From Cerasicoccus sp. TK19100 (GTDB taxonomy: Bacteria; Verrucomicrobiota; Verrucomicrobiia; Opitutales; Cerasicoccaceae): 64,000 bases of DNA. The notes under the pieces are model-generated. The model did no database searches, had not been told where the DNA came from, and was given only the letters and a program-made list of their open reading frames with translations. Below are positions 1 to 64,000 of the stretch, one piece after another. Location of the stretch: contig NZ_JAPWDU010000002.1 of NCBI RefSeq assembly GCF_027257155.1, positions 682,001 through 746,000 of the forward strand, read 5' to 3'. The translations under genes and the position numbers were made by a program. Position 1 is the first letter of the stretch, and each line of letters opens with the position of its first letter.

Positions 1-1482
1 GGCCGCGTTATCTCCAACAACCTCAACAAACACTACGACCTCGCGCACGGCTTGCTCAGGCTTTATCGCATCACGGGCAAGGAAGAATACAAGGAGCGCG
101 CCAAAGCCGTTTTCGGACGCGCCAAAAGCATGTTCCGCTACTACAAGGACGACGACCGCTACGTCTGGAATTTCTGGATGCCCCACGGCCCCTACGACAT
201 CGAGGGCCAGGCCCCGCGCAGTTGGGTCAGCGTCCACCATCAGCGCGCTGGCTACCAGGCCGGTGAGGCAAAAATGTTCGTCGAAGCCTACGACACCGGC
301 ATCGTCTTCACCGAGGAGGACATCGACCGCATCGGCCGCACCAACGAATGGATGGGCAAGAAGGGCTGGGTTAACGCCGAGGGCGGCACGGCCGGCACCA
401 TCTGGCCTTCCCTCACCCGCTTCAACGACTGGGTCAAGCAAACCTACGAAACCAAGACCCTCCCCAGTGGCAAAGGCGACCGCGGCCAGATTACCCGCGA
501 TTATTATAACAAAGTCCTCAAAGACGAAGGCCCTGGCTGGCTCTATCGCCAGCCCGCCCCCGGCGACATCACCGACGTCCCGCTCAAAGACGGGGAAAAT
601 CTTTCGATGACGGTCATCATCCCCAACAAGATCGAGCTCATCAACGACGACCGCGTGCAACTGGCCACCAAGACGCGCACCGCGGGCGACCTCAAGATCG
701 AGCTCATGGACAAAGACGCGAAAACCGTCTACGGCACCATTTACGAGAACACCCACAACGACGGCGGCCAGTTCGACTCCCCCCTCTGGGACGGCTCCAT
801 CGAGGGCAAGGGCAAGCCCAACCCCGGCCAATATACCGTCCGCTGGACCTTTAATGGCGACGTCCGCACCGAGCCCGTCTTCATCGTCCAGGGCGAGAAG
901 CGCGACGACGCCGAGTCCACCGCCATGAAGCCCGGGCAGAGCTACTCCGAGTCCTTCGAGGGCAAGCTCAACGACCGCTGGTCTGGCAAAGACATGGAGA
1001 CCTCCTACGACCACGCCCACTCCGGCGACAAGTCCCTCAAGGTCCCCCGCGAGGCCGAGTTCCTATTCGGCGAGAAAAAGCGCGACGACCTCCCCGCCAA
1101 AATCAGCCTCTGGGTCTACGACTCCGGCGGCAACACCAAGAGCGGCAACGGCATCGGCTGGGGCGTGGAAACCGCCCTCGGCGACAAGTTCGTCTTCCGC
1201 CAGGCCTGGCGCCCCTACCTCAACGGCGCCGACCGCCTCGCCTGGTTTAACACCGCTGAAAACGCCTGGTTCACCCCACACCCCAGCGTCGGCCGCACCT
1301 CCGGCTGGTCCCACTGGGTCTTCGACTTCTCCACCACCCCCGCCACCATCACCAAGGACGGCAAACGCGTCGCCGGCATCGACGACAAGTGGCTCCCCAA
1401 GGGTGCCATCGCCCTCTACCTGACCAACGGCGCCACCGGCCCCCTCTACATCGACGACGTCACCGTCGAATACCCCCAATAA
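1..1482 (+). CDS. Secreted carbohydrate-active-type protein, 3' part (5' end outside window)
   Basis: The frame is open from base 1 to the TAA at 1480-1482, so the true start lies upstream and at least 493 residues are present. The first ~150 residues are helical and Trp/Tyr/His rich, resembling the end of an alpha/alpha-toroid domain as in glycuronyl epimerases, lyases or hydrolases; this is a fold-level guess. A beta-sandwich follows at about residues 180-310, then a C-terminal domain of about 170 residues starting with SYSESFEG and ending in LYIDDVTVEYPQ, which looks like a CBM or LamG-type jelly roll. No catalytic residues can be assigned without the missing N-terminus. It converges on the PEP-CTERM gene downstream. 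Confidence 0.6.
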   Translation, partial: GRVISNNLNKHYDLAHGLLRLYRITGKEEYKERAKAVFGRAKSMFRYYKDDDRYVWNFWMPHGPYDIEGQAPRSWVSVHHQRAGYQAGEAKMFVEAYDTGIVFTEEDIDRIGRTNEWMGKKGWVNAEGGTAGTIWPSLTRFNDWVKQTYETKTLPSGKGDRGQITRDYYNKVLKDEGPGWLYRQPAPGDITDVPLKDGENLSMTVIIPNKIELINDDRVQLATKTRTAGDLKIELMDKDAKTVYGTIYENTHNDGGQFDSPLWDGSIEGKGKPNPGQYTVRWTFNGDVRTEPVFIVQGEKRDDAESTAMKPGQSYSESFEGKLNDRWSGKDMETSYDHAHSGDKSLKVPREAEFLFGEKKRDDLPAKISLWVYDSGGNTKSGNGIGWGVETALGDKFVFRQAWRPYLNGADRLAWFNTAENAWFTPHPSVGRTSGWSHWVFDFSTTPATITKDGKRVAGIDDKWLPKGAIALYLTNGATGPLYIDDVTVEYPQ

Positions 1483-1625
1483 CACCCCCACGCCCAATGT
1501 TCAGCAGCGTGGCGGAACGCGAATCTCCGTGTTCGCATACCTACCTACCACTTCCATCCAGATTGTCAGGCACAACTCCCCACCAAGCACACTAAATCCA
1601 AGGTAGCACAACTGTGCCTGTCGCC

Positions 1626-2237
1626 CTAAGCCGCCTTCGCCTTGGCCCGGCGACGCCACAGGAACAGCCCGAGCCCCGCAAAGCCGGCGATGGCCATGTA
1701 TGTCGAAGGCTCAGGGATCACCGCCACGCCCCCCACGGATGTAGGGGCGCTCAGGGCATTGGCAACCGGACCTGCAATTACTGAATCACCGGTAAAGCTA
1801 AGCCCATTGAGCGCAGGATTCATTCCGGGGTCTGTCGTTGTGTTCAAGTATGTGCCTGGTAGAAAGGTAATCGTCTGACCACTATTAATTGTTATGCCAT
1901 TAAAAGAAATATAGCCGTCATTAGCCGATAAGGCTAAGAGGTCAGTCCCAAAATTATCAAACAAGGCGGCGTCCGAAGTGAATTGAATGGGGCCGGCGTC
2001 AATTTGATAACTCAAATTTTCCATCAAAACGCCATTGTTAACTCCATCGTACACCACCCATTCATCCAATATTATCATAGTGATGGAGCCATTGGAGGTC
2101 GCGCTATACGAAATAGAATTCGTGAGCTGCACACTGCTCCCCCCGACAGTAGTAAAGTCGCCATTGACGACGATCGCGGCCGGCAAGGCGGTCGCTAGGG
2201 TTAAACTCGCAGTAATAGATAGTAGCAGTATCTTCAT
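1626..2237 (-). CDS. PEP-CTERM sorting domain protein
   Basis: The 203-residue protein starts with MKILLLSITASLTLA, a signal peptide ending near ATALPAA. It ends in the tripartite PEP-CTERM tail: VIPEPSTYMAIAG, a hydrophobic stretch, then WRRRAKAKAA. Such tails are recognised by exosortase, which is not encoded in this window, and lead to surface anchoring or matrix export. The body is Asn/Thr/Ser-rich beta-type sequence with no recognisable domain. I chose the ATG at 2235-2237 because it begins the signal peptide; in-frame ATGs at 2246 and 2273 would place extra residues in front of it. The gene is AT-richer than its neighbours. Confidence 0.85.
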   Translation of the reverse strand: MKILLLSITASLTLATALPAAIVVNGDFTTVGGSSVQLTNSISYSATSNGSITMIILDEWVVYDGVNNGVLMENLSYQIDAGPIQFTSDAALFDNFGTDLLALSANDGYISFNGITINSGQTITFLPGTYLNTTTDPGMNPALNGLSFTGDSVIAGPVANALSAPTSVGGVAVIPEPSTYMAIAGFAGLGLFLWRRRAKAKAA

Positions 2238-2370
2238 AAGAACCATTAAAAACCCTAAATCATCCCAATACAAGCCCTAACTGCCCACCAACACCCCCAA
2301 GCACCCCCACCACTTACCCGAGCGGCATTTAGACTTCCCTTAGCGCCATGGCCTTGTGATAAAACACGCC

Positions 2371-5300
2371 ATGCCCACAACAGATTCCTTCGCTGACCTC
2401 TGCCAAGCCTACCTCCAGGAGCTCGCAAACGTGCTCACGCATGAACAAGCTCAGCACGAGTTGGCATTACGACCTGCCCTCGCGGATTTTCTCAGCAAGG
2501 CGCAGGCACAGATGGGCAGACCGGGCAAATTACTCCATGAAATCTCAGCCGCCAAGGGCGACCAACATGAGAAATCCATTGGCCGGCCGGATTTCCTCTT
2601 CGCCGAGGACAAAACACAGGTGCCGCTGGGCTATGTAGAAGCCGAGGGCATCGAAAAAGAATGGAAGTCCCTGAAAGGACACGCCAAGGAGCAAAACGAA
2701 CGCTACCGCAAGAACCTCGACAACTTCCTCTACACGAATCACCTGGACTTCCGCTTGTTTGTAGACGGCGAAATGGTTGCCCAGGCGCGACTGCCCGAGC
2801 CGGAAAACCTCGGCTTCAAGCTCCTGTCCTCCAAAGACACGGCCGATCTCTACAACCTGCTAGATCGTTTCTTCGCCGCCGAGGCCGAGTCGCTCGCCCC
2901 GCTGAAAAGCCCCGAGATGCTTGCCAAAGCGCTGGCCCGCCGCGCGAAACAGCTCAAGGCCCAGACGGCCAGCGCCTACGAGCACGGCAGCGACTTCCTC
3001 CAAAAGTTGCACGGAGCCTTCAAAGAGAACCTCATCGCCCAGATGTCCGCCGATGAATTCGCCGACCTCTTTGCCCAGACCCTGGCCTACGGCATGTTTG
3101 CCGCCCGCGTGGCCAAACCGCAGGACGACGGCAAGCGCTTCGACCGTCGCCACGCCGCCGAACTCATCCCCGAGACCAATCCATTCCTTCGCGAGCTGTT
3201 CGAGATCGTCTCCGGCAACAAATTAGAGGACGCGCTCCGGTGGATTGCCGACGACATCGCGCGCTTGCTGGACAAAGCCCCGCTCGTCTCCATCCGCTCC
3301 AAGACCAACGCCGCCGGCAAGCAGGATGTAGTCATCCACTTCTACGAAACATTCCTTAAAGAGTATGATCCCAAGCTCCGCGAGCTGCGCGGGGTCTACT
3401 ACACGCCGCAATCGGTGGTCAGCTACATTGTGCGCAGCCTCGACAAGTTGCTCAAGGCCAAGTTCCCCGACGAAAAAGGCAAGCCACGCTTTCCGCTGGG
3501 CCTCGCCGACCCGGCGGTAAAGATCCTCGATCCCGCCACGGGCACCGGCACCTTCCTCTCCGAGGTCATCGCGCACATTCACCAGTCCTTTAAGGACGCC
3601 AACAACCTCGGCGCGTGGGACGCCAGCTACATCGAGGAGAAGCTAACGCCCCGCCTCTTCGCCTTCGAGCTCCTCGTGGCACCCTACACCATCGCCCACT
3701 TAAAGCTGAACCTCCAGCTGCGGGATTCCTGCCCCGGCTACGCCCAGGGGAAACGCCGCCTGAACGTTTACCTGACCAACACCCTGGAGCCGCCCCAGGC
3801 CCACCCGGAATTGCCCCTCGTCGAGTTTGTCTCCAACGAAAACAACCTCGGCGCCCAGATCAAAGCCCGCGAAGACATTCTCGTCATCCTCGGCAACCCG
3901 CCCTACTCCGGCCATTCCGCCAACCTCAGCAAAGATGCGAAGGGCAAACTCACGGCCATCGGCAAACTCCTCCACGGTGAGCCCATCATCGAGGCCGACA
4001 AGCAGCTCAAGCTCAAGGCCGACGCCCGCAAACAGCCGAACTACTTCCAGTGCGATGGCAAACCACTCGGCGAGCGCAACCCCAAGTGGCTCAACGATGA
4101 CTACGTAAAGTTCATTCGCTTTGCCCAATGGCGCATCGACCGCACCGGAGAGGGCGTCGTCGGCTACATCACCAACCACGGGTATCTGGACAACCCCACC
4201 TTCCGCGGCATGCGCCAGGCCCTCATGCAATCATTCGACGAAATCTACGTCCTCGACCTCCACGGCAACGACCGCAAAAAAGAAAAGGCACCCGACGGCT
4301 CGCGCGACGAGAACGTATTCGACATCCAGCAGGGCGTAGCGATCCTTCTCGCCGTCAAAAAGCCCGCCGACCCAAACAAAAAGCAAAACTGCCGGGTCTT
4401 TCACGCCGACCTTTGGGGTAAACGCACCATCAACGGCGGCAAATACCGCTACCTCTATGACAACGACGTCGATTCGACGGAATGGACAGAGATTGAGCCA
4501 GAGAAACCACGCTATCATTTCTTTGTGCCCAATGAAAAGTCTGTTGAATTCAAAGACTATATGTCAGTTGACTCAATATTCATGGAAAAATCCATGGGTA
4601 TGAACACACACCGAGACAGTCTCATAATTGATCCCAACAAAAAGGCGCTGTTAGGGCGCCTTGAGCATTTATTCAGTCAGCACCTTTCGGATGAGGAGGC
4701 TATCAATCGATTCAAGCTTAAGAAGACGTCGGATTTTGATCCGATTAAGGCACGCAAGGCATATCTCAATGTGGAAAACTGGTCTGATAAGATAGTTGAA
4801 TGCCTATACAAGCCATTTGACCGACAATTTCTTTTCTATGCAGAGGAGTTTATCGATAGACCAAGAAAGAAACTGAATGACCAACTACTAAACAGGAACC
4901 TTTCACTGCTTACAACTAAGCAAACAAAGGAAGACTTTGCGTGCTTATGCAGTGATAAGATTGCCGGACAGCATAAAATTTGCGCTCGCTACGACGGTAG
5001 CTTGTTCTTCCCCCTCTACCTCTACGACGACCCAAGCAACCCCGAGGCGCGGCGGCCCAACTTCAGCGAAGAATTCCTCAAAACCTTGGCCAGTCGACTC
5101 AAGCTGCCGCGCGTGGATACCCCCCAGCCGGAAAACCTTGCTATCGTCGGCATGTTGCCGCCCAACGCGGCGGACTCAAAATCCTCTGCCTCCACCGAGC
5201 CGACCGCCCCGCAATACGCAGGCATGCCCGAGGGCATCTCGCCGGAGGATGTGTTCCACTACGCCTACGCCGTCTTCCATTCGCCGACCTACCGCACGCG

Positions 5301-5760
5301 CTACGCGGAGTTCCTCAAGATCGACTTCCCCCGCCTGCCGCTCACACGCTCCATCCGCCGCTTCCGCGCACTGGCCGACTTGGGCGCACAGCTGACCGCG
5401 CTGCATTTGCTGGACGCCGACGCCGCCCCCGCGCTCGCCCAGGCCGCCTCACGCCACCCCTACCCAGAGTCCGGCAGCGGCCTCATCGAAAAGCCGGTCT
5501 TCAAGCCGTCCAAAGAGAAGGACCAGCCGGGCCGCGTCTACATCAACGCACACCAGTATTTTGACCACGTGCCATCAGCTGTCTGGCAGTTCCGCGTAGG
5601 CGGCTACCAGCCCGCCGAAAAGTGGCTCAAGGACCGCAAACTGCGCACCCTCACGCACGAAGACGTCGCCCACTACCAAAAGATGCTCGTCGCCATGGCC
5701 GAAACCCAGCGCCTCATGCCCGAAGTCGATACCCTCATCGGCGAATGGCCCATAAAGTAG
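2371..5760 (+). CDS. Type ISP-like restriction/modification enzyme (N6-adenine DNA methylase)
   Basis: This single-chain enzyme of 1129 residues probably methylates adenine in a specific DNA site and may also cut DNA. An N-terminal nuclease-like segment (about residues 65-140) contains RPDFLF and GYVEAEG. A helical region is followed by the methyltransferase: GVYYTPQSVVSYIV near 343, SAM motif ILDPATGTGTF near 385, and the adenine motif NPPY at 509-512. The segment at about 710-873 should hold the target-recognition domain, and the rest resembles the Type ISP C-terminal domain. No helicase motifs are visible. Related proteins usually carry an E-x-K nuclease motif where this one has EAE. Bases ~4510-4985 are clearly AT-richer than the rest. 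A GTG at 2356 is an alternative start. No partner restriction gene is adjacent. Confidence 0.85.
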   Translation: MPTTDSFADLCQAYLQELANVLTHEQAQHELALRPALADFLSKAQAQMGRPGKLLHEISAAKGDQHEKSIGRPDFLFAEDKTQVPLGYVEAEGIEKEWKSLKGHAKEQNERYRKNLDNFLYTNHLDFRLFVDGEMVAQARLPEPENLGFKLLSSKDTADLYNLLDRFFAAEAESLAPLKSPEMLAKALARRAKQLKAQTASAYEHGSDFLQKLHGAFKENLIAQMSADEFADLFAQTLAYGMFAARVAKPQDDGKRFDRRHAAELIPETNPFLRELFEIVSGNKLEDALRWIADDIARLLDKAPLVSIRSKTNAAGKQDVVIHFYETFLKEYDPKLRELRGVYYTPQSVVSYIVRSLDKLLKAKFPDEKGKPRFPLGLADPAVKILDPATGTGTFLSEVIAHIHQSFKDANNLGAWDASYIEEKLTPRLFAFELLVAPYTIAHLKLNLQLRDSCPGYAQGKRRLNVYLTNTLEPPQAHPELPLVEFVSNENNLGAQIKAREDILVILGNPPYSGHSANLSKDAKGKLTAIGKLLHGEPIIEADKQLKLKADARKQPNYFQCDGKPLGERNPKWLNDDYVKFIRFAQWRIDRTGEGVVGYITNHGYLDNPTFRGMRQALMQSFDEIYVLDLHGNDRKKEKAPDGSRDENVFDIQQGVAILLAVKKPADPNKKQNCRVFHADLWGKRTINGGKYRYLYDNDVDSTEWTEIEPEKPRYHFFVPNEKSVEFKDYMSVDSIFMEKSMGMNTHRDSLIIDPNKKALLGRLEHLFSQHLSDEEAINRFKLKKTSDFDPIKARKAYLNVENWSDKIVECLYKPFDRQFLFYAEEFIDRPRKKLNDQLLNRNLSLLTTKQTKEDFACLCSDKIAGQHKICARYDGSLFFPLYLYDDPSNPEARRPNFSEEFLKTLASRLKLPRVDTPQPENLAIVGMLPPNAADSKSSASTEPTAPQYAGMPEGISPEDVFHYAYAVFHSPTYRTRYAEFLKIDFPRLPLTRSIRRFRALADLGAQLTALHLLDADAAPALAQAASRHPYPESGSGLIEKPVFKPSKEKDQPGRVYINAHQYFDHVPSAVWQFRVGGYQPAEKWLKDRKLRTLTHEDVAHYQKMLVAMAETQRLMPEVDTLIGEWPIK

Positions 5761-5827
5761 CCGCCAAGTCGCTGCCTATCAGCCGTAAACCATGACTTTA
5801 CGCCTTCTTGATAAGCCACGTCGTCAT

Positions 5828-5926
5828 GTAGGGCTCGCGCTTGCGCGACGCCGCTTCTGCTTAAGCTGCGTTGCCTAATCCATATGCTGGGCCACCTAAT
5901 GCGGCATCGCGCAAGCGCGAGCCCTT
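5828..5926. repeat. REPIN-like double hairpin, copy 1
   Basis: The left arm is 5831-5854, preceded by GTAG at 5828-5831, and the right arm is 5901-5924. The arms are inverted copies with one mismatch. Each arm is itself a small palindrome (TCGCGCTTGCGCGA on the left). A GTAG head plus an internal palindrome is the classic REP design, and an inverted pair is a REPIN. Confidence 0.7.
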
Positions 5927-6058
5927 CAGCAGGACGCATTCTCCACATTATTAGAATGATAGTCCTCAACCATCCAAGTTTCATCATGCCACATTTATAA
6001 CCGCAACGGACGGTTACAACCAATGACTTTGCGCCTTCTTGATAGGCCACGTCGTCAT

Positions 6059-6158
6059 GTAGGGCTCGCGCTTGCGCGACGCCGCTTCCGCTCAAGCTGC
6101 GTTGCCTAATCCACTCGCCGAGCCACCTAATGCGGCATCGCGCAAGCGCGAGCCCTAC
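6059..6158. repeat. REPIN-like double hairpin, copy 2
   Basis: It has the same structure as copy 1, with the left arm at 6062-6085 and the right arm at 6132-6155. Here both ends keep the GTAG head: GTAG at 6059-6062 and CTAC at 6155-6158. Confidence 0.7.
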
Positions 6159-6228
6159 AGCAGGACGCATTCACCACATAATCGGGGCGGTTGCCCTCAA
6201 GCATTCACGTTTCAGTTAGCTGGCAAAA

Positions 6229-6360
6229 GGTAGGGCACCAGCCTGTCCCGCCAAGCGGTGATCTCTAGATAAGCCGCCCGCGTCCAGTTGGATACCATAA
6301 TGCCGACTCAACGCAATTACCACTCTACTGTTGCGGCTTGTCTGGAGACTGCGCCCTACC
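6229..6360. repeat. Degenerate REPIN-like element
   Basis: The left end reads GGTAGGGC and the right end GCGCCCTACC, again inverted GTAG-headed ends. The inner arms match only in part, so this is a diverged member or a second sequence subtype. Confidence 0.45.
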
Positions 6361-6631
6361 TCTAAAACGAATGCAGGACTTGTCTTCGCGATCTTCGCGT
6401 GCTTCGTGGTTAAAAGATACATCGGACATGCGGTTGGATAGAGTAGTCATGCGCTTGGGTGGCTAGTTGATTAGAAATGCTTAACGACAAAGGATACTGA
6501 GCAGACAAAGCAGCTCATAAAATTTTAATAAACCTCACTCTCAGTTATCTACGGGTAACTGGGTGATGCATACAACTGCGTGGTTGAGGCATCTTTTTAA
6601 CTAAATGTGCTCTGCGGCTTACTGGATGTGC

Positions 6632-6757
6632 CTTATAGCTAAGTGGACGAGTCATAAATCCAACAAGACCCGCTATAAATCCAAAAATACGTGCCATAAA
6701 TCCAACAAGACACGCAATAAATCTGACCCGACGAGCCATAAATGCGCATACTTATGC
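6632..6757. repeat. 21-bp tandem repeat array A
   Basis: About six 21-base units, best preserved from 6653 onward (unit GTGCCATAAATCCAACAAGA plus C). The period of exactly seven codons gives heptad-like peptides in several frames, but no frame has credible gene features. The same family in opposite orientation lies at 21907-22053. Confidence 0.75.
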
Positions 6758-6895
6758 GGGTTGGGCGGCGATTGTTCATTTTTAACCATCTGTGCGCTCA
6801 CTGCGGACGGCCCATTATATTATAGGGGTTAAAATTAGGTTACAGCAGGCGTTTTTAATTGTCTCTTACTCGTATTCTGTATTTTACAATGAGAC

Positions 6896-7855
6896 ATGGC
6901 AATTAGCGGTCCCAGCTCATACATTCCTACGACTAACGAATTCATTGCCCATTGGGAGTCGGTGAACGCCGATCTCGGCGTGGGCAACGAAGTAACCCTG
7001 GCTGGCGGCGTGGGGATTGCGGATTTGACCGCCTTGCGCAACAGTTTGCAGGCCCAGCGCGACGCCGTGGAGGGCACGCTCAACGGGCAGGAGATTGCGA
7101 GCGCCACAATCAAGCAGCAAAAAGGCTCGTTGATTGAGCGGTTCCAGCAGCTTGCCGCCAATGTGCGCGCGCTTTATGGCGGGCAGCCCTTTGAGGCCGC
7201 CCTCCCCGACCAGCCGGGCCCGTCGGACGCTGAGTCGAAGTTTCTCAAGCCCATGGTCGACGCCCTCAACCTGTGGACGCGCATCAATGCCAGCGGCACG
7301 CCCATTACACTCGTCGATACCTATGACGATGGCGACTTCTCGGACGCAATCGACGCCTTGCGCGTGGAATACATCACCTGGACCAAGGCTGGCAGTGACT
7401 TGAAGATCGCCCGCGCCCAGCGCAACAAGCTGCAGGACGAAATTTATCCGATTCTCAAGCAATACCGCCAGATCATCCCCGGCAAGTTCGCCGCGGGCAG
7501 CGTGTTTATCGAGACCTTGCCGCGCCTGTCGCCCCTGCCCGGCGCGACGCCCAAGGCCGTCAACGCCTCCGGCGTCTGGGATGCCGCCGAGGCGAAGGCC
7601 CGCCTCACCTGGGAGGCCAGCGACAACGCCGACCTCAAGGAATACCAGGTGCGCTACACCCCCGGCGACGACTACGACGAGGACGACGAAGCCGTCGTGG
7701 CGACCATTTTACCCGGCTCACCGCTGGAGCTGCTGACCGACGCCGGTCTCACCCAGCCCGGCGCGAGCTCATCCTTCAAGGTCTACGTGATCGTCAACAC
7801 CGGTAACGAAAAAGGCAGCGCCACGATGGTGATCACCCGCCCGGTGGAAGAGTGA
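6896..7855 (+). CDS. Unknown 319-residue protein with C-terminal fibronectin-III-like domain
   Basis: The protein has no signal peptide or membrane segment. Residues 1-200 are mostly helical, with long charged and Gln-rich stretches (ALRNSLQAQRDAVEG, RAQRNKLQDEIYPILKQY) that could form coiled coils. Residues ~220-319 have a beta pattern (ARLTWEAS, LKEYQVRYTPG, SFKVYVIV) typical of fibronectin type III domains. Codon use matches the host. It stands alone between the repeat region and a convergent hairpin element. I do not recognise a function; a structural or interaction role is only a guess. Confidence 0.7.
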   Translation: MAISGPSSYIPTTNEFIAHWESVNADLGVGNEVTLAGGVGIADLTALRNSLQAQRDAVEGTLNGQEIASATIKQQKGSLIERFQQLAANVRALYGGQPFEAALPDQPGPSDAESKFLKPMVDALNLWTRINASGTPITLVDTYDDGDFSDAIDALRVEYITWTKAGSDLKIARAQRNKLQDEIYPILKQYRQIIPGKFAAGSVFIETLPRLSPLPGATPKAVNASGVWDAAEAKARLTWEASDNADLKEYQVRYTPGDDYDEDDEAVVATILPGSPLELLTDAGLTQPGASSSFKVYVIVNTGNEKGSATMVITRPVEE

Positions 7856-7900
7856 GGGAGTTGATGGCGCAAGCGGGCGGACGGAGAAACGATCGCGAAA

Positions 7901-7998
7901 GGATCGCGAATTTCCACATTCGCATAAAATCCTTCACTTTTTCCATCCAACTGAGTCGATTTTAGATCGTTAGAAGCGAATGTGGAAATTCGCGATCC
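7901..7998. repeat. Long inverted repeat element 1
   Basis: Perfect 23-bp arms (7901-7923 and 7976-7998) flank a 52-bp loop. The arms share GGATCGCG and ATTTCCACATTCGC with elements 2 and 3, but both arms lack the same internal ~20 bp present in those elements. It lies between two convergent genes. Confidence 0.85.
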
Positions 7999-8042
7999 GC
8001 CATAGCAATGCAGCATTCCGCCGTGGCAGCGCTAAGCTACCC

Positions 8043-9743
8043 TTAGCCCAGGCGGTCCGTCGCCACGTGGTATTGCGGGTCTTCGGACATGTTGACCTCC
8101 ACCATGTCGCCGGCTTTGTCGAGGAGTTTACGGCATTCGGGCGAGAGGTGCGTCAGGTGGAGGGTCTTGCCGAGGCTGCGGTATTTTTCGGCGAGGCCGT
8201 TGATCGCCTCGAGGCCCGACTGGTCGTAAACGCGGGTGAAGTAGAAGTCGATGACGACGTCGTCCGGGTCGTTGCGCGGGTCGAAGAGTTCCTTAAACGA
8301 CTGCACCGAGGCGAAGAACAGCGGGCCGTGGAGCTGGTAGGTCTTGCTGCCCTTTTCGTTGATGTATTCCTCGGCGCCGAGGTGCGTGGCGTGCTGCCAG
8401 GCAAAGACGAGGGCCGAAATAATCACGCCCAGGATCACCGCCGTGGCGAGGTCGTGCGCGAAGACCGTGTAGCCAGCGACCGTCAGCATGACGAGCACGT
8501 CGCTCTTGGGGATCTTCTTCCAGGTGTTCAGCGTGGCCCACTCGAAGGTGCCGATGACCACCATGAACATCACGCCGACCAGCGCCGCCATGGGGATCAT
8601 TTCGATCCACGGTGCCAGCACGAGCACGAACAGCAGCAGGCAGACCGCCGCCGTGATGCCCGAGGCGCGCCCGCGACCGCCGGAGTTCACGTTGATCAGC
8701 GATTGGCCGATCATCGCGCAGCCGCCCATGCCGCCAAACAGGCCGCTCACGACGTTGGCCAAGCCCTGCCCCAGGCACTCCCGGTTGCCATGGCCGCGCG
8801 TTTCGGTGATCTCGTCGATCAGCGTCAGCGTCATCAGTGATTCGATCAGGCCGACGCCAGCCAGCGTCAGCGCGAAGGGTAAAATGATCCAGAGCGTTTC
8901 GAGATTCATCGGCGGGAGGAACTCGTATTGGTCATCGAGGAAGAACAGCTTGGGCAGGCCTGCGGCGATGCCGGCGTTTTCCTCGACTTCTTCCGCGACG
9001 TAGGCGTCGACGGCTTCGGGGGTGGCGTCTTCGCCCAGCTCGACCGGTGCCTCGGCGGTGGCCTTGGCAATGGTGTTCGTCTTGAGCATGTCGCCGACGG
9101 TCAGCAGAATGTTAGTCTGATTCTCGGCAGCCCAGTCGTCCGGCGCGGCTTTGTTCACCGCGATCGAGAGGCCCGTCACCACGAGAATTGCCGCGAGAGA
9201 GGCTGGCACGGCGCGGGTCAACTTCGGCAAAAGCCAGATGATGGCCATCGTCAGCGCCACAAGCGCGAGCATGATCCACAAAGCCGGGCCGCCCATGGAA
9301 ACCAGCTCACCCGCATCGTTAACGGTGTTGAAGCTGCCAAACTGCGCCATGAAAATCACAATCGCCAGGCCGTTGACGAAGCCCAGCATCACGGAATGCG
9401 GCACCATGCGAATGAATTGCCCGAGCTTACCGAAGCCCGCCATTAACTGGAAAATACCGCATAGTATGATCGCCGGGAACAGATACTCCACGCCGTGGAT
9501 GGCCACGAGGCCGACGACCACCACCGCCATCGCGCCGGTCGCGCCGGAGATCATACCCGGGCGGCCACCAAAGATCGCCGTGAGCAGCCCCATGAAAAAG
9601 GCAGAGTAAAGACCGATGATCGGCGACACCCCGGCCACGAACGCAAACGCGATCGCCTCCGGCACCAGCGCCAGGGCCACGGTGAGGCCCGAAAGCAGGT
9701 CGTCTTTTAAATTGGCGGTTCTTTTACGGAAAAAATTAAGCAT
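8043..9743 (-). CDS. SulP-family inorganic anion transporter with STAS domain
   Basis: This 566-residue inner-membrane protein belongs to the SulP family, which moves sulfate, bicarbonate or other anions, often with Na+ or H+. The start region [20 protein letters not shown] and the segments [14 protein letters not shown] and [23 protein letters not shown] are family hallmarks. About 11-12 membrane segments precede a C-terminal STAS domain (last ~120 residues). An acidic loop of about 60 residues (around [19 protein letters not shown]) is inserted before the GLIESLMT segment and is longer than I expect. The ATG at 9741-9743 is chosen because it is preceded by ACGAAGGAC, a good ribosome binding site. 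The exact anion cannot be told. Confidence 0.9.
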
Positions 9744-9910
9744 GTCCTTCGTGCGTTGAAAGTTCGTCTCTGGGGCAGGATCGACGAAGCAAGCGAGCAA
9801 CAGAAGGGGCGAAGTAGTTAAGGGAGGCTACTAGGCATGTAAAGCATTAATGGGCCTCCGCCCAAGAGCGAAGACCGATGTTGACGGCTAAAGCGCCGTT
9901 GCTGGAAGCG

Positions 9911-10696
9911 TTAGCCCTTCGGATAGAGCACCTGCATGACCTCGTCGTGCAGGCTGGCCTTGGCCGCAATGATGCAGCGCTCGTCGAAGGCGTCGCCGCC
10001 CTTCCACCCGGTTGCCTTGATGCCGGCACCTTCGAGGCAAGGCAGGATTGCGGCGCAGTCCCAGATTTCCATCAATGGGTCGCACATGATGTCCGTAAAG
10101 CCGGAGACGAGCAAGATGTAGCCACCGGCGTCACCCCACGAGCGGTAGAGCGCGGTCTTCGGCGGCAGGTCAGTCCACTGGGCGTTGTTTTGCCAGAGTG
10201 ATTCGCGGATCGGGTCCGTGGTGCAAAGCGTGGCTTCGGCCAAGGTGCAGGCCGGGCGACCATTGACAGGTTTGCCGTTGAGCGTGGTCGTCTCACAGTC
10301 GCCGATGACCATTTGCTTGAGCACGGGCTGGTTGATGGCCCCGATCACCGGGCGGCCCTTGTGCAGCAGCGCGATCAGCGTCGCAAACAGCGGCACGCCG
10401 GAAATGAACGACTTCGTGCCGTCGACCGGATCGAGCACCCAGACAAATTCGGCGTCATCACGCTCGCGGCCATATTCCTCGCCGATGATGCCATGCTCGG
10501 GATAACGCTCGGCCAGGATTGCGCGGATGCGCTTTTCGGCGTTGCGGTCGGCCAGGGTCACGGGCGTGGCGTCCGACTTGCGCTCGATCTCGACCTGCGG
10601 GCCGTAGTGCGGCAAGATTTCCTTCGCGGCTTCGTCGCAAAGGTAGGCGATAAATTCCTTAAATTCGGCTTTCTGTTCGCTGCTCAGTTCTGACAT
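9911..10696 (-). CDS. hisN: Inositol monophosphatase-family phosphatase, probably histidinol-phosphatase
   Basis: The 261-residue protein has the metal-binding motifs of the family: GEEYG (Glu73, Glu74), DPVDGTKSF at 89-97, and WDCAA near residue 211. These bind two or three Mg2+ ions for phosphate ester hydrolysis. The pattern HGIIGEEYG with DPVDGTKSFISG and the length are typical of the HisN branch (last phosphatase of histidine synthesis), but inositol-1-phosphate or 3'-phosphoadenosine phosphate remain possible substrates. No other histidine gene is nearby. It lies 105 bases downstream of the NAGGN operon on the same strand. Confidence 0.8.
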   Translation of the reverse strand: MSELSSEQKAEFKEFIAYLCDEAAKEILPHYGPQVEIERKSDATPVTLADRNAEKRIRAILAERYPEHGIIGEEYGRERDDAEFVWVLDPVDGTKSFISGVPLFATLIALLHKGRPVIGAINQPVLKQMVIGDCETTTLNGKPVNGRPACTLAEATLCTTDPIRESLWQNNAQWTDLPPKTALYRSWGDAGGYILLVSGFTDIMCDPLMEIWDCAAILPCLEGAGIKATGWKGGDAFDERCIIAAKASLHDEVMQVLYPKG

Positions 10697-10801
10697 GTCG
10701 GGTTTCCCTTAAAAATTCAAAACAGGGAAATTGGCCACACTTTCCCCACGACGCAACCGTAGATTCTCGCATCGTGATTTGTTGATAACAAATCTCCTGC
10801 C

Positions 10802-12076
10802 CTACTTCGCCTTTGGTGCGAGGGTGTCGGGGGGCGGGACCTGAGCGGTGGATTCGGTTTGCTCAAGTTGGGTCAGCTCGACATCGGTCACCTTGACCTT
10901 GGGGAAGTCCTTGATCGAGGTGAGGCTCTTCTTTTGCTTCTTGTAAACGAGCTGGCTCTGCACGTAGGCGACGATCATTTGCGTGACAGAGATCAGCGAG
11001 TCGATGTGGGTGCGCTCATAGCCGTGGGAGGCATCGAGGCCAAAGGTGACCAGCGCCGTGCGGATGTCGTTGCCCGCTTCCAGGGCCGAGGCGCTGTCGC
11101 AACGGTAATACTTGAAGATGTCGCGCTGGTGGTTGATGCCGTTCTTGCGGCAAAGGTTCAGCAGGTGGTGCGTCAGGTGGTAGTCGAACGGGCCGGAGGA
11201 GTCACCCATCGCGATGGTGGCCCCCTTTTCGCTGGAGTTCTGTCCCGGCGCGCAGGTGCCGTTGTCGATCGAAACCAGCTCAGCAACGTCGCCATGCAAA
11301 ACCGCCGAGGCACCGGAGCCGACCTCTTCCGAAATGGTGAAGAGCAGATGGCACTCTACAGGTAGCTCGATCTGGTGGTCCTTGATGTATTTTGCCGCGG
11401 CAAGCATCGCGGCCACGCCGGCCTTGTCATCGAGGTGGCGGGAGTTCAGGTAACCGTTGCTGAGAAATTCCGCCTGCGAATCCACGCCCACGTAATCGCC
11501 AATCTGGCAACCCAGCTCGTGCAAATCATCGACTGAGGCGGAGTCCTGATCCAGGCGCAGCTCGACGTGCTCCCAGTCGGTCGGCTGGGTGTCAACTTCG
11601 TCGTTGTAAACATGCCCCGAGGCCTTGAGCGGCAGAATCGTACCGCGGTAAACGGTCTTATCCGTATAAACTGAGACGCGGGCACCCTCGGCAAAACGCG
11701 ACGACCATGTGCCCAACGGCACAAGGCGCAAGCGACCGTTATCCTTAAGGCCCTTGACCATGGCACCCAGCGTGTCGACGTGGCCAACGATGGCGCGGTC
11801 GGGGCTGTAAGCGCGGCCCGGCAACGTGGCGCGCACAGCACCGCGGCGGGTCAGTTCGTATTTCAGGCCAAGCTCATCGAGTTCGTGGCAAAGCTCGCGC
11901 ACGATCGGGTCCGTGTAGCCGCTGGGGCTATGGATGCTCAGCAGCTTAAGTAGCGTCTTCTGCAGGTAAACCTCATCCACAATCAAGGGTGTCGGCTTGG
12001 GCTTTTTCTCCTTGGCGGACTTGGTTTTGGCCGCAGGCTTGGCGGCTTCTTTTTCGGGTGTCTTTGCTTTGCTCAT
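10802..12076 (-). CDS. M42-family metallopeptidase of the NAGGN osmolyte system
   Basis: The 424-residue protein is an M42 (glutamyl aminopeptidase-like) zinc peptidase. Visible ligands are His99 in VGHVDTLGA, Asp in HLDDKAG, the Glu pair in TISEEVGSG, Asp in MGDSSGPFD and His in DASHGYERTH. A Lys/Ala/Pro-rich leader of about 30 residues and a Pro-rich tail are extra to the core. M42 peptidases of this branch are consistently encoded with the N-acetylglutaminylglutamine amide genes, as here. Its start codon overlaps the stop of the upstream synthetase (ATGA at 12076-12073), indicating translational coupling. Its role in osmolyte turnover is inferred from context. Confidence 0.9.
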   Translation of the reverse strand: MSKAKTPEKEAAKPAAKTKSAKEKKPKPTPLIVDEVYLQKTLLKLLSIHSPSGYTDPIVRELCHELDELGLKYELTRRGAVRATLPGRAYSPDRAIVGHVDTLGAMVKGLKDNGRLRLVPLGTWSSRFAEGARVSVYTDKTVYRGTILPLKASGHVYNDEVDTQPTDWEHVELRLDQDSASVDDLHELGCQIGDYVGVDSQAEFLSNGYLNSRHLDDKAGVAAMLAAAKYIKDHQIELPVECHLLFTISEEVGSGASAVLHGDVAELVSIDNGTCAPGQNSSEKGATIAMGDSSGPFDYHLTHHLLNLCRKNGINHQRDIFKYYRCDSASALEAGNDIRTALVTFGLDASHGYERTHIDSLISVTQMIVAYVQSQLVYKKQKKSLTSIKDFPKVKVTDVELTQLEQTESTAQVPPPDTLAPKAK

Positions 12077-13773
12077 GCAGTGGGTAAGTGTTCTTCGTCG
12101 ACCTGTTCAGGCGCATTGGGAATGATGCTCTGCGGGAACAGGAAATCGATAAATTTTTCCGCCGTCGGCTGCGGCTCATGGTTTGCCAGGCCGGGGCGCT
12201 CGTTGCCCTCGATGATGACATAGTCCTGCTTGTCGGGTGCCTTCACCATCAGGTCCAGACCGATGACGGGCATCTCCAGCACCGTGGCCGCACGGATCGA
12301 CGCCTCGGCGAGCACCGGGTGCAGTTTGTCCGTAACATCGTGGATCGTGCCGCCGGTGTGCAGGTTGGCCGTCTTGCGCACAGCGATGATCTCCTCCTTT
12401 TCGAGGACGTCATCCATCTTGTAGCCGGCCATGCGGACGCAGCGCTCGGTCTCTTCATCGAGCGGGATTTTGCTCTCGCCCCCGGTGGCGGCTTCGCGGC
12501 GGCGGCTCAGCTTTTCAATGAGTTCGCGGACGGTATGTTCGCCGGTGCCAATGATACTCGGCGGACGCCGAATCGCAGCGGCAACGACCTCTTGGTTAAT
12601 CACGATAACGCGCAGGTCGTGCCCCTCCACATATTGTTCGATGATCACCTTGTCCCCATGCTCATAGGCCTTGGCGACGGCCGCGGCCAGAGCCTCATCC
12701 GAGCGGACGTCCACGGAAATGCCCTGCCCCTGCTCACCCGCTACCGGCTTGACAACGACGCTCTTGTAGCGGTTTAGAAATTGCAGGTTCTTGCGCGCAT
12801 CTTCGGCGTCGATCTGGTCGGGCACCGAGAGCCCGGCCTTGGCCAGTACCTCGTGCGTAAACTGCTTGTCTTCGGCGCGTTTGAGCGCGATGGCAGAGGT
12901 CATCGTGGTTAGCGATTCCCAACAGGTGACCGAGCGACCGCCCAGGCTTAGGCGGAAGTAATTGCGCTCGGGTGAAATCGGGTCCACGGCGATACCGCGG
13001 CGCAGAGCTTCGTTGATAATGATCGCCGCATACGGATTGTAGCCCTCGGGCGCGGGAGCCCCGACGAACAAACGCTCGTTGATGCGGTTGCGGCGCTTGG
13101 CCGCAAAGATATAGCAGCGCTCGAAGCCCATCTTCTCGTAAAGACGCTGGGCCATCTCGTTATCATGGATCACGGAAACGTCCATGAAGTCACGGCCAAG
13201 CCCCTTGTAATACTCGATAATGTGGCGACACAGGTGCGTGCCAACACCGGGCAGCTCGGCCTGCGGATCGACGCCCACGGCCCAGAGACTGCAGCTGTTG
13301 GGCATTTGCTCGCCGCAGGCCTGGTGGTCTGCGCCCATGGCAACGCCCAGCACTTCGCCAGTCTCATTCTGAATAGCAATAAAGAAGGTAAACTGCTCGG
13401 CGTGACGGTTCTCCCAGACGTAATCCGCCTTGAGCGGCACCATTTTGAGCGTTGAGTAAATGCGGTTGATTTCGTCGAGCTGTTCCTTGTGTTCCAGCTT
13501 CTTCACGGTGAAACCGACCGGCTGCTTATCCGAGGCCTGATAGTCGGCCATGTTGAGCCGGTAGGTGTTCGACGGATCGAGGAAGATTTGCTGCGGCGCG
13601 CAGTTGAGCACCAGATGCGGGTCCACGATGTAGAGGGCGATATCGCGCTGGTCTTTGTGCTCGGAGAGAATGGCGTCCGCCAGCGCTTCCGCACTGGGAA
13701 AGGTATCCGCAAAGATGAGTCGGCCCCAGCCGCATTGCAGCATGGTGCCAGGTTCGGTCTTAAGTGTTTCCAT
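12073..13773 (-). CDS. ngg: N-acetylglutaminylglutamine synthetase (GNAT plus ATP-grasp)
   Basis: The 566-residue fusion has an N-terminal acetyltransferase (GNAT) domain, about residues 90-230 (GVAMGADHQACG, HDNEMAQRLYEKMGFERCYIF), and a C-terminal ATP-grasp ligase, about residues 295-550 (VVVKPVAGEQGQGISV, VIIEQYVEGHDLRVIVI, IIEGNERPGL). Together they acetylate and condense glutamine to make the dipeptide precursor of the osmoprotectant NAGGN in the cytoplasm. It lies between the AT-rich unknown gene and the M42 peptidase in one operon. Confidence 0.93.
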   Translation of the reverse strand: METLKTEPGTMLQCGWGRLIFADTFPSAEALADAILSEHKDQRDIALYIVDPHLVLNCAPQQIFLDPSNTYRLNMADYQASDKQPVGFTVKKLEHKEQLDEINRIYSTLKMVPLKADYVWENRHAEQFTFFIAIQNETGEVLGVAMGADHQACGEQMPNSCSLWAVGVDPQAELPGVGTHLCRHIIEYYKGLGRDFMDVSVIHDNEMAQRLYEKMGFERCYIFAAKRRNRINERLFVGAPAPEGYNPYAAIIINEALRRGIAVDPISPERNYFRLSLGGRSVTCWESLTTMTSAIALKRAEDKQFTHEVLAKAGLSVPDQIDAEDARKNLQFLNRYKSVVVKPVAGEQGQGISVDVRSDEALAAAVAKAYEHGDKVIIEQYVEGHDLRVIVINQEVVAAAIRRPPSIIGTGEHTVRELIEKLSRRREAATGGESKIPLDEETERCVRMAGYKMDDVLEKEEIIAVRKTANLHTGGTIHDVTDKLHPVLAEASIRAATVLEMPVIGLDLMVKAPDKQDYVIIEGNERPGLANHEPQPTAEKFIDFLFPQSIIPNAPEQVDEEHLPTA

Positions 13774-13791
13774 GGTAGAAATTGCTAATGG

Positions 13792-14358
13792 TTAACTTGA
13801 TTTTCGAACGACTCTCACGGCTTTAGGATTTTTAGCGTCCATGAAAAATAAACTTCTTCCATAAAGAGCTTTCATACCAAACTCATCAAATTTGTTCGGA
13901 CCCATAGGTGTCATTAATACCTCGCTTTGTGTTAATCCGTCTAAATGCCTATTTCGGATTATACCCATCTGTGGTTCTAAGTCTTTAACAATTAAAACGG
14001 TATAGGCCGGATGATTATAAAAAATCAAAATGTTTCCGTCATCCATCTGCTTCGGATTCATGTCTGGATGATATCCAAAAATATCTGCCAGAATACCATC
14101 GGCAGCATTAATTGCTTCAGCATCCGACAAGCTGTCGGGCACGATTACACAAGTGCCGTTTCCATAAACAACAAAGTCATTCTTGCCGTCCGTGTAATAC
14201 TTGAATCGGTCTACGACTGCTTCTATCGTCATGTAGTTCTCAGGCTCCCAGGCGGGCACCGGTGGGAATTTTTTCTCAGGCTCTTCCTGATTGCCAAATA
14301 AACCAGTGAAAATGCCCATTACAGAAAGAATGATGATAGTGAAGTAGAGCTTGCTCAT
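13792..14358 (-). CDS. Unknown membrane-anchored protein inside the NAGGN operon
   Basis: The 188-residue protein starts MSKLYFTIIILSVMGIFTGLFG, a signal peptide or anchor with no lipobox Cys. The rest is soluble and unrecognised, with motifs such as DGNILIFYNHPAYTVLIVKD and GMKALYGRSLFFMDAKNP. It starts 6 bases after the amidotransferase stop and ends 18 bases before the synthetase start, so it is co-transcribed. Its DNA is strikingly AT-rich (about one third GC in the line I counted at 13981), unlike both neighbours, which suggests a later insertion. NAGGN operons known to me lack such a gene. Function unknown. Confidence 0.7.
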   Translation of the reverse strand: MSKLYFTIIILSVMGIFTGLFGNQEEPEKKFPPVPAWEPENYMTIEAVVDRFKYYTDGKNDFVVYGNGTCVIVPDSLSDAEAINAADGILADIFGYHPDMNPKQMDDGNILIFYNHPAYTVLIVKDLEPQMGIIRNRHLDGLTQSEVLMTPMGPNKFDEFGMKALYGRSLFFMDAKNPKAVRVVRKSS

Positions 14359-14364
14359 GGTGAA

Positions 14365-16140
14365 TTAACCCACGCCATGCGTTTGCAACCACAACTCAAG
14401 CAATGCCAGTTGCCAGAGCTTGGAACCGCGCAGCGGCGTGATGTGCTTTTCTGGATCGGCGAGGAGTTTTTCCACGTAGGCGGGCTGGAAGAGGCCACGC
14501 TGCTTGGCGGTGTCATTGAGCACGGCGTCGCGCGCGAGGTCCAGGAATGGCCCGCGCAGGTATTTCAGCGCCGGCACTGGAAAGTAACCCTTGGGCCGGT
14601 CGATCACCTCGTGTGGGATCACCTTGCGCCCGGCTTCCTGCAAAATGTATTTGCCGCCGTTTTGGATCTTGAGCTCCGCGGGCACGCGGGCGGCGAACTC
14701 CACCACCTCGTGATCGAGGAACGGTACGCGCGCCTCCAGGCTGGCGGCCATGGTGTTATTGTCCACGCGCTTGACCGGATCGTCGACGAGCATTACGAGC
14801 GCGTCGATGCGCATGGCTTTGTCGATCGGCGCTTCGGCACCCGGCATCGAGAAGTGCGTCTTCACAAAGTCGCGGGCGTAATCTTCTTCCACCCACTTGC
14901 TTTGCATCAGCTCCTTGTATTCGGTGAAGTCGCGGTCGAAGAACGCCTTGCTGTAGCTGTCGAGCGGATCGGCTGCGGTCATCATCGGCGGATACCAGTG
15001 ATAGCCGCCGAAAATCTCGTCGGCCCCCTGCCCGCTTTGGACCACCTTGACGTGCTGGGCAACCTTCTGACTGAGCAGGTAGAAGCCGACGTTGTCGTGG
15101 CTGACCATCGGCTCGGACATTTGCCCAATGCAATCCTTCAGCGCGGGCAGTGCTTTCTGCGAATCGATGTGCAGCTTGTGGTGGCTCGTCTTGAATCGGT
15201 CGACGATGATGTCGGAGTATTTAAACTCGTCGCCGACTTCGTCGCCCACGGTTTCAAAGCCAATGGAAAAAGTATTGATCTGCTGGCTTTCGTGCTCGGC
15301 GAGCAGGCCCACGATCAGGCTGGAATCGAGGCCGCCGGACAGCAGCACGCCGACCGGTACGTCGGCTACGAGGCGGCGTTTTACCGCGGCGCGCATGACA
15401 TCGAGCGTGGCGTTTTCCCAGTCGTCCTTGGTCCAGGATTTTTGCTCTTCAGTCTGGCCGTATTCGAGCGTCCAGTAGGTAGACTGCGTCATCTCGCCAT
15501 TAGGCTCGACCACGGCCACCGTGGCGGGCGGCAGCTTCTTGACGCCGTTCAGGATCGTGCGTTCGGGCGGCACGATCGAGTGGAACGTCATGTAGTAATT
15601 GAGCGACACCGGATCGAGCGACGTATCGACCTCACCCGCTTTAACCAGGCCCGGCAAGCTGGAGCACCAGCGCAAACGCTTGGCATCCTTTGTGAAGTAG
15701 AGCGGCTTAATGCCCACGCGGTCACGCGCCAAAATCAGGCGACCAGTATCGCGCTCATAAATCGCAAACGCAAACATGCCGTTGAGGTGTTTCACGCAAT
15801 CAACACCCCACTCTTTGTAGGCTTTTAAAATGACTTCCGTGTCGCCATGGCTAAAGAAGCGGTAGCCCTTGGCGCTGAGCTCTTCGCGCAGTTCCGGATA
15901 GTTATAAATGGCACCGTTGTAGACAATGGTCAGGCCATTCTCGGAATCGACCATCGGCTGCTGAGCAGCCTCGGACAGGTCGATAATTTTCAGGCGCCGG
16001 TGCCCCAAGGCAACAGGCCCCCGAACCACCATACCATCGCCATCCGGTCCGCGGGGGACCATTTGGCACATCATACGGGCCACAGCCGCCGTGTCCGGTG
16101 ACTGGGCATCAAAACGCATTTCTCCTGCTATTCCACACAT
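14365..16140 (-). CDS. asnO: N-acetylglutaminylglutamine amidotransferase (asparagine synthase family)
   Basis: The 591-residue protein has the class-II glutamine amidotransferase domain (Cys2 of MCGIAGEMRF, residues 2-210) and the asparagine-synthase ATP-pyrophosphatase domain (SGGLDSS at 268-274). It should convert N-acetylglutaminylglutamine to its amide, the last step to NAGGN, as its neighbours show. The start at 16138-16140 is fixed by the need for an N-terminal catalytic Cys; an in-frame ATG 21 bases upstream would bury it. It is the first gene of the operon asnO, unknown gene, ngg, M42 peptidase. Confidence 0.92.
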   Translation of the reverse strand: MCGIAGEMRFDAQSPDTAAVARMMCQMVPRGPDGDGMVVRGPVALGHRRLKIIDLSEAAQQPMVDSENGLTIVYNGAIYNYPELREELSAKGYRFFSHGDTEVILKAYKEWGVDCVKHLNGMFAFAIYERDTGRLILARDRVGIKPLYFTKDAKRLRWCSSLPGLVKAGEVDTSLDPVSLNYYMTFHSIVPPERTILNGVKKLPPATVAVVEPNGEMTQSTYWTLEYGQTEEQKSWTKDDWENATLDVMRAAVKRRLVADVPVGVLLSGGLDSSLIVGLLAEHESQQINTFSIGFETVGDEVGDEFKYSDIIVDRFKTSHHKLHIDSQKALPALKDCIGQMSEPMVSHDNVGFYLLSQKVAQHVKVVQSGQGADEIFGGYHWYPPMMTAADPLDSYSKAFFDRDFTEYKELMQSKWVEEDYARDFVKTHFSMPGAEAPIDKAMRIDALVMLVDDPVKRVDNNTMAASLEARVPFLDHEVVEFAARVPAELKIQNGGKYILQEAGRKVIPHEVIDRPKGYFPVPALKYLRGPFLDLARDAVLNDTAKQRGLFQPAYVEKLLADPEKHITPLRGSKLWQLALLELWLQTHGVG

Positions 16141-16289
16141 AATGTTTTCATACCGCGCCAAGATGATTGGAGTTGGCGCAGGGTCGAAAAGACCATCATC
16201 AAAACAGTGCGGGGTGTCAAAGGCTAATGGGCTTTTTTGCCCAGTTCATTGCCCCACGTTCGCTTGAAAACAGTGAGTTAATCCAAGCA

Positions 16290-16315
16290 AAAAGCCCGGC
16301 ATGTAGCCGGGCTTT
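16290..16315 (-). terminator. Rho-independent terminator of the 16321-16938 gene
   Basis: On the minus strand a stem AAGCCCGGC/GCCGGGCTT with a 5-base loop is followed by a T run, five bases past the PEP-CTERM gene stop. Confidence 0.85.
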
Positions 16316-16320
16316 CCGAA

Positions 16321-16938
16321 TTAGCTTTTGGTAGTGGTGGCCTTCTTTCGGCGCTGCCATAGCAGCAAACCGAGTCCGGCAAAACCGAAAATAGCCAAGT
16401 AAATCGACGGTTCAGGAATCACCGACGCTCCCACCGTAATGCTCAGAGCTTGGTCGGACCCAGGCCCCCAGCTAACGAGCGCCAGTGGATTGACGTCAAG
16501 CGAGGTCAAATCCGTATTTGCCATGGTCATCGTACCATTAATTGTCCCGCTGGTGAAACCTGCCGGGACATAAATATCGGTGTAACCAAAGAGCTCATCA
16601 GTATACAGACCGAAACTGTCACCAGCACTCACCGCATTAGCAAAGGGCACATTAGAATTAAATAAGCGATGGAGAACCGGAAGTTCGTAATTTTGATCAC
16701 CGATGTCCACCGAACGAAAGAATCCTTGATCAGCGACAGTGCTGAAGACCTGACTCACCGAGGTGGGTCCCATGAAAGAACCATAAAGCGTCAGGCCTGA
16801 TACATTCAGTGTGCCTGAGGCTGAAATAACAACATCCGGTCCGACTTGCGAGAAGTTAATCACCAGAGCCCCGTTAGCCATTTGACAGGAGAAAAAACTG
16901 GTCAGTGCCAGCACAGTAGTATTGAAAGCAGCTCTCAT
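16321..16938 (-). CDS. PEP-CTERM sorting domain protein
   Basis: The 205-residue protein begins MRAAFNTTVLALTSFFSC, a signal peptide ending near ANGA. It ends in VIPEPSIYLAIFGFAGLGLLLWQRRKK, a full PEP-CTERM tail, here split by the hydrophobic segment. The body is beta-rich and Gly/Thr/Ser-rich without a known domain. The tail closely resembles that of the 1626-2237 protein although the bodies differ, as is typical for this family. I took the ATG at 16936-16938 because it starts the signal peptide. A strong terminator follows. Confidence 0.85.
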   Translation of the reverse strand: MRAAFNTTVLALTSFFSCQMANGALVINFSQVGPDVVISASGTLNVSGLTLYGSFMGPTSVSQVFSTVADQGFFRSVDIGDQNYELPVLHRLFNSNVPFANAVSAGDSFGLYTDELFGYTDIYVPAGFTSGTINGTMTMANTDLTSLDVNPLALVSWGPGSDQALSITVGASVIPEPSIYLAIFGFAGLGLLLWQRRKKATTTKS

Positions 16939-17114
16939 TAGCAGTTCGATTTGCCCCAAACGAACAGGTCCGTCAAGACCTAGCGGTAAAGAATTATCAA
17001 CTAGGGTGAAGTTTAGGAAAATTGCATCATAATTCTAGGGTTACGACACCAACTCGGGCGGTTAAAATTGCATAAACCCTTGCCATCACTCCCCGTGGGC
17101 GGGTATCACGCACC

Positions 17115-18923
17115 ATGGCCTCCCCGGAACGACAACTCACCGTGCGCGCCATCGCAACCGGCGTCTTGCTGGGCGCGTTGCTGGCCCCGTGCAATATCTA
17201 CACCGGTCTGAAGATTGGCTTTTCGTTCAATATGTCCATCGCTGCGGCCTTGGTCAGCTACGCCTTTTGGAACAGCCTCGCGCACTTCGGCAAGTCGCCA
17301 CGCTGGGGCTTATTGGAGAACAATATCAACCAGACCGCGGCCTCGGCGGCGGCCTCGATTTTGTCTGCAGGATTGGTTGCACCGATCCCCGCGCTCCAAT
17401 TGATCAGCGGAGAACCGTTTCATTATCCCATGCTGGTCGCGTGGGTGTTCGTGGTCAGCTTTGCGGGTATTATATGTGCGCTTGCCGTGCGTCGACAAAT
17501 GCTCGACCGCGACGGCCTGCCCTTCCCCAACGGCGTTGCCACCGCTGAGACCATTACCGAGATATACTCACGTGGCAAGGAAGCCGCCTACCGCATCAAG
17601 CTGCTGATGGCGGCGGGCATCATCGCTGGTGGCGTCAAGCTGTGGGATGCCTTCATCTTCAAGATCACCCTCCCCCAACTCCCGGCAAGCTGGGGCTATG
17701 CCGCGCCGCCCAATGTCGTGCAAAAAGGACTGGATTTCATTAGCTGGCGCGCGATTGGGCTGAACCTTTCGCCATCGCTGTTGCTCTATGGCTTTGGCGC
17801 GATTGTCGGACCACGCGTGGGCATCTCACTGCTGCTGGGCACGATAATCGGCTGGATGATTCTCCCGCGCGAGCTGCTCGCCGAAGGCTGGATCGAGCCC
17901 GCACTCGACGGCCTTTGGTATGGCAAAATTTACGAGTGGACCATCTGGCCGGGCGTCACACTGATGGCGGCTGCGGCACTCATGTCGTTCTTCATTTCGC
18001 TGGCACGCATCTTTTGGCAAAAACAGCAGGCTGAGACCGCCGCCGAAGCGGCCGCCGTCGACGAAAACGCCGACTACGAACCCGGTGGCGAACGCCATTT
18101 CCCACGCAGCTGGTTTATTGCGGGCTGCGTCATTGCGTTGATCTTAAGCGTCATTGCGCAACAGGCGTTCTTCGATATCCCCATTTGGCTCGGCGCGGTG
18201 GCGTTTATGTTATCGTTTGTCCTGGCCATTATCGCAGGCCGCGTCTCTGGAGAAACCGGCATCCCGCCCATCGGTGCACTGGGTAAGATCACACAGGTCA
18301 CCTTTGGCTTTCTGGCACCAGCCAATACTACCATCAACCTGATGGCCGCCAATGTGACCGGTGGTGCGGCGGGCCAATGCTCGGACATGCTGCACGATTT
18401 AAAGACCGGCAAGCTCATCGGTGCCAACATGAAGGCCCAGGCCATCGCCCAGGTATTTGGCATCATTTCCGGCTCTATCGCTGGTTGCGCCGCGTATAAA
18501 ATCCTGATCAGCGACCCACAAAAGCAGCTCCTCACCGAAGAATGGCCGGCACCTGCCGTGGCGGCCTGGAAGACGATTGCCGAAGTGCTCGCCGAGGGCT
18601 TTCACGCCGTGCCCGAGGGCGCAACATCCGCCATGGCGATAGCAGGTGTCATTGGCATCATTTTGGCCGTCGCCGAGGCGATGTTACCCGAAAAAGCCAA
18701 AGTCTTCGTGCCCAGCGCATCATCGCTCGGCTTTGCGTTAATTATCCCGCCGTTTATTAACATAGCGATGTTCCTCGGCTCGATGATCGGCGTCATCGCC
18801 AAGCTCATTAACAAGCATTGGGCGGCAAAATACGTTATCGTGATCGCGGCCGGGCTGGTAGCTGGCGAGAGCCTTGCCGGCGTTATCGATGCGCTGGCCC
18901 AGTTCCTGGGATTGAAGGGATAA
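17115..18923 (+). CDS. OPT-family oligopeptide/metal-chelate transporter
   Basis: The 602-residue protein has about 14 membrane segments and OPT hallmarks: GVLLGALLAPCNIYTGLKIGF at the start, ENNINQTAASAAASI, GLPFPNGVATAET and ANTTINLMAANVTGGAAGQ. OPT proteins import oligopeptides or metal chelates by proton symport. The length is at the shorter end of the bacterial branch but looks complete. An acidic loop (AAAVDENADYEPGGE) splits the protein near residue 320. No neighbouring gene indicates the substrate. Confidence 0.9.
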   Translation: MASPERQLTVRAIATGVLLGALLAPCNIYTGLKIGFSFNMSIAAALVSYAFWNSLAHFGKSPRWGLLENNINQTAASAAASILSAGLVAPIPALQLISGEPFHYPMLVAWVFVVSFAGIICALAVRRQMLDRDGLPFPNGVATAETITEIYSRGKEAAYRIKLLMAAGIIAGGVKLWDAFIFKITLPQLPASWGYAAPPNVVQKGLDFISWRAIGLNLSPSLLLYGFGAIVGPRVGISLLLGTIIGWMILPRELLAEGWIEPALDGLWYGKIYEWTIWPGVTLMAAAALMSFFISLARIFWQKQQAETAAEAAAVDENADYEPGGERHFPRSWFIAGCVIALILSVIAQQAFFDIPIWLGAVAFMLSFVLAIIAGRVSGETGIPPIGALGKITQVTFGFLAPANTTINLMAANVTGGAAGQCSDMLHDLKTGKLIGANMKAQAIAQVFGIISGSIAGCAAYKILISDPQKQLLTEEWPAPAVAAWKTIAEVLAEGFHAVPEGATSAMAIAGVIGIILAVAEAMLPEKAKVFVPSASSLGFALIIPPFINIAMFLGSMIGVIAKLINKHWAAKYVIVIAAGLVAGESLAGVIDALAQFLGLKG

Positions 18924-18952
18924 GGCCCGGATGTGTATCGGATTGCTGGGAA

Positions 18953-19113
18953 GGATCGCGACGAAGATGGCGCAGCAATTTCCACATTCGCTTACAATCT
19001 ATCTTAATTAAGAAAGGCGGTTCTTTGGGCCACACGATAGATGCGCGGGATTTTTGAATAGTCGTAGATCGTAAGCGAATGTGGAAATTGCTGCGCCATC
19101 TTCGTCGCGATCC
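18953..19113. repeat. Long inverted repeat element 2
   Basis: Perfect 43-bp arms (18953-18995 and 19071-19113) surround a 75-bp loop. The arms differ from those of element 3 at one position (GGCGCAGC instead of GGCGAAGC), and the change is present in both arms. It lies between the convergent OPT and gpsA genes. Confidence 0.9.
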
Positions 19114-19141
19114 GTCGTCCCCGGATGCAACCGCAGGTTGC

Positions 19142-20140
19142 CTACTCGGCTTTGAGCTCGCGGCCCATCAGGTTTTTGACGGCTTCCACGGGGGCGGCAC
19201 CTTCGTAGCAGACGCGGTAAATTTCGCCCAAGATTGGTGCATCGACGCCGGCCTTCGAGGCAATTTCTTTGACGCACTGCGCGGCCCAGTAGCCTTCGAC
19301 CACCGTTTTGCGGCCTTCGAGCAACTTACTAATGCCCTGCCCCTGCGCGATGGCTTCGCCAAAGGTGCGGTTGCGGCTCCACTCGCCGTTGCAGGTGGCC
19401 ACGAGGTCACCGAAGCCACTGAGCCCGTAAAAGGTTTCCGGTTTACCGCCTACGGAGGCACCCAAGCGAACGAGTTCTGCCAGCGCACGCGTCAGGAACG
19501 CGGCCTTGGCGTTGTCACCCAGCTTGAGCCCATCGCAGAGCCCCGCGCCGATCGCGTAAACATTCTTGAGGCAACCGCCGAGCTCCACACCGCGCAGATC
19601 GTTGCTGCGGTAAACGCGCAGGCTCTCACTGCTGATCGCGTGTTGGGCGTCGGTTAGCTGGTCGATATCGCCCTCGGCGGCCAGGACGATGGCCGTGGGG
19701 TTGCCCGCCGCCACTTCACCCGCAAAGGTCGGGCCCGAGAGCACAGCGGCGGTCAGCTCGGGCAGCACTTCCTGGATGATTTCTGCCGGCGCGCGCAGGC
19801 TTGAGCGCTCATAGCCCTTGCACAAAGCGATGGCCATCTTGAGCTGCACCGCGCCCGCGAGCGCAGGGCGGATTTTCTCGCAAAGCTCGCGCAATCCCGT
19901 GGACGGACAAGCCAGGATCACGTAATCGGCCTCCATGAGCACGGGGGCAATCTCGCAGCCGATCTGGATATCGTGCGGCAAGCGGTAGCCCGGCAGGTAG
20001 TCCTTGTTTTCCCGGTCGGAAGCCAATGCAAGGGCGTGCTCCATGCGGCGGGGCGCGAGGGTGACGCGCCGCCCTGCCCGGTGTAAACTAATGGCCATAG
20101 CCGTGCCCCAGGCACCGGCACCAAGTATCGCAAAATTCAT
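19142..20140 (-). CDS. gpsA: Glycerol-3-phosphate dehydrogenase [NAD(P)+]
   Basis: The 332-residue enzyme reduces dihydroxyacetone phosphate to sn-glycerol 3-phosphate for phospholipid synthesis. It shows the nucleotide-binding GAGAWGTA at residues 7-14, LSGPTFAGEVA, and the catalytic-domain signature NVYAIGAGLCDGLKLGDNAKAA. The length is normal. The ATG at 20138-20140 starts directly before the Rossmann strand; an earlier in-frame start would add 43 unrelated residues. It is divergent from the DadA-like gene. Confidence 0.96.
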   Translation of the reverse strand: MNFAILGAGAWGTAMAISLHRAGRRVTLAPRRMEHALALASDRENKDYLPGYRLPHDIQIGCEIAPVLMEADYVILACPSTGLRELCEKIRPALAGAVQLKMAIALCKGYERSSLRAPAEIIQEVLPELTAAVLSGPTFAGEVAAGNPTAIVLAAEGDIDQLTDAQHAISSESLRVYRSNDLRGVELGGCLKNVYAIGAGLCDGLKLGDNAKAAFLTRALAELVRLGASVGGKPETFYGLSGFGDLVATCNGEWSRNRTFGEAIAQGQGISKLLEGRKTVVEGYWAAQCVKEIASKAGVDAPILGEIYRVCYEGAAPVEAVKNLMGRELKAE

Positions 20141-20283
20141 GCACGGAACTAAACACGGCGAGCCTTGAGAGTCGCGCAAATTTTTTAATCGGATAAGAAT
20201 TCTTACAAATCCGATGCTCCCGGCAGATTGGTCTGGAACACGCTTTAACAAATTCACACTGTGTTTCAAACGCTCTGGTTTTC

Positions 20284-21522
20284 ATGAGTGCACACTACGA
20301 CATCGCCATCGTCGGCGGCGGGATCATTGGTCTCGCCTGCGCCTACTACTTACGCCAAGCCGGGCGCGAGGTGTGCGTGGTGGACCAGGGGCGCATCGGC
20401 CGTGGCGCTTCCCACGCCAACTGCGGGCTCGTGACACCCAGCCACGCTCTGCCGCTCACTCAGCCGGGCATGGTCACGAAAGGGCTCAAGTGGATGCTCC
20501 GCGGCGACTCCCCCTTCTACATCAAGCCCGACCTCGATCTGGGCAAATTCCTCTGGCTGCTCAAGTTCGCCAATCGCTGTAACACCGGCGACATGCTGGC
20601 CGCAATGCACGGGCGCAAAGCCATCCTCGACAGTTCCCGCCAGCTTTACGACGAGCTTTTTGCCGCGCACGATATGGACTGCGAGTGGCACGACGAGGGC
20701 GTGCTCTTCGTTTTCAAGCACGCGGCGGGTATGCACGGCTATGAGCAGACCAACGCCCTGCTCGCCGAGCACAACCTCGCCGCCACGCCGCTAACCGGCA
20801 CCGCGCTCCACCAGCGCGAGCCCGCACTGCTCGACGATGTTTACGGTGCCTGGCACTACCCGATGGACGCCCACTTGAAGCCGGATAAGCTCGTTAGCGA
20901 ATGGCTGCGCGTTATCCGTGAAATGGGCGTCACCATCCGCGAAGACTTTCGCGTGGGCGGGATTGATCGCCACACGCTTTATGCCGCGCGGGATGAAATT
21001 CACGCCGACCGGATCATCCTCGCAACCGGTGCGTGGTCAGCCAAGCTCAACCGCGCCCTCGGCTGCCGCATCCCCATCGAGCCCGGCAAAGGCTACAGCA
21101 TGACCTTTACCCAGCCGAGGCAGCCGGTGAAAATCCCCTGCCTTTTCCAAGAGGTAAAGATGGTCGCCACTCCCTTTGACACCGGTTACCGCCTTGGCGG
21201 CACCATGGAGTTTGCCGGCTTCGATGAGTCGATCAACGAGACCCGCCTCGGCGCGATCCGCCGCAGCGCCGGGCAATACCTCCGTGAGCCCGAGGGTGCC
21301 GAAATTACCGAAACCTGGCACGGCTGGCGCCCCATGACGTGGGACGGCCTCCCGATCATCGACCAGGCCCCGCGCCGACCGCACATTCTGATTGTCGCCG
21401 GGCACAACATGCTCGGCCTTAGCATGGCTCCGGCCACCGGCAAGCTCGCAGCCGAGCTGATTACGGGTGAGGCCCCTCACATCGACCGTGAGCCCTACCG
21501 CTACGCCCGCAAATTTGCCTAG
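20284..21522 (+). CDS. FAD-dependent oxidoreductase, D-amino-acid dehydrogenase (DadA)-like
   Basis: The 412-residue protein starts with a Rossmann FAD motif (IAIVGGGIIGLACAYYLR) and ends with the DAO-family signature GWRPMTWDGLPIIDQAP, then AGHNMLGLSMAPATGKL. These fit DadA-type dehydrogenases that oxidise D-amino acids and pass electrons to the respiratory chain. Proline-racemase-linked hydroxyproline oxidases look similar and cannot be excluded. It has no membrane segment and is monocistronic; a gap of nearly 1 kb filled with repeats follows. Confidence 0.85.
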   Translation: MSAHYDIAIVGGGIIGLACAYYLRQAGREVCVVDQGRIGRGASHANCGLVTPSHALPLTQPGMVTKGLKWMLRGDSPFYIKPDLDLGKFLWLLKFANRCNTGDMLAAMHGRKAILDSSRQLYDELFAAHDMDCEWHDEGVLFVFKHAAGMHGYEQTNALLAEHNLAATPLTGTALHQREPALLDDVYGAWHYPMDAHLKPDKLVSEWLRVIREMGVTIREDFRVGGIDRHTLYAARDEIHADRIILATGAWSAKLNRALGCRIPIEPGKGYSMTFTQPRQPVKIPCLFQEVKMVATPFDTGYRLGGTMEFAGFDESINETRLGAIRRSAGQYLREPEGAEITETWHGWRPMTWDGLPIIDQAPRRPHILIVAGHNMLGLSMAPATGKLAAELITGEAPHIDREPYRYARKFA

Positions 21523-21566
21523 GCGCCCACCGAGCCCTAGTTCCAGCAGCCTGAAGGGCTGCCAAT

Positions 21567-21721
21567 ACGTAGCGAGGGGCAACGTCCCTCGAACAAACGC
21601 CTCATCAAGCTCAAGGCTGGAGGCCTTGTCCTAATCACCCCGGCAACCCGCGCATTGGACAAGGCCTCCAGCCTTGCCAACGGCCCCAACACGTAACGAG
21701 GGGCGTTGCCCCTCGCTACGT
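21567..21721. repeat. Nested REPIN-like hairpins
   Basis: The outer pair is 21567-21591 and 21697-21721 (CGAGGGGC... palindromes with GTAG at 21569 and its inverted CTAC at the far end). The inner pair is a perfect 20-bp inverted repeat, 21612-21631 and 21657-21676. Further flanking halves (GCCTGAAGGGC before, AAGCCCGTTGGGCTT after) look like additional REP units. Confidence 0.7.
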
Positions 21722-21906
21722 AGGATAAGCCCGTTGGGCTTACGCCGCCCATCCGACAAACGCGCTCCCCATACGGTAGCCCGAACCCACTGTCAGCAAC
21801 TCGCGCCTTTCATCCAGGCGCTCAAATGACCGCCGCTGTTTGCCGTGGACGCAAGGCCGGTATCGAAACGGCCCCCCTTTGACTTGGAAGAGGTATTTTT
21901 ACCGCA

Positions 21907-22053
21907 AATATGGCTCGTCTGGCCGAAAATATGGCTCGTCTGGTCGAAATAATCGCTCATCTTGTTGATAAAATGGTCCGTCCACTTGCTGGAATGGATC
22001 AACTTGTTAAAAAAATGACGCAAATAGTTGATGGAAGGCTCTGTCGAGTCGCC
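21907..22053. repeat. 21-bp tandem repeat array B
   Basis: Seven 21-base units decay from left to right; the first two differ at one base (AATATGGCTCGTCTGGTCGA plus A). The reverse complement of the unit matches the unit of array A at 15 of 21 positions, so it is the same family in opposite orientation. No spacer/repeat structure of CRISPR type is present. Confidence 0.75.
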
Positions 22054-22115
22054 CGCAAGGCTGATCATGTGCGTTAATGTTGCATACAATCGAGAGGATA
22101 TGTTCTTCGTCGTGC

Positions 22116-22331
22116 TGGCGGATCGCGACGAAGATGGCGAAGCAATTTCCACATTCGCTTACTATCTATCTATTTTACACTACGTTTTGGCAGAAAGATG
22201 GAGTGGTAGGAGAGATGGATGAGCCGGTTGCCGACGAATGTGTCAGGGTGGCGTATGAGGTAGCTAATTTTTTCTAGATAGATAGTAAGCGAATGTGGAA
22301 ATTGCTTCGCCATCTTCGTCGCGATCCGCCA
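22116..22331. repeat. Long inverted repeat element 3
   Basis: Perfect 57-bp arms (22116-22172 and 22275-22331) flank a 102-bp loop. The core GGATCGCGACGAAGATGGCG is shared with element 2. No transposase gene is present in or beside it, so MITE-like is the best description. Confidence 0.9.
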
Positions 22332-22489
22332 CTCCATCGCATTCCATCTACACCCGCTGTCCCCGCCGCTTGCCCAGCGCATCACCTCGATTTTTCCGGT
22401 TTCATGTAAGAGTTTCCGTTGCTATTGCGACGCAAAGGGATATTGAAAGAAAAGGTCTTACATTTCCCCCTTCGTTCACTCACTGCATT

Positions 22490-24115
22490 ATGACACCCAA
22501 AGTCCTTATTGTCGGCGCCGGCCCGGTTGGCCTCTGTCTCGCGTGCGAGCTGGCGCGCTATAACGTGCCGTTCCGCCTGATCGAAAAACGCCCTGAGCCC
22601 TCCAAGAACAGCAAGGCGCTCGGCGTGCATGCGCGCTCGCTGGAAATGCTCGAAGACATGGGCATCGTCGAGCGCTTTATCGAGCGCGGGCTCAAGGTGC
22701 ACCGAATCAATTTTTACGCCGAGGGCAAGCAGCTGACCCACGTCAACCTCAGCGAAGTGGACAGCCCGTTTAACTTCACCCTCGACATCCCCCAGAGCCA
22801 GACGGAGGGCCTTTTCATCGAGCGACTCAAGGAGCTCGGGCACGAGGTGGAGCGCTACGTGGAGCTGCAATCGCTAGAACTTTACGAGGATGGCGTCGAG
22901 GTGGAGCTGCTCAAGAAAGGCGGCGTCATCGAGAAGAAAGCCTACCCCTACGTGGTCGGCTGCGACGGCGCACACAGCGTGGTGCGACACCAGTTGGGCC
23001 TCGACTTCAAGGGTGAGGCGTATGAGGAAAATTTCGTCCTCGCCGATGTGCACATCGACTGGGGCCTGGCCCCCGACGAGATGCACATGTTCTTCCACGG
23101 CGACGGTTTCGTCATCCTCTTTCCAATGAAGGAAAAGCGCTACCGCGTCGTGGCGACCGACCGCAGCAAAACCGAGCCTGAGCTGGATGAAGCCTACTTT
23201 CAGCGCCTGCTCGATGACCGCACCAAGCACCAAAGCCACGTCAGCGAGGGCGTGTGGTTTTCCAATTTCAAGATCCACCACCGCATCGTGGAGAACTACC
23301 GGCATGGGCGGGTGTTCCTCGCCGGGGACGCCGCGCACATCCACAGCCCGGCCGGGGGCCAGGGCATGAACACCGGCATGCAGGACGCCTACAACCTCGC
23401 TTGGAAGCTCGCCCTGAAGCTGCAGGACAAGTGCGACCTGCTCGACAGCTATTCGCCCGAGCGCCTACCCGTGGGCAATGACGTCGTCGAGCTAACGGAC
23501 CGGATGACCAAGGTCGCCACGCTACAAAATCCCGTGGGTGCCGCCATCCGCAACCGGCTCATGCCCATCGTCGCCAGCCTCGGCGTCGTGCAGCACAAAA
23601 TGGTCGACTCCATTGAGGAGGTGAACGTCCACTACCGCGAGACAAAGTGGGTCGACGAATTCATGGGCGAGATCAACACCAGCTCGCGAGCCCCCTTTTC
23701 CCACGGTCCTCAGCCCGGTGACCGCGCGCCGGACGCCATCGTCACCCACAGCGTCAGCGGGAAGCCCATGCGACTCTATGATATCTTCAACGGCCCGCAT
23801 TACACGCTACTTCTCTTTACCCACAGCGATGCCAAGGAAGAGCAGATGGTCCGCCTGAAGGCCGCCGCACAAAGCGCTGAAGACACGCTGGGCGACTGGG
23901 TGAACTGCGCCTACATCAGTGGGCGCAAGCCGCCCAAGCTGCTCAACGAGCGAAGCGTTTATCTGGACGCCCGCTCGACCGCGCACAAAAACTACGGCGT
24001 CTCCGCGTCGCAGGCACTATATCTGATCCGCCCGGACGGCTACATCGGCTTCCGCAGCATGCCGATCAACCTCGAAGCGCTCGAAGTGTATTGGAAAAAG
24101 CTTGGTCTGCGGTGA
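22490..24115 (+). CDS. FAD-dependent aromatic-ring-type monooxygenase (PheA/TfdB family)
   Basis: The 541-residue enzyme has the FAD motif VLIVGAGPVGLCLACEL at the N-terminus, the DG motif VVGCDGAHSVVR near residue 160, and the GD motif VFLAGDAAHIHSPAGGQG near 280. A C-terminal thioredoxin-like domain (about 430-541) is typical of phenol hydroxylase-type flavoproteins. They hydroxylate aromatic or polyketide substrates with NAD(P)H and O2; the substrate here is unknown. The ATG at 22490 starts 5 residues before the FAD motif; longer frames run into inverted repeat element 3. No aromatic-degradation genes are adjacent. Confidence 0.88.
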   Translation: MTPKVLIVGAGPVGLCLACELARYNVPFRLIEKRPEPSKNSKALGVHARSLEMLEDMGIVERFIERGLKVHRINFYAEGKQLTHVNLSEVDSPFNFTLDIPQSQTEGLFIERLKELGHEVERYVELQSLELYEDGVEVELLKKGGVIEKKAYPYVVGCDGAHSVVRHQLGLDFKGEAYEENFVLADVHIDWGLAPDEMHMFFHGDGFVILFPMKEKRYRVVATDRSKTEPELDEAYFQRLLDDRTKHQSHVSEGVWFSNFKIHHRIVENYRHGRVFLAGDAAHIHSPAGGQGMNTGMQDAYNLAWKLALKLQDKCDLLDSYSPERLPVGNDVVELTDRMTKVATLQNPVGAAIRNRLMPIVASLGVVQHKMVDSIEEVNVHYRETKWVDEFMGEINTSSRAPFSHGPQPGDRAPDAIVTHSVSGKPMRLYDIFNGPHYTLLLFTHSDAKEEQMVRLKAAAQSAEDTLGDWVNCAYISGRKPPKLLNERSVYLDARSTAHKNYGVSASQALYLIRPDGYIGFRSMPINLEALEVYWKKLGLR

Positions 24116-24130
24116 GGCTTCGACAGTAGC

Positions 24131-24418
24131 ATGACTTGGATCGCGATATGTCTTTCCGGCTTTGGCCTATGCATCGCAATAGGCAATTACGCGGGCATCA
24201 TTACAGCTATGCGCAACCAGAGACGAGGCATAGACAAAAATTTTTCCGTAACACCTTTTATAGCACTCGTATCTTGCTCGTTAGCTTTGATTTTTGCCCC
24301 AGCAGAAAACCGCTGGCTTTACTTCATACCTGCACTAATCGATCCTGCGACATATCTGATGCCGCTTGGCATATGGCACACGTTTAGGAATACTAGAAAA
24401 GACCGAGAGGATCTTTAA
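24131..24418 (+). CDS. Small membrane protein of unknown function
   Basis: The 95-residue protein has three hydrophobic stretches (ICLSGFGLCIAIGNYAGIITA, SVTPFIALVSCSLALIFA and WLYFIPALIDPATYLMPLGI) and a charged tail (RNTRKDREDL). It starts 15 bases after the monooxygenase stop and may be co-transcribed. The DNA is AT-richer than the neighbour (about 40% GC in the line counted at 24241). No known family recognised; the membrane pattern makes it a likely gene. Confidence 0.6.
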   Translation: MTWIAICLSGFGLCIAIGNYAGIITAMRNQRRGIDKNFSVTPFIALVSCSLALIFAPAENRWLYFIPALIDPATYLMPLGIWHTFRNTRKDREDL

Positions 24419-24440
24419 CTAAAGTTGGCTGAAACCGTTT

Positions 24441-24560
24441 CTAGAACCAACCGCCGTCGCGGACCACACCGTGCTCGTCGGTGTCAGTGGAGGAACAGCC
24501 GGAACCGGCAACCAGCAAAGCGGCGGCGGTCAACAGAAGAAGGATGATGCGCTTGATCAT
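24441..24560 (-). CDS. 39-residue lipoprotein
   Basis: The peptide MIKRIILLLLTAAALLVAGSGC is a textbook lipoprotein signal with the lipobox AGSGC, followed by only 17 residues (SSTDTDEHGVVRDGGWF) after the Cys. After cleavage and lipidation a short acidic peptide would be left on the membrane. The stop is 23 bases from the convergent membrane-protein gene. The start is the ATG at 24558-24560; two in-frame ATGs lie a few codons upstream. Role unknown. Confidence 0.65.
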   Translation of the reverse strand: MIKRIILLLLTAAALLVAGSGCSSTDTDEHGVVRDGGWF

Positions 24561-24635
24561 GGTCATCAAAAGCATCGACGGCACCTGATTCGTCAATGCC
24601 GAAATGCAGGGCGGGCGTTCATTTTTCACCGGCTG

Positions 24636-25094
24636 CTATCCGGCGTGGCGAATCTGCCGCAGTGCCTCATAGACGACAATGCCCGCCGCTGTGGAAAGAT
24701 TCAGTGAGCGGAGGTTGGACGCAAACTGCGGGATCGTAATCCGCGTGGCGTCGAGCTCGTCGTGAAGCCAGTCCGGGGCACCATGCCCCTCGTTGCCGAA
24801 GACCAGGGCGTCGCCATCGGCAAAGTCGGCGTCCCAGATCGTACGCTCAGCCTTGGTCGTGAGCAGCCAGGCCCGCGGCGGGCGGACTGTCTCCCGGAAG
24901 GCACCCCAGTCGGCGTGGTGGTGGATGTCCAGCTCGCGCCAGTAGTCCATGCCGCTGCGCTTGAGCTGCTTGTCCGTGATGACGAACCCCAGCGGATGCA
25001 CCAAATGCAACCGGCTCTCCGTGATCGCACACATACGGCCAATATTGCCCGTGTTTTGCGGGATTTCAGGCTGATGCAGAACGACGTGGAGCAT
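24636..25094 (-). CDS. trmL: tRNA (cytidine(34)-2'-O)-methyltransferase
   Basis: The 152-residue SPOUT-fold enzyme methylates the 2'-OH of the wobble base in certain leucine tRNAs using SAM. It carries the knotted-fold motifs QNTGNIGRMCAI near the start, FGNEGHGAP near residue 100 and LNLSTAAGIVVYEALRQ at the end. Length and motif order match TrmL and not the longer TrmH proteins. It follows smpB on the same strand after a 105-base gap that contains an inverted repeat. Confidence 0.93.
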   Translation of the reverse strand: MLHVVLHQPEIPQNTGNIGRMCAITESRLHLVHPLGFVITDKQLKRSGMDYWRELDIHHHADWGAFRETVRPPRAWLLTTKAERTIWDADFADGDALVFGNEGHGAPDWLHDELDATRITIPQFASNLRSLNLSTAAGIVVYEALRQIRHAG

Positions 25095-25106
25095 GCTATG
25101 GATAAA

Positions 25107-25191
25107 AATTATGAATGATGAAAGTCAGACCGTAGCGAAACCATCTAATTTAGCTCTGGCTGGAAATGGTCATAATTCTGCATTCATAATT
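25107..25191. repeat. Short inverted repeat between smpB and trmL
   Basis: Perfect 11-bp arms AATTATGAATG (25107-25117) and CATTCATAATT (25181-25191) lie about 63 bp apart. It resembles a common AT-rich intergenic repeat of many genomes. Confidence 0.5.
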
Positions 25192-25199
25192 ACCCCGCG

Positions 25200-25673
25200 T
25201 TACCGACGCGAGGAAACGTAGCGGTCGGCTTCGCGCATTTGCTGCTTCTTCTTGAGCGTGTCACGCTTGTCGTGGAGCTTCTTGCCTTTGCACAAAGCGA
25301 TTTCCACCTTGATCAGGGCCTGCTTGAAGTAAAGCCGGGTTGGGATCAGCGCCTGGCCACCGGCTTCCATTTCGCGTTTAATGCGGTCGATCTGCTTCTT
25401 GTGCAAGAGCAGCTTGCGCGGGCGTGTCGGGTTGTGCTTACCGGTGTTGTCGAACTGAAATTCGTCGATGTAGGCGTGGTAAAGCGTGGGCACGCCGTCG
25501 CTGTCGATCCGTACGAAGGACTCCGTGATCTGGCCCTTGCCCGCGCGGATGGACTTCACCTCGGGCCCGGTCAGCTTGACGCCGGCCTCGAACTTTTCAC
25601 CCACAAAGTAATTGTGATGCGCCTTGCTGTTGCGCAACTCCTTGAGGTGATCGTCTTTGTTTTTCTTGGCCAC
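25200..25673 (-). CDS. smpB: SsrA-binding protein SmpB
   Basis: The 157-residue protein binds tmRNA and delivers it to stalled ribosomes for trans-translation. Family motifs are YFVGEKFEAGVKLTGPEVKSIR, FVRIDSDGVPTLYHAYI, RPRKLLLHKKQIDRI and the basic C-terminal tail KKLHDKRDTLKKKQQMREADR. The start is a GTG at 25671-25673 that gives the usual MAKKNK-type N-terminus. It lies downstream of rpoZ and its terminator. The tmRNA gene is not in the window. Confidence 0.97.
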   Translation of the reverse strand: MAKKNKDDHLKELRNSKAHHNYFVGEKFEAGVKLTGPEVKSIRAGKGQITESFVRIDSDGVPTLYHAYIDEFQFDNTGKHNPTRPRKLLLHKKQIDRIKREMEAGGQALIPTRLYFKQALIKVEIALCKGKKLHDKRDTLKKKQQMREADRYVSSRR

Positions 25674-25687
25674 GGTGGTAGGCGAAA

Positions 25688-25721
25688 TAAAAAACGGATT
25701 GGCCCTGCCTGAGCCAATCCG
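25688..25721 (-). terminator. Rho-independent terminator after rpoZ
   Basis: On the minus strand the stem CGGATTGGC/GCCAATCCG with a 9-base loop is followed by TTTTTT, between rpoZ and smpB. Confidence 0.85.
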
Positions 25722-25745
25722 CTGGAAAATCTTGCCGGCTCCGAA

Positions 25746-25961
25746 TTAAAGACCGGATTCCGACGGGTGGTAAAGTTCGTAGTCGATCTTACCTTCGATG
25801 ATCTCGCGCAGCGCGATGTCCTCGGGCTCGAGCTTTTCGAGGGACTCGACCAAGGGCTTCATCCCATACTTGAGCTGCTTGACCCGGCGGCTAACCAGGT
25901 TGATCAGGATGTTGGGATCTTCGACTTTTTTCTGGGCTTCGATTAAATATTCGTCGCGCAT
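25746..25961 (-). CDS. rpoZ: RNA polymerase omega subunit
   Basis: The 71-residue protein matches omega: ILINLVSRRVKQLKYGMKPLVE followed by EPEDIALREIIEGKIDYEL. Omega helps fold the beta-prime subunit and assemble RNA polymerase. In many bacteria rpoZ sits beside gmk and coaBC; here coaC is two genes upstream, a partly kept arrangement. The 148-base gap to the next gene upstream contains no gene that I can support. Confidence 0.9.
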   Translation of the reverse strand: MRDEYLIEAQKKVEDPNILINLVSRRVKQLKYGMKPLVESLEKLEPEDIALREIIEGKIDYELYHPSESGL

Positions 25962-26109
25962 GTAACGGCTTCGGTTGATTGAAATTTACGTAAACGGTGA
26001 AAAATTGGCGTTCCCCCCTGTAAAGACAAGCAAAAACGTTCATTCCTTTGAGGCAGGAGCGGCAGCCACTTTCTTGGCTCGTAACTCCCGACTCCAAATT
26101 CCAAACGAA

Positions 26110-27009
26110 CTACTTCGATTCAAACGGCTCCAGGTGAACCGTCACGTCGAGCAGCGACGGGAATTGCGCCACCAGATGGTCCTTTACCTCGTGTCCCAGC
26201 GCATGGCCGTCGAAGATGCTCATCGAGCCATCCACCTGCACGTGGATTTCCACGAAATAGCCCGGACCGCTTTTGCGCACCCGGCATTTTTCAATGAGGC
26301 AGACCTGCGGGTGCCGCCCCGCCTCTTCCCGCAGCGCCTTGACGAGGCTCGTGGCGACCTTGCCATCCAACGCATCGTGCAGGGACATTTTAATGATGCG
26401 GAAGGCGTTCGTGAAAATGATCACACAGGCCACGAGCGCGGCCCAATCGTCCGCAGCCGCCCACTCTTTGCCACCAATGAGCGCGATCGAAATGCCGATT
26501 GCGGCGGCGGCCGAGGTCAAGGCGTCGCTGCGGTGATGCCAGGCGTCTCCCTCCAGCGCGCGGCTGTCGAAATTTTCCTCCGTTAATCCAATTACCTTGC
26601 GAAAGAGCAGCTCTTTGGTGAAGACGACCATGATCAACACTGGCAGCGTATACCACTCCGGCACCGCGTGCGGTGAGCGAATTTCCTGGATCGAAAATAC
26701 CGCAATCGCAATGGCCGCCCCCATCAAGGCCATGCCCGACAGGATGCCGACCAGTGACTCGATTTTACCGTGGCCAAACGGATGATTTTCATCGGCCGGC
26801 TTGAGCGACAGCAGGAAGCCGCCCCAGGTAACCACGGAGATAAAAATATCACTCGCCGACTCCACGCCATCGGCAATCAGCGCGTAGGAATTGCCCACGT
26901 AGCCGACGCCCAGCTTGACGAGCATCAGGACTACATTCAGCCCCAGCACCGTGATCGCCGTAGTGAGCAAGGTGGTGTTATTCGAAGAGTAGGAAACTTC
27001 GTCGCGCAT
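26110..27009 (-). CDS. Cation diffusion facilitator (CDF) family transporter
   Basis: The protein of about 299 residues has a six-helix membrane domain and a C-terminal cytoplasmic domain with beta-alpha-beta pattern (CRVRKSGPGYFVEIHVQVDG). Metal-site residues are visible in ALIADGVESASD and in DAWHHRSDALTSAAA (HxxxD pair), typical of Zn2+/Fe2+/Mn2+ exporters of the CDF family. The metal cannot be assigned. I prefer the ATG at 27007-27009 to the GTG at 27016-27018. It lies between dtd and rpoZ on the same strand. Confidence 0.92.
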   Translation of the reverse strand: MRDEVSYSSNNTTLLTTAITVLGLNVVLMLVKLGVGYVGNSYALIADGVESASDIFISVVTWGGFLLSLKPADENHPFGHGKIESLVGILSGMALMGAAIAIAVFSIQEIRSPHAVPEWYTLPVLIMVVFTKELLFRKVIGLTEENFDSRALEGDAWHHRSDALTSAAAAIGISIALIGGKEWAAADDWAALVACVIIFTNAFRIIKMSLHDALDGKVATSLVKALREEAGRHPQVCLIEKCRVRKSGPGYFVEIHVQVDGSMSIFDGHALGHEVKDHLVAQFPSLLDVTVHLEPFESK

Positions 27010-27041
27010 GGGTTTCACCGTTATCCAGTGGAAGCACCGTC

Positions 27042-27497
27042 TTAAAAATCACGCTGCCGCGTGTCGATCACCAATGTGACCGGCCCGTCGTTATGTGCCT
27101 CGATCTTCATGTCGGCGGCAAACACCCCGCTGGCGACGGGCTTGCCGAGGTCCGTTGCGAGCAGCGCCTTAAACCGCTCGAAGAGATCATTGGCCTCATC
27201 CGGCGGGGCTGACTTGTTAAAGGACGGCCGGGCCCCCTTCTTCACGTTGCCAAACAGGGTGAACTGGCTGATGACCAGCGCCCCACCCTCGCTGTCGACC
27301 AGCGAGCGGTTCATCCGGCCTTGGTCATCCTCGAATACCCGGAGTGCGGCGATCTTGCGCGCGAGCCAGGCGGCGTCCTCGGCGTCATCACCCTGCCCCA
27401 CACCGAGGAAGACCAACAGGCCCGGGCCAATCTCACCCGTGGTGTCCCCATCGACGCGACACGCCGCCGATGTAACCCGCTGCACGACGGCCCGCAT
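27042..27497 (-). CDS. dtd: D-aminoacyl-tRNA deacylase
   Basis: The 151-residue enzyme removes D-amino acids (and glycine from tRNA-Ala) mischarged on tRNA. It has both family motifs, VISQFTLFG near residue 75 and NDGPVT near the C-terminus, and the start MRAVVQRVTSAAC. Its ATG shares one base with the coaC stop (TAATG at 27499-27495), so translation is probably coupled. Confidence 0.97.
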   Translation of the reverse strand: MRAVVQRVTSAACRVDGDTTGEIGPGLLVFLGVGQGDDAEDAAWLARKIAALRVFEDDQGRMNRSLVDSEGGALVISQFTLFGNVKKGARPSFNKSAPPDEANDLFERFKALLATDLGKPVASGVFAADMKIEAHNDGPVTLVIDTRQRDF

Positions 27498-28051
27498 TAC
27501 TTGTCAGCGAAAAACGCTTCCACACGGGCTACAATGTCATCCACCGTGGCCAGTTTGCCCGCGCCTTCGTAACCGCAGGCGAGCATGCCGTTTTCCTGCG
27601 GCTCGATGAAGTGCGCACCGTATTCGCGAAGCTTGGCGATGTTAGCCTGCGTTGCCGGGTGGCAAAGCATCTTACCGTTCATTGCCGGAGCGATCATCAC
27701 GGGGGCCGGTGTGGCTAAATAAATACTCGTTAAGAGGTCAGGAGCCAAGCCATGAGCAAAACAGCCCAATATATTAGCCGTCGCTGGGGCAATAAGTAAC
27801 AAATCAGCCTTGTCGGCGAGCTCGATATGCCCCGGTTGCCAGCCCTTACCCTCGTCCCACAAATCCACGCTAACGGGATTGCGCGTCAGCGTTTGCAGGG
27901 TGATCGGGCCAATGATTTTGGCGGCCTCTGCGGTCATCACGGCAAAGACATTTGCGCCGCCCTGCGTCAGGCGCGAAGCGATGTCCGCCGCTTTATAAGC
28001 GGCAATGGAACCGGTGACACCCAGGATAATTGTTTTGCCGGAGAAGGACAT
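27497..28051 (-). CDS. coaC: Phosphopantothenoylcysteine decarboxylase (CoaC, flavoprotein)
   Basis: The 184-residue flavoprotein decarboxylates phosphopantothenoylcysteine in coenzyme A synthesis. Motifs are the FMN-binding GVTGSIAAYKAADI, the active-site His in GHIELAD, and APAMN. Only the decarboxylase half is present; the synthetase half (CoaB), fused in many bacteria, must be encoded elsewhere. It is the first gene of the coaC-dtd pair. Confidence 0.93.
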   Translation of the reverse strand: MSFSGKTIILGVTGSIAAYKAADIASRLTQGGANVFAVMTAEAAKIIGPITLQTLTRNPVSVDLWDEGKGWQPGHIELADKADLLLIAPATANILGCFAHGLAPDLLTSIYLATPAPVMIAPAMNGKMLCHPATQANIAKLREYGAHFIEPQENGMLACGYEGAGKLATVDDIVARVEAFFADK

Positions 28052-28250
28052 CCTCTCAGACTAAATTGTCCCTGCGTGAACGCACGCTAAAAATAAGGTG
28101 CCAGTTTTTAGACATTCCGTAACGCACCTGATGCATTCGGCGACGAAAGTTTTCATTTTTAAAAGAGACTCAGGTTTCAATTGTGGCATATCATTCGCTT
28201 TTTATACAGGAAACCACCTAGAAAACGTGACGCAACAGCTCTTACTCAAG

Positions 28251-29780
28251 ATGCACCGCCTCACACCCGCGATGCTGGGAATCGTCGCGGGTTCGTTAGC
28301 TTTTTTGGTAGTGAGCGTCTGCATCAGCCTGTTCTACTTGCTGGCCGTGCAGACCTACGACACCCGCGTGCGTGATCGCGTGGAAGACCTCGCCATGCTC
28401 GCCGCGACCGTGGTGGATGTCGAATCCCACGCCCAACTGCGTGACCCCGCCCTGACCGACAGCGAGCAGCATCGCAAGCTCCTGGAACCGCTGGTGAACA
28501 TCCACCGTATCATTCCCGAGGTGCACTATCTCTACACGATGATCATTCAGGATGGGCAGCAATATTTCATCCTCGATACCGCGCAGGATAGCCGCATTGA
28601 CAAACTTCCCGACACCGAAAGCTCCGCCATCATGGAGCTTTTTCCGACAAGTAACCCCCACGACTCCGAGGCGCGTCAGGCGCTGGCCAGCGGACGCCCA
28701 TTCGTTTACCCGGACTACTACTTGGACGACTTCGGGCGATTCATCTCAGCGGCGGCACCGCTCATGCGGGCAGATGGCTCACTGGAAGGCTTTGTCGGCG
28801 TAGACTACCGCATCAGCGCCTACGAAGGCCAGCTTTCCCAGCTACGGCAAACGGCTCTCATTGCACTGCTGGTGGGCTTTATCGGCTCAACGCTGATCGG
28901 GGTGATTTCTGCCAATCAGCGAGCCCGCACCCAGGAACAAGTCAGGGAACGCATCCGGGCGGAAAGCGAAATGCGCCGCGCCAAAGAAAAAGCTGAGGCC
29001 GCGCTGGACGCCAAACAGGAGCTGCTCTCGATCGCGGCTCACGACTTAAAGAACCCGCTGGCAGCGATCATTGGCGTGTCCGACCTCATGCAGATGAGCC
29101 TCCAACACGTCCCCAATCGCTACATTCCTGATAACACGCGGACGCTCTTTCAGAAGATCCCCCGCTACGCCAACAACATGCTGAAAATCATCGATGAAGT
29201 CCTCAAAGCCGAGACCATCGATCGCATCGGCATGCAAGTCGCGGATAAACCCTTTAACGCAACCGAAGCGGCCAACGAAGTCGTCGAGTTCAACCGCTTT
29301 GCTTCAAAGAAGAAAAACATCACCATCCACTACGTTTGCGAGCGCAGTTACTTCGTGCTGGGCGACCGCGACCGCATCATGGAGGCGCTGGATAACCTCA
29401 TCAGCAATGCCGTCAAATACTCGCCGCCAAACGCCCGCGTCGATGTGGCCATGGGCTGCGATTTAAAGCAAACAATGCTGCGCTTTTCCGTGACCGACGA
29501 AGGCCCCGGCCTTAGTGACGACGACCAGGCCAAGCTCTTCCAGAAGTTCCAAAAGCTCACGGCCAAACCTACGGGAGATGAGACCTCATCCGGCCTCGGT
29601 CTGTCCATCGTCAAGCATGTCGTGGAGGCTCACGGCGGTCGCGTTTTTTGCGAAAGCGAGGAAGGCTTCGGGGCGACGTTTATCATCGAGCTCCCCATCG
29701 TAAACAGCCAACCGCTCTACGCTTCGGTAAGCCAACAGCGCGAGCCGGAGACCCGTGCGGTCGCACTGCCCGCAGGCTAA
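28251..29780 (+). CDS. Membrane sensor histidine kinase
   Basis: The protein of about 509 residues has a first membrane helix at 8-33, a periplasmic sensor of about 165 residues containing YLYTMIIQDGQQYFILDTAQD (Cache/PAS-like), and a second helix near 200-222. A charged coiled coil follows, then the HisKA box LLSIAAHDLKNPLAAI (phospho-acceptor near His264) and a HATPase domain with NLISNAVKY, DEGPGLSDDD and GLGLSIVKH. It transmits an external signal to an unlinked response regulator; none is adjacent. A GTG at 28227 is an alternative start, and a longer frame would put hydrophilic residues before the first helix. Confidence 0.9.
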   Translation: MHRLTPAMLGIVAGSLAFLVVSVCISLFYLLAVQTYDTRVRDRVEDLAMLAATVVDVESHAQLRDPALTDSEQHRKLLEPLVNIHRIIPEVHYLYTMIIQDGQQYFILDTAQDSRIDKLPDTESSAIMELFPTSNPHDSEARQALASGRPFVYPDYYLDDFGRFISAAAPLMRADGSLEGFVGVDYRISAYEGQLSQLRQTALIALLVGFIGSTLIGVISANQRARTQEQVRERIRAESEMRRAKEKAEAALDAKQELLSIAAHDLKNPLAAIIGVSDLMQMSLQHVPNRYIPDNTRTLFQKIPRYANNMLKIIDEVLKAETIDRIGMQVADKPFNATEAANEVVEFNRFASKKKNITIHYVCERSYFVLGDRDRIMEALDNLISNAVKYSPPNARVDVAMGCDLKQTMLRFSVTDEGPGLSDDDQAKLFQKFQKLTAKPTGDETSSGLGLSIVKHVVEAHGGRVFCESEEGFGATFIIELPIVNSQPLYASVSQQREPETRAVALPAG

Positions 29781-29828
29781 CTCCGCATCCGATCAGAAAA
29801 TATAACTGACAACCGCCGCCGCGCGTGG

Positions 29829-31472
29829 ATGCTTGCGTCCATGCCAAAATGTCTGCCCGTCATCGCCATCATCCTTGCCCTGTTTTGCAGTGGCTGCGGC
29901 CAGCGGGAAACGCCAGTCGAACAGGCCAACCGCGAGCAGATCCTGCTACGGGCCAATGGTACGGAGCCCTCGGCGCTGGACCCGCACCTCGTCACCGGCG
30001 TCACTGAACACAACATCCTGGTGGCCCTGCTGGAGGGGCTCGTACGGCCGGACCCCAAAACACTGAAGCCGCTGCCCGGCGTGGCCGAGCGGTGGGACAT
30101 TTCTGACGATGGCCGCGTATACACCTTTCACCTGCGGGATGACGCCAAGTGGTCCAACGACGACCCTGTTACGGCGGCGGATTTCGCCTTTGCCTACGAG
30201 CGTATTTTGTCGCCTCGACTCGCTGCGGAATACGCCTCCCTGCTCTACCCGATGGTCAACGCCGAGGCGTTCAATACCGGCAAGCTCACTGACTTCTCGC
30301 AGGTCGGCGTAAAGGCCATCGATGAGCGGACGTTAGAGATCACGCTCAACGAAGCGACGCCTTATTTTTTATCCCTGCTGACGCACTACACGTGGTTCCC
30401 CGTGCATCCGCCTACCATCTTGGCCCACGGAGCCATCGACCAGCGCGAATCCCGCTGGACGCGTCCGGGAAACTTCGTGGGCAACGGCCCCTTCACCCTG
30501 GAAGAATGGCGTGTGCATGACCGCATCGAGACCAAAAAGAATCCGCTCTACTGGGGCCGCGACGACATCCTCCTCAACGGCGTGCATTTCCTGCCGTTTT
30601 CAAACCTCAATGCCGAGGAGCGTGCTTTTCGCTCCGAGCAGATCCACATCTCCTACGCGATTCCGACGCACAAAATACCGCCCTATCAGGCAGCCGAGGA
30701 CGACGCACTGCGCATCTCACCTTATCTGGGCACCTACTATTACGGGTTCAACACCGAGAAAGCGCCCTTGGATGACGCCCGTGTCCGACGCGCTTTGAGC
30801 CTGGCCATCGACCGCGAAGGCATCACAGAAAACATCACCAAGGCCGGACAAATTCCCGCCAGTCACTTTACTCCACCGGACACGGCGGGCTACACCGCCG
30901 AGGCCACCATGAGCCTAGACCTGCAAGCCAACATCGCCGAAGCTCAGCGCCTGCTCGCCGAGGCTGGCTACCCCAATGGCGAGGGCCTGCGCGAACTGGA
31001 ACTGCTCTACAACACCTCGGAGAGCCATAAGGCCATCGCCGAGGCTATCCAGTATTTCTGGCAAACCCACCTGGGCGTCCGCGTCAAGCTGATCAACCAG
31101 GATTGGAAGGTGTATCTGATTAACCGCCGCGAAGGCAATTTTGACATCGTTCGCGCCGGCTGGATCGGCGATTACAACGACCCGAGCACCTTTCTGGACC
31201 TCATGTCGAGTTGGTCCGGCACGAACAGCTCACGCTGGAAAAACGACGACTACGACGCACTGATCCGACAAGCGGCCAAGGCGAGCAACCCCGAGGAGCG
31301 GCTGGCGCTCTTTCAGCAGGCTGAGGCCATTCTCATGGCAGAAATGCCGGTAGCACCGATCTATTTTTACGTGAGCGCCTACCTAGTCAATCCAGCGGTT
31401 CAGGGTTGGTATCCCAACATTCTCGACCAGCATCCGTTTCAGGGCATTTACCTCGACCCCGACGCGGAGTAA
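29829..31472 (+). CDS. Oligopeptide ABC transporter substrate-binding lipoprotein (OppA-like)
   Basis: The protein of 547 residues belongs to the SBP_bac_5 family that captures peptides outside the membrane. A signal peptide with lipobox-like ALFCSGC is followed by family blocks: ANGTEPSALDPHLVTGVTEHNIL, YTFHLRDDAKWSNDDPVTAADF, GFNTEKAPLDDARVRRALSLAIDRE and WIGDYNDPSTFLDL. The permease and ATPase genes are not adjacent, so it is an orphan binding protein. It starts 48 bases after the histidine kinase stop and may be co-transcribed with it. An ATG at 29841 is an alternative start. Confidence 0.92.
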   Translation: MLASMPKCLPVIAIILALFCSGCGQRETPVEQANREQILLRANGTEPSALDPHLVTGVTEHNILVALLEGLVRPDPKTLKPLPGVAERWDISDDGRVYTFHLRDDAKWSNDDPVTAADFAFAYERILSPRLAAEYASLLYPMVNAEAFNTGKLTDFSQVGVKAIDERTLEITLNEATPYFLSLLTHYTWFPVHPPTILAHGAIDQRESRWTRPGNFVGNGPFTLEEWRVHDRIETKKNPLYWGRDDILLNGVHFLPFSNLNAEERAFRSEQIHISYAIPTHKIPPYQAAEDDALRISPYLGTYYYGFNTEKAPLDDARVRRALSLAIDREGITENITKAGQIPASHFTPPDTAGYTAEATMSLDLQANIAEAQRLLAEAGYPNGEGLRELELLYNTSESHKAIAEAIQYFWQTHLGVRVKLINQDWKVYLINRREGNFDIVRAGWIGDYNDPSTFLDLMSSWSGTNSSRWKNDDYDALIRQAAKASNPEERLALFQQAEAILMAEMPVAPIYFYVSAYLVNPAVQGWYPNILDQHPFQGIYLDPDAE

Positions 31473-32126
31473 TTACTTCTCATCACGCAGCCAGGCCAGC
31501 AGCTCTTCCGGCTCATCCACGATGGTGGCCGGTTCCTGCTTCTGCAGCACATGGCGCAGGTTGAATCCCCACGTTACGCCGACCGCGCTGACCTCCGCCT
31601 TCGCGGCTGCCTTCAAGTCCCGGCATTCGTCGCCAATATAGACGAGTTCATCCGGTTCCAGGGTGAAGGTTTTCATGATTGCCCTCAGGTTCTTGGCCTT
31701 GCCCGCCAGCTTGGTCGTCGTGCTGATAAAGTCAAAGAATGCGATGTCCTCTTTCGCCAGGAAGGCCTCGACGTTCAGCTTAGCGTTCGAAGTTAGGATA
31801 CCGAGTGTCTTCACGTGAGGCCGTAGCTCGCGCAAAATCTGTGGCATGCCGTGGATCGGCTTCACTTCGCTAATGCGCTTGCCGAAAATGCGCCGCCCCT
31901 CGCGAACCATCGACGGAATCTTCATCCGCGGTATATCGTAAGCGCGGATGAACTGCTTCATCGTCATGTTCCGCGCTGCGGGCAGATTCTCCGGTGTTAC
32001 CTGCCGGTAACCATAGACCGGAGCCAGGCGATTATACAGCCGCACCGCATCGTTAAACGAATCGGCAATGGTCCCGTCGAAATCGAAGACGACAGCAGTG
32101 GGTAATCGCTTTACCTTGGCGGTCAT
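31473..32126 (-). CDS. HAD-family hydrolase, phosphoglycolate phosphatase-like
   Basis: The 217-residue protein has the HAD motifs in order: FDFDGTIADS (nucleophile Asp), ILTSNAK (motif II), a Lys in KLAGKAKNL and YIGDECRDLKAAAKA (motif IV). These hydrolyse small phosphate esters; phosphoglycolate is a common substrate of this branch but unproven here. The stop codon abuts that of the convergent oppA-like gene with no base between them. Confidence 0.85.
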   Translation of the reverse strand: MTAKVKRLPTAVVFDFDGTIADSFNDAVRLYNRLAPVYGYRQVTPENLPAARNMTMKQFIRAYDIPRMKIPSMVREGRRIFGKRISEVKPIHGMPQILRELRPHVKTLGILTSNAKLNVEAFLAKEDIAFFDFISTTTKLAGKAKNLRAIMKTFTLEPDELVYIGDECRDLKAAAKAEVSAVGVTWGFNLRHVLQKQEPATIVDEPEELLAWLRDEK

Positions 32127-32256
32127 AGTAGCGTGCAGCATTGCTCCTGACTGCCTGATGGCAAATGCAAAGCGCCGCTAATGCCTCGAATTTACAATAC
32201 TGCAATAAGCCTGTTTTCACGTGCAATCCTGGCCCAAAAATGCATTAATCCAACCC

Positions 32257-33621
32257 ATGGAGTTAAGCGAAGCAGACTTGGCCCTCATTGAGAAATACTC
32301 ACGCCCCGGCCCCCGCTATACCAGCTACCCACCGGCCAACCATTTTGCCCCGGTGGAAGATGCGCAGGCCGTGCTGGCTGCGACGGAGACCTCCACCGCG
32401 CCGCTTTCGCTGTATTTCCATCTGCCGTTTTGCGAAACGCTGTGCTGGTTCTGCGGATGCCACACGATCACCACGCTCAACCATGACCGCGCGGATGACT
32501 ATCTGGACCTCCTGGAGCAAGAGTTGGCACTGTTTACCCGCCATCTCCAGCCTGGCCGAAGCGTCACCCAAATGCATTTCGGCGGAGGCACGCCCAACTT
32601 CTTTACCGCCGCGCAACTGGACCGCCTGGGCGAAATGATTCACGCCCACTTTGCCTTTACCGACGATGCGGAAATCTCGGTAGAGCTCGACCCGCGTCGA
32701 TTAGACGAATCCCACATCGCCGCGTTTGCCCGCATGGGGGCCACGCGCGCCTCCTTCGGTGTTCAGGATTGCAATGAAGATGTGCAAAAAGCGATTCATC
32801 GCGAGCAACCGCACGAGCAGAACATCGCCGCGATGGAACTGCTTCGCAAGCATGGCTACACCTCAGCCAACATCGACCTCATATATGGCTTACCACTGCA
32901 AAACCCGGAGAGCTTCAACGCCACGCTCGACGCCGTGCTCGGCCTGAAGCCGGACCGCTTTGCTATCTTCAATTACGCGCATGTGCCATGGATCAAGCCC
33001 GCGCAAAAAATCCTCGAACGCCACCCCCTGCCCACACCACGCGAGAAGTTAAAACTACTCCAGCTTTGCATCGCAAAGTTAACGAGTGCCGGCTATGAAT
33101 ACATCGGCCTTGACCACTTTGCCCTGCCTGATGACGAGCTGGTCATTGCGCAAAAGAACAAATCGCTTCAACGCAATTTCCAAGGCTACAGCACCAAGGC
33201 CGGCGTCGAAATTTGCGGCTTCGGCATCTCGGCGATTTCGCAATCTGCTGGCGCGTTTCGACAGAACGAAAAAGACCTGACCGCCTACCGTGACGCGCTG
33301 GCCAAGGGTCGCCTGCCCATTACCCGGGGCTACCAGTTAACTGATGAGGACAAGCTGCGCGGCAACGTCATCATGCGCCTCATGTGCGACCTCTCGCTCG
33401 ACTTCGACGCGCTCTCCACACAATGGAACATTGACGCCCGCGAGCATTTCGCCAGCGCCATTGCCCAACTGGAAGAACCCGCCAAAGACGGGCTCATCAT
33501 CTGGACAGATTACGGATTCGACGTCACCGAACTGGGGCGCTTGTTTATCCGCAATCTGGCAATGTGCTTCGACGCCTACCTCCAGCCCGTGAACGAGCAG
33601 CGCTACTCGTCCACGGTGTAA
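32257..33621 (+). CDS. hemN: Oxygen-independent coproporphyrinogen III oxidase (radical SAM)
   Basis: The 454-residue enzyme decarboxylates coproporphyrinogen III to protoporphyrinogen IX without oxygen. The radical-SAM cluster motif is CETLCWFC (CxxxCxxC), preceded by LYFHLPF and followed by FGGGTPNFF. The early segment RPGPRYTSYPPANHF and the C-terminal HemN domain (QLTDEDKLRGNVIMRLMC) distinguish HemN from the similar HemW. The ATG at 32257 is preferred because it starts MELSEADLALIEKYSRPGPRYTSYP-like sequence; a GTG at 32221 would add 12 residues. No FNR box is recognisable upstream. Confidence 0.95.
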   Translation: MELSEADLALIEKYSRPGPRYTSYPPANHFAPVEDAQAVLAATETSTAPLSLYFHLPFCETLCWFCGCHTITTLNHDRADDYLDLLEQELALFTRHLQPGRSVTQMHFGGGTPNFFTAAQLDRLGEMIHAHFAFTDDAEISVELDPRRLDESHIAAFARMGATRASFGVQDCNEDVQKAIHREQPHEQNIAAMELLRKHGYTSANIDLIYGLPLQNPESFNATLDAVLGLKPDRFAIFNYAHVPWIKPAQKILERHPLPTPREKLKLLQLCIAKLTSAGYEYIGLDHFALPDDELVIAQKNKSLQRNFQGYSTKAGVEICGFGISAISQSAGAFRQNEKDLTAYRDALAKGRLPITRGYQLTDEDKLRGNVIMRLMCDLSLDFDALSTQWNIDAREHFASAIAQLEEPAKDGLIIWTDYGFDVTELGRLFIRNLAMCFDAYLQPVNEQRYSSTV

Positions 33622-33632
33622 GAGTCTTTAAG

Positions 33633-33720
33633 GTAGGGACGCACCTCCGGGGCGTCCGCGTTGCAGTAAGTATCATTGAACACCACCTAATGGGCGGACG
33701 CCCCGGAGGTGCGTCCCGAC
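33633..33720. repeat. REPIN-like hairpin between hemN and xylA
   Basis: Perfect 24-bp inverted arms (33636-33659 and 33694-33717) flank a 34-bp loop, with GTAG at 33633-33636. Each arm contains GGACGC...GCGTCC and can fold alone. The sequence is shared with 47144-47255. It fills almost the whole convergent gap and may also act in transcript termination. Confidence 0.85.
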
Positions 33721-33736
33721 CAATTTTCATACAGGT

Positions 33737-35044
33737 TTAAAGGAACTCGTTGACCAGGTTTTCCAGCATTTCCTGACGGCCGCTTTTGAGCAGTGGCTCA
33801 CTGTTGCCGAGCGCGAATTGCTCCAGTTCGGAAAAGCTGCATTTACCGGCTTCTATCTTTCGACCAAGCTCGCTGTCGAAGCTGCTGTAGCGCTCCTTCA
33901 CAAAGTTGGCCAATCGGCCGTCTTCACGAATAGCCGCGGCAATTTTTAAACCGCGAGCAAAAGCATCCATGCCGCCAATGTGGGCATACATGAGGTCCAT
34001 CGGCTCATGAGACTCACGGCGGCGCTTGGCGTCAAAGTTCAAACCACCGGTAGTGAAGCCGCCCATCTCCAGCACCTTGAGCATGACCTGCGTCGTGCCG
34101 TAAATGTCCGTCGGGAATTGGTCGGTATCCCAGCCAATGAGCGTATCGCCGCGGTTGGCATCGATACTGCCCAGCATACCGGCATTGATGGCCACCGTCA
34201 GCTCGTGCTCCATCGTGTGGCCGGCCAGCGTGGCGTGGTTGGTTTCCAAATTGAGGCGGAAGCGGTCCATCAGCCCGTACTCGCGGAGGAAATTCAGGCA
34301 GGCTGCCGCATCGCTGTCGTATTGGTGCGTGGAGGGCTCGCGCGGCTTGGGCTCGATGTAGAACGGGCCATCGAAGCCGATCTCGTTGGCGTGATCCACT
34401 GCCATGTGCAGGAACGCCGCCTGGTGATCAAGCTCACGCTTCATGTTGGTATTCAGCAGCGTGGCATACCCCTCGCGACCGCCCCAGAAAGTATAGCCCA
34501 AGCCATCCAACTCCTTGGTGCACGAGATCGCTTTTTTCACCTGAGCCGCAGCGTAGGCGTAGACATTCATGTCCGGCGAAGTCGCGGCACCGTGCGCATA
34601 GCGTGGGTGGCTGAACAAGCAGGCCGTGCCCCAAAGCAGTTGCACGCCGGTCTCGGTCTGCTTTTCCTTCAGCTTGGCGACAACGGCATCCAGCGCTTCA
34701 TTCGACTTGGCCAGATCGCCTAGTTCCGGCGCGATATCGCGATCATGCCAGCAATAGAATTCGATGCCGATTTTCTGCAAAAATTCAAAGAAAACGTCCA
34801 CGCGGTTCAGAGCGTTTTCGATGGAGTCAGAGCCGTCGTCCCAAGGCATCAACGCCGTGCCACCGCCAAAGGGATCGCCCAGCACATTGCGCATCACATG
34901 CCAGTAAGGTGCGGCAAAGCGCAGGTGGTCCTTCATCGGTTTTCCGGCGACAAGCTCGTCCGGATTGTAGTGCTTGAAGGCTAGCGGGTTCTTCGAGCTC
35001 GGGCCCTCGTAGCCAATTTTATCGCAGTCGAAATATTGAATCAT
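33737..35044 (-). CDS. xylA: Xylose isomerase
   Basis: The 435-residue enzyme interconverts D-xylose and D-xylulose with two divalent metal ions. Signatures are [12 protein letters not shown] (His100), [41 protein letters not shown] and [10 protein letters not shown]. The length fits the longer class-II isomerases. Xylulokinase and transporters are not adjacent. The gene is divergent from the PAS-AraC regulator at 35170, which may control it. Confidence 0.97.
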
Positions 35045-35169
35045 GTTTCACGGGGTTAGGGTTATGCGTTTAAGAACTTTAACTGCGGAAAGTATAACAA
35101 ATCGAGCATCGAAATAGAATTGCATTGGCTGGCAATTACTTTGCACTTTCAGTCATCTACAGACGTGAC

Positions 35170-35895
35170 ATGCAACTACCGGACTCAATACACGAAGGAG
35201 CACTCGATGCAGTCATTTCCCTGTTTGAAGACGTCCAGGACATCCTTTTTTGGATTAAAGACCGTGATTTACGCATTGTTCGGCTGAACCAGGCATTTGC
35301 CGATCGCGTCAAACTCCCTCAAGCCGACATCATCGGTAAAACGGATGCCGAACTGTATTTCCCCGAGCTGGCGCGTGTCTTTATGGCCGATGACCAGCAG
35401 GTCATGCAGACCGGTCAAGCAATTCGCCGAAAGGTCGAGCTGCTCACCAATCGCTGGGGTGGCGTCGAATGGCGATCCACCACCAAACTGCCCATTTTCG
35501 ACAACCACGGCATGGTAACCGCAACCACCGGGATCTCCCGCCCGTTAACGGATGCGACCGAGAAACTACCGCCCGAATACCGGGCATTCAGCCGCCTCGT
35601 CGATTACTGCCGCGCAAACTTAACGGACAGCATCGATGTGGAGCAAATCGCCCGCCATGCCGGCATGTCACTAGCCACCTTAACGCGGCGTTTCCGCAGG
35701 CACTTGGGCATTAGCCCGGGTGAGTTTTTGAGCCAGCTTCGTCTCTCCCGCGCCTGCCAGCTGCTCAGCGATTCACCACTCAATATTACCGAAATAGCCT
35801 TGGAGTGCGGCTACGATAGCCCGGCCGCATTTTCACGGGCGTTCCGGCGCCAAATGAACATGGCTCCGCGCGACTACCAACAGAAGACGAGGTAA
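35170..35895 (+). CDS. AraC-family regulator with N-terminal PAS domain
   Basis: The 241-residue protein joins a PAS sensor (about residues 12-125: DVQDILFWIKDRDLRIVRLNQAFADR, GKTDAELYFPE, TTKLPIFDNHGMVTATTGISR) to a C-terminal AraC double helix-turn-helix (about 140-240: IDVEQIARHAGMSLATLTRRFRRHLG, ITEIALECGYDSPAAFSRAFRRQ). PAS replaces the usual sugar-binding cupin. It is transcribed away from xylA with about 125 bases between starts, so control of xylA is likely. The ATG at 35170 is preferred to a TTG at 35125. Confidence 0.88.
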   Translation: MQLPDSIHEGALDAVISLFEDVQDILFWIKDRDLRIVRLNQAFADRVKLPQADIIGKTDAELYFPELARVFMADDQQVMQTGQAIRRKVELLTNRWGGVEWRSTTKLPIFDNHGMVTATTGISRPLTDATEKLPPEYRAFSRLVDYCRANLTDSIDVEQIARHAGMSLATLTRRFRRHLGISPGEFLSQLRLSRACQLLSDSPLNITEIALECGYDSPAAFSRAFRRQMNMAPRDYQQKTR

Positions 35896-35906
35896 AAGCG
35901 AGCCGT

Positions 35907-36620
35907 TTACTCGACGTAAGTTAGCCAGAAATGCCCCGGCTCGGGCTCGCCGTACTCCATAATCTCCTGCTCCATGTAGGTATGTCGCATGCCCGTGGGG
36001 GAGTAAATGATCACCGCGGTCATCATTTGCTCCGGACGCAAGGCGATGACGCCATCATAAAGCATACGCCAGCCGTCTTGGGTTTTCTCCCCAACTTTCG
36101 CAATTACGCGATGCTTGGCATCTGGGTTAAGCTTTAAAAGCGTGGTACTGCCCGCAGCGAGTTGTGCCTTGGCATCGCCAATGACAATCGCCGTGTCCGC
36201 AACACCGAGGTTAAAAATCCTGAGTGACTGCGGTGTCTTATCCTCGCTGCCAGTTTCCAAAATAACGTAATCGTAGCCGCTCGCATTGGATGTATCCGGC
36301 TGGACCACGACAAGCGCAGACTTGCCTTGTTTCGGCGCATTCAGCGTCAGTATTTTTTGACGCGCATCATTCTTGCGGGAGCTCTTGGCCCGCAGGATTT
36401 CCAAAGGCTGACCAAGCGAAACCTTAACCGGTTGACTGATCGAATACGGTGCCGCACTCACCCGTTTTTCCCCGCCTTCCTGCTTTAAGAAATAGGCACC
36501 TCGCGATTCATCAAGGAACAGAAAACGCAACTGCATCGTCTCACGCTCCTGCCCAAACAAGGAGCAAGCGCTAAAGATCAGAATCAAAGTCAGCCAACTG
36601 ACTGGAGATAAACGCATCAT
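35907..36620 (-). CDS. Secreted protein of unknown function, partner of the prepilin-like gene
   Basis: The 237-residue protein starts MMRLSPVSWLTLILIFSACSLFG, a signal peptide (a Cys in FSACSL may be lipidated, though the lipobox is poor). The rest is beta-rich (ALVVVQPDTS, YDYVILETGSEDKTPQSLRIFNLG, GWRMLYDGVIALRP) without a recognised family. Its start codon overlaps the upstream gene's stop by 4 bases (ATGA), so the two are translationally coupled and probably act together. It converges on the PAS-AraC gene with 11 bases between stops. Confidence 0.75.
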   Translation of the reverse strand: MMRLSPVSWLTLILIFSACSLFGQERETMQLRFLFLDESRGAYFLKQEGGEKRVSAAPYSISQPVKVSLGQPLEILRAKSSRKNDARQKILTLNAPKQGKSALVVVQPDTSNASGYDYVILETGSEDKTPQSLRIFNLGVADTAIVIGDAKAQLAAGSTTLLKLNPDAKHRVIAKVGEKTQDGWRMLYDGVIALRPEQMMTAVIIYSPTGMRHTYMEQEIMEYGEPEPGHFWLTYVE

Positions 36621-39600
36621 ATTTCGTCGGGGGTTAACCAGCGGAAGGAAATGATTTCATACTTACGGCCAAAGCGTTGGTTCGTCGCATCCGTTGGGGA
36701 TTCGTAAGGTGCATTACCGATCCCGCCCTCACGCGGGATCACATAGTCCGGCATACGCTGCACAATGGCTTCACACCATGCCTCAGACTCTACCTGATCC
36801 GTAAGCGGGTTCACGACATTGCCATAAGCGCGGATACGAAAGGTGTCCGAACGCGCCGTCAAGTGGGCACCCAGTGAGGACAACACATCGCCTTGCAAGA
36901 GGTATCCCGGAAAGCCGCTGATCGCAGTCGGCATTTGAAAGTCCGGATCAACCAGCAGCGATGAATTTGTACTACTCTCGACATCGAACGGCGAAAGAAC
37001 GTCGCCCTCCTGGTTAACCACTGCGTCGAGCGCCGACTGCAAGGCACCGCTGACGCCCAAGTCGTTCGGGTCATCATCCTTGTTGATAAGCCGGCGATTC
37101 ACAAAGTCAGCCATCGAGGTGAATGGCCCCCGCAGCCGGACCTGTCTTACCATTTCCTCGGCCAGCGCATCCACCTCGTCTTCACTCAGATTGCGGAAAC
37201 CACGCCAGGCATTTGCGTGAATACCGGTCTTGGCTCCCTCTGCCCCACCACTTGGTTGGAACGTGCGCGAGAATGGCGCTGTAAGATTGTCCGCATCGGT
37301 TTCCGATCCTAAATCAACGCCGCGCAAGCTGGAGAACAACGCTTTCCACGCCTCTTTGGAAGTCGAGTTGATATTGAAAGCACCGTCGGCCATGAGGTTC
37401 GTTGCCGCCATTCGTCCGTTGTTCGACGAGGCTGGATTTCCATCGCCCCGAAAGTGCGATTCCTCATTCCAAGGCACTTCGTTTGGCGCACGAAATGGGC
37501 GGTAACGCTCGTTAACCAATGTATCACCGCTAGCACCGAAATCAAACTCACCCTGCGTAGGATAGGTTGAAAAATAGAAGCGATCCCAAAGCACATCATT
37601 CCACAAATACGAGCCATCGTAGTGATACCCGGAGAACGGACGGGAGTCGAACAAGCGGTCGCGATCGATGCGCGGATGCGCGTAGGAATTGCCAATCGGA
37701 TAATTCATTTGCCAGGCCTGAACCGTGGTAGCACGCGCCGCGCTGCCGCCATTGGACGAACTCGACCAACTGGTGCGATCAATGATGGGCGTCGTATTGA
37801 AATGCTGTAGCTGCCCCAATGACGAGAGCGGCACGTCAGGGCGCGGAATGTCGTAAAGCAAGTTTTCAAAACCAACTTCCGTCCCGGAGATTTCCGACGG
37901 AGTGACGGACTGGTAATTGGCAGTGCCAGTATGCAGCGGCCCCCAACGCACCTTGGTTAGGCTGCTGGAATCGCGGAGCAGGTTCGCACCAAAATACTGA
38001 TCATTACCCGCCTCACCTTTTTTCGTTAAAGTCTTTGCCCATTCCAGTGGATGCGATTTGGCCGTGTAGCCATGGAAATACACCACAGAGCTACGGTAAT
38101 TCAGCTGATAAAACATCGACTGTTGCAGCGAGTCCGTCACATCGAAAATAGTGAAACCAATGCCACCGCCCACCTGGAGCCCCGAAGAAACCGGATACAC
38201 AAAAAACACTTCGTGCTGGTCGGACGTATTGGGCTTTGCCGTTAAGTATTGAATCAACTTGCGGTCACCGTCGCTACTATGTGAGGCCGGATCGTAGTCG
38301 AGGTAAAGCCGTGAGACAATCTTGGTGCTCGTGCAATAAAGCGCCGCATATTCATAACGACCACTGATAGTTTTGCCCGTATCCAAACGTAGCGCGGCCA
38401 GTGGATCGTAGTCGTTAACCATCTCGGCGCGGATTCCCTTTTGCGCATTGGAGTTGGTGGGAATATTATAATTACCATCCAACGTGAAAATCTGCGCTTC
38501 ACCCGCTGCCAAGCCATCACTCACCACCACGAGCTCGATCTCGCCCGCTCCCGCTTGCGTCACGGAATAGACGGAGTCATCCTTCGTGAATGAGCTTTTA
38601 ACGCCGGAGTCGTTGTCCTTATTAATGACCTTTGGGTCATAGGGGTCGACAGGATCATCAGGATTGGTATTATCGCCCCCGAGGCGGACTTGGAGAGAAG
38701 GGCGAACAAAATTCAGCGTGTATTCTGCCGGGCCTAAATCCACCGCATAAGGGTTGGCCAAAACGATGAGCGGCTTGGTCTCCACATAAATTTTTCCGCT
38801 CGAATCGACATCCAAATTGTAGAAGAGCTTTGCCTGCATTTGAATCGGATGCAGGCCATGTTGAGTGGGTGTGGTGCGCTGCGGGATTGCCCGGCCAAGA
38901 TCATCATAAACTCCGGCCGGTGTATCCGTTTGCTGGTTGCCCATGTTGTGAAATGACCACAACTGTTCCCAGGTCGGCGTGTAAGCGAGGATGCCCGGAT
39001 TGTCGTCAAAATCATGACCCGACCCCGAGATGTTGGACGGCACCGTGGCATAAAGCGAAGCCTCTTCGGTCAAAACGCGATTACTGGTAACCTCGATCGC
39101 AACGTCGTCCTCGTAAGCATGGTTGAGCGCCGTGCGCATCGACTCCAAATCGGGCTGCCCAAGAATGTAAGACAGGTCATGCTTCAGGCCACCGTGCTTG
39201 ACGTCTGCCAGCACGCCGCGCGAGTGCGCCGTGATGTCATGGAGCCGGTTGTCGAGAGCACGAATATATGCGTTGTCCAAATTCAACAAAGCCAAATCCT
39301 GTGCCTCGGCAATTGTCCCAAAACGCTCGTGATTGGCCTCATAAAAATTCTGCAACCCAGTGTCATCCGGTGCGAGGTCCGCATTCGCCGTCATGGCTTC
39401 GATTCCCATTCTCTGCGCTGATGTTAGCCGCTTAATCGCATCAACTGCTTCGGCTGAGTTCTCAAACTCGTCCACGAGATCGACGCGCGCCTTAACGCCC
39501 TCATCACCGACCCACCAGGCATAATTACCGACGTCGATGTTGTCTTTGCTCACCGGAAGCAGTGGTGCCGTCACGGCGCGAATGGTCGAATCGGCACCTG

Positions 39601-40150
39601 CACCGGGGCTAACCAAAAGCTGATGCCGCACGCCATTGGCATCCACCAAAGTGGCCTGCGAATCGGTACTGGGAGTGAGGCCGGTAATGCTGTCTTCCGG
39701 CGAAAGGCTCAAGCCCTGATCATAGCCACTGACTAGCCACGCGAGATGCGTGGGCTGAGCGTTGTAGGCAACGACATCGTCCGCATCGTATTCCGATTCG
39801 TTGGCGTTGCGCCAAACACCGGTCCAGTGCGCATTGCGTGCAGCGCTCCAGTAGTCATGCACTTGCTCACCGCTCAGGCTCGTGTCGTCGTTGGGAAAAA
39901 GCAAGTCTGCCTGCCCTGTTACGCGCTGGTCTGGGCCGGTATGTTTCTGCACCTCTCCGAGCGCCACCATCAGCCCGAACAAGGCATTCTGGCGCGCTTC
40001 ATTACTATCATCCTTAGAATGAATCGTGGACATCTCCACCTGCGTCACCGTGGCAACGGATAGCAAGAGAAGGAAAATGAAACCCATCAACATGAGCGCA
40101 ATGACTAAGGCAAAGCCACGCTCTCGTTTCTGGCTGGTGTTAAAATACAT
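36617..40150 (-). CDS. 1177-residue prepilin/PilX-GspK-like protein (resembles Verru_Chthon cassette protein A)
   Basis: The N-terminus MYFNTSQKRERGFALVIALM carries a Gly-Phe prepilin-peptidase site and then a hydrophobic helix (FIFLLLLSVATVTQVEM). The +5 residue is not Glu, as in PilX or GspK-type minor pilins. The remaining ~1130 residues are extracytoplasmic, rich in Asn, Asp and Tyr, and include GspK-like wording near the C-terminus (LRGPFTSMADFVNRRLINKDD). This design and size recall Verru_Chthon cassette protein A, a large pilin-like family in this phylum. It may join an extracellular pseudopilus. The ATG at 40148-40150 is chosen because it directly precedes the leader. It is coupled to the next gene by a 4-base overlap. 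Confidence 0.75.
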   Translation of the reverse strand: MYFNTSQKRERGFALVIALMLMGFIFLLLLSVATVTQVEMSTIHSKDDSNEARQNALFGLMVALGEVQKHTGPDQRVTGQADLLFPNDDTSLSGEQVHDYWSAARNAHWTGVWRNANESEYDADDVVAYNAQPTHLAWLVSGYDQGLSLSPEDSITGLTPSTDSQATLVDANGVRHQLLVSPGAGADSTIRAVTAPLLPVSKDNIDVGNYAWWVGDEGVKARVDLVDEFENSAEAVDAIKRLTSAQRMGIEAMTANADLAPDDTGLQNFYEANHERFGTIAEAQDLALLNLDNAYIRALDNRLHDITAHSRGVLADVKHGGLKHDLSYILGQPDLESMRTALNHAYEDDVAIEVTSNRVLTEEASLYATVPSNISGSGHDFDDNPGILAYTPTWEQLWSFHNMGNQQTDTPAGVYDDLGRAIPQRTTPTQHGLHPIQMQAKLFYNLDVDSSGKIYVETKPLIVLANPYAVDLGPAEYTLNFVRPSLQVRLGGDNTNPDDPVDPYDPKVINKDNDSGVKSSFTKDDSVYSVTQAGAGEIELVVVSDGLAAGEAQIFTLDGNYNIPTNSNAQKGIRAEMVNDYDPLAALRLDTGKTISGRYEYAALYCTSTKIVSRLYLDYDPASHSSDGDRKLIQYLTAKPNTSDQHEVFFVYPVSSGLQVGGGIGFTIFDVTDSLQQSMFYQLNYRSSVVYFHGYTAKSHPLEWAKTLTKKGEAGNDQYFGANLLRDSSSLTKVRWGPLHTGTANYQSVTPSEISGTEVGFENLLYDIPRPDVPLSSLGQLQHFNTTPIIDRTSWSSSSNGGSAARATTVQAWQMNYPIGNSYAHPRIDRDRLFDSRPFSGYHYDGSYLWNDVLWDRFYFSTYPTQGEFDFGASGDTLVNERYRPFRAPNEVPWNEESHFRGDGNPASSNNGRMAATNLMADGAFNINSTSKEAWKALFSSLRGVDLGSETDADNLTAPFSRTFQPSGGAEGAKTGIHANAWRGFRNLSEDEVDALAEEMVRQVRLRGPFTSMADFVNRRLINKDDDPNDLGVSGALQSALDAVVNQEGDVLSPFDVESSTNSSLLVDPDFQMPTAISGFPGYLLQGDVLSSLGAHLTARSDTFRIRAYGNVVNPLTDQVESEAWCEAIVQRMPDYVIPREGGIGNAPYESPTDATNQRFGRKYEIISFRWLTPDEI

Positions 40151-40392
40151 ACTGGGGTCGGGGTTGGTGTCGCTGAATAACAGCATTACATATCCACCAC
40201 CGAATACAACTCACGCCCAACGCAATAGATTGCGCCGCATGGTGCATCAGCAATACGGGAGACACCACTTTTTCATTGTCCTATACTAGGGTATACATCG
40301 GAATGTTCAAGTCAGTGGTTTCACAAAGAATCAACCTTCTCGAACTAAAGAGAAAGGACAAACAAACCGCAGCTGGCGCAACCGCCCGACAC

Positions 40393-40429
40393 AAAAAAAG
40401 CCCATACGTTTCAGCAACGCATGGGCTTT
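40393..40429 (-). terminator. Rho-independent terminator of the 40449-41663 gene
   Basis: On the minus strand the stem AAAGCCCATGCGTT/AACGTATGGGCTTT (one G-T type mismatch) with loop GCTGA is followed by seven T. Confidence 0.85.
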
Positions 40430-40448
40430 CGATAAATGTCTTTCGCGA

Positions 40449-41663
40449 CTAAGAACGGCGGCGGCGGTAAACCACACCGACTACTGCCACGCCCAGTAAC
40501 AACGCATACGTGCTTGGCTCCGGGATGGTGTAAGAGAGCACGCCAGTACCCTCCGAGAAGGTCAAGCCGCTGTCGCTGTCATACGTCCAGATACCGCCAT
40601 CTTCCGTGAAGCTGGCGATATTGAATGTGCCACCAAAAGTTTCGTTGAGCGCAGCTACATCGACGATTAACCAACTGTTACCATCGGTCAGATCCGCACC
40701 AGTCAAATCGAAAATGAATTCGCCATTCAAGTTCGTCGTAGTGTTGTTTACGCCATCACCAATGATGGAGTTGTTAACGCCGTCGCCCAAAATAGTGAAG
40801 GTCATGGAGCTGGTATCATCCAGCGTGAAGCTACCCGTGCCCGAAGAGCGCATATTAAGCTGTTCGCCAATGCTACCGCTGAAGGTGACGTTCTTATTAT
40901 CACCGCCCACGTCCAAAATCGAGCCAGCGCCGCCAGACAAGGAACCCGCACCGGACAGAAAACCGACTCTTTGCGTCAGTCCTGCGCTGAGAGATAAGGA
41001 CCCACCCGCATTCACAGTCACGCTACGCTTGGAGCCATCGAATGCATTGCCCGTCAATTGCAGTGAGCCAGTGTCATTGATCACCGTGTTCTTCAGCTTG
41101 GCGCTCACGGCACCAGTATAAATAACCGTGCCTTGATTGATGGTGAGGCTGGCGTCGAGGCGGTTAAAAGTTGCCGTGCCCGCACCGGTCTTAGACATCG
41201 AACTGCCACCATTAATCGAATTAGCAAAAAAGTCGCCCTCAATGTTGAAATCCGCATTCAGGCTAGCTGGAGAATTCAGCGTGCCAGTGGCACCGCTGTT
41301 AACGGTGATCAGGATACGCCCATCGCCATCATCGTCGATGGTGCTGCCATCAACGACGACTGAGCCATTCTTGAAGGTAAGGCTTGAAACCTGTTGGGTG
41401 CCTGAAACGGTAACGAAGCCGGTGGCGGCATCCGTTCCGGCGGAGAATACCACATCGCTACCGGCGGAATAGGCACCCGTTGCAATGGAGCCTGTGGAGT
41501 CCGTGCTCCAGTTCAGGATGGTGTCATCCCAGGTTCCGTCCGCGGGGTTACCCGCGCCGGGAGTCGCGCCATTGGTGTCCCAGTATAAAGTTTGTGCCGA
41601 GAGCACGCCGCTGAGCGTCAGCGCAATGCTGGTCGCCAGGAATCGTTGATTGGTTTTTTTCAT
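40449..41663 (-). CDS. PEP-CTERM protein with autotransporter-type beta-strand repeats
   Basis: The 404-residue protein has a signal peptide (MKKTNQRFLATSIALTLSG, cleavage near LSAQT) and a first segment LYWDTNGATPGAGNPADGTWDD that is typical of autotransporter-associated beta-strand repeat proteins. Several beta-helix-like stretches follow, then the tail IPEPSTYALLLGVAVVGVV with YRRRRS. It should be a surface protein sorted by exosortase. A perfect palindrome of the LacI-type motif lies 116 bases upstream of the start (41779-41794), tying it to the glycosidase regulon. A strong terminator follows. Confidence 0.88.
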   Translation of the reverse strand: MKKTNQRFLATSIALTLSGVLSAQTLYWDTNGATPGAGNPADGTWDDTILNWSTDSTGSIATGAYSAGSDVVFSAGTDAATGFVTVSGTQQVSSLTFKNGSVVVDGSTIDDDGDGRILITVNSGATGTLNSPASLNADFNIEGDFFANSINGGSSMSKTGAGTATFNRLDASLTINQGTVIYTGAVSAKLKNTVINDTGSLQLTGNAFDGSKRSVTVNAGGSLSLSAGLTQRVGFLSGAGSLSGGAGSILDVGGDNKNVTFSGSIGEQLNMRSSGTGSFTLDDTSSMTFTILGDGVNNSIIGDGVNNTTTNLNGEFIFDLTGADLTDGNSWLIVDVAALNETFGGTFNIASFTEDGGIWTYDSDSGLTFSEGTGVLSYTIPEPSTYALLLGVAVVGVVYRRRRS

Positions 41664-41778
41664 GATGAGATAGGGGGTGGGATATTAGTTCGATTTGATT
41701 AGGGGGTTCAGAGGAATCATGTATTCCGCACTGAATTAAACCCTCACTAAATATAGCATACATCACAAGAGACCGATT

Positions 41779-41794
41779 GCGCAACTAGTTGCGC
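41779..41794. promoter_or_regulatory. Predicted LacI-type operator 1 (perfect palindrome)
   Basis: GCGCAACTAGTTGCGC is perfectly symmetric, and the symmetry extends to 20 bp (41777-41796). It lies upstream of the beta-strand PEP-CTERM gene and just past the LacI gene stop. Confidence 0.7.
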
Positions 41795-41835
41795 AACGGC
41801 ACCTTTTTTGCCTGAACCAGTGAACACGTTCCGCT

Positions 41836-42930
41836 TTAAGCTAACAGCAGGCTCTGCCCCGGGTGCCAAACTCCCTCGACCATGGTCGTCAGCGGAACCT
41901 CGGGCACACCACGTTCGCCGCGCTGAATGGCCCCAATCATCATGTCCATTGCAGATGCGGCGACATCGCCCGGGCGCTGGTCAACACCCGATATTTCCGG
42001 ATGCTCCGCCTCCCAATTGAGCGTGGCAAAGTCGACATCGCCAGGAACGTTGATACCTGCCGCCTGGAGCTCATGCATGACTACGAGATTATCGCTGATC
42101 ACGACTTGCAGCTTGTTGCGCTGGCACCACTCTGGCGCGCTGTGCAGCGTCTCGTCGTTGAACAAATAACGCGCCACCTTCATCTTGCGCTTCTTGCCGT
42201 TTATCTCGTGGCGACGCTCATTGGCGACGAGTGCGGCGGACAACCACAAGTCGTCCACGCGGCGGCTCGTTTCGCCAAACAAGCACAGCCCCACACGCTC
42301 ATAGCCGGCGGCAAATACCTGACGCAATGCCTCCTGCATCCCATGAAAGTGGTGAGGTGCGCTGCGGTGCAGATTTGGCGTCATGAAGGAGTAGCCAACG
42401 GTCACGGAGCTGAAGTGCTCCCAGTCCATATCAATGTGTTGGCGCACTTCTTGAATTGGGGCCATAAACAGTCCCAGGATACCGCGGCTATAAAGAATTT
42501 TGCTAAGCCGCGCGGCAGTCATCCCTTTTTCGCCGAGCCAGAAATGCTCCAGCTTGTAGCCCATGTCCTTCAGGCGCTTGGCAGCACCGGCATGGCACTT
42601 GGCGTAAAAAGGATTATCCCGCCATTCGTCGCGCTGAGAGAAGTTCGTTAAGTAGGCGATCGTCGTGATATCCGACTCCCGCGATCGCCCCCGGCGGCGC
42701 GAGGCAAAGGCCGACAGCAATGGGTCCGGCCGATAGCCCATAGTCTCCGCCACTTGCTTGATCCGCTTGCGCGTCGTTTCCGGGATTTGCGGGTTCGAGC
42801 TGAGCGCACGGCAAACAGTCGACGCGGACACCCCCGCCCGTTCGGCGATGTCCTTCATTGTTACTCGTTCCAGGGAGGTTTGAGAATCCGGGGTACTCAC
42901 AGAGCGTGAGTTAACGCGCTTTCGGCTCAT
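41836..42930 (-). CDS. LacI-family transcriptional regulator
   Basis: The 364-residue protein has the LacI helix-turn-helix at residues 23-70 (VTMKDIAERAGVSASTVCRAL, ETTRKRIKQVAETMGYRPDP) and a periplasmic-binding-protein-like sensor domain. It starts 22 bases after the stop of the GH-A enzyme gene and is therefore the second gene of that operon, whose promoter carries two copies of the predicted operator. It shares sensor wording with the LacI at 52540 (LGEKGMT versus HEKGMTHHRI), so the two are close paralogues. It is the best candidate for the factor that binds the GCAA-N4-TTGC palindromes. Confidence 0.93.
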   Translation of the reverse strand: MSRKRVNSRSVSTPDSQTSLERVTMKDIAERAGVSASTVCRALSSNPQIPETTRKRIKQVAETMGYRPDPLLSAFASRRRGRSRESDITTIAYLTNFSQRDEWRDNPFYAKCHAGAAKRLKDMGYKLEHFWLGEKGMTAARLSKILYSRGILGLFMAPIQEVRQHIDMDWEHFSSVTVGYSFMTPNLHRSAPHHFHGMQEALRQVFAAGYERVGLCLFGETSRRVDDLWLSAALVANERRHEINGKKRKMKVARYLFNDETLHSAPEWCQRNKLQVVISDNLVVMHELQAAGINVPGDVDFATLNWEAEHPEISGVDQRPGDVAASAMDMMIGAIQRGERGVPEVPLTTMVEGVWHPGQSLLLA

Positions 42931-42952
42931 TCAGCAAGTGATAAAGAAGAAA

Positions 42953-43984
42953 TCAGGCAGTCGTCAGCGCGGCCTCCATTAGCGCACGGTAAGACAACTT
43001 TGGTTCGCCATGTTGGTCCAGCAGACCCCAGGCCGTCTCAGCCGGACACGCCTCCTCCTTGCACTGCCAGCAGTAAGTTGCATCGCGCCAGTTGTAGTAA
43101 ATCGCACCGAGCACGTAAGGCTTCTCGCGGTAGATTTTCATGACCTCGCGAATGTATTCCGCCTGCATTTCCTGGCTATGCTCACCGCGCCAGGCGAACT
43201 TCCATTTCTTAATGTCGCAGGGATAATGACCGGCCGCGATCTCAGCCTCGTTCATCACACCACCCGCAGAGGCGTAGCCAAATTCCATGATCACGATCGG
43301 CTTGCCGGTCAGTTCGTAGAAGCCCTCCAGATACTCCGCCCAGACTTCGGGCCCTCCCTCACGCCAGCTGCCCGGATAGCTATCGAAGCCCGCATAATCC
43401 ACCGGCAGCGTATCATCACCATAGATGCCGCGCGCCAAGGCCAGACCTTCGGAAGCCTCGGTGTTGCCATCAATCACGCCAGGCATATCCGGAAACAGTG
43501 TGATGTTGATGCCGACTTTTAACTGCGGGGCCTCGTCCTTCATTGCGAGAATGCCCACCTTTAAAAACTCAATGGACTGCGCCATATCGAGCGTGTCGCG
43601 GAAAATCCAGATATCGAGTTCGTTGGCGACCTGCCACCACTGAATCAAATCGCCAAACTCCTGCGCAAAGAAGCGGCTCACGCGGTCATAGGCGTCGTAG
43701 TAAGATGCACTACCGGGTTCCAGTCCGAGTTTTGCCATCTCACGAGGTCCGGGCGTGATGCCAATCAGCTCAAAGCCCGCCTCCCGCAGATCACGTAAAC
43801 GCTGTGTGGCCGAGTAAAATTCTTTCGGCTGCTTGCGGCCTTCCAGAAAGGCCAAGGGGTCAAATTGAAAATCGCCAAAGCGCAGCCAGCCAATGCCGGC
43901 GTCTTTCATCATTCGAAAATCACGGTCGCTCAGCTCGGTATATCGAGCGGCCACGCCCATCATAAATTCGTTGGTGTCTTGCAT
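42953..43984 (-). CDS. Cytoplasmic clan GH-A glycoside hydrolase-like TIM-barrel protein
   Basis: The 343-residue protein has no signal peptide. The order of barrel motifs fits clan GH-A: GIGWLRFGDFQFDP early, WQVANELDIW with the Asn-Glu acid/base pair near residue 140, and KPIVIMEFGYASAGG with the likely nucleophile Glu near residue 230. I cannot place it in a numbered family. Seven Cys residues include a cluster in the C-terminal part (CWQCKEEACP), which may bind metal. It is transcribed with the LacI gene and diverges from a secreted GH5, so it probably processes the oligosaccharides taken up after GH5 cleavage. Confidence 0.72.
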   Translation of the reverse strand: MQDTNEFMMGVAARYTELSDRDFRMMKDAGIGWLRFGDFQFDPLAFLEGRKQPKEFYSATQRLRDLREAGFELIGITPGPREMAKLGLEPGSASYYDAYDRVSRFFAQEFGDLIQWWQVANELDIWIFRDTLDMAQSIEFLKVGILAMKDEAPQLKVGINITLFPDMPGVIDGNTEASEGLALARGIYGDDTLPVDYAGFDSYPGSWREGGPEVWAEYLEGFYELTGKPIVIMEFGYASAGGVMNEAEIAAGHYPCDIKKWKFAWRGEHSQEMQAEYIREVMKIYREKPYVLGAIYYNWRDATYCWQCKEEACPAETAWGLLDQHGEPKLSYRALMEAALTTA

Positions 43985-44074
43985 ATGAGGTTAAGCAATA
44001 AGGATTCAAATATTCGCCTATCAGCGTAACCAACAGTTTGTTACAAACACATCCGCAGCAGCAACGACGGCAAC

Positions 44075-44090
44075 GTGCAATTAGTTGCGT
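44075..44090. promoter_or_regulatory. Predicted LacI-type operator 2
   Basis: GTGCAATTAGTTGCGT keeps the GCAA-N4-TTGC core. It lies in the divergent promoter region of the GH-A/LacI operon and the GH5 gene, 20 bp from operator 3. A weaker, half-conserved site (ATTAGTTGC) lies at 44138-44153. Confidence 0.6.
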
Positions 44091-44094
44091 AGGG

Positions 44095-44110
44095 CCGCAA
44101 TCAATTGCGC
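44095..44110. promoter_or_regulatory. Predicted LacI-type operator 3
   Basis: CCGCAATCAATTGCGC keeps the GCAA-N4-TTGC core, exactly 20 bp from operator 2, about two DNA turns. Confidence 0.6.
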
Positions 44111-44225
44111 GCAGAAGGCTTTGAGGATGCCAGCGGCACACGATTAGTTGCTGTTATCCCTACCCCGGTTGTTTTCATTCCCCTGAATGCCGCGTGCGTT
44201 CTCAACCCCAACCCCCACAATAAGC

Positions 44226-46880
44226 ATGATGCACCGAATACTACCCGTGCCCCGGGCCCTATTGGCCGGAGGCTGCTTACTCACTGCGATCTGCGGCCAT
44301 GCCGCGATTACCCTCGACAACTGGTCGTCCTCCCCCTGGCAGTTAACCGGTGGCGATGTCGACTTCTCCGCTACCTTAACCGACCCCGTCTACCAGGGCG
44401 GCACGAGCGCCAGCTTCGTCTTCGCCACCCCGAAAACCGGTGTCGACGTGTCCACGCAATCCACGCCGGATGACTCCGTGGCATCGGCGTCTGTCTTTGG
44501 CGTCGAAGGCACCGGCTTTGGCGTTAGTGAAACTTACGTAGGCCGCTTTAATCGCGGCGAAAGCTTCACGCTACAAGTCGATCACGCCTTCCAGCTCAAT
44601 GGCATTCGCTGGGCCGAATACCAAGGCGACGAGGCCATCCACATCGCCTGGACCAGTGGCGGCGCTACGATGAGCCAGGTCTTCGATCTGCCTGCCGGTT
44701 CGTTCTACACCACCACGAACTTCAATGATATCATCATCGACGCCAATACGCTGGTGACGATTACCAACGTCAGCGATACCAGCGCGAGCGCGAGCGGCCG
44801 CCTCCGTATTAACCAAATCTACACCGAGTTGGTCGATGCCGTCACGCTGCCGGAAATCGGTGAGACACACCTGCTGAACAACTGGAGCAGCGCCCCATGG
44901 AGCCTGACTTCAGGGCAGACCACATTCTCTGCCAATATCAGCGACACCGTCCTTGGGGACGTGCTCGTGAGCTTCTACGATCCGGTGACGGGTGCCGATA
45001 TATCCGACCCACAGGCACCAGACTTTAGCAGCGCCAGTTCCTCGACCTTTGGCGTAGAGGGAACGGGGTTTGGTGTGGGCAACTCCGGCACCGGGCGCTT
45101 TGATCGCGGTGAAAGCTTCATCCTTGAAGCCGATGAAAGCTTTGAATTGCAAAGCATTCGTTGGGTCGAGTATTCAGGCGATGAAAGCGTTCACTTTGCA
45201 TGGCAAAGTAATGGCGTGCCGATGAGCACGGTGATCGATCTACCCGCCGGTTCGTTCTACACCGAGACCGAGCTCAGCGGCATCTTCCCCGACGCCAACA
45301 CCCCACTGGAGATCACCAACGTCAGCAGTAGCGGTGCCTACCTAAACGGACGCCTGCGCATCAACCACGTCGAGCTGGCCTTCCTCTCCAACGCCCCCGT
45401 CACCGGCAGCACCGCTGGTGCCTACATCTTCCTGCGGGACTGGCAGCAGTGGCCATGGGATGCATCCCCCGGCGACTCCACAATTAGCGGCACGCTCTGG
45501 GCACCGGAGAATGGCGGCAGTAACATTGCCTTCAACTTCCTCGCCTATGCGAACGTAGATGTGGACACGCCCAGTGCGCCGGACTTTACCAACGCCACCG
45601 CTTCGGTCTTTGGCTTTGAATCAACCGGTTTTGGCGTGGGCGAGACCAACGTGGGCCGCTTCAACCGCGGTGAAAGCTTCACCGTCACCGCCGGACACGA
45701 CTTGCAGATCGATACCATTCGCTGGCGCGAAGTCCAGGGCGACGAGCAGGTACATATCTCTTGGGTGAACAACGGCACCGCGCAATCTGTCGTGCTTGAT
45801 GTGACTAGTAGCACCTCGGATCTGACTGACGTGATTGCCGACGCCAACACCGCCATCGTCATCACCAACGTCAGCCCCACCACCTCATCCCTCAATGGCC
45901 GCTTGCGTGTGCAAGACTTCAAGGCGCGCGCCGTTTACGCCACAGCGCCGACCTACGATCACTCCGGCCCGGACGGCTTTGTCCAGATGATGGGGGTCAA
46001 CCTGGCGGGTGCCGAGTTTAGCGGATTCGCCTTTTGGCAGGACAACCCGCAAGAGTGGGATTACTACCATAGCAAAGGGCTCGACCTGATCCGCATCCCC
46101 TTCAAATGGGAACGCCTGCAGCCCACACTCTACGGTGCGGTGGACTTCACCGACCTCGATGCCATCGTCGCCCTCGCCGATGCGCGCGGCATGAAAGTCG
46201 TCCTCGATATGCACAACTACGCCCGCTACAATGGCAACGTTATTGGCACGACCAATGTGCCCAACGCCGCCTTTGCCGATGTATGGCGCAAGCTCGCCGA
46301 CCACTATAAAAACGAGTCCGCGATCTATGGCTACGGCATCATGAACGAGCCGCACGGCACTGGTGGACTCTGGCCCGCCGCCGCCCAAGCCGCCGCCGAT
46401 GGCATTCGCGATGTGGACAGCAATACGTGGATCATCGTCGCGGGTGAAAACTATAGCAGCGCATCGACCTGGCGCACCAGTAACCCCAACCTCGACGTGC
46501 AGGATGCCTCCGGAAAAACCATGTATGAGGCCCACATCTACTTCGACCAAAGCTGGCCCGCCGGTGACGGCAGCTACAGCTCGTTTGACAACGAGAACCC
46601 GGAAGACGACCGAGGCGTGCGCCTGGTCCACCCGTTCCTGCTTTGGCTGCAAGAGAAGAACGCCCGCGGCTTCATTGGTGAGTTCGGCGTGCCCAACAAC
46701 GACGCACGCTGGAACGTGCTGCTCGACGAGTTCATGGCCCACATCTCCGCCTACGGCATGAGCGGCACCTACTGGGCCGGCGGCGAGAACTGGGGCAACT
46801 ACGCTCTGGATATCTCCCCTACCAACAGCTACACGACGGACGCCATTCCGATGCAGGTGTTGGAAAATTACGCCTTCTAG
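44226..46880 (+). CDS. Secreted GH5 glycoside hydrolase with three N-terminal repeat modules
   Basis: The 884-residue protein has a signal peptide (MMHRILPVPRALLAGGCLLTA, cleavage near GHAA). Three homologous beta-type modules of about 165 residues follow (about 30-200, 215-386, 399-571). Each opens with an NWSSxPW or DWQQWPW motif and contains FGxExTGFGVxxxxxGRFxRGESF and GRLRI or GRLRV; they look like carbohydrate-binding modules of a type I cannot name. Residues ~580-884 are a GH5 domain with acid/base Glu708 in NEPHG and nucleophile Glu819 in GEFGVP. It should cut a beta-linked polysaccharide; glucan or mannan is possible. ATG 44226 starts the signal peptide. A strong terminator follows. 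Confidence 0.9.
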   Translation: MMHRILPVPRALLAGGCLLTAICGHAAITLDNWSSSPWQLTGGDVDFSATLTDPVYQGGTSASFVFATPKTGVDVSTQSTPDDSVASASVFGVEGTGFGVSETYVGRFNRGESFTLQVDHAFQLNGIRWAEYQGDEAIHIAWTSGGATMSQVFDLPAGSFYTTTNFNDIIIDANTLVTITNVSDTSASASGRLRINQIYTELVDAVTLPEIGETHLLNNWSSAPWSLTSGQTTFSANISDTVLGDVLVSFYDPVTGADISDPQAPDFSSASSSTFGVEGTGFGVGNSGTGRFDRGESFILEADESFELQSIRWVEYSGDESVHFAWQSNGVPMSTVIDLPAGSFYTETELSGIFPDANTPLEITNVSSSGAYLNGRLRINHVELAFLSNAPVTGSTAGAYIFLRDWQQWPWDASPGDSTISGTLWAPENGGSNIAFNFLAYANVDVDTPSAPDFTNATASVFGFESTGFGVGETNVGRFNRGESFTVTAGHDLQIDTIRWREVQGDEQVHISWVNNGTAQSVVLDVTSSTSDLTDVIADANTAIVITNVSPTTSSLNGRLRVQDFKARAVYATAPTYDHSGPDGFVQMMGVNLAGAEFSGFAFWQDNPQEWDYYHSKGLDLIRIPFKWERLQPTLYGAVDFTDLDAIVALADARGMKVVLDMHNYARYNGNVIGTTNVPNAAFADVWRKLADHYKNESAIYGYGIMNEPHGTGGLWPAAAQAAADGIRDVDSNTWIIVAGENYSSASTWRTSNPNLDVQDASGKTMYEAHIYFDQSWPAGDGSYSSFDNENPEDDRGVRLVHPFLLWLQEKNARGFIGEFGVPNNDARWNVLLDEFMAHISAYGMSGTYWAGGENWGNYALDISPTNSYTTDAIPMQVLENYAF

Positions 46881-46903
46881 GCATGGTTTCTTTCTAAACC
46901 ATC

Positions 46904-46933
46904 AAGGCCGCCAATTCGTTGGCGGCCTTTTTT
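46904..46933 (+). terminator. Rho-independent terminator of the GH5 gene 44226-46880
   Basis: The stem AAGGCCGCCAA/TTGGCGGCCTT with loop TTCG is followed by a T run. The very stable UUCG loop makes this a textbook terminator. Confidence 0.93.
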
Positions 46934-46999
46934 ATGCCCTGCTGGCAGTCAATCGCTGGCGCAAATCTGCTGCCCGGAGTTTCCGTATAGGCAAACTGG

Positions 47000-47091
47000 C
47001 AGTTTGCCCATACCCTTCGCGACAGTTTAACTATACCTTTCGTGACCGTTTAACGATACCCTTCGCAACAGTTTGCCCCTAGTTAAATGGT
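47000..47091. repeat. 23-bp tandem repeat
   Basis: Units start at 47000, 47023, 47046 and 47069 (consensus CAGTTTaaCxATACCCTTCG plus three bases). The fourth is truncated after CAGTTTGCCCCTAG. Confidence 0.65.
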
Positions 47092-47143
47092 CACGAAACC
47101 TAGGGGCAAACAGGCACGAAACCTCTAGGTTTCGTGCCGCCAA

Positions 47144-47255
47144 GGTAGGGACGCACCTCCGGGGCGTCCGCCCAACAGATGGGTAATATCATAAATAGCA
47201 TATCAATGCGGTCCAGCAATATGCTAGGCGGACGCCCCGGAGGTGCGTCCCTACC
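47144..47255. repeat. REPIN-like hairpin between two GH5 genes
   Basis: Perfect 29-bp inverted arms (47144-47172 and 47227-47255) with GTAG at one end and CTAC at the other flank a 54-bp loop. The arms share their 24-bp core with the element at 33633-33720. Confidence 0.88.
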
Positions 47256-47261
47256 CCATAC

Positions 47262-47295
47262 AAAAGCCCGGCAAACGCTTGGCTCGCCGGGCTTG
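47262..47295 (-). terminator. Terminator of the GH5 gene 47324-49501
   Basis: On the minus strand the stem AAGCCCGG/CCGGGCTT with a longer loop is followed by TTTT, shortly after the stop. Confidence 0.75.
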
Positions 47296-47323
47296 GTGGG
47301 AAACTTACTTTGTATCGCAGAGT

Positions 47324-49501
47324 TTAGCGCATGGCCTTCATCTCGAACTGCTTGCCAGCGAGCGCTTCTTTGGCTGGTTCACCCCAGAATGGCGTGGGCG
47401 TGTAGTCCCAGTCGACCAGCATACGCGGTGTGGCACGCGGGTGAAAGCACCAGCCGGTCCAGTTGATTTTATGCTTTTGGATAAAGCCCAGCATGTCCGG
47501 CACCCACGTTGCGGGATCTTCCTGAATTTCAGACGGGATGAACTCCATCTTCTTCGGGTCGGCACCGACCTCACCCAGGAAAATCGGGTACTTCTCGGCG
47601 GCGGGCAGAACTTTCTCTTCCCAGTTGTCGTGCCAGTTGTAGGTGTGCCAGGAATACATGATACCGTTGCCGCCCTTGTCATCGAGCGCATAGCCGTTGA
47701 CCACGCCTGTCAGGTCGTTACACCAGAACAAACCGCCGGCGATGATGATGTTCTTCGCGCCCGTCGAGCGAACGGCGTCCACGAGGCCCTGCATGCCCAC
47801 GGACTCAAAGCCCATGTTCTTCTTCTTCTCTTCATCGGTGAGGAAGCCGGATTCGTCGGTGCCCTTCTTCGTGCCAACAAAGCCGCCATTACGCCAGACC
47901 TCCCAAGAGATGTCATGCGGCTCGTTCATCACGTCGAACAGCACTGCCGGGTGGTCCTTGTAGAGGGCGGCAAACTCTTTCCAAAAATCCGCATGTTCCT
48001 GCTTGGGAGCACGGTAACGGTGGAGATCGATCACGATGTAGGCACCACGATTGGCCGCGAGGGTGATCATCTTGTCAATGATGTCGCGATAGCCTTGGCC
48101 GCCATCTTTTTGGTAATGGCTCTTGCCCCACCAGAACTCTTCCTTCATCGGCACGCGCACGCAGTTGGAGTTCCACTCGTCGATGGCAACGACCAGCGAC
48201 TTAACCGGCTGCTCGTCCATCGGCAGGGTTTCCAAGCCACCGGCATTGACGCCCTGCAGCCACACTTCGTTGCCATCGGTGTCGTGCAAGCGGTTGCCAA
48301 CGACCTTCAGCATCTTCGGCCATTTGCTTGGGTCGGGCTCCTCGGCAGGGACAAACTTCGCGGCCTGTTGGCGCTCCCTGGCTGCCTTGCGTTCCAGCAC
48401 GGGCGCGGGGTCAATCGGCTTCAGCACAAAGTCGTCCAGCTCGTAGGTCCCGGCCTTCACGTTGAACAGCGCAGGCATCAGAACGAGCGTAGCCGCGTTC
48501 TCTGGGACGAGGAAATCTTTGCTCTTTTCCACCCAGCCCTGGGTGTCCTTTTGCGAATAAGAGGGAGACGGATTACCGCCGATCTTCTTACCGTTAGCGT
48601 CCTTCCACTCCAGCATGATGCGCGCGTCAAACCACGGTTTCTCGCCCTTCTGAAGACCGGTCACATTTTGCTTCCAGCTCAGCTCAAGCGCTTCGGTATT
48701 AGCCGGAATATCGACCTCTCGGTAGTCGTTGACCATCTTACCCGGCTCCGTGCTGACCAGTTGCAGGTAGTGGTTGCCGTCTTTTTCGACGATATTTTTC
48801 TTGTTCGCCCAGCGGCCCTCGTGGTCCCACCCCGGAACCAGCGAACCAGTCTGGGCAAGCTGCTTGGCGGCCTTCTCCTGGCGGCTGGCCAGCTTGGCAC
48901 GTTCCTTCTCTTCGCGTTCCAAGCGGGCCTGCTCGGCCGCAGCGCGCAGAGGCTCCGGATCAGTAGGCATCAACACGAGATCATCGATGTCGAACGTGCC
49001 CGCCTTGACCTGAAACAGGCACGGCATAAACTTGAGCGTCTTGGCTTCCGGCGGGACGATGAAGGCCGTCTTTTTCTCGACCCAGCCAGCCGTGTCGCGG
49101 CGGGTGGAGGGAGCCTTGGGCGTCGGCCCGATCTTAGAGCGATCCTCCGTGAGGAATTCCATCAAGATGCGCGCGTCGAACCACGACTTTTCGCCGACTT
49201 CGAGCCCGGTTACGCGCTGCTTCCAGGTCATCTCAATCGCCTCGACGCCATAAGGAATCGGAATCTCCTGGTAGAGCATGACCATGGCACCAGGCTCGGT
49301 GCTGCTCAAGCGGATGAAGTGGTTGCCCTCCTCGACCTCCCAACTGCCGCCGGTTTTGAGCTTAGCCCAGTTGTCTGGCCAGCTGTCCAGATCAGCATCG
49401 GTTTCGAAACCGGTATTGGATACTAGGGGCTCAGCGTGAATGACAGCCACGGAAGCGCAAAGCGCGATGAGGCGTAAAAAGGTGCGGGATAATTTGTTCA
49501 T
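47324..49501 (-). CDS. Secreted GH5 glycoside hydrolase with two N-terminal binding modules
   Basis: The 725-residue protein has a signal peptide ([23 protein letters not shown]). Two homologous modules (about 25-185 and 225-385) follow. Each contains LSSTEPGAM- or LVSTEPGKM-type, WKQxVTGLxxGEKxWFDARI and [10 protein letters not shown]-type motifs, and they look like CBM4/9-type beta-sandwiches. A charged helical linker ([21 protein letters not shown]) joins them. The C-terminal GH5 domain (~400-715) has the acid/base in DVMNEPHD and the nucleophile in LGEVGAD. The substrate is a beta-glycan not identifiable here. A predicted operator (49598-49613) lies 97 bases upstream of the ATG. Confidence 0.9.
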
Positions 49502-49597
49502 GTTGCCAATGGGGGTTCATGAATCGGCTTACAGTATAATCGGCCGAATCGTTCTTTAACCACAGTGAAATTTAGTTTTCTGCTCAAGGGGACCCCA

Positions 49598-49613
49598 GCG
49601 CAATATGTTGCGT
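49598..49613. promoter_or_regulatory. Predicted LacI-type operator 4
   Basis: GCGCAATATGTTGCGT, core GCAA-N4-TTGC, upstream of the minus-strand GH5 gene. Confidence 0.65.
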
Positions 49614-49709
49614 TATATGGGTGTTTACAGGTTGAAGGTGAGTGTTTTCAAGCAGCTCAAACCGATTGGCGAGAGCGCTTGCCGGTTGTCAATGGGCAGC
49701 AAAAGCCGA

Positions 49710-51467
49710 TCAGGTTTCGTCGGCCTGCAATTTTAAAAAGCAAGGCGTCGCGCCGGACACCTTGACCCGCCAACGCTTGAGCGCCGCGCTGCCATCGCCG
49801 TCCGGATCGGCTTGCAGGGTTTCCTCGATTACGTTGACGCCATCTGGCGAAAGCGCGGTCCAGGAACTCGGCAGCAAATCCTCGCTGCGGAGCACCGAAT
49901 ACTGGATGCCGGTGGCGAGTTGATTCGTGCGAAAGTCAAAGGTCAGCCACGGGCCATCGGCCGTATCGGAGTCGGTGCTGAAGGTGGCCGTCTTGCCCGC
50001 AAGGTTGTCCAGCGGCGGAAGATCGAGCGCGTAGGCGAACCAGTTGGAAACGCCGTCGTGGTTGGGATCGGCCTCCGGGCTGGAGTCCTCGGCACCCCAG
50101 TCGATGGCATCCGACCAGTCGAGGTAGCTCAGTGTTTCGTTGGCTGCGAGAATGGCCTCAAACGCGGCTCTTAGCGGAACGGCGGCCAACGCATAACCCT
50201 GGCCATTGGGGTGCGTGCCGTCTTTGGTCGCATAGTCGTTGGCACCGGTCGTCACCCAATAATGATCGTCAGTGGGGTCCGCCACCGGCGTTAGCGTATC
50301 GACGAGCACGTCGATCAAGCCCTGCGAAAGTGCGGTCTCCAAATGGGCGTTTAGCTGATCGCGCTCACCGCCCTCGCCCCAACCGTTGTTGGGCGTTTGG
50401 TCGGCCAGGCTGGTCCAGTTACCAGAGGCCGATGTCGTGCGCGGCATGAGTTTGGTCCGCAGAACTTTTTCCACGCCAGCGTCGCGCGCAAGTTGCCAGA
50501 TCGCCTGGAGGCGCGTATAAATTACGTCGGCATCTCCCGTCCCGTTGGACCCGATGTCGTTCGTGCCGTATTCTTCGACCACCACATTGGCAAAAGGCAG
50601 GAACACTTCGCGCATCGCATGGGAGTTGACAAAGGTATTCGCGGATTCACCGTGGCGCGCCAGGCTAAGCATGCCGACTGCGTTCTCGCCATCGCTGTCC
50701 AGGGCCGCGCGATCCAGAAAGCCGCTCCCTGAGATGACGGGCGTCGGGTTCGTCGCGTCGCCGGAGCCGTGGAGAATGCTGTCGCCCAAGCCAATCACCG
50801 ACAGGTAACCCGGCCCCGTGAAGCGCCCGCCAAACATGACGGCGAGGCCGTTAGTACGTTGATTTTTACCCGTGATGTTTGGCACGGCACCCGCAGTATC
50901 CACCGTCCCCGGATCATTGGCCGGATCGTAAAAAAGAAACTTCGAGCCGCTGTAGGTCGCATAAACGCCGAGGCAGGCTTTGCCGTCTGTCGCTGGCACA
51001 CTGCCCTTCACGTGCAGCCAGAAAACTTCGTCGCGTTGCGGCGTGCCACCCGTCCAGACCGAGGAGTCCACGGGGTCCGCCATGTAGTAAGGCTCGGCGA
51101 CACCGCCCAACAGCACCACCTCACGTTCGCCGTCGAAAGTCAGCGGCACGATCTGGCCATCGCTGTCGCGCTCCAACCAGGCATAGCTGATCGTAACGTC
51201 GCTGCTGTTAATGACCTCGCCACTGTAGCCGACGGCCCAGTTCATAAAGGCGATATCGATCTCTGCCACCGGTCCGCCGAGCTTGTGTGGCGTGCGTTGC
51301 CAGAACGCAGTGTTCGTCGCCCCGGGCGAATAGGTAAACGGTGACATGCGGCTATTCGTGCCAACCACACGCATCGGCTGCACGTCGGCCATCGTGGACA
51401 AGGTTGGGACTAACACCGAGGCCAGTAAAAGGAACCGGCGAATTTTGAGGATGAAGCAATAAGACAT
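49710..51467 (-). CDS. Secreted SGNH/GDSL-type hydrolase
   Basis: The 585-residue protein starts MSYCFILKIRRFLLLASVLVP, a signal peptide ending near STMADV. A beta-rich N-terminal part of about 200 residues is followed by an SGNH hydrolase core: VIGLGDSILHGSG (nucleophile Ser), EYGTNDIG (block III Asn) and DGTHPNGQGY (catalytic His). The C-terminal ~120 residues resemble a small beta module with a calcium-type motif EADPNHDGVSNWF. Such enzymes often remove acetyl groups from polysaccharides, which would assist the neighbouring GH5 enzymes; the substrate is inferred. Predicted operator 5 lies 68 bases upstream. Confidence 0.82.
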   Translation of the reverse strand: MSYCFILKIRRFLLLASVLVPTLSTMADVQPMRVVGTNSRMSPFTYSPGATNTAFWQRTPHKLGGPVAEIDIAFMNWAVGYSGEVINSSDVTISYAWLERDSDGQIVPLTFDGEREVVLLGGVAEPYYMADPVDSSVWTGGTPQRDEVFWLHVKGSVPATDGKACLGVYATYSGSKFLFYDPANDPGTVDTAGAVPNITGKNQRTNGLAVMFGGRFTGPGYLSVIGLGDSILHGSGDATNPTPVISGSGFLDRAALDSDGENAVGMLSLARHGESANTFVNSHAMREVFLPFANVVVEEYGTNDIGSNGTGDADVIYTRLQAIWQLARDAGVEKVLRTKLMPRTTSASGNWTSLADQTPNNGWGEGGERDQLNAHLETALSQGLIDVLVDTLTPVADPTDDHYWVTTGANDYATKDGTHPNGQGYALAAVPLRAAFEAILAANETLSYLDWSDAIDWGAEDSSPEADPNHDGVSNWFAYALDLPPLDNLAGKTATFSTDSDTADGPWLTFDFRTNQLATGIQYSVLRSEDLLPSSWTALSPDGVNVIEETLQADPDGDGSAALKRWRVKVSGATPCFLKLQADET

Positions 51468-51534
51468 TGGGGATTCGTAAATGTTTTCAGATCGCATTGT
51501 GCCGGGTTTGTGCCTTCAGTCCGAAACGTTCGCG

Positions 51535-51550
51535 GCACAACGAATTGCGT
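51535..51550. promoter_or_regulatory. Predicted LacI-type operator 5
   Basis: GCACAACGAATTGCGT matches the best palindrome at 12 of 16 positions, with one half-site intact. It lies upstream of the SGNH hydrolase gene. Confidence 0.5.
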
Positions 51551-51626
51551 GCGTGAGAAAATTGAAAAAAAAGTCGCTAACGCGGAGTTATTCACCCCGC
51601 TTGAATCTAAAAAGCTTGTCTCGTAA

Positions 51627-52400
51627 CTAGCGCTTCTGGGACCGGCGTCGCACCGCAAACCCCAAGGCCGCGCATGCAAAAATCGCGGCATAAAGGCCAG
51701 GCTCGGGCACCACCGTCAGGGTGTTATCGTGCGTGATGTTGTCGAAATACAGCGTATTGTCATCGGCGCTGAAGGAGCGGATCAGGAAAGAATTCACCAG
51801 CTTATCACTCGTGTGGTCGTAGATCCCCGCTGCGATAACGGTAGTGGAAACCGTGTCATAGAAATAGAGCGCAGTCTGGCCTGCCCCCAGCGTAGCGCCG
51901 GTGCCGGCAATCGTCTCCGATGCGCCCGAGCCGTTATGGACAATGTAAGTCACGTAAGCGCGATCCAGCTCCAAGGTGGGCAATGAGCCGGATACGAGGG
52001 AAGTGTTGTTGATCGCGGTCAGCACGCCATTGTTAATACTCCATGCGGCGTAGGCGTTGGCATTGACGTCTCCCTGCCCGATGCCAAAGCGCGTAATGCT
52101 GGACTGCCCTGTTGTGGGCTCAAACAGGTCAAAGCTATACGTCATCAACGTGCTCACGGAGGCCACGCGTACGAACGAAGAACCGCCATCGAGATAACCA
52201 AACTGGTTGGGCGATCCAAAGGGAGTTGCCGTTGTCTGGTCGGCCACGCCAAAGCCGGAGTAAATCTTGCCGCCACCACTGGTCGACTGATCGTTGGCCA
52301 CCGGGTAGGATTCGAAGTCATCAAAGAAAACCACTGAGCCATTCAAGGCGGTCAGGCAAAGGCAGCCAGCGAGGCTGGCGAGAAGGGGCGTAATATTCAT
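51627..52400 (-). CDS. PEP-CTERM sorting domain protein
   Basis: The 257-residue protein has a signal peptide (MNITPLLASLAGCLCLTALNG) and ends in VVPEPGLYAAIFACAALGFA plus VRRRSQKR, the PEP-CTERM tail. The body starts FFDDFESYPVAND and contains a concanavalin/LamG-like beta pattern (SFVRVASVSTLMTYSFDLFEP, LYFDNITHDNTL), which suggests carbohydrate binding at the surface. It is divergent from the LacI gene at 52540; only a weak match to the shared operator is seen upstream. Confidence 0.85.
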   Translation of the reverse strand: MNITPLLASLAGCLCLTALNGSVVFFDDFESYPVANDQSTSGGGKIYSGFGVADQTTATPFGSPNQFGYLDGGSSFVRVASVSTLMTYSFDLFEPTTGQSSITRFGIGQGDVNANAYAAWSINNGVLTAINNTSLVSGSLPTLELDRAYVTYIVHNGSGASETIAGTGATLGAGQTALYFYDTVSTTVIAAGIYDHTSDKLVNSFLIRSFSADDNTLYFDNITHDNTLTVVPEPGLYAAIFACAALGFAVRRRSQKR

Positions 52401-52481
52401 TAGGGTATGCTGGGTTTGGGTTAACAAATTAATTGCTGATAAGTAAATCAACCCAGAGTACGAATGACAAACTCCGCGAAT

Positions 52482-52495
52482 TTAAACGCGTTTAA
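52482..52495. promoter_or_regulatory. Predicted operator of the 52540 LacI regulator
   Basis: TTAAACGCGTTTAA is a perfect 14-bp palindrome with the central CpG common in LacI-family operators, 45 bases before the LacI start and 82 bases before the divergent PEP-CTERM gene. Confidence 0.5.
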
Positions 52496-52539
52496 GTGCT
52501 GGATTAGTGAGGAATTAGCGCCATCATGGATTGTAAGAA

Positions 52540-53583
52540 ATGTCCGACGCATCCCCAACCATTCGAGACATCGCCCATGCACTGAAAATCAGCCCGGCAA
52601 CTGTGTCACTCGCTCTGCGCAACGACCAGCGCATCGCCAAGCAAACACGGGAGCGGGTCATTTCGACTGCCCGGCAAATGGGCTATCAACTCAACCCCGC
52701 CATCGCCTCACTGATGTCCCAGGTGAGGACTCAACGCAGCATCACTTACCAGGAAACCATTGCCTGGCTAAACTTCTGGGAAGATCGCGACACCTACCAG
52801 AAAACCGGCGTCGAGTTTCAGCGCCGCATGTGGCAGGGAGCCCTCCGGCAGGCGACGGAGCTCGGCTACAGTTTGCAGAATTTCTGGATGCACGAGAAAG
52901 GCATGACCCATCATCGCATTAATGAAATTCTCCAAGCACGCGGGATTCGCGCCATAGTGATTCCACCGCTGCCGGAGTCGGCTGGTATTCCGAATTTTGA
53001 TTGGTCCAACTTCTGTGGAATCTGCACGTCTTACACGATTACCGAACCACACTTCGACCGCGTCACACCAAACCATTTTCATAACATTCAACTCATCCTG
53101 AATAACCTGCGTCAACGCGGCTACCAGCGGCCGGGTCTGCTCCTGCCCCAAGGTTACGATGAGCGAACCGGCCATCGTTGCCTGGCGGCTTACTACCTGA
53201 TGCAGCAAGCCATGCCGAAAAAGAACCGTATACCAGCCCACATCTGCGACCCCATACGCATCGACGACGCGATCATTAATTGGCTCAAGAAATACCAACC
53301 CGATGCCGTCATCATGATGGGCACCCATAAGGACATTAAGAAAGCATCCGCATTAAGCGCAGACTATTTGGCGCGTCTTGGCATTGTCCTGATGAGTAAT
53401 GCCAGCAGCGACGCCGGATTCTGCGGCATTGATGAAAACCCGGACATCATCGGCGCAACGGGGGTCGAGCTGCTTGCCCTGGCGCTACAGCGAAATCTCT
53501 CAGGGACTCCGGAGCATCCCCGGTTGATTCAAATTGACGGCCACTGGGTGGAGGGCCAGTCAGCCCCTGCGCTGGTTAATTAA
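52540..53583 (+). CDS. LacI-family transcriptional regulator
   Basis: The 347-residue protein has the LacI helix-turn-helix at residues 6-55 (TIRDIAHALKISPATVSLALRN, RVISTARQMGYQLNPAI) and a sugar-sensor-type C-terminal domain. Its sensor resembles that of the LacI at 41836-42930. The palindrome at 52482-52495 suggests autoregulation and control of the divergent PEP-CTERM gene. Its stop codon overlaps the end of the convergent pseudopilin gene. Confidence 0.93.
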   Translation: MSDASPTIRDIAHALKISPATVSLALRNDQRIAKQTRERVISTARQMGYQLNPAIASLMSQVRTQRSITYQETIAWLNFWEDRDTYQKTGVEFQRRMWQGALRQATELGYSLQNFWMHEKGMTHHRINEILQARGIRAIVIPPLPESAGIPNFDWSNFCGICTSYTITEPHFDRVTPNHFHNIQLILNNLRQRGYQRPGLLLPQGYDERTGHRCLAAYYLMQQAMPKKNRIPAHICDPIRIDDAIINWLKKYQPDAVIMMGTHKDIKKASALSADYLARLGIVLMSNASSDAGFCGIDENPDIIGATGVELLALALQRNLSGTPEHPRLIQIDGHWVEGQSAPALVN

Positions 53584-54256
53584 CCGCACGCAAGTCCACC
53601 GAGACATCGATTTGCTCCACATGCCCGTCGAAAAAGAGCGTGTTACGGTAGTTACCGTGGACCGGCTTTTCCGGCAGAAACTTCGACCACCCCGCCGTGG
53701 GAACGAGAACGGCATCGGCCTCGGTATACATCGGCGCTTTGCTGGGGTCTTGAAGCAGCAAGTAAGATTTCCCCCAAGGCGGTTGGCTGGCGTAGTCCTC
53801 GCTATTGGTTAGCTTAACGGGCCAGTTACCAATCAGGCTTGGCCCGGGGCCACGGCGATTCGCTGACCAGCCAGACCATGCCAGGGTGGCGTCGTAAGTC
53901 ATTTTGTCTTCGCTCGTGCTCCAGGTGTCCGATGCCGGTACATCCAAATAGGAACCAAACAGTGTCTGTATTCGTCGCGGGTCCCGATTGTAATACGGGC
54001 CCTGTCCGCTGAAGGGCGTGCCGAGATGGGAAGTCGGCAGCAGGTTGTTATTGTCCTGCAAATACATTTGGAACGCCGCTCCAATCTGCCGTATCTGCGA
54101 GGAGCACTGTGCCGAGCTGGCGCGGGTTTTCACCCCGGATAGCACCGGGATTAAGATCGCCGCCAAAACACCAACGATGGCAATGACGGTTAACAACTCG
54201 ATCAACGTAAAGCCGCGTCGAGATTGATGGGGTAAAGAACAAATGCGGGGCAACAT
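53576..54256 (-). CDS. Type II secretion/pilin-like protein with prepilin leader
   Basis: The 226-residue protein has the classic prepilin site RRGFTLIELLTVIAIVGVLAAILIPVL near its start, with Glu at +5. The globular part ends in GNYRNTLFFDGHVEQIDVSVD, the H-x-DGHV tail common in pseudopilin-like proteins of Planctomycetes and Verrucomicrobia. It may assemble into, or be exported by, a type II secretion-like apparatus. The ATG at 54254-54256 is used because it gives a leader of normal length (about 15 residues). A nearly perfect operator of the glycosidase regulon lies 46 bases upstream. Confidence 0.88.
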   Translation of the reverse strand: MLPRICSLPHQSRRGFTLIELLTVIAIVGVLAAILIPVLSGVKTRASSAQCSSQIRQIGAAFQMYLQDNNNLLPTSHLGTPFSGQGPYYNRDPRRIQTLFGSYLDVPASDTWSTSEDKMTYDATLAWSGWSANRRGPGPSLIGNWPVKLTNSEDYASQPPWGKSYLLLQDPSKAPMYTEADAVLVPTAGWSKFLPEKPVHGNYRNTLFFDGHVEQIDVSVDLRAVN

Positions 54257-54301
54257 AGATGAATTTTGCTTATAAAATTGAGTAATGGCAACGCCGTCTT
54301 T

Positions 54302-54317
54302 ACGCAACTAGTTGCGC
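54302..54317. promoter_or_regulatory. Predicted LacI-type operator 6
   Basis: ACGCAACTAGTTGCGC matches the perfect operator 1 at 15 of 16 positions. It lies 46 bases upstream of the pseudopilin start. Confidence 0.7.
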
Positions 54318-54426
54318 CCTCTCGCTCGCAGATTAGCGATACAGCCAAACGAGGTGAAATTGGACCAAGGCCGAAAGCTTGTCCGCCCCAAACCGGCTAT
54401 CGCAGCGATTCATCCTGGGCGCGTGC

Positions 54427-54519
54427 ATGAATCTTCTTGAGCAAATAAAAATATCTCTGGTAGGCTTAATTTTTGCTTACTTTGCGATCCTTGCCAGATT
54501 TCTTGCATATCGCTTTTAA
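54427..54519 (+). CDS. Possible 30-residue single-pass membrane microprotein
   Basis: The frame starts ATGAATCTTCTTGAG and encodes MNLLEQIKISLVGLIFAYFA followed by ILARFLAYRF, a single hydrophobic helix ending in basic and aromatic residues. The DNA is AT-rich. No clear ribosome binding site precedes the ATG. It lies 45 bases before acnB on the same strand. It could be a chance frame. Confidence 0.3.
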   Translation: MNLLEQIKISLVGLIFAYFAILARFLAYRF

Positions 54520-54564
54520 CGACACATCAAACATTGGCTTTAACCGATATCCGCGCCGGTACAC

Positions 54565-57333
<2,769 letters not shown>

Positions 57334-57507
57334 CTGCTACCATAGCCGCTCGGATTGGGCGCATACATCAGGCGGGCACCACCCGCTCAAGGTTCAATCA
57401 ACCGTAAGTGTGAAAGCTCGTTCTGCTTATTCCGCAGCATGAGCTAGTCCGATACTGCATTAAAATCACCATGGACTAAGACCAAACCTCTTAGAGTAGT
57501 GCTGCGT

Positions 57508-58527
57508 CTACGGGCGCCGTGGTGACGGGCCCAAAGTATCGCGCAGGACTAGTTCACAACGCAGTGATGAATATTGAGGCGGCTCTTCGGTATGCTCCAT
57601 CCGGGTTTTCAGCATCCGCATAACCTCATTGGCCAACGCCGTGCGATCCGTACGAATCGTCGAGAGGCCAATTAATTTCGCCTCTGCAACATCGTCACTA
57701 CCGAGCAATGAAAAGTCCTTCGGGATCGATAAGCCACGATAACGTGCCTCATAATAAATCGACCCCGCCGTATAGTCGTTGTACGCCACGATCGCAGTCG
57801 GGTAACTACCGAGTCGCTTCCAGCGGTCCATGGCCACGGAACCAGCCTCTTGGCCATCCACGTCGAACACCGAATGCTTTTCATCAAACTGCATGTCCAC
57901 CGCCTCCAGTTGACGCAGCAGCACACTATACTTACCCAGCGGTTTCGCTCCGGGCGGAATCTGGCCGACATACGCCACGGACTGGTGGCCGACATCGCGC
58001 AGATATTTCAGCGCCTGCGCCATGCTGTTGTCGTATTCAAAACCGATCCCGTCAAAATCACCGCCCAGATTACCATAGAGAAACAGCAACGGATAACCCC
58101 ACGATTTCACTTTCTGATAAATATCCAGATTCGTATTCGCGCGAATGGGATTAATGACCATGGCATCGGTCTCCCCGGCTGACCAGTGTAGGATCGTGTT
58201 CGCCTCGGTCTCCATATCGTCGTGCGTAAGCGCGAGAATTGAAGAAGACCCGCTGGCGGAAATGGCGCGATCCAACTGCTCATAAAGCTCGGAGTAATTC
58301 GTGTTGCGCAAGTTCGGCAAAATGATGCCAACACGCCCACTGTAGCCACGCTTGAAGTTTCTCGCCGATGGATTCGGATGGTAGCCGATCTCACGCGCCG
58401 CTTTCAGAATTCGCTCCTTGGTTGCGGTGCTGATCCCCTTCTGTCCGTTGAAGGCTCGGGAAATCGCTCCATGGGAGAATCCCGTCTTCTTGATCAGATC
58501 TTTGAGTGTAGGTCGCTTCTCGGGCAT
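57508..58527 (-). CDS. LacI-family transcriptional regulator
   Basis: The 339-residue protein has the helix-turn-helix TLKDLIKKTGFSHGAISRAFNG at residues 7-28, then ERILKAAREIGYHPNPSARN, and a complete sugar-binding sensor domain (VGIILPNLRNTNYSELYEQLD to FSLLGSDDVAEAKLIGLSTIR). It belongs to a more typical LacI branch than the other two regulators here. It is divergent from the GH172 gene at 58807, with an inverted repeat just upstream of its start (58555-58571), so control of that gene and itself is likely. Confidence 0.93.
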   Translation of the reverse strand: MPEKRPTLKDLIKKTGFSHGAISRAFNGQKGISTATKERILKAAREIGYHPNPSARNFKRGYSGRVGIILPNLRNTNYSELYEQLDRAISASGSSSILALTHDDMETEANTILHWSAGETDAMVINPIRANTNLDIYQKVKSWGYPLLFLYGNLGGDFDGIGFEYDNSMAQALKYLRDVGHQSVAYVGQIPPGAKPLGKYSVLLRQLEAVDMQFDEKHSVFDVDGQEAGSVAMDRWKRLGSYPTAIVAYNDYTAGSIYYEARYRGLSIPKDFSLLGSDDVAEAKLIGLSTIRTDRTALANEVMRMLKTRMEHTEEPPQYSSLRCELVLRDTLGPSPRRP

Positions 58528-58554
58528 TGGATGTCAGTGAATATACTAATAGCT

Positions 58555-58571
58555 AATCGATGCAACCGATT
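58555..58571. promoter_or_regulatory. Predicted operator of the 57508-58527 LacI regulator
   Basis: AATCGATGCAACCGATT has 5-bp inverted ends AATCG/CGATT around a 7-bp centre, 28 bases upstream of the LacI start in the divergent region. Confidence 0.4.
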
Positions 58572-58689
58572 GGCACAAAGCGAGTCAAGTCGTGAACGTA
58601 AACTCAGGCACAACGTCCAGGGCTGCGTCGATGTCCCGAAAATCAGCGGCACCGTCATCAAGCTAGATCGATGAGCGCCCAGCCTTAGC

Positions 58690-58711
58690 AAAAGCGCCCG
58701 GGCGCTTTTTT
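58690..58711 (+). terminator. Terminator-like hairpin without an obvious upstream gene
   Basis: AAAAGCGCCCGGGCGCTTTT is a perfect palindrome followed by two more T. It stands between the divergent LacI and GH172 genes, where no plus-strand gene ends except a doubtful frame stopping at 58674. Confidence 0.6.
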
Positions 58712-58806
58712 GTGTCGCGGGCGGAAATCACTTGTCCATGCGAAAGTGAACGTTATACCTCGATGGTTCAATCCTCCAACAACGAACCCCCGATCCGCTT
58801 AACACG

Positions 58807-59961
58807 ATGAATTCATTCAATGGCCTCGGCCTTCATTTGGGCAATCTGTCCCTACTTTCCAAAGCCAAAACGCGCTCAATTTCTCCCGAGAACCCAAATG
58901 GTGAAGTCTCCGGTGGTGGACGCGCCGTGCCCGAGCTCGATGAGCAAGGCAAACCCGCCGGGCCCGCTCGCTACCTGGGCAAAGGTTGGAAGGTCCGCCC
59001 ATTCATCGAGATCCAACCCGGCGAAACCGCCGAGATCGCTAACATCGAAGGCCCGGGTGCCATTCAGCAGATTTGGATGACCCCGACCGGCGTCAATCGT
59101 ACCTCTATAATCCGTTTTTACTGGGATGACCAGGAGTTGCCGTCCGTCGAGTGCCCGGTGGGTGATTTCTTTGCCAGCCCCTACACGAGCTTCAACGTTT
59201 TCGCGCAAGTTACCTCGCTGCCAGTCTGCGTGAACCCGGGCAATGCGTTCAACTGCTATTGGGAAATGCCATTCCGCAAACGGTGCCGCATCACGATCGA
59301 AAATCGGGACGTCAATACGCCGATCAAGGTCTATTACCAGATCAACTACACCCTGACCGACGTTCCGGAAAACGCCGCGTATTTCCATGCGCAGTTCCGC
59401 CGCAGCCGCCCCGTGATGGAAGGCGAAGTTCACACGATCCTCGACAACATCTCCGGCGCGGGCCACTACGTCGGCACCGTGATGGCCTGGCAGGTCAACC
59501 ACAATGGCTGGTGGGGCGAAGGCGAAATCAAGTTTTACCTCGATGGCGACGCGAAGCCGGAAGTCTCCAACGGCGAGGTCGTGGGTGGCTCCACGGGCTA
59601 CCCGACCATCTGCGGCACAGGCGCGGAAGACTACTTCTGCGGCTCCTACAATTTTGAGAACAAAGAGACCAAGCAATACCAGGAGTTTACCACGCCCTAC
59701 GCCGGCATGCCACATGTCGTGCGCCCGGACGGTGTCTACAACGCCAACACCCGCTTTGCGCTCTACCGCTGGCACGTGATGGACCCCATCCGTTTTGAAG
59801 AGGACATCAAGGTAACGATCCAATCCCTCGGCTGGACTCGCCGCGGCGACTTCCTACAGCGCCTCGACGACATTGCCTCGGTCGCATTCTGGTATCAAAC
59901 CCTCCCGACCCCAGCCACCTTCCCCGAGCTGCCCAAAGGCATCGCAATCGACAATATCTAA
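58807..59961 (+). CDS. DUF2961 / GH172-family glycoside hydrolase
   Basis: The 384-residue protein has the DUF2961 signatures: RPFIEIQPGETAEIANIEGPGAIQQIW, the ECPVGDFFAS segment, and GTGAEDYFCGSYNF. Members of GH172 act on alpha-linked fructofuranose or arabinofuranose. It has no signal peptide, so it should act in the cytoplasm on imported oligosaccharides. The double jelly-roll fold is known from the family. It is divergent from a LacI regulator, an arrangement that suggests substrate-induced expression. Confidence 0.88.
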   Translation: MNSFNGLGLHLGNLSLLSKAKTRSISPENPNGEVSGGGRAVPELDEQGKPAGPARYLGKGWKVRPFIEIQPGETAEIANIEGPGAIQQIWMTPTGVNRTSIIRFYWDDQELPSVECPVGDFFASPYTSFNVFAQVTSLPVCVNPGNAFNCYWEMPFRKRCRITIENRDVNTPIKVYYQINYTLTDVPENAAYFHAQFRRSRPVMEGEVHTILDNISGAGHYVGTVMAWQVNHNGWWGEGEIKFYLDGDAKPEVSNGEVVGGSTGYPTICGTGAEDYFCGSYNFENKETKQYQEFTTPYAGMPHVVRPDGVYNANTRFALYRWHVMDPIRFEEDIKVTIQSLGWTRRGDFLQRLDDIASVAFWYQTLPTPATFPELPKGIAIDNI

Positions 59962-60287
59962 CGCGACGCCTTTTAACTGAGCACAGCAGCCACCAGCCAC
60001 ATGGCTGACCATAACGATCCGAATTAGCTTAGCTGGCGGATAACGCATTGTCTCCGCCAGCATTCTGCTGGATCGGTTGGATATGGATCGTGTGCATGTG
60101 AGGTCCCCAACAAAGCGGCGCATTCACCGATCAAAAAAAGCCCCTGCCGACACGGCTACACTCAACGCGCTACCTCGCCTTTAGCCACACGATGCTATAC
60201 GGGTAAATCATCAAAGCTTTAGACGTGGGGAACACGGTCGGCTATGAAGGGATTTGTTACCACCCTTCACCCCAACCCCACTCCATC
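59962..60287. other. Intergenic gap before the lyase-like gene
   Basis: It contains a perfect 8-bp stem CTGGCGGA/TCCGCCAG (60033-60060, 12-base loop) and an A7 run near 60135, but no hairpin with a T run and no gene that I can support. No copy of the shared operator is seen. Confidence 0.5.
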
Positions 60288-62936
60288 ATGTATGTGTCTA
60301 AGCTCTCGTTGACTGTCTCGTGTACTAATCGCACACGCAGAACCCACCACTCATGCAAACGGCTCCTCGTAGCGTTATTCCTGAGCGCGCTCTTGGCCAT
60401 ATCGCACACTGCTCAGGCCAATATCTTGGAAACCTTCGATTTCGAAACCGGAGATTTGTCGCAGGTCGGCTCCACCGAAACCGAGGGGGCCAGCGCGAGC
60501 GTCTCAGCCAGCTCCGCCCAAGCGCGTCAGGGGACTTACTCGATGCGCTCCTACATGCAGAATCAGGACAAGCGCGCAGAAATCGTCAGCAGTCGGCGCG
60601 GAACCGTGGGCGGCGAGCATTGGTATGGCTGGAGCATCTATCTTCCCGCCAATGCCGGAGACACCACCCAGGACATCATTTCCCAGTTTCACGATTGGCA
60701 TTCATCGCAGCCGTCATGGGCTAAAGACGGCGTTGCACCCACGTGCATTGTCGCCAAAACCAACGGCCATTTGCAGATGGATTTGAAGTTTCAAAAGATC
60801 GGGCTCAACGAAACTGAGCACGATTACTTCGACCTCGGAGCATTCACACCCAACGCGTGGAATGACATCGTGATCCACGTCAAATGGACGCATGAGACGA
60901 CCGGCTTCATGAAAATCTGGGTCAACGGCGTGCTGCAAATGGACTACACCGGGCCTACCTATCTCGACTACGGTCCTGGCAACGGCCCCTACTTCAAAAT
61001 GGGCAACTACAAGGGCGTTTATCATTGGTCCGGTGATTCGCCACGCACCTACTACATGGACGAATATCGCATGGGCGACGCCTACGCTAGCTACGCGGAT
61101 GTCAATCCCGCCCGCAGCATGCATGACGCGGCGCTTATTGCCTACGAGGGCTTCGACTACGCAGTGGGCTCCGTGGACGGCGCAAATGGCGGCATCGGCT
61201 GGGCGTCAGCCTGGAGCGAATGGGGTAACGGCGGCGACGCCTCCACCATCGCCGATTCTTTCAGCTATGCCTCACTCGCCAGCACGGGCAATCGCTTTCG
61301 CGTTTACGACACGGACGGCAACCGGCAGGGCATTGTCCGCACCTTGTCCACAACCCTCGGCGCAACCGAAGGCACTTACTGGATATCCTTTATCGCCAAA
61401 AAGAATCACTCCGGGCGCGAAGCCTACATCGAATTTGGCGACATGGCTTTACGCGCTTACCAGAGCAACGATTGGGAAATTAAAACGCCGGACACCAGCT
61501 ACACCACGCTCACCGGCGCGGGCTACGCCGCCCAGCATTTGTTCCTGATCCGCGTCGATGCCGGTGCCGTTAATGACACCGTCTCTGCGTGGGTCGATCC
61601 CGACCTGGCCAGCGGTGAGCCGTCCACGGGCAGCGCCCTCGTCACCCTGACAGACGCGGGCGGCTTCACCTTTGACACGGTAAACATCCAACACGGCGTC
61701 TGGGGTAACGCCATGCAATCCAGCGAATGGGACGAGCTCCGCATCGGCGAATCGTTTGCTGCCGTAACCCCTGCTCCCAGTGCACCGCTCTTTGTCTACG
61801 AGGCGTTTGACTACGCAACAGGCAGCCTTGATGGTGCCGATGGCGGCTTCGGGTGGAGCACGCCCTGGATAATCAGCGGTGGCGCGGGCTACGCCGAGGT
61901 CCTCAGCGCAGGCTTTGACTACACCAATCTGGTGAGCCAGGGTAATCGTTTTAAAATCTACGATACCGACGGCGTGCACCAGACGGCGACCCGCCAACTC
62001 GCCCAAAGCGTCGGCGCAGAAACCGGCGAATATTGGCTGTCTTTCCTGACCAAGAAAAACAGCTCCGGCCGCACATCGTCGATCGATTTCGGTGGCCTCT
62101 CCTTCAAGGCGGCCAGCGGAGACTGGCAGGTCAAGGGCCCGACGACCAGCTACGCAACCATAACGGGTGCTGCCTACAACGAGCTACACTTTTTCCTGGT
62201 GCGCATGGATGCCAGCCCAGCGGGCAATACCATCCATGTGTGGGTCGACCCCGACCTTAGCCTGGGCGAGCCGTCGACCTCCGGCACCGACCTCACCTTG
62301 AGCGACGAAGCTTTCTTCAGCTTTAATACGCTCGCGATTAAGCACGGCCCCTTTGGCAACTCCTCGCAGTCTGCCGAATGGGATGAGCTGCGCGTCGGCA
62401 CCAGCTTTGCAGACGTTGTCACCGGTGATTTCACCAATGCCTTGGAAACCGACGCCGATGCTTACGTGCGCAACGGAAGCTACGCCAACACCAATCACGG
62501 CCTCGCCTCATCGCTTTGGGTTAAAGCCGACGCCAGCGACGAGTATAACCGCCGCATCTTCCTGCGCTTCGACTTGTCGGGCTACTCCGGCAGCATCACC
62601 AGCGCCACCCTGTCGCTGATGCCCAACACCGTTGGCTCCGGCATTGCAAACACCGACTTGCAAGCCTACCTCGTCAGCAACGACAGTTGGGCCGAGACTG
62701 GCATCACTTGGAACAACCAGCCAGGCTACAGCACGCTGTTGGACACCATTAGCGGATCTACCATTCAAAACGGCGTCGCCGTAGAGTTCGATCTATCTTC
62801 CGCTGCCAGTAGCGAACAAAGCGGCGATGGTGCGCTGTCCATCGTCATCGTTAGCACGTCAGCGGGCAGTGATCGCTATGTGGTCTTTGACAGTTACGAA
62901 GCTGCCGGTGATCAGCCTTTGCTCATCCTCGAATAG
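60288..62936 (+). CDS. Secreted polysaccharide-lyase-like modular protein with C-terminal DNRLRE/CBM96-type domain
   Basis: The 882-residue protein has a long basic leader and the signal helix RLLVALFLSALLAISHTAQA. Residues ~48-275 resemble the heparin-lyase-I-like polysaccharide lyase family (GEHWYGWSIYLP, VIHVKWTHETTGFMKIWVNG, YYMDEYRMGD). Two homologous modules of about 215 residues follow, each opening YEGFDYAVGS or YEAFDYATGS and ending in WDELRIGxSFA or WDELRVGTSFA. The last ~170 residues (DADAYVRNGSYANTNHG, FLRFDLSG, WAETGITWNNQPG) match the DNRLRE/CBM96 alginate-binding type. The activity could be polysaccharide cleavage or only binding; I see no proof of a catalytic site. ATG 60288 is chosen over an upstream frame start. 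Confidence 0.78.
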   Translation: MYVSKLSLTVSCTNRTRRTHHSCKRLLVALFLSALLAISHTAQANILETFDFETGDLSQVGSTETEGASASVSASSAQARQGTYSMRSYMQNQDKRAEIVSSRRGTVGGEHWYGWSIYLPANAGDTTQDIISQFHDWHSSQPSWAKDGVAPTCIVAKTNGHLQMDLKFQKIGLNETEHDYFDLGAFTPNAWNDIVIHVKWTHETTGFMKIWVNGVLQMDYTGPTYLDYGPGNGPYFKMGNYKGVYHWSGDSPRTYYMDEYRMGDAYASYADVNPARSMHDAALIAYEGFDYAVGSVDGANGGIGWASAWSEWGNGGDASTIADSFSYASLASTGNRFRVYDTDGNRQGIVRTLSTTLGATEGTYWISFIAKKNHSGREAYIEFGDMALRAYQSNDWEIKTPDTSYTTLTGAGYAAQHLFLIRVDAGAVNDTVSAWVDPDLASGEPSTGSALVTLTDAGGFTFDTVNIQHGVWGNAMQSSEWDELRIGESFAAVTPAPSAPLFVYEAFDYATGSLDGADGGFGWSTPWIISGGAGYAEVLSAGFDYTNLVSQGNRFKIYDTDGVHQTATRQLAQSVGAETGEYWLSFLTKKNSSGRTSSIDFGGLSFKAASGDWQVKGPTTSYATITGAAYNELHFFLVRMDASPAGNTIHVWVDPDLSLGEPSTSGTDLTLSDEAFFSFNTLAIKHGPFGNSSQSAEWDELRVGTSFADVVTGDFTNALETDADAYVRNGSYANTNHGLASSLWVKADASDEYNRRIFLRFDLSGYSGSITSATLSLMPNTVGSGIANTDLQAYLVSNDSWAETGITWNNQPGYSTLLDTISGSTIQNGVAVEFDLSSAASSEQSGDGALSIVIVSTSAGSDRYVVFDSYEAAGDQPLLILE

Positions 62937-62951
62937 CAAGTTGAAACGTCC

Positions 62952-63422
62952 TCATCCGGCCAATCCGGATGAGGCGACTATAAAGCCCATGACGAGGCCA
63001 TAGATTACGTGCGCGAGCCCATGTGTGAAACCAACGACCCACGTTGCTTTGCGAAACTCAGGCAGCGGGTGAAAGTCTGAAATCGAGGCGACCAGGCCCA
63101 CCGCCACCACTGCGCCATGCAACACGCCAAACAACCCGCCCAGTAGAAAGACGGCACCAAAGCTCGTCGCACCAATGGCCATTAAACCCCAAGTGTAAAG
63201 CAGGCCAAAAAACACGCCGGAGACGAGGTGAATAATCAGCCCAACCTGCGCCGCCCGCTCGCGGGAATGCGTCAGTAGGCTGCCGAGCGCAATGATCATG
63301 TTACCTTTGGTCACATTGGTGCGCTCAAAGAAATAAAGCAGACCGGAAAAAGCCGCTGTGGCCAGCAGTCCGCCGAAAAAACTGAAGAAGAGATAGCTAA
63401 CGATGAGATTCGCGGAGTCCAT
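62952..63422 (-). CDS. Four-helix membrane protein of unknown function
   Basis: The 156-residue protein has four hydrophobic segments (SYLFFSFFGGLLATAAFSGLL, AAQVGLIIHLVSGVFFGLLY, FGAVFLLGGLFGVLHGAVVAV, VGFTHGLAHVIYGLVMGFIV). His residues in segments 2-4 (IIHLVSG, VLHGAVV, FTHGLAHVIYG) recur, as in uncharacterised small membrane families of this phylum. It converges on the lyase-like gene with 15 bases between stops. No function can be given. Confidence 0.7.
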   Translation of the reverse strand: MDSANLIVSYLFFSFFGGLLATAAFSGLLYFFERTNVTKGNMIIALGSLLTHSRERAAQVGLIIHLVSGVFFGLLYTWGLMAIGATSFGAVFLLGGLFGVLHGAVVAVGLVASISDFHPLPEFRKATWVVGFTHGLAHVIYGLVMGFIVASSGLAG

Positions 63423-63528
63423 TTAATAACATTAAGCCAGCTAATGACTTATGTCAAATTCCGCAACTTTTACGAAAAGCTGATGTTGTAGTGGGAAGCA
63501 GAATGCTGTTTGATGCATCGAACTTTCC

Positions 63529-64000
63529 ATGAGCCGTAAGCCCATTATTTTTGCCCTCGGCGCACTCGTGCTAATCACGCTGGCGGTCGCCTTTTGGCTG
63601 GGCCGTCAGGACACGGCGGAGCGCCCCGCGCAAACTACAGCGAAGCAGGAAACCCCGACAACACCTGTACACCGGACATCCACCGGGCAAACCTCCGGCA
63701 CGGCACCAGAGCTCACGCGTCAGCCCGTCATGCCCGCCAAGTTGCCCCGTGAAAAGCGCAACGTGAAGAGCGGCGAAGTCATTCCCGGTGAAACCATTTT
63801 ACACTTCGAGAACAAGGCCGCGCTCGATGAGGCCATCCGCATTTTGACCAACGCAGGCGTTCCCATGAAAGGTAGCATCGGGCCGCTCGGCATGCTTCGC
63901 GTAGAGCTACCACCCGGTGGGCTTGATCGCCTGAAACAATTGCTTGGCGACCGCATTATCGACGAATCCACCAACGTGCGCGTTGCCCTGCCCGAACCCA
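63529..64000 (+). CDS. Start of a secreted protein, possibly an S8 subtilase prodomain (3' end outside window)
   Basis: The frame is open from the ATG at 63529 to the window end (157 codons). It begins with a signal or anchor MSRKPIIFALGALVLITLAV followed by a Thr/Pro/Gln-rich linker. After that, SGEVIPGETILHFENKAALD, a predicted alpha/beta segment and DESTNVRVALPEP resemble the propeptide of secreted subtilisin-like proteases. No catalytic residue lies inside the window, so the family call is a guess; the coding call is firmer because GC use and the leader are consistent. Confidence 0.6.
   Translation, partial: MSRKPIIFALGALVLITLAVAFWLGRQDTAERPAQTTAKQETPTTPVHRTSTGQTSGTAPELTRQPVMPAKLPREKRNVKSGEVIPGETILHFENKAALDEAIRILTNAGVPMKGSIGPLGMLRVELPPGGLDRLKQLLGDRIIDESTNVRVALPEP

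Follow-up and report, generated by a model that had tools for sequence, protein, structure and literature searches.

Sequence comparison gives good support for a regulon linked to LacI1, a predicted LacI-family regulator, in which a 16-bp palindrome precedes genes for glycoside hydrolases, an SGNH hydrolase, a PEP-CTERM protein and pilin-like secreted proteins. The original prediction had read these palindromes as one LacI regulon, and both their conservation and the co-occurrence of the motif with LacI1 bear this out; that LacI1 itself binds them is what we infer from the same data. Four features go beyond the earlier account and are newly noted here: a larger regulon, a TTG at a fixed distance from the palindrome, a non-CpG operator centre and a Phe in the LacI1 hinge.

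Operator sites and target genes in the window

The window is the whole stretch of DNA analysed, which comes from a marine bacterium (64,000 nt; positions are counted from its start), and its own genome (G000) comprises 5.07 Mb. Gene calls are ORF-based, with some start codons adjusted by eye. The operator consensus is RYGCAAYNNRTTGCRY, a 16-bp even palindrome with GCAA half-sites around a four-base spacer, and GCAAN4TTGC was seen nine times in the window as against 2.26 expected. The predicted operators are:

40220-40235, minus strand, ACGCAATAGATTGCGC, for the 1189-aa gene; TTG at 40207-40209; overlooked in the original prediction
41779-41794, minus strand, GCGCAACTAGTTGCGC, for the PEP-CTERM beta-strand gene; TTG at 41766-41768; kept in G001-G003
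44075-44090, minus strand, GTGCAATTAGTTGCGT, TTG at 44062-44064, toward the GH-A/LacI1 operon
44095-44110, plus strand, CCGCAATCAATTGCGC, TTG at 44121-44123, toward the 897-aa GH5 gene
49598-49613, minus strand, GCGCAATATGTTGCGT, for the 725-aa GH5 gene; TTG at 49585-49587; kept in G002
51535-51550, minus strand, GCACAACGAATTGCGT, for the SGNH hydrolase gene; TCG, not TTG, at +10; SGNH orthologues have sites too
54302-54317, minus strand, ACGCAACTAGTTGCGC, for the pseudopilin gene; TTG at 54289-54291; the unlinked pilin orthologue of G001 has a site too

The six sites reported earlier are at the positions given for them and have the core described, with ACAA on one side at 51535. They are intergenic, as had been said, and their distance to the annotated starts in the target direction is 37-115 bp (46-116 bp in the earlier account). 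The claim that the other promoters of the window contain no such site was wrong: the site at 40220-40235 lies 33 bp upstream of the ORF 36617-40186 on the minus strand, and its PWM score of 21.6 is on par with those of the other window sites. Instead of the five transcription units proposed we count seven in the window, namely the 1189-aa/237-aa pair, the PEP-CTERM gene, GH-A/LacI1, the two GH5 genes, the SGNH gene and the pseudopilin gene. Their genes are:

35907-36620, minus strand, 237-aa protein, second gene of the 1189-aa unit; the pairing with the 1189-aa gene is conserved
36617-40186, minus strand, 1189-aa protein with a pilin-like N-terminus; probable start about 40150
40449-41663, minus strand, PEP-CTERM beta-strand protein (PF07589)
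41836-42930, minus strand, LacI1, the proposed regulator (PF00356, PF13377; co-occurrence with the motif)
42953-43984, minus strand, GH-A-type (TIM-barrel-like) enzyme, first gene of the LacI1 operon; GH113 match weak and below cutoff; 73-78% identity in the genus
44187-46880, plus strand, GH5 enzyme, 897 aa (PF00150); probable start 44226
47324-49501, minus strand, GH5 enzyme, 725 aa (PF00150), with solved GH5 relatives
49710-51497, minus strand, SGNH/GDSL hydrolase (PF13472)
53576-54256, minus strand, pseudopilin-like secreted protein (PF07963; TIGR02532 above cutoff)

Judged by eye, the SGNH gene probably begins some 30 bp downstream of its annotated start at 51497. The solved GH5 matches are general cellulases. 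The DNA between the two GH5 genes (46950-47265) is rich in repeats; several short ones and, around GGGACGCACCTCCGGGGCGTCCGCC, an inverted one were recognised by eye.

The 1189-aa/237-aa pair is common to all seven LacI1-positive genomes (G000, G001, G002, G003, G056, G030 and G057). Pfam has no family for either protein. The N-terminus of the 1189-aa protein resembles Verru_Chthon_A/GspK far below cutoff, and only this pilin-like N-terminus matches; its assignment as Verru_Chthon cassette protein A was rejected (TIGR02600, 11.1 bits, 20.5 for the best homologue, cutoff 332). The motif extends prediction to proteins of unknown function such as this pair.

The palindrome elsewhere in the genome

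Pattern searches of G000, combined with fetched stretches, gave eight perfect matches to CGCAAYNNRTTGCG in its 5.07 Mb. Five of them fall in a 14.1-kb part of the window, a clustering with a Poisson probability of about 4e-11 (about 3e-8 over all windows). Promoters of CAZyme, pilin-type or PEP-CTERM genes account for six of the eight, including one upstream of a further GH5 gene (C3:680103). The remaining two, C6:515266 and C9:114032, are intragenic, within a thiD-like gene and a CHAD gene, and were taken as chance matches. The genome scan that the original prediction had proposed thus finds perfect matches mostly in promoters and not equally common elsewhere. With up to one mismatch, the whole genome has 71 matches, the eight perfect ones included, against 66 for the control, which is background overall.

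Two one-mismatch sites, C1:211290 and C1:216766, are located among GH5, GH115 and esterase genes. In this second cluster the GH-A gene survives as a broken copy with an internal deletion, homologous to window 42953-43984, and a LacI gene as a broken remnant that is similar to LacI1 at its C-terminal end:

L034 (G000 C1), 8412-8868 and about 13870-14300, broken GH-A and LacI1-like copies beside intact GH5 genes

The cluster resembles a degenerated second copy of the window module that has kept its palindromes and GH5 genes, and those GH5 genes would then rely on LacI1 in trans. Among its other products are GH115, a BD-FAE esterase and a SASA acetylesterase, a set that hints at hemicellulose as the substrate. 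The regulon would thereby comprise the seven window units, the second cluster and a third GH5 gene elsewhere in G000.

Conservation and co-occurrence with LacI1

Three further Cerasicoccus genomes (G001, G002 and G003) encode LacI1 orthologues with 71-79% identity. Around these genes the palindrome precedes the same genes despite changed gene order and intergenic DNA, and in G001 a sugar transporter (MFS_2) gene near LacI1 is also faced by a site. The comparison with related genomes proposed earlier thus came out in favour of the prediction: sites recur upstream of orthologous genes in six other genomes, the three Cerasicoccus and three more distant ones (G056, G030, G057). The more distant MAG NP23 likewise has sites before orthologous genes; judged from identical site flanks, NP23 and G056 are one genome. 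G056 has three LacI1 copies (62-64% identical to LacI1) on three contigs (L259-L265), each with its own sites on the same contig, which precede GH5, GH-A, SGNH, PEP-CTERM or giant pilin-like genes. The same pattern of sites and genes is found on a smaller scale in G030 and G057. Sites before an ExbB/ExbD operon (G001 C21) and a VWA gene (G002 C6) were not counted because they have no orthologue support.

Of 177 genomes analysed in the order, seven have a LacI1 orthologue; these cover four genera and contain 66 extended matches, whereas the other 170 have about 80 together and at most four per genome. The association between motif excess and LacI1 orthologue has a p of about 1e-7, a value that overstates independence as the seven positives are partly related. 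For polysaccharide-degrading Verrucomicrobiota, the papers that could be searched describe no LacI-family regulon and no such operator motif. The LacI1 regulon appears readable from sequence in seven genomes, and the motif is ready for predicting co-regulated enzymes.

A TTG at a fixed distance and possible activation

A TTG occurs exactly 10 bp past the palindrome on the target-gene side in 27 of 41 flanks, compared with 0-4 at other offsets. In G000 alone it is present at 8 of 10 sites (P about 1e-9, corrected for 48 offsets and 64 triplets); the GH5 site on C3 has TGG instead. Site classes, single-direction or divergent, were set by hand from gene orientation. Among single-target sites, 14 of 20 have the TTG toward the gene and 2 of 20 have it on the opposite side. 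The divergent GH-A/GH5 pair has two sites in G000 and G002, each with a TTG toward one gene, and in G003 and NP23 a single site with a TTG on both sides. When the LacI1 contigs of G056, G030 and G057 were scanned with the TTG not required, 25 of 54 flanks (two flanks per site) had it at +10, again with 0-4 elsewhere.

A blind scan for GCAAYNNRTTGC-N12-TTG in the four Cerasicoccus genomes gave 8, 16, 6 and 4 matches, against 2, 0, 0 and 0 for the controls. Thirteen of the 16 matches in G001 are intergenic, most of them before homologues of window units, and the other three are within ORFs. Several are unlinked to LacI1, namely those at a pilin orthologue (67%), a GH5 orthologue (76%) and a cluster of a GH5 gene with a homologue of the giant (1189-aa) gene; G003 has an extra match upstream of a giant-gene homologue. 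These unlinked matches place the pseudopilin and the giant protein in the regulon independently of gene neighbourhood.

A constant distance of 10 bp to a TTG on the gene side suggests that the bound protein touches RNA polymerase, and we therefore favour activation. We consider it probable that the palindrome is the operator of LacI1, and that LacI1 activates the regulon when docked 10 bp upstream of a TTG-type -35 element. A LacI1 dimer would read the two GCAA half-sites that flank a centre which is not CpG and is usually TA. The regulon marked out by these operators would be partly dispersed along the chromosome and would include secreted GH5 enzymes, a GH-A-like enzyme, an SGNH hydrolase, a PEP-CTERM surface protein and pilin-like secreted proteins. 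As LacI1 shares an operon with the GH-A gene, it would be autoregulated. If the TTG is the start of the -35 element, the operator centre would be near -53.5, and LacI1, presumably with a substrate-derived oligosaccharide, would help RNA polymerase to start at weak promoters. The fixed spacing predicts a transcription start for nearly every unit and makes activation by a LacI protein directly testable.

The assignment of the TTG to the -35 element is not secure because the -10 signal is weak: the mean TATAAT match is 2.08 at a 17-bp spacer versus 1.70 in shuffled sequence, slightly higher at 16 bp, and T is enriched where a -10 element is expected, yet the match is weak. At the pilin gene, the start predicted from the TTG coincides with the ATG and leaves no leader, which counts against the TTG as -35. 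The TTG could instead belong to a second, unlinked DNA-binding partner protein.

The same regulon might also be controlled by LacI1 as an ordinary repressor that sits immediately before the -35 element and impedes RNA polymerase until it is released by an oligosaccharide. This is the strongest competitor of activation, though we rate it as clearly less likely. Most characterised LacI proteins repress, the regulators predicted for hemicellulase genes are said to be repressive in the great majority (PMC10766802), and the sites are within the usual range of 30-140 bp before starts (PMC4052901); the weak -10 evidence also leaves room for this view. Repression, however, needs neither the strict gene-facing 10-bp spacing, seen in more than two-thirds of promoters, nor a site wholly upstream of the -35 element.

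LacI1 as the probable regulator

LacI1 has an N-terminal helix-turn-helix (PF00356, 58.8 bits, cutoff 27) and a periplasmic-binding-like sensor domain (PF13377, 29.4 bits, cutoff 26.5). Even-palindrome LacI operators are mostly 30-140 bp before starts (PMC4052901), and the LacI1 sites, even palindromes of which most are in that range, share this family trait. They lack the usual central CpG: of 1251 LacI regulators with even palindromes, 1173 have a consensus with CG at the centre and 78 one that is different or degenerate there (PMC4052901), whereas the central dinucleotide is CG in none of 65 strict-core LacI1 sites and usually TA. LacI1 also lacks the usual hinge Leu, which intercalates at the operator centre, and has a Phe aligned with the Leu of CcpA; the hinge segment PDPLLSAFAS was read in LacI1 orthologues. 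We hypothesise that the non-CpG centre and the Phe hinge are linked, and together they offer a natural case for LacI DNA recognition without the usual CpG kink. A search for operators of LacI paralogues, aimed at pairing hinge residue with CpG centre, found none.

The layout has partial precedents. CcpA, a LacI-family protein, activates from sites upstream of the -35 element (PMC3463425). This protein of the Firmicutes, with activated promoters such as ackA, pta and ilvB, aligns with LacI1 in helix-turn-helix and hinge; its sites have a central CpG and variable positions, in contrast to the non-CpG centre and fixed 10-bp gap of LacI1 sites, and it is a global carbon regulator rather than the regulator of a local glycan regulon. 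CytR of gamma-proteobacteria shares with the LacI1 sites the half-site TGCAA/TTGCA (PMC3454398). It tolerates variable spacing and acts with CRP, whereas the spacing in LacI1 sites is fixed at four bases and the analysis found no site for a partner. In Clostridium thermocellum, GlyR-type LacI regulators are predicted to control several secreted glycanases, mostly as repressors (PMC10766802). They resemble LacI1 by target genes, with one LacI for several secreted glycanases, and differ in that LacI1 is proposed to activate.

The operator of E. coli PurR, ACGCAAACGTTTGCGT, is identical to the proposed LacI1 operator in its outer six bases and register. PurR regulates purine genes, with a central CpG and an intercalating Leu, in contrast to the non-CpG centre, Phe and glycan regulon of LacI1.

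Another protein might bind the palindromes of a real regulon in which LacI1 is a co-inherited passenger, since binding by LacI1 is deduced from co-occurrence and motif shape only. We regard this as improbable: the LacI1 gene is present in all seven motif-rich genomes and adjoins sites in all of them, half-site and register suit the LacI family (CytR has TGCAA half-sites; PMC3454398), and the alternative regulator LacI2 lacks a close orthologue in G003 and goes with a palindrome of its own. That the palindromes are chance matches, or a repeat with no regulatory role, is hardly credible given their clustering, their conservation before orthologues in seven genomes and correct matches at unlinked loci, although one-mismatch matches are at genome background (71 versus 66 in the control).

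LacI2 and a possible wider layout

LacI2 (52540-53583), 27% identical to LacI1, is unlikely to be the regulator, as G003 keeps the motif without a close LacI2 orthologue and the LacI2 gene has another conserved palindrome, TTTAAACGCGTTTAAG, at window 52481-52496, between LacI2 and a divergent 274-aa gene. G001 and G002 retain this second palindrome beside their LacI2 orthologues, and at all three loci a TTG at +10 faces the divergent gene. Tentatively, LacI1 and LacI2 may belong to a type of dedicated activator in this order that docks exactly 10 bp upstream of a TTG -35 element, each at its own palindrome; the LacI1 branch, with non-CpG centre and Phe, would couple glycanases to a pilin-like secreted apparatus. 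Three scans, for generic palindromes, for the canonical CpG pattern with TTG and of LacI loci, gave no excess, and only LacI2 fits such a rule. A palindrome TCGTTACACGTAACGA, about 90 bp before a LacI paralogue (L053, G002 C1), has a TTG at +10 on one side and is possibly a third case of a LacI gene with this layout.
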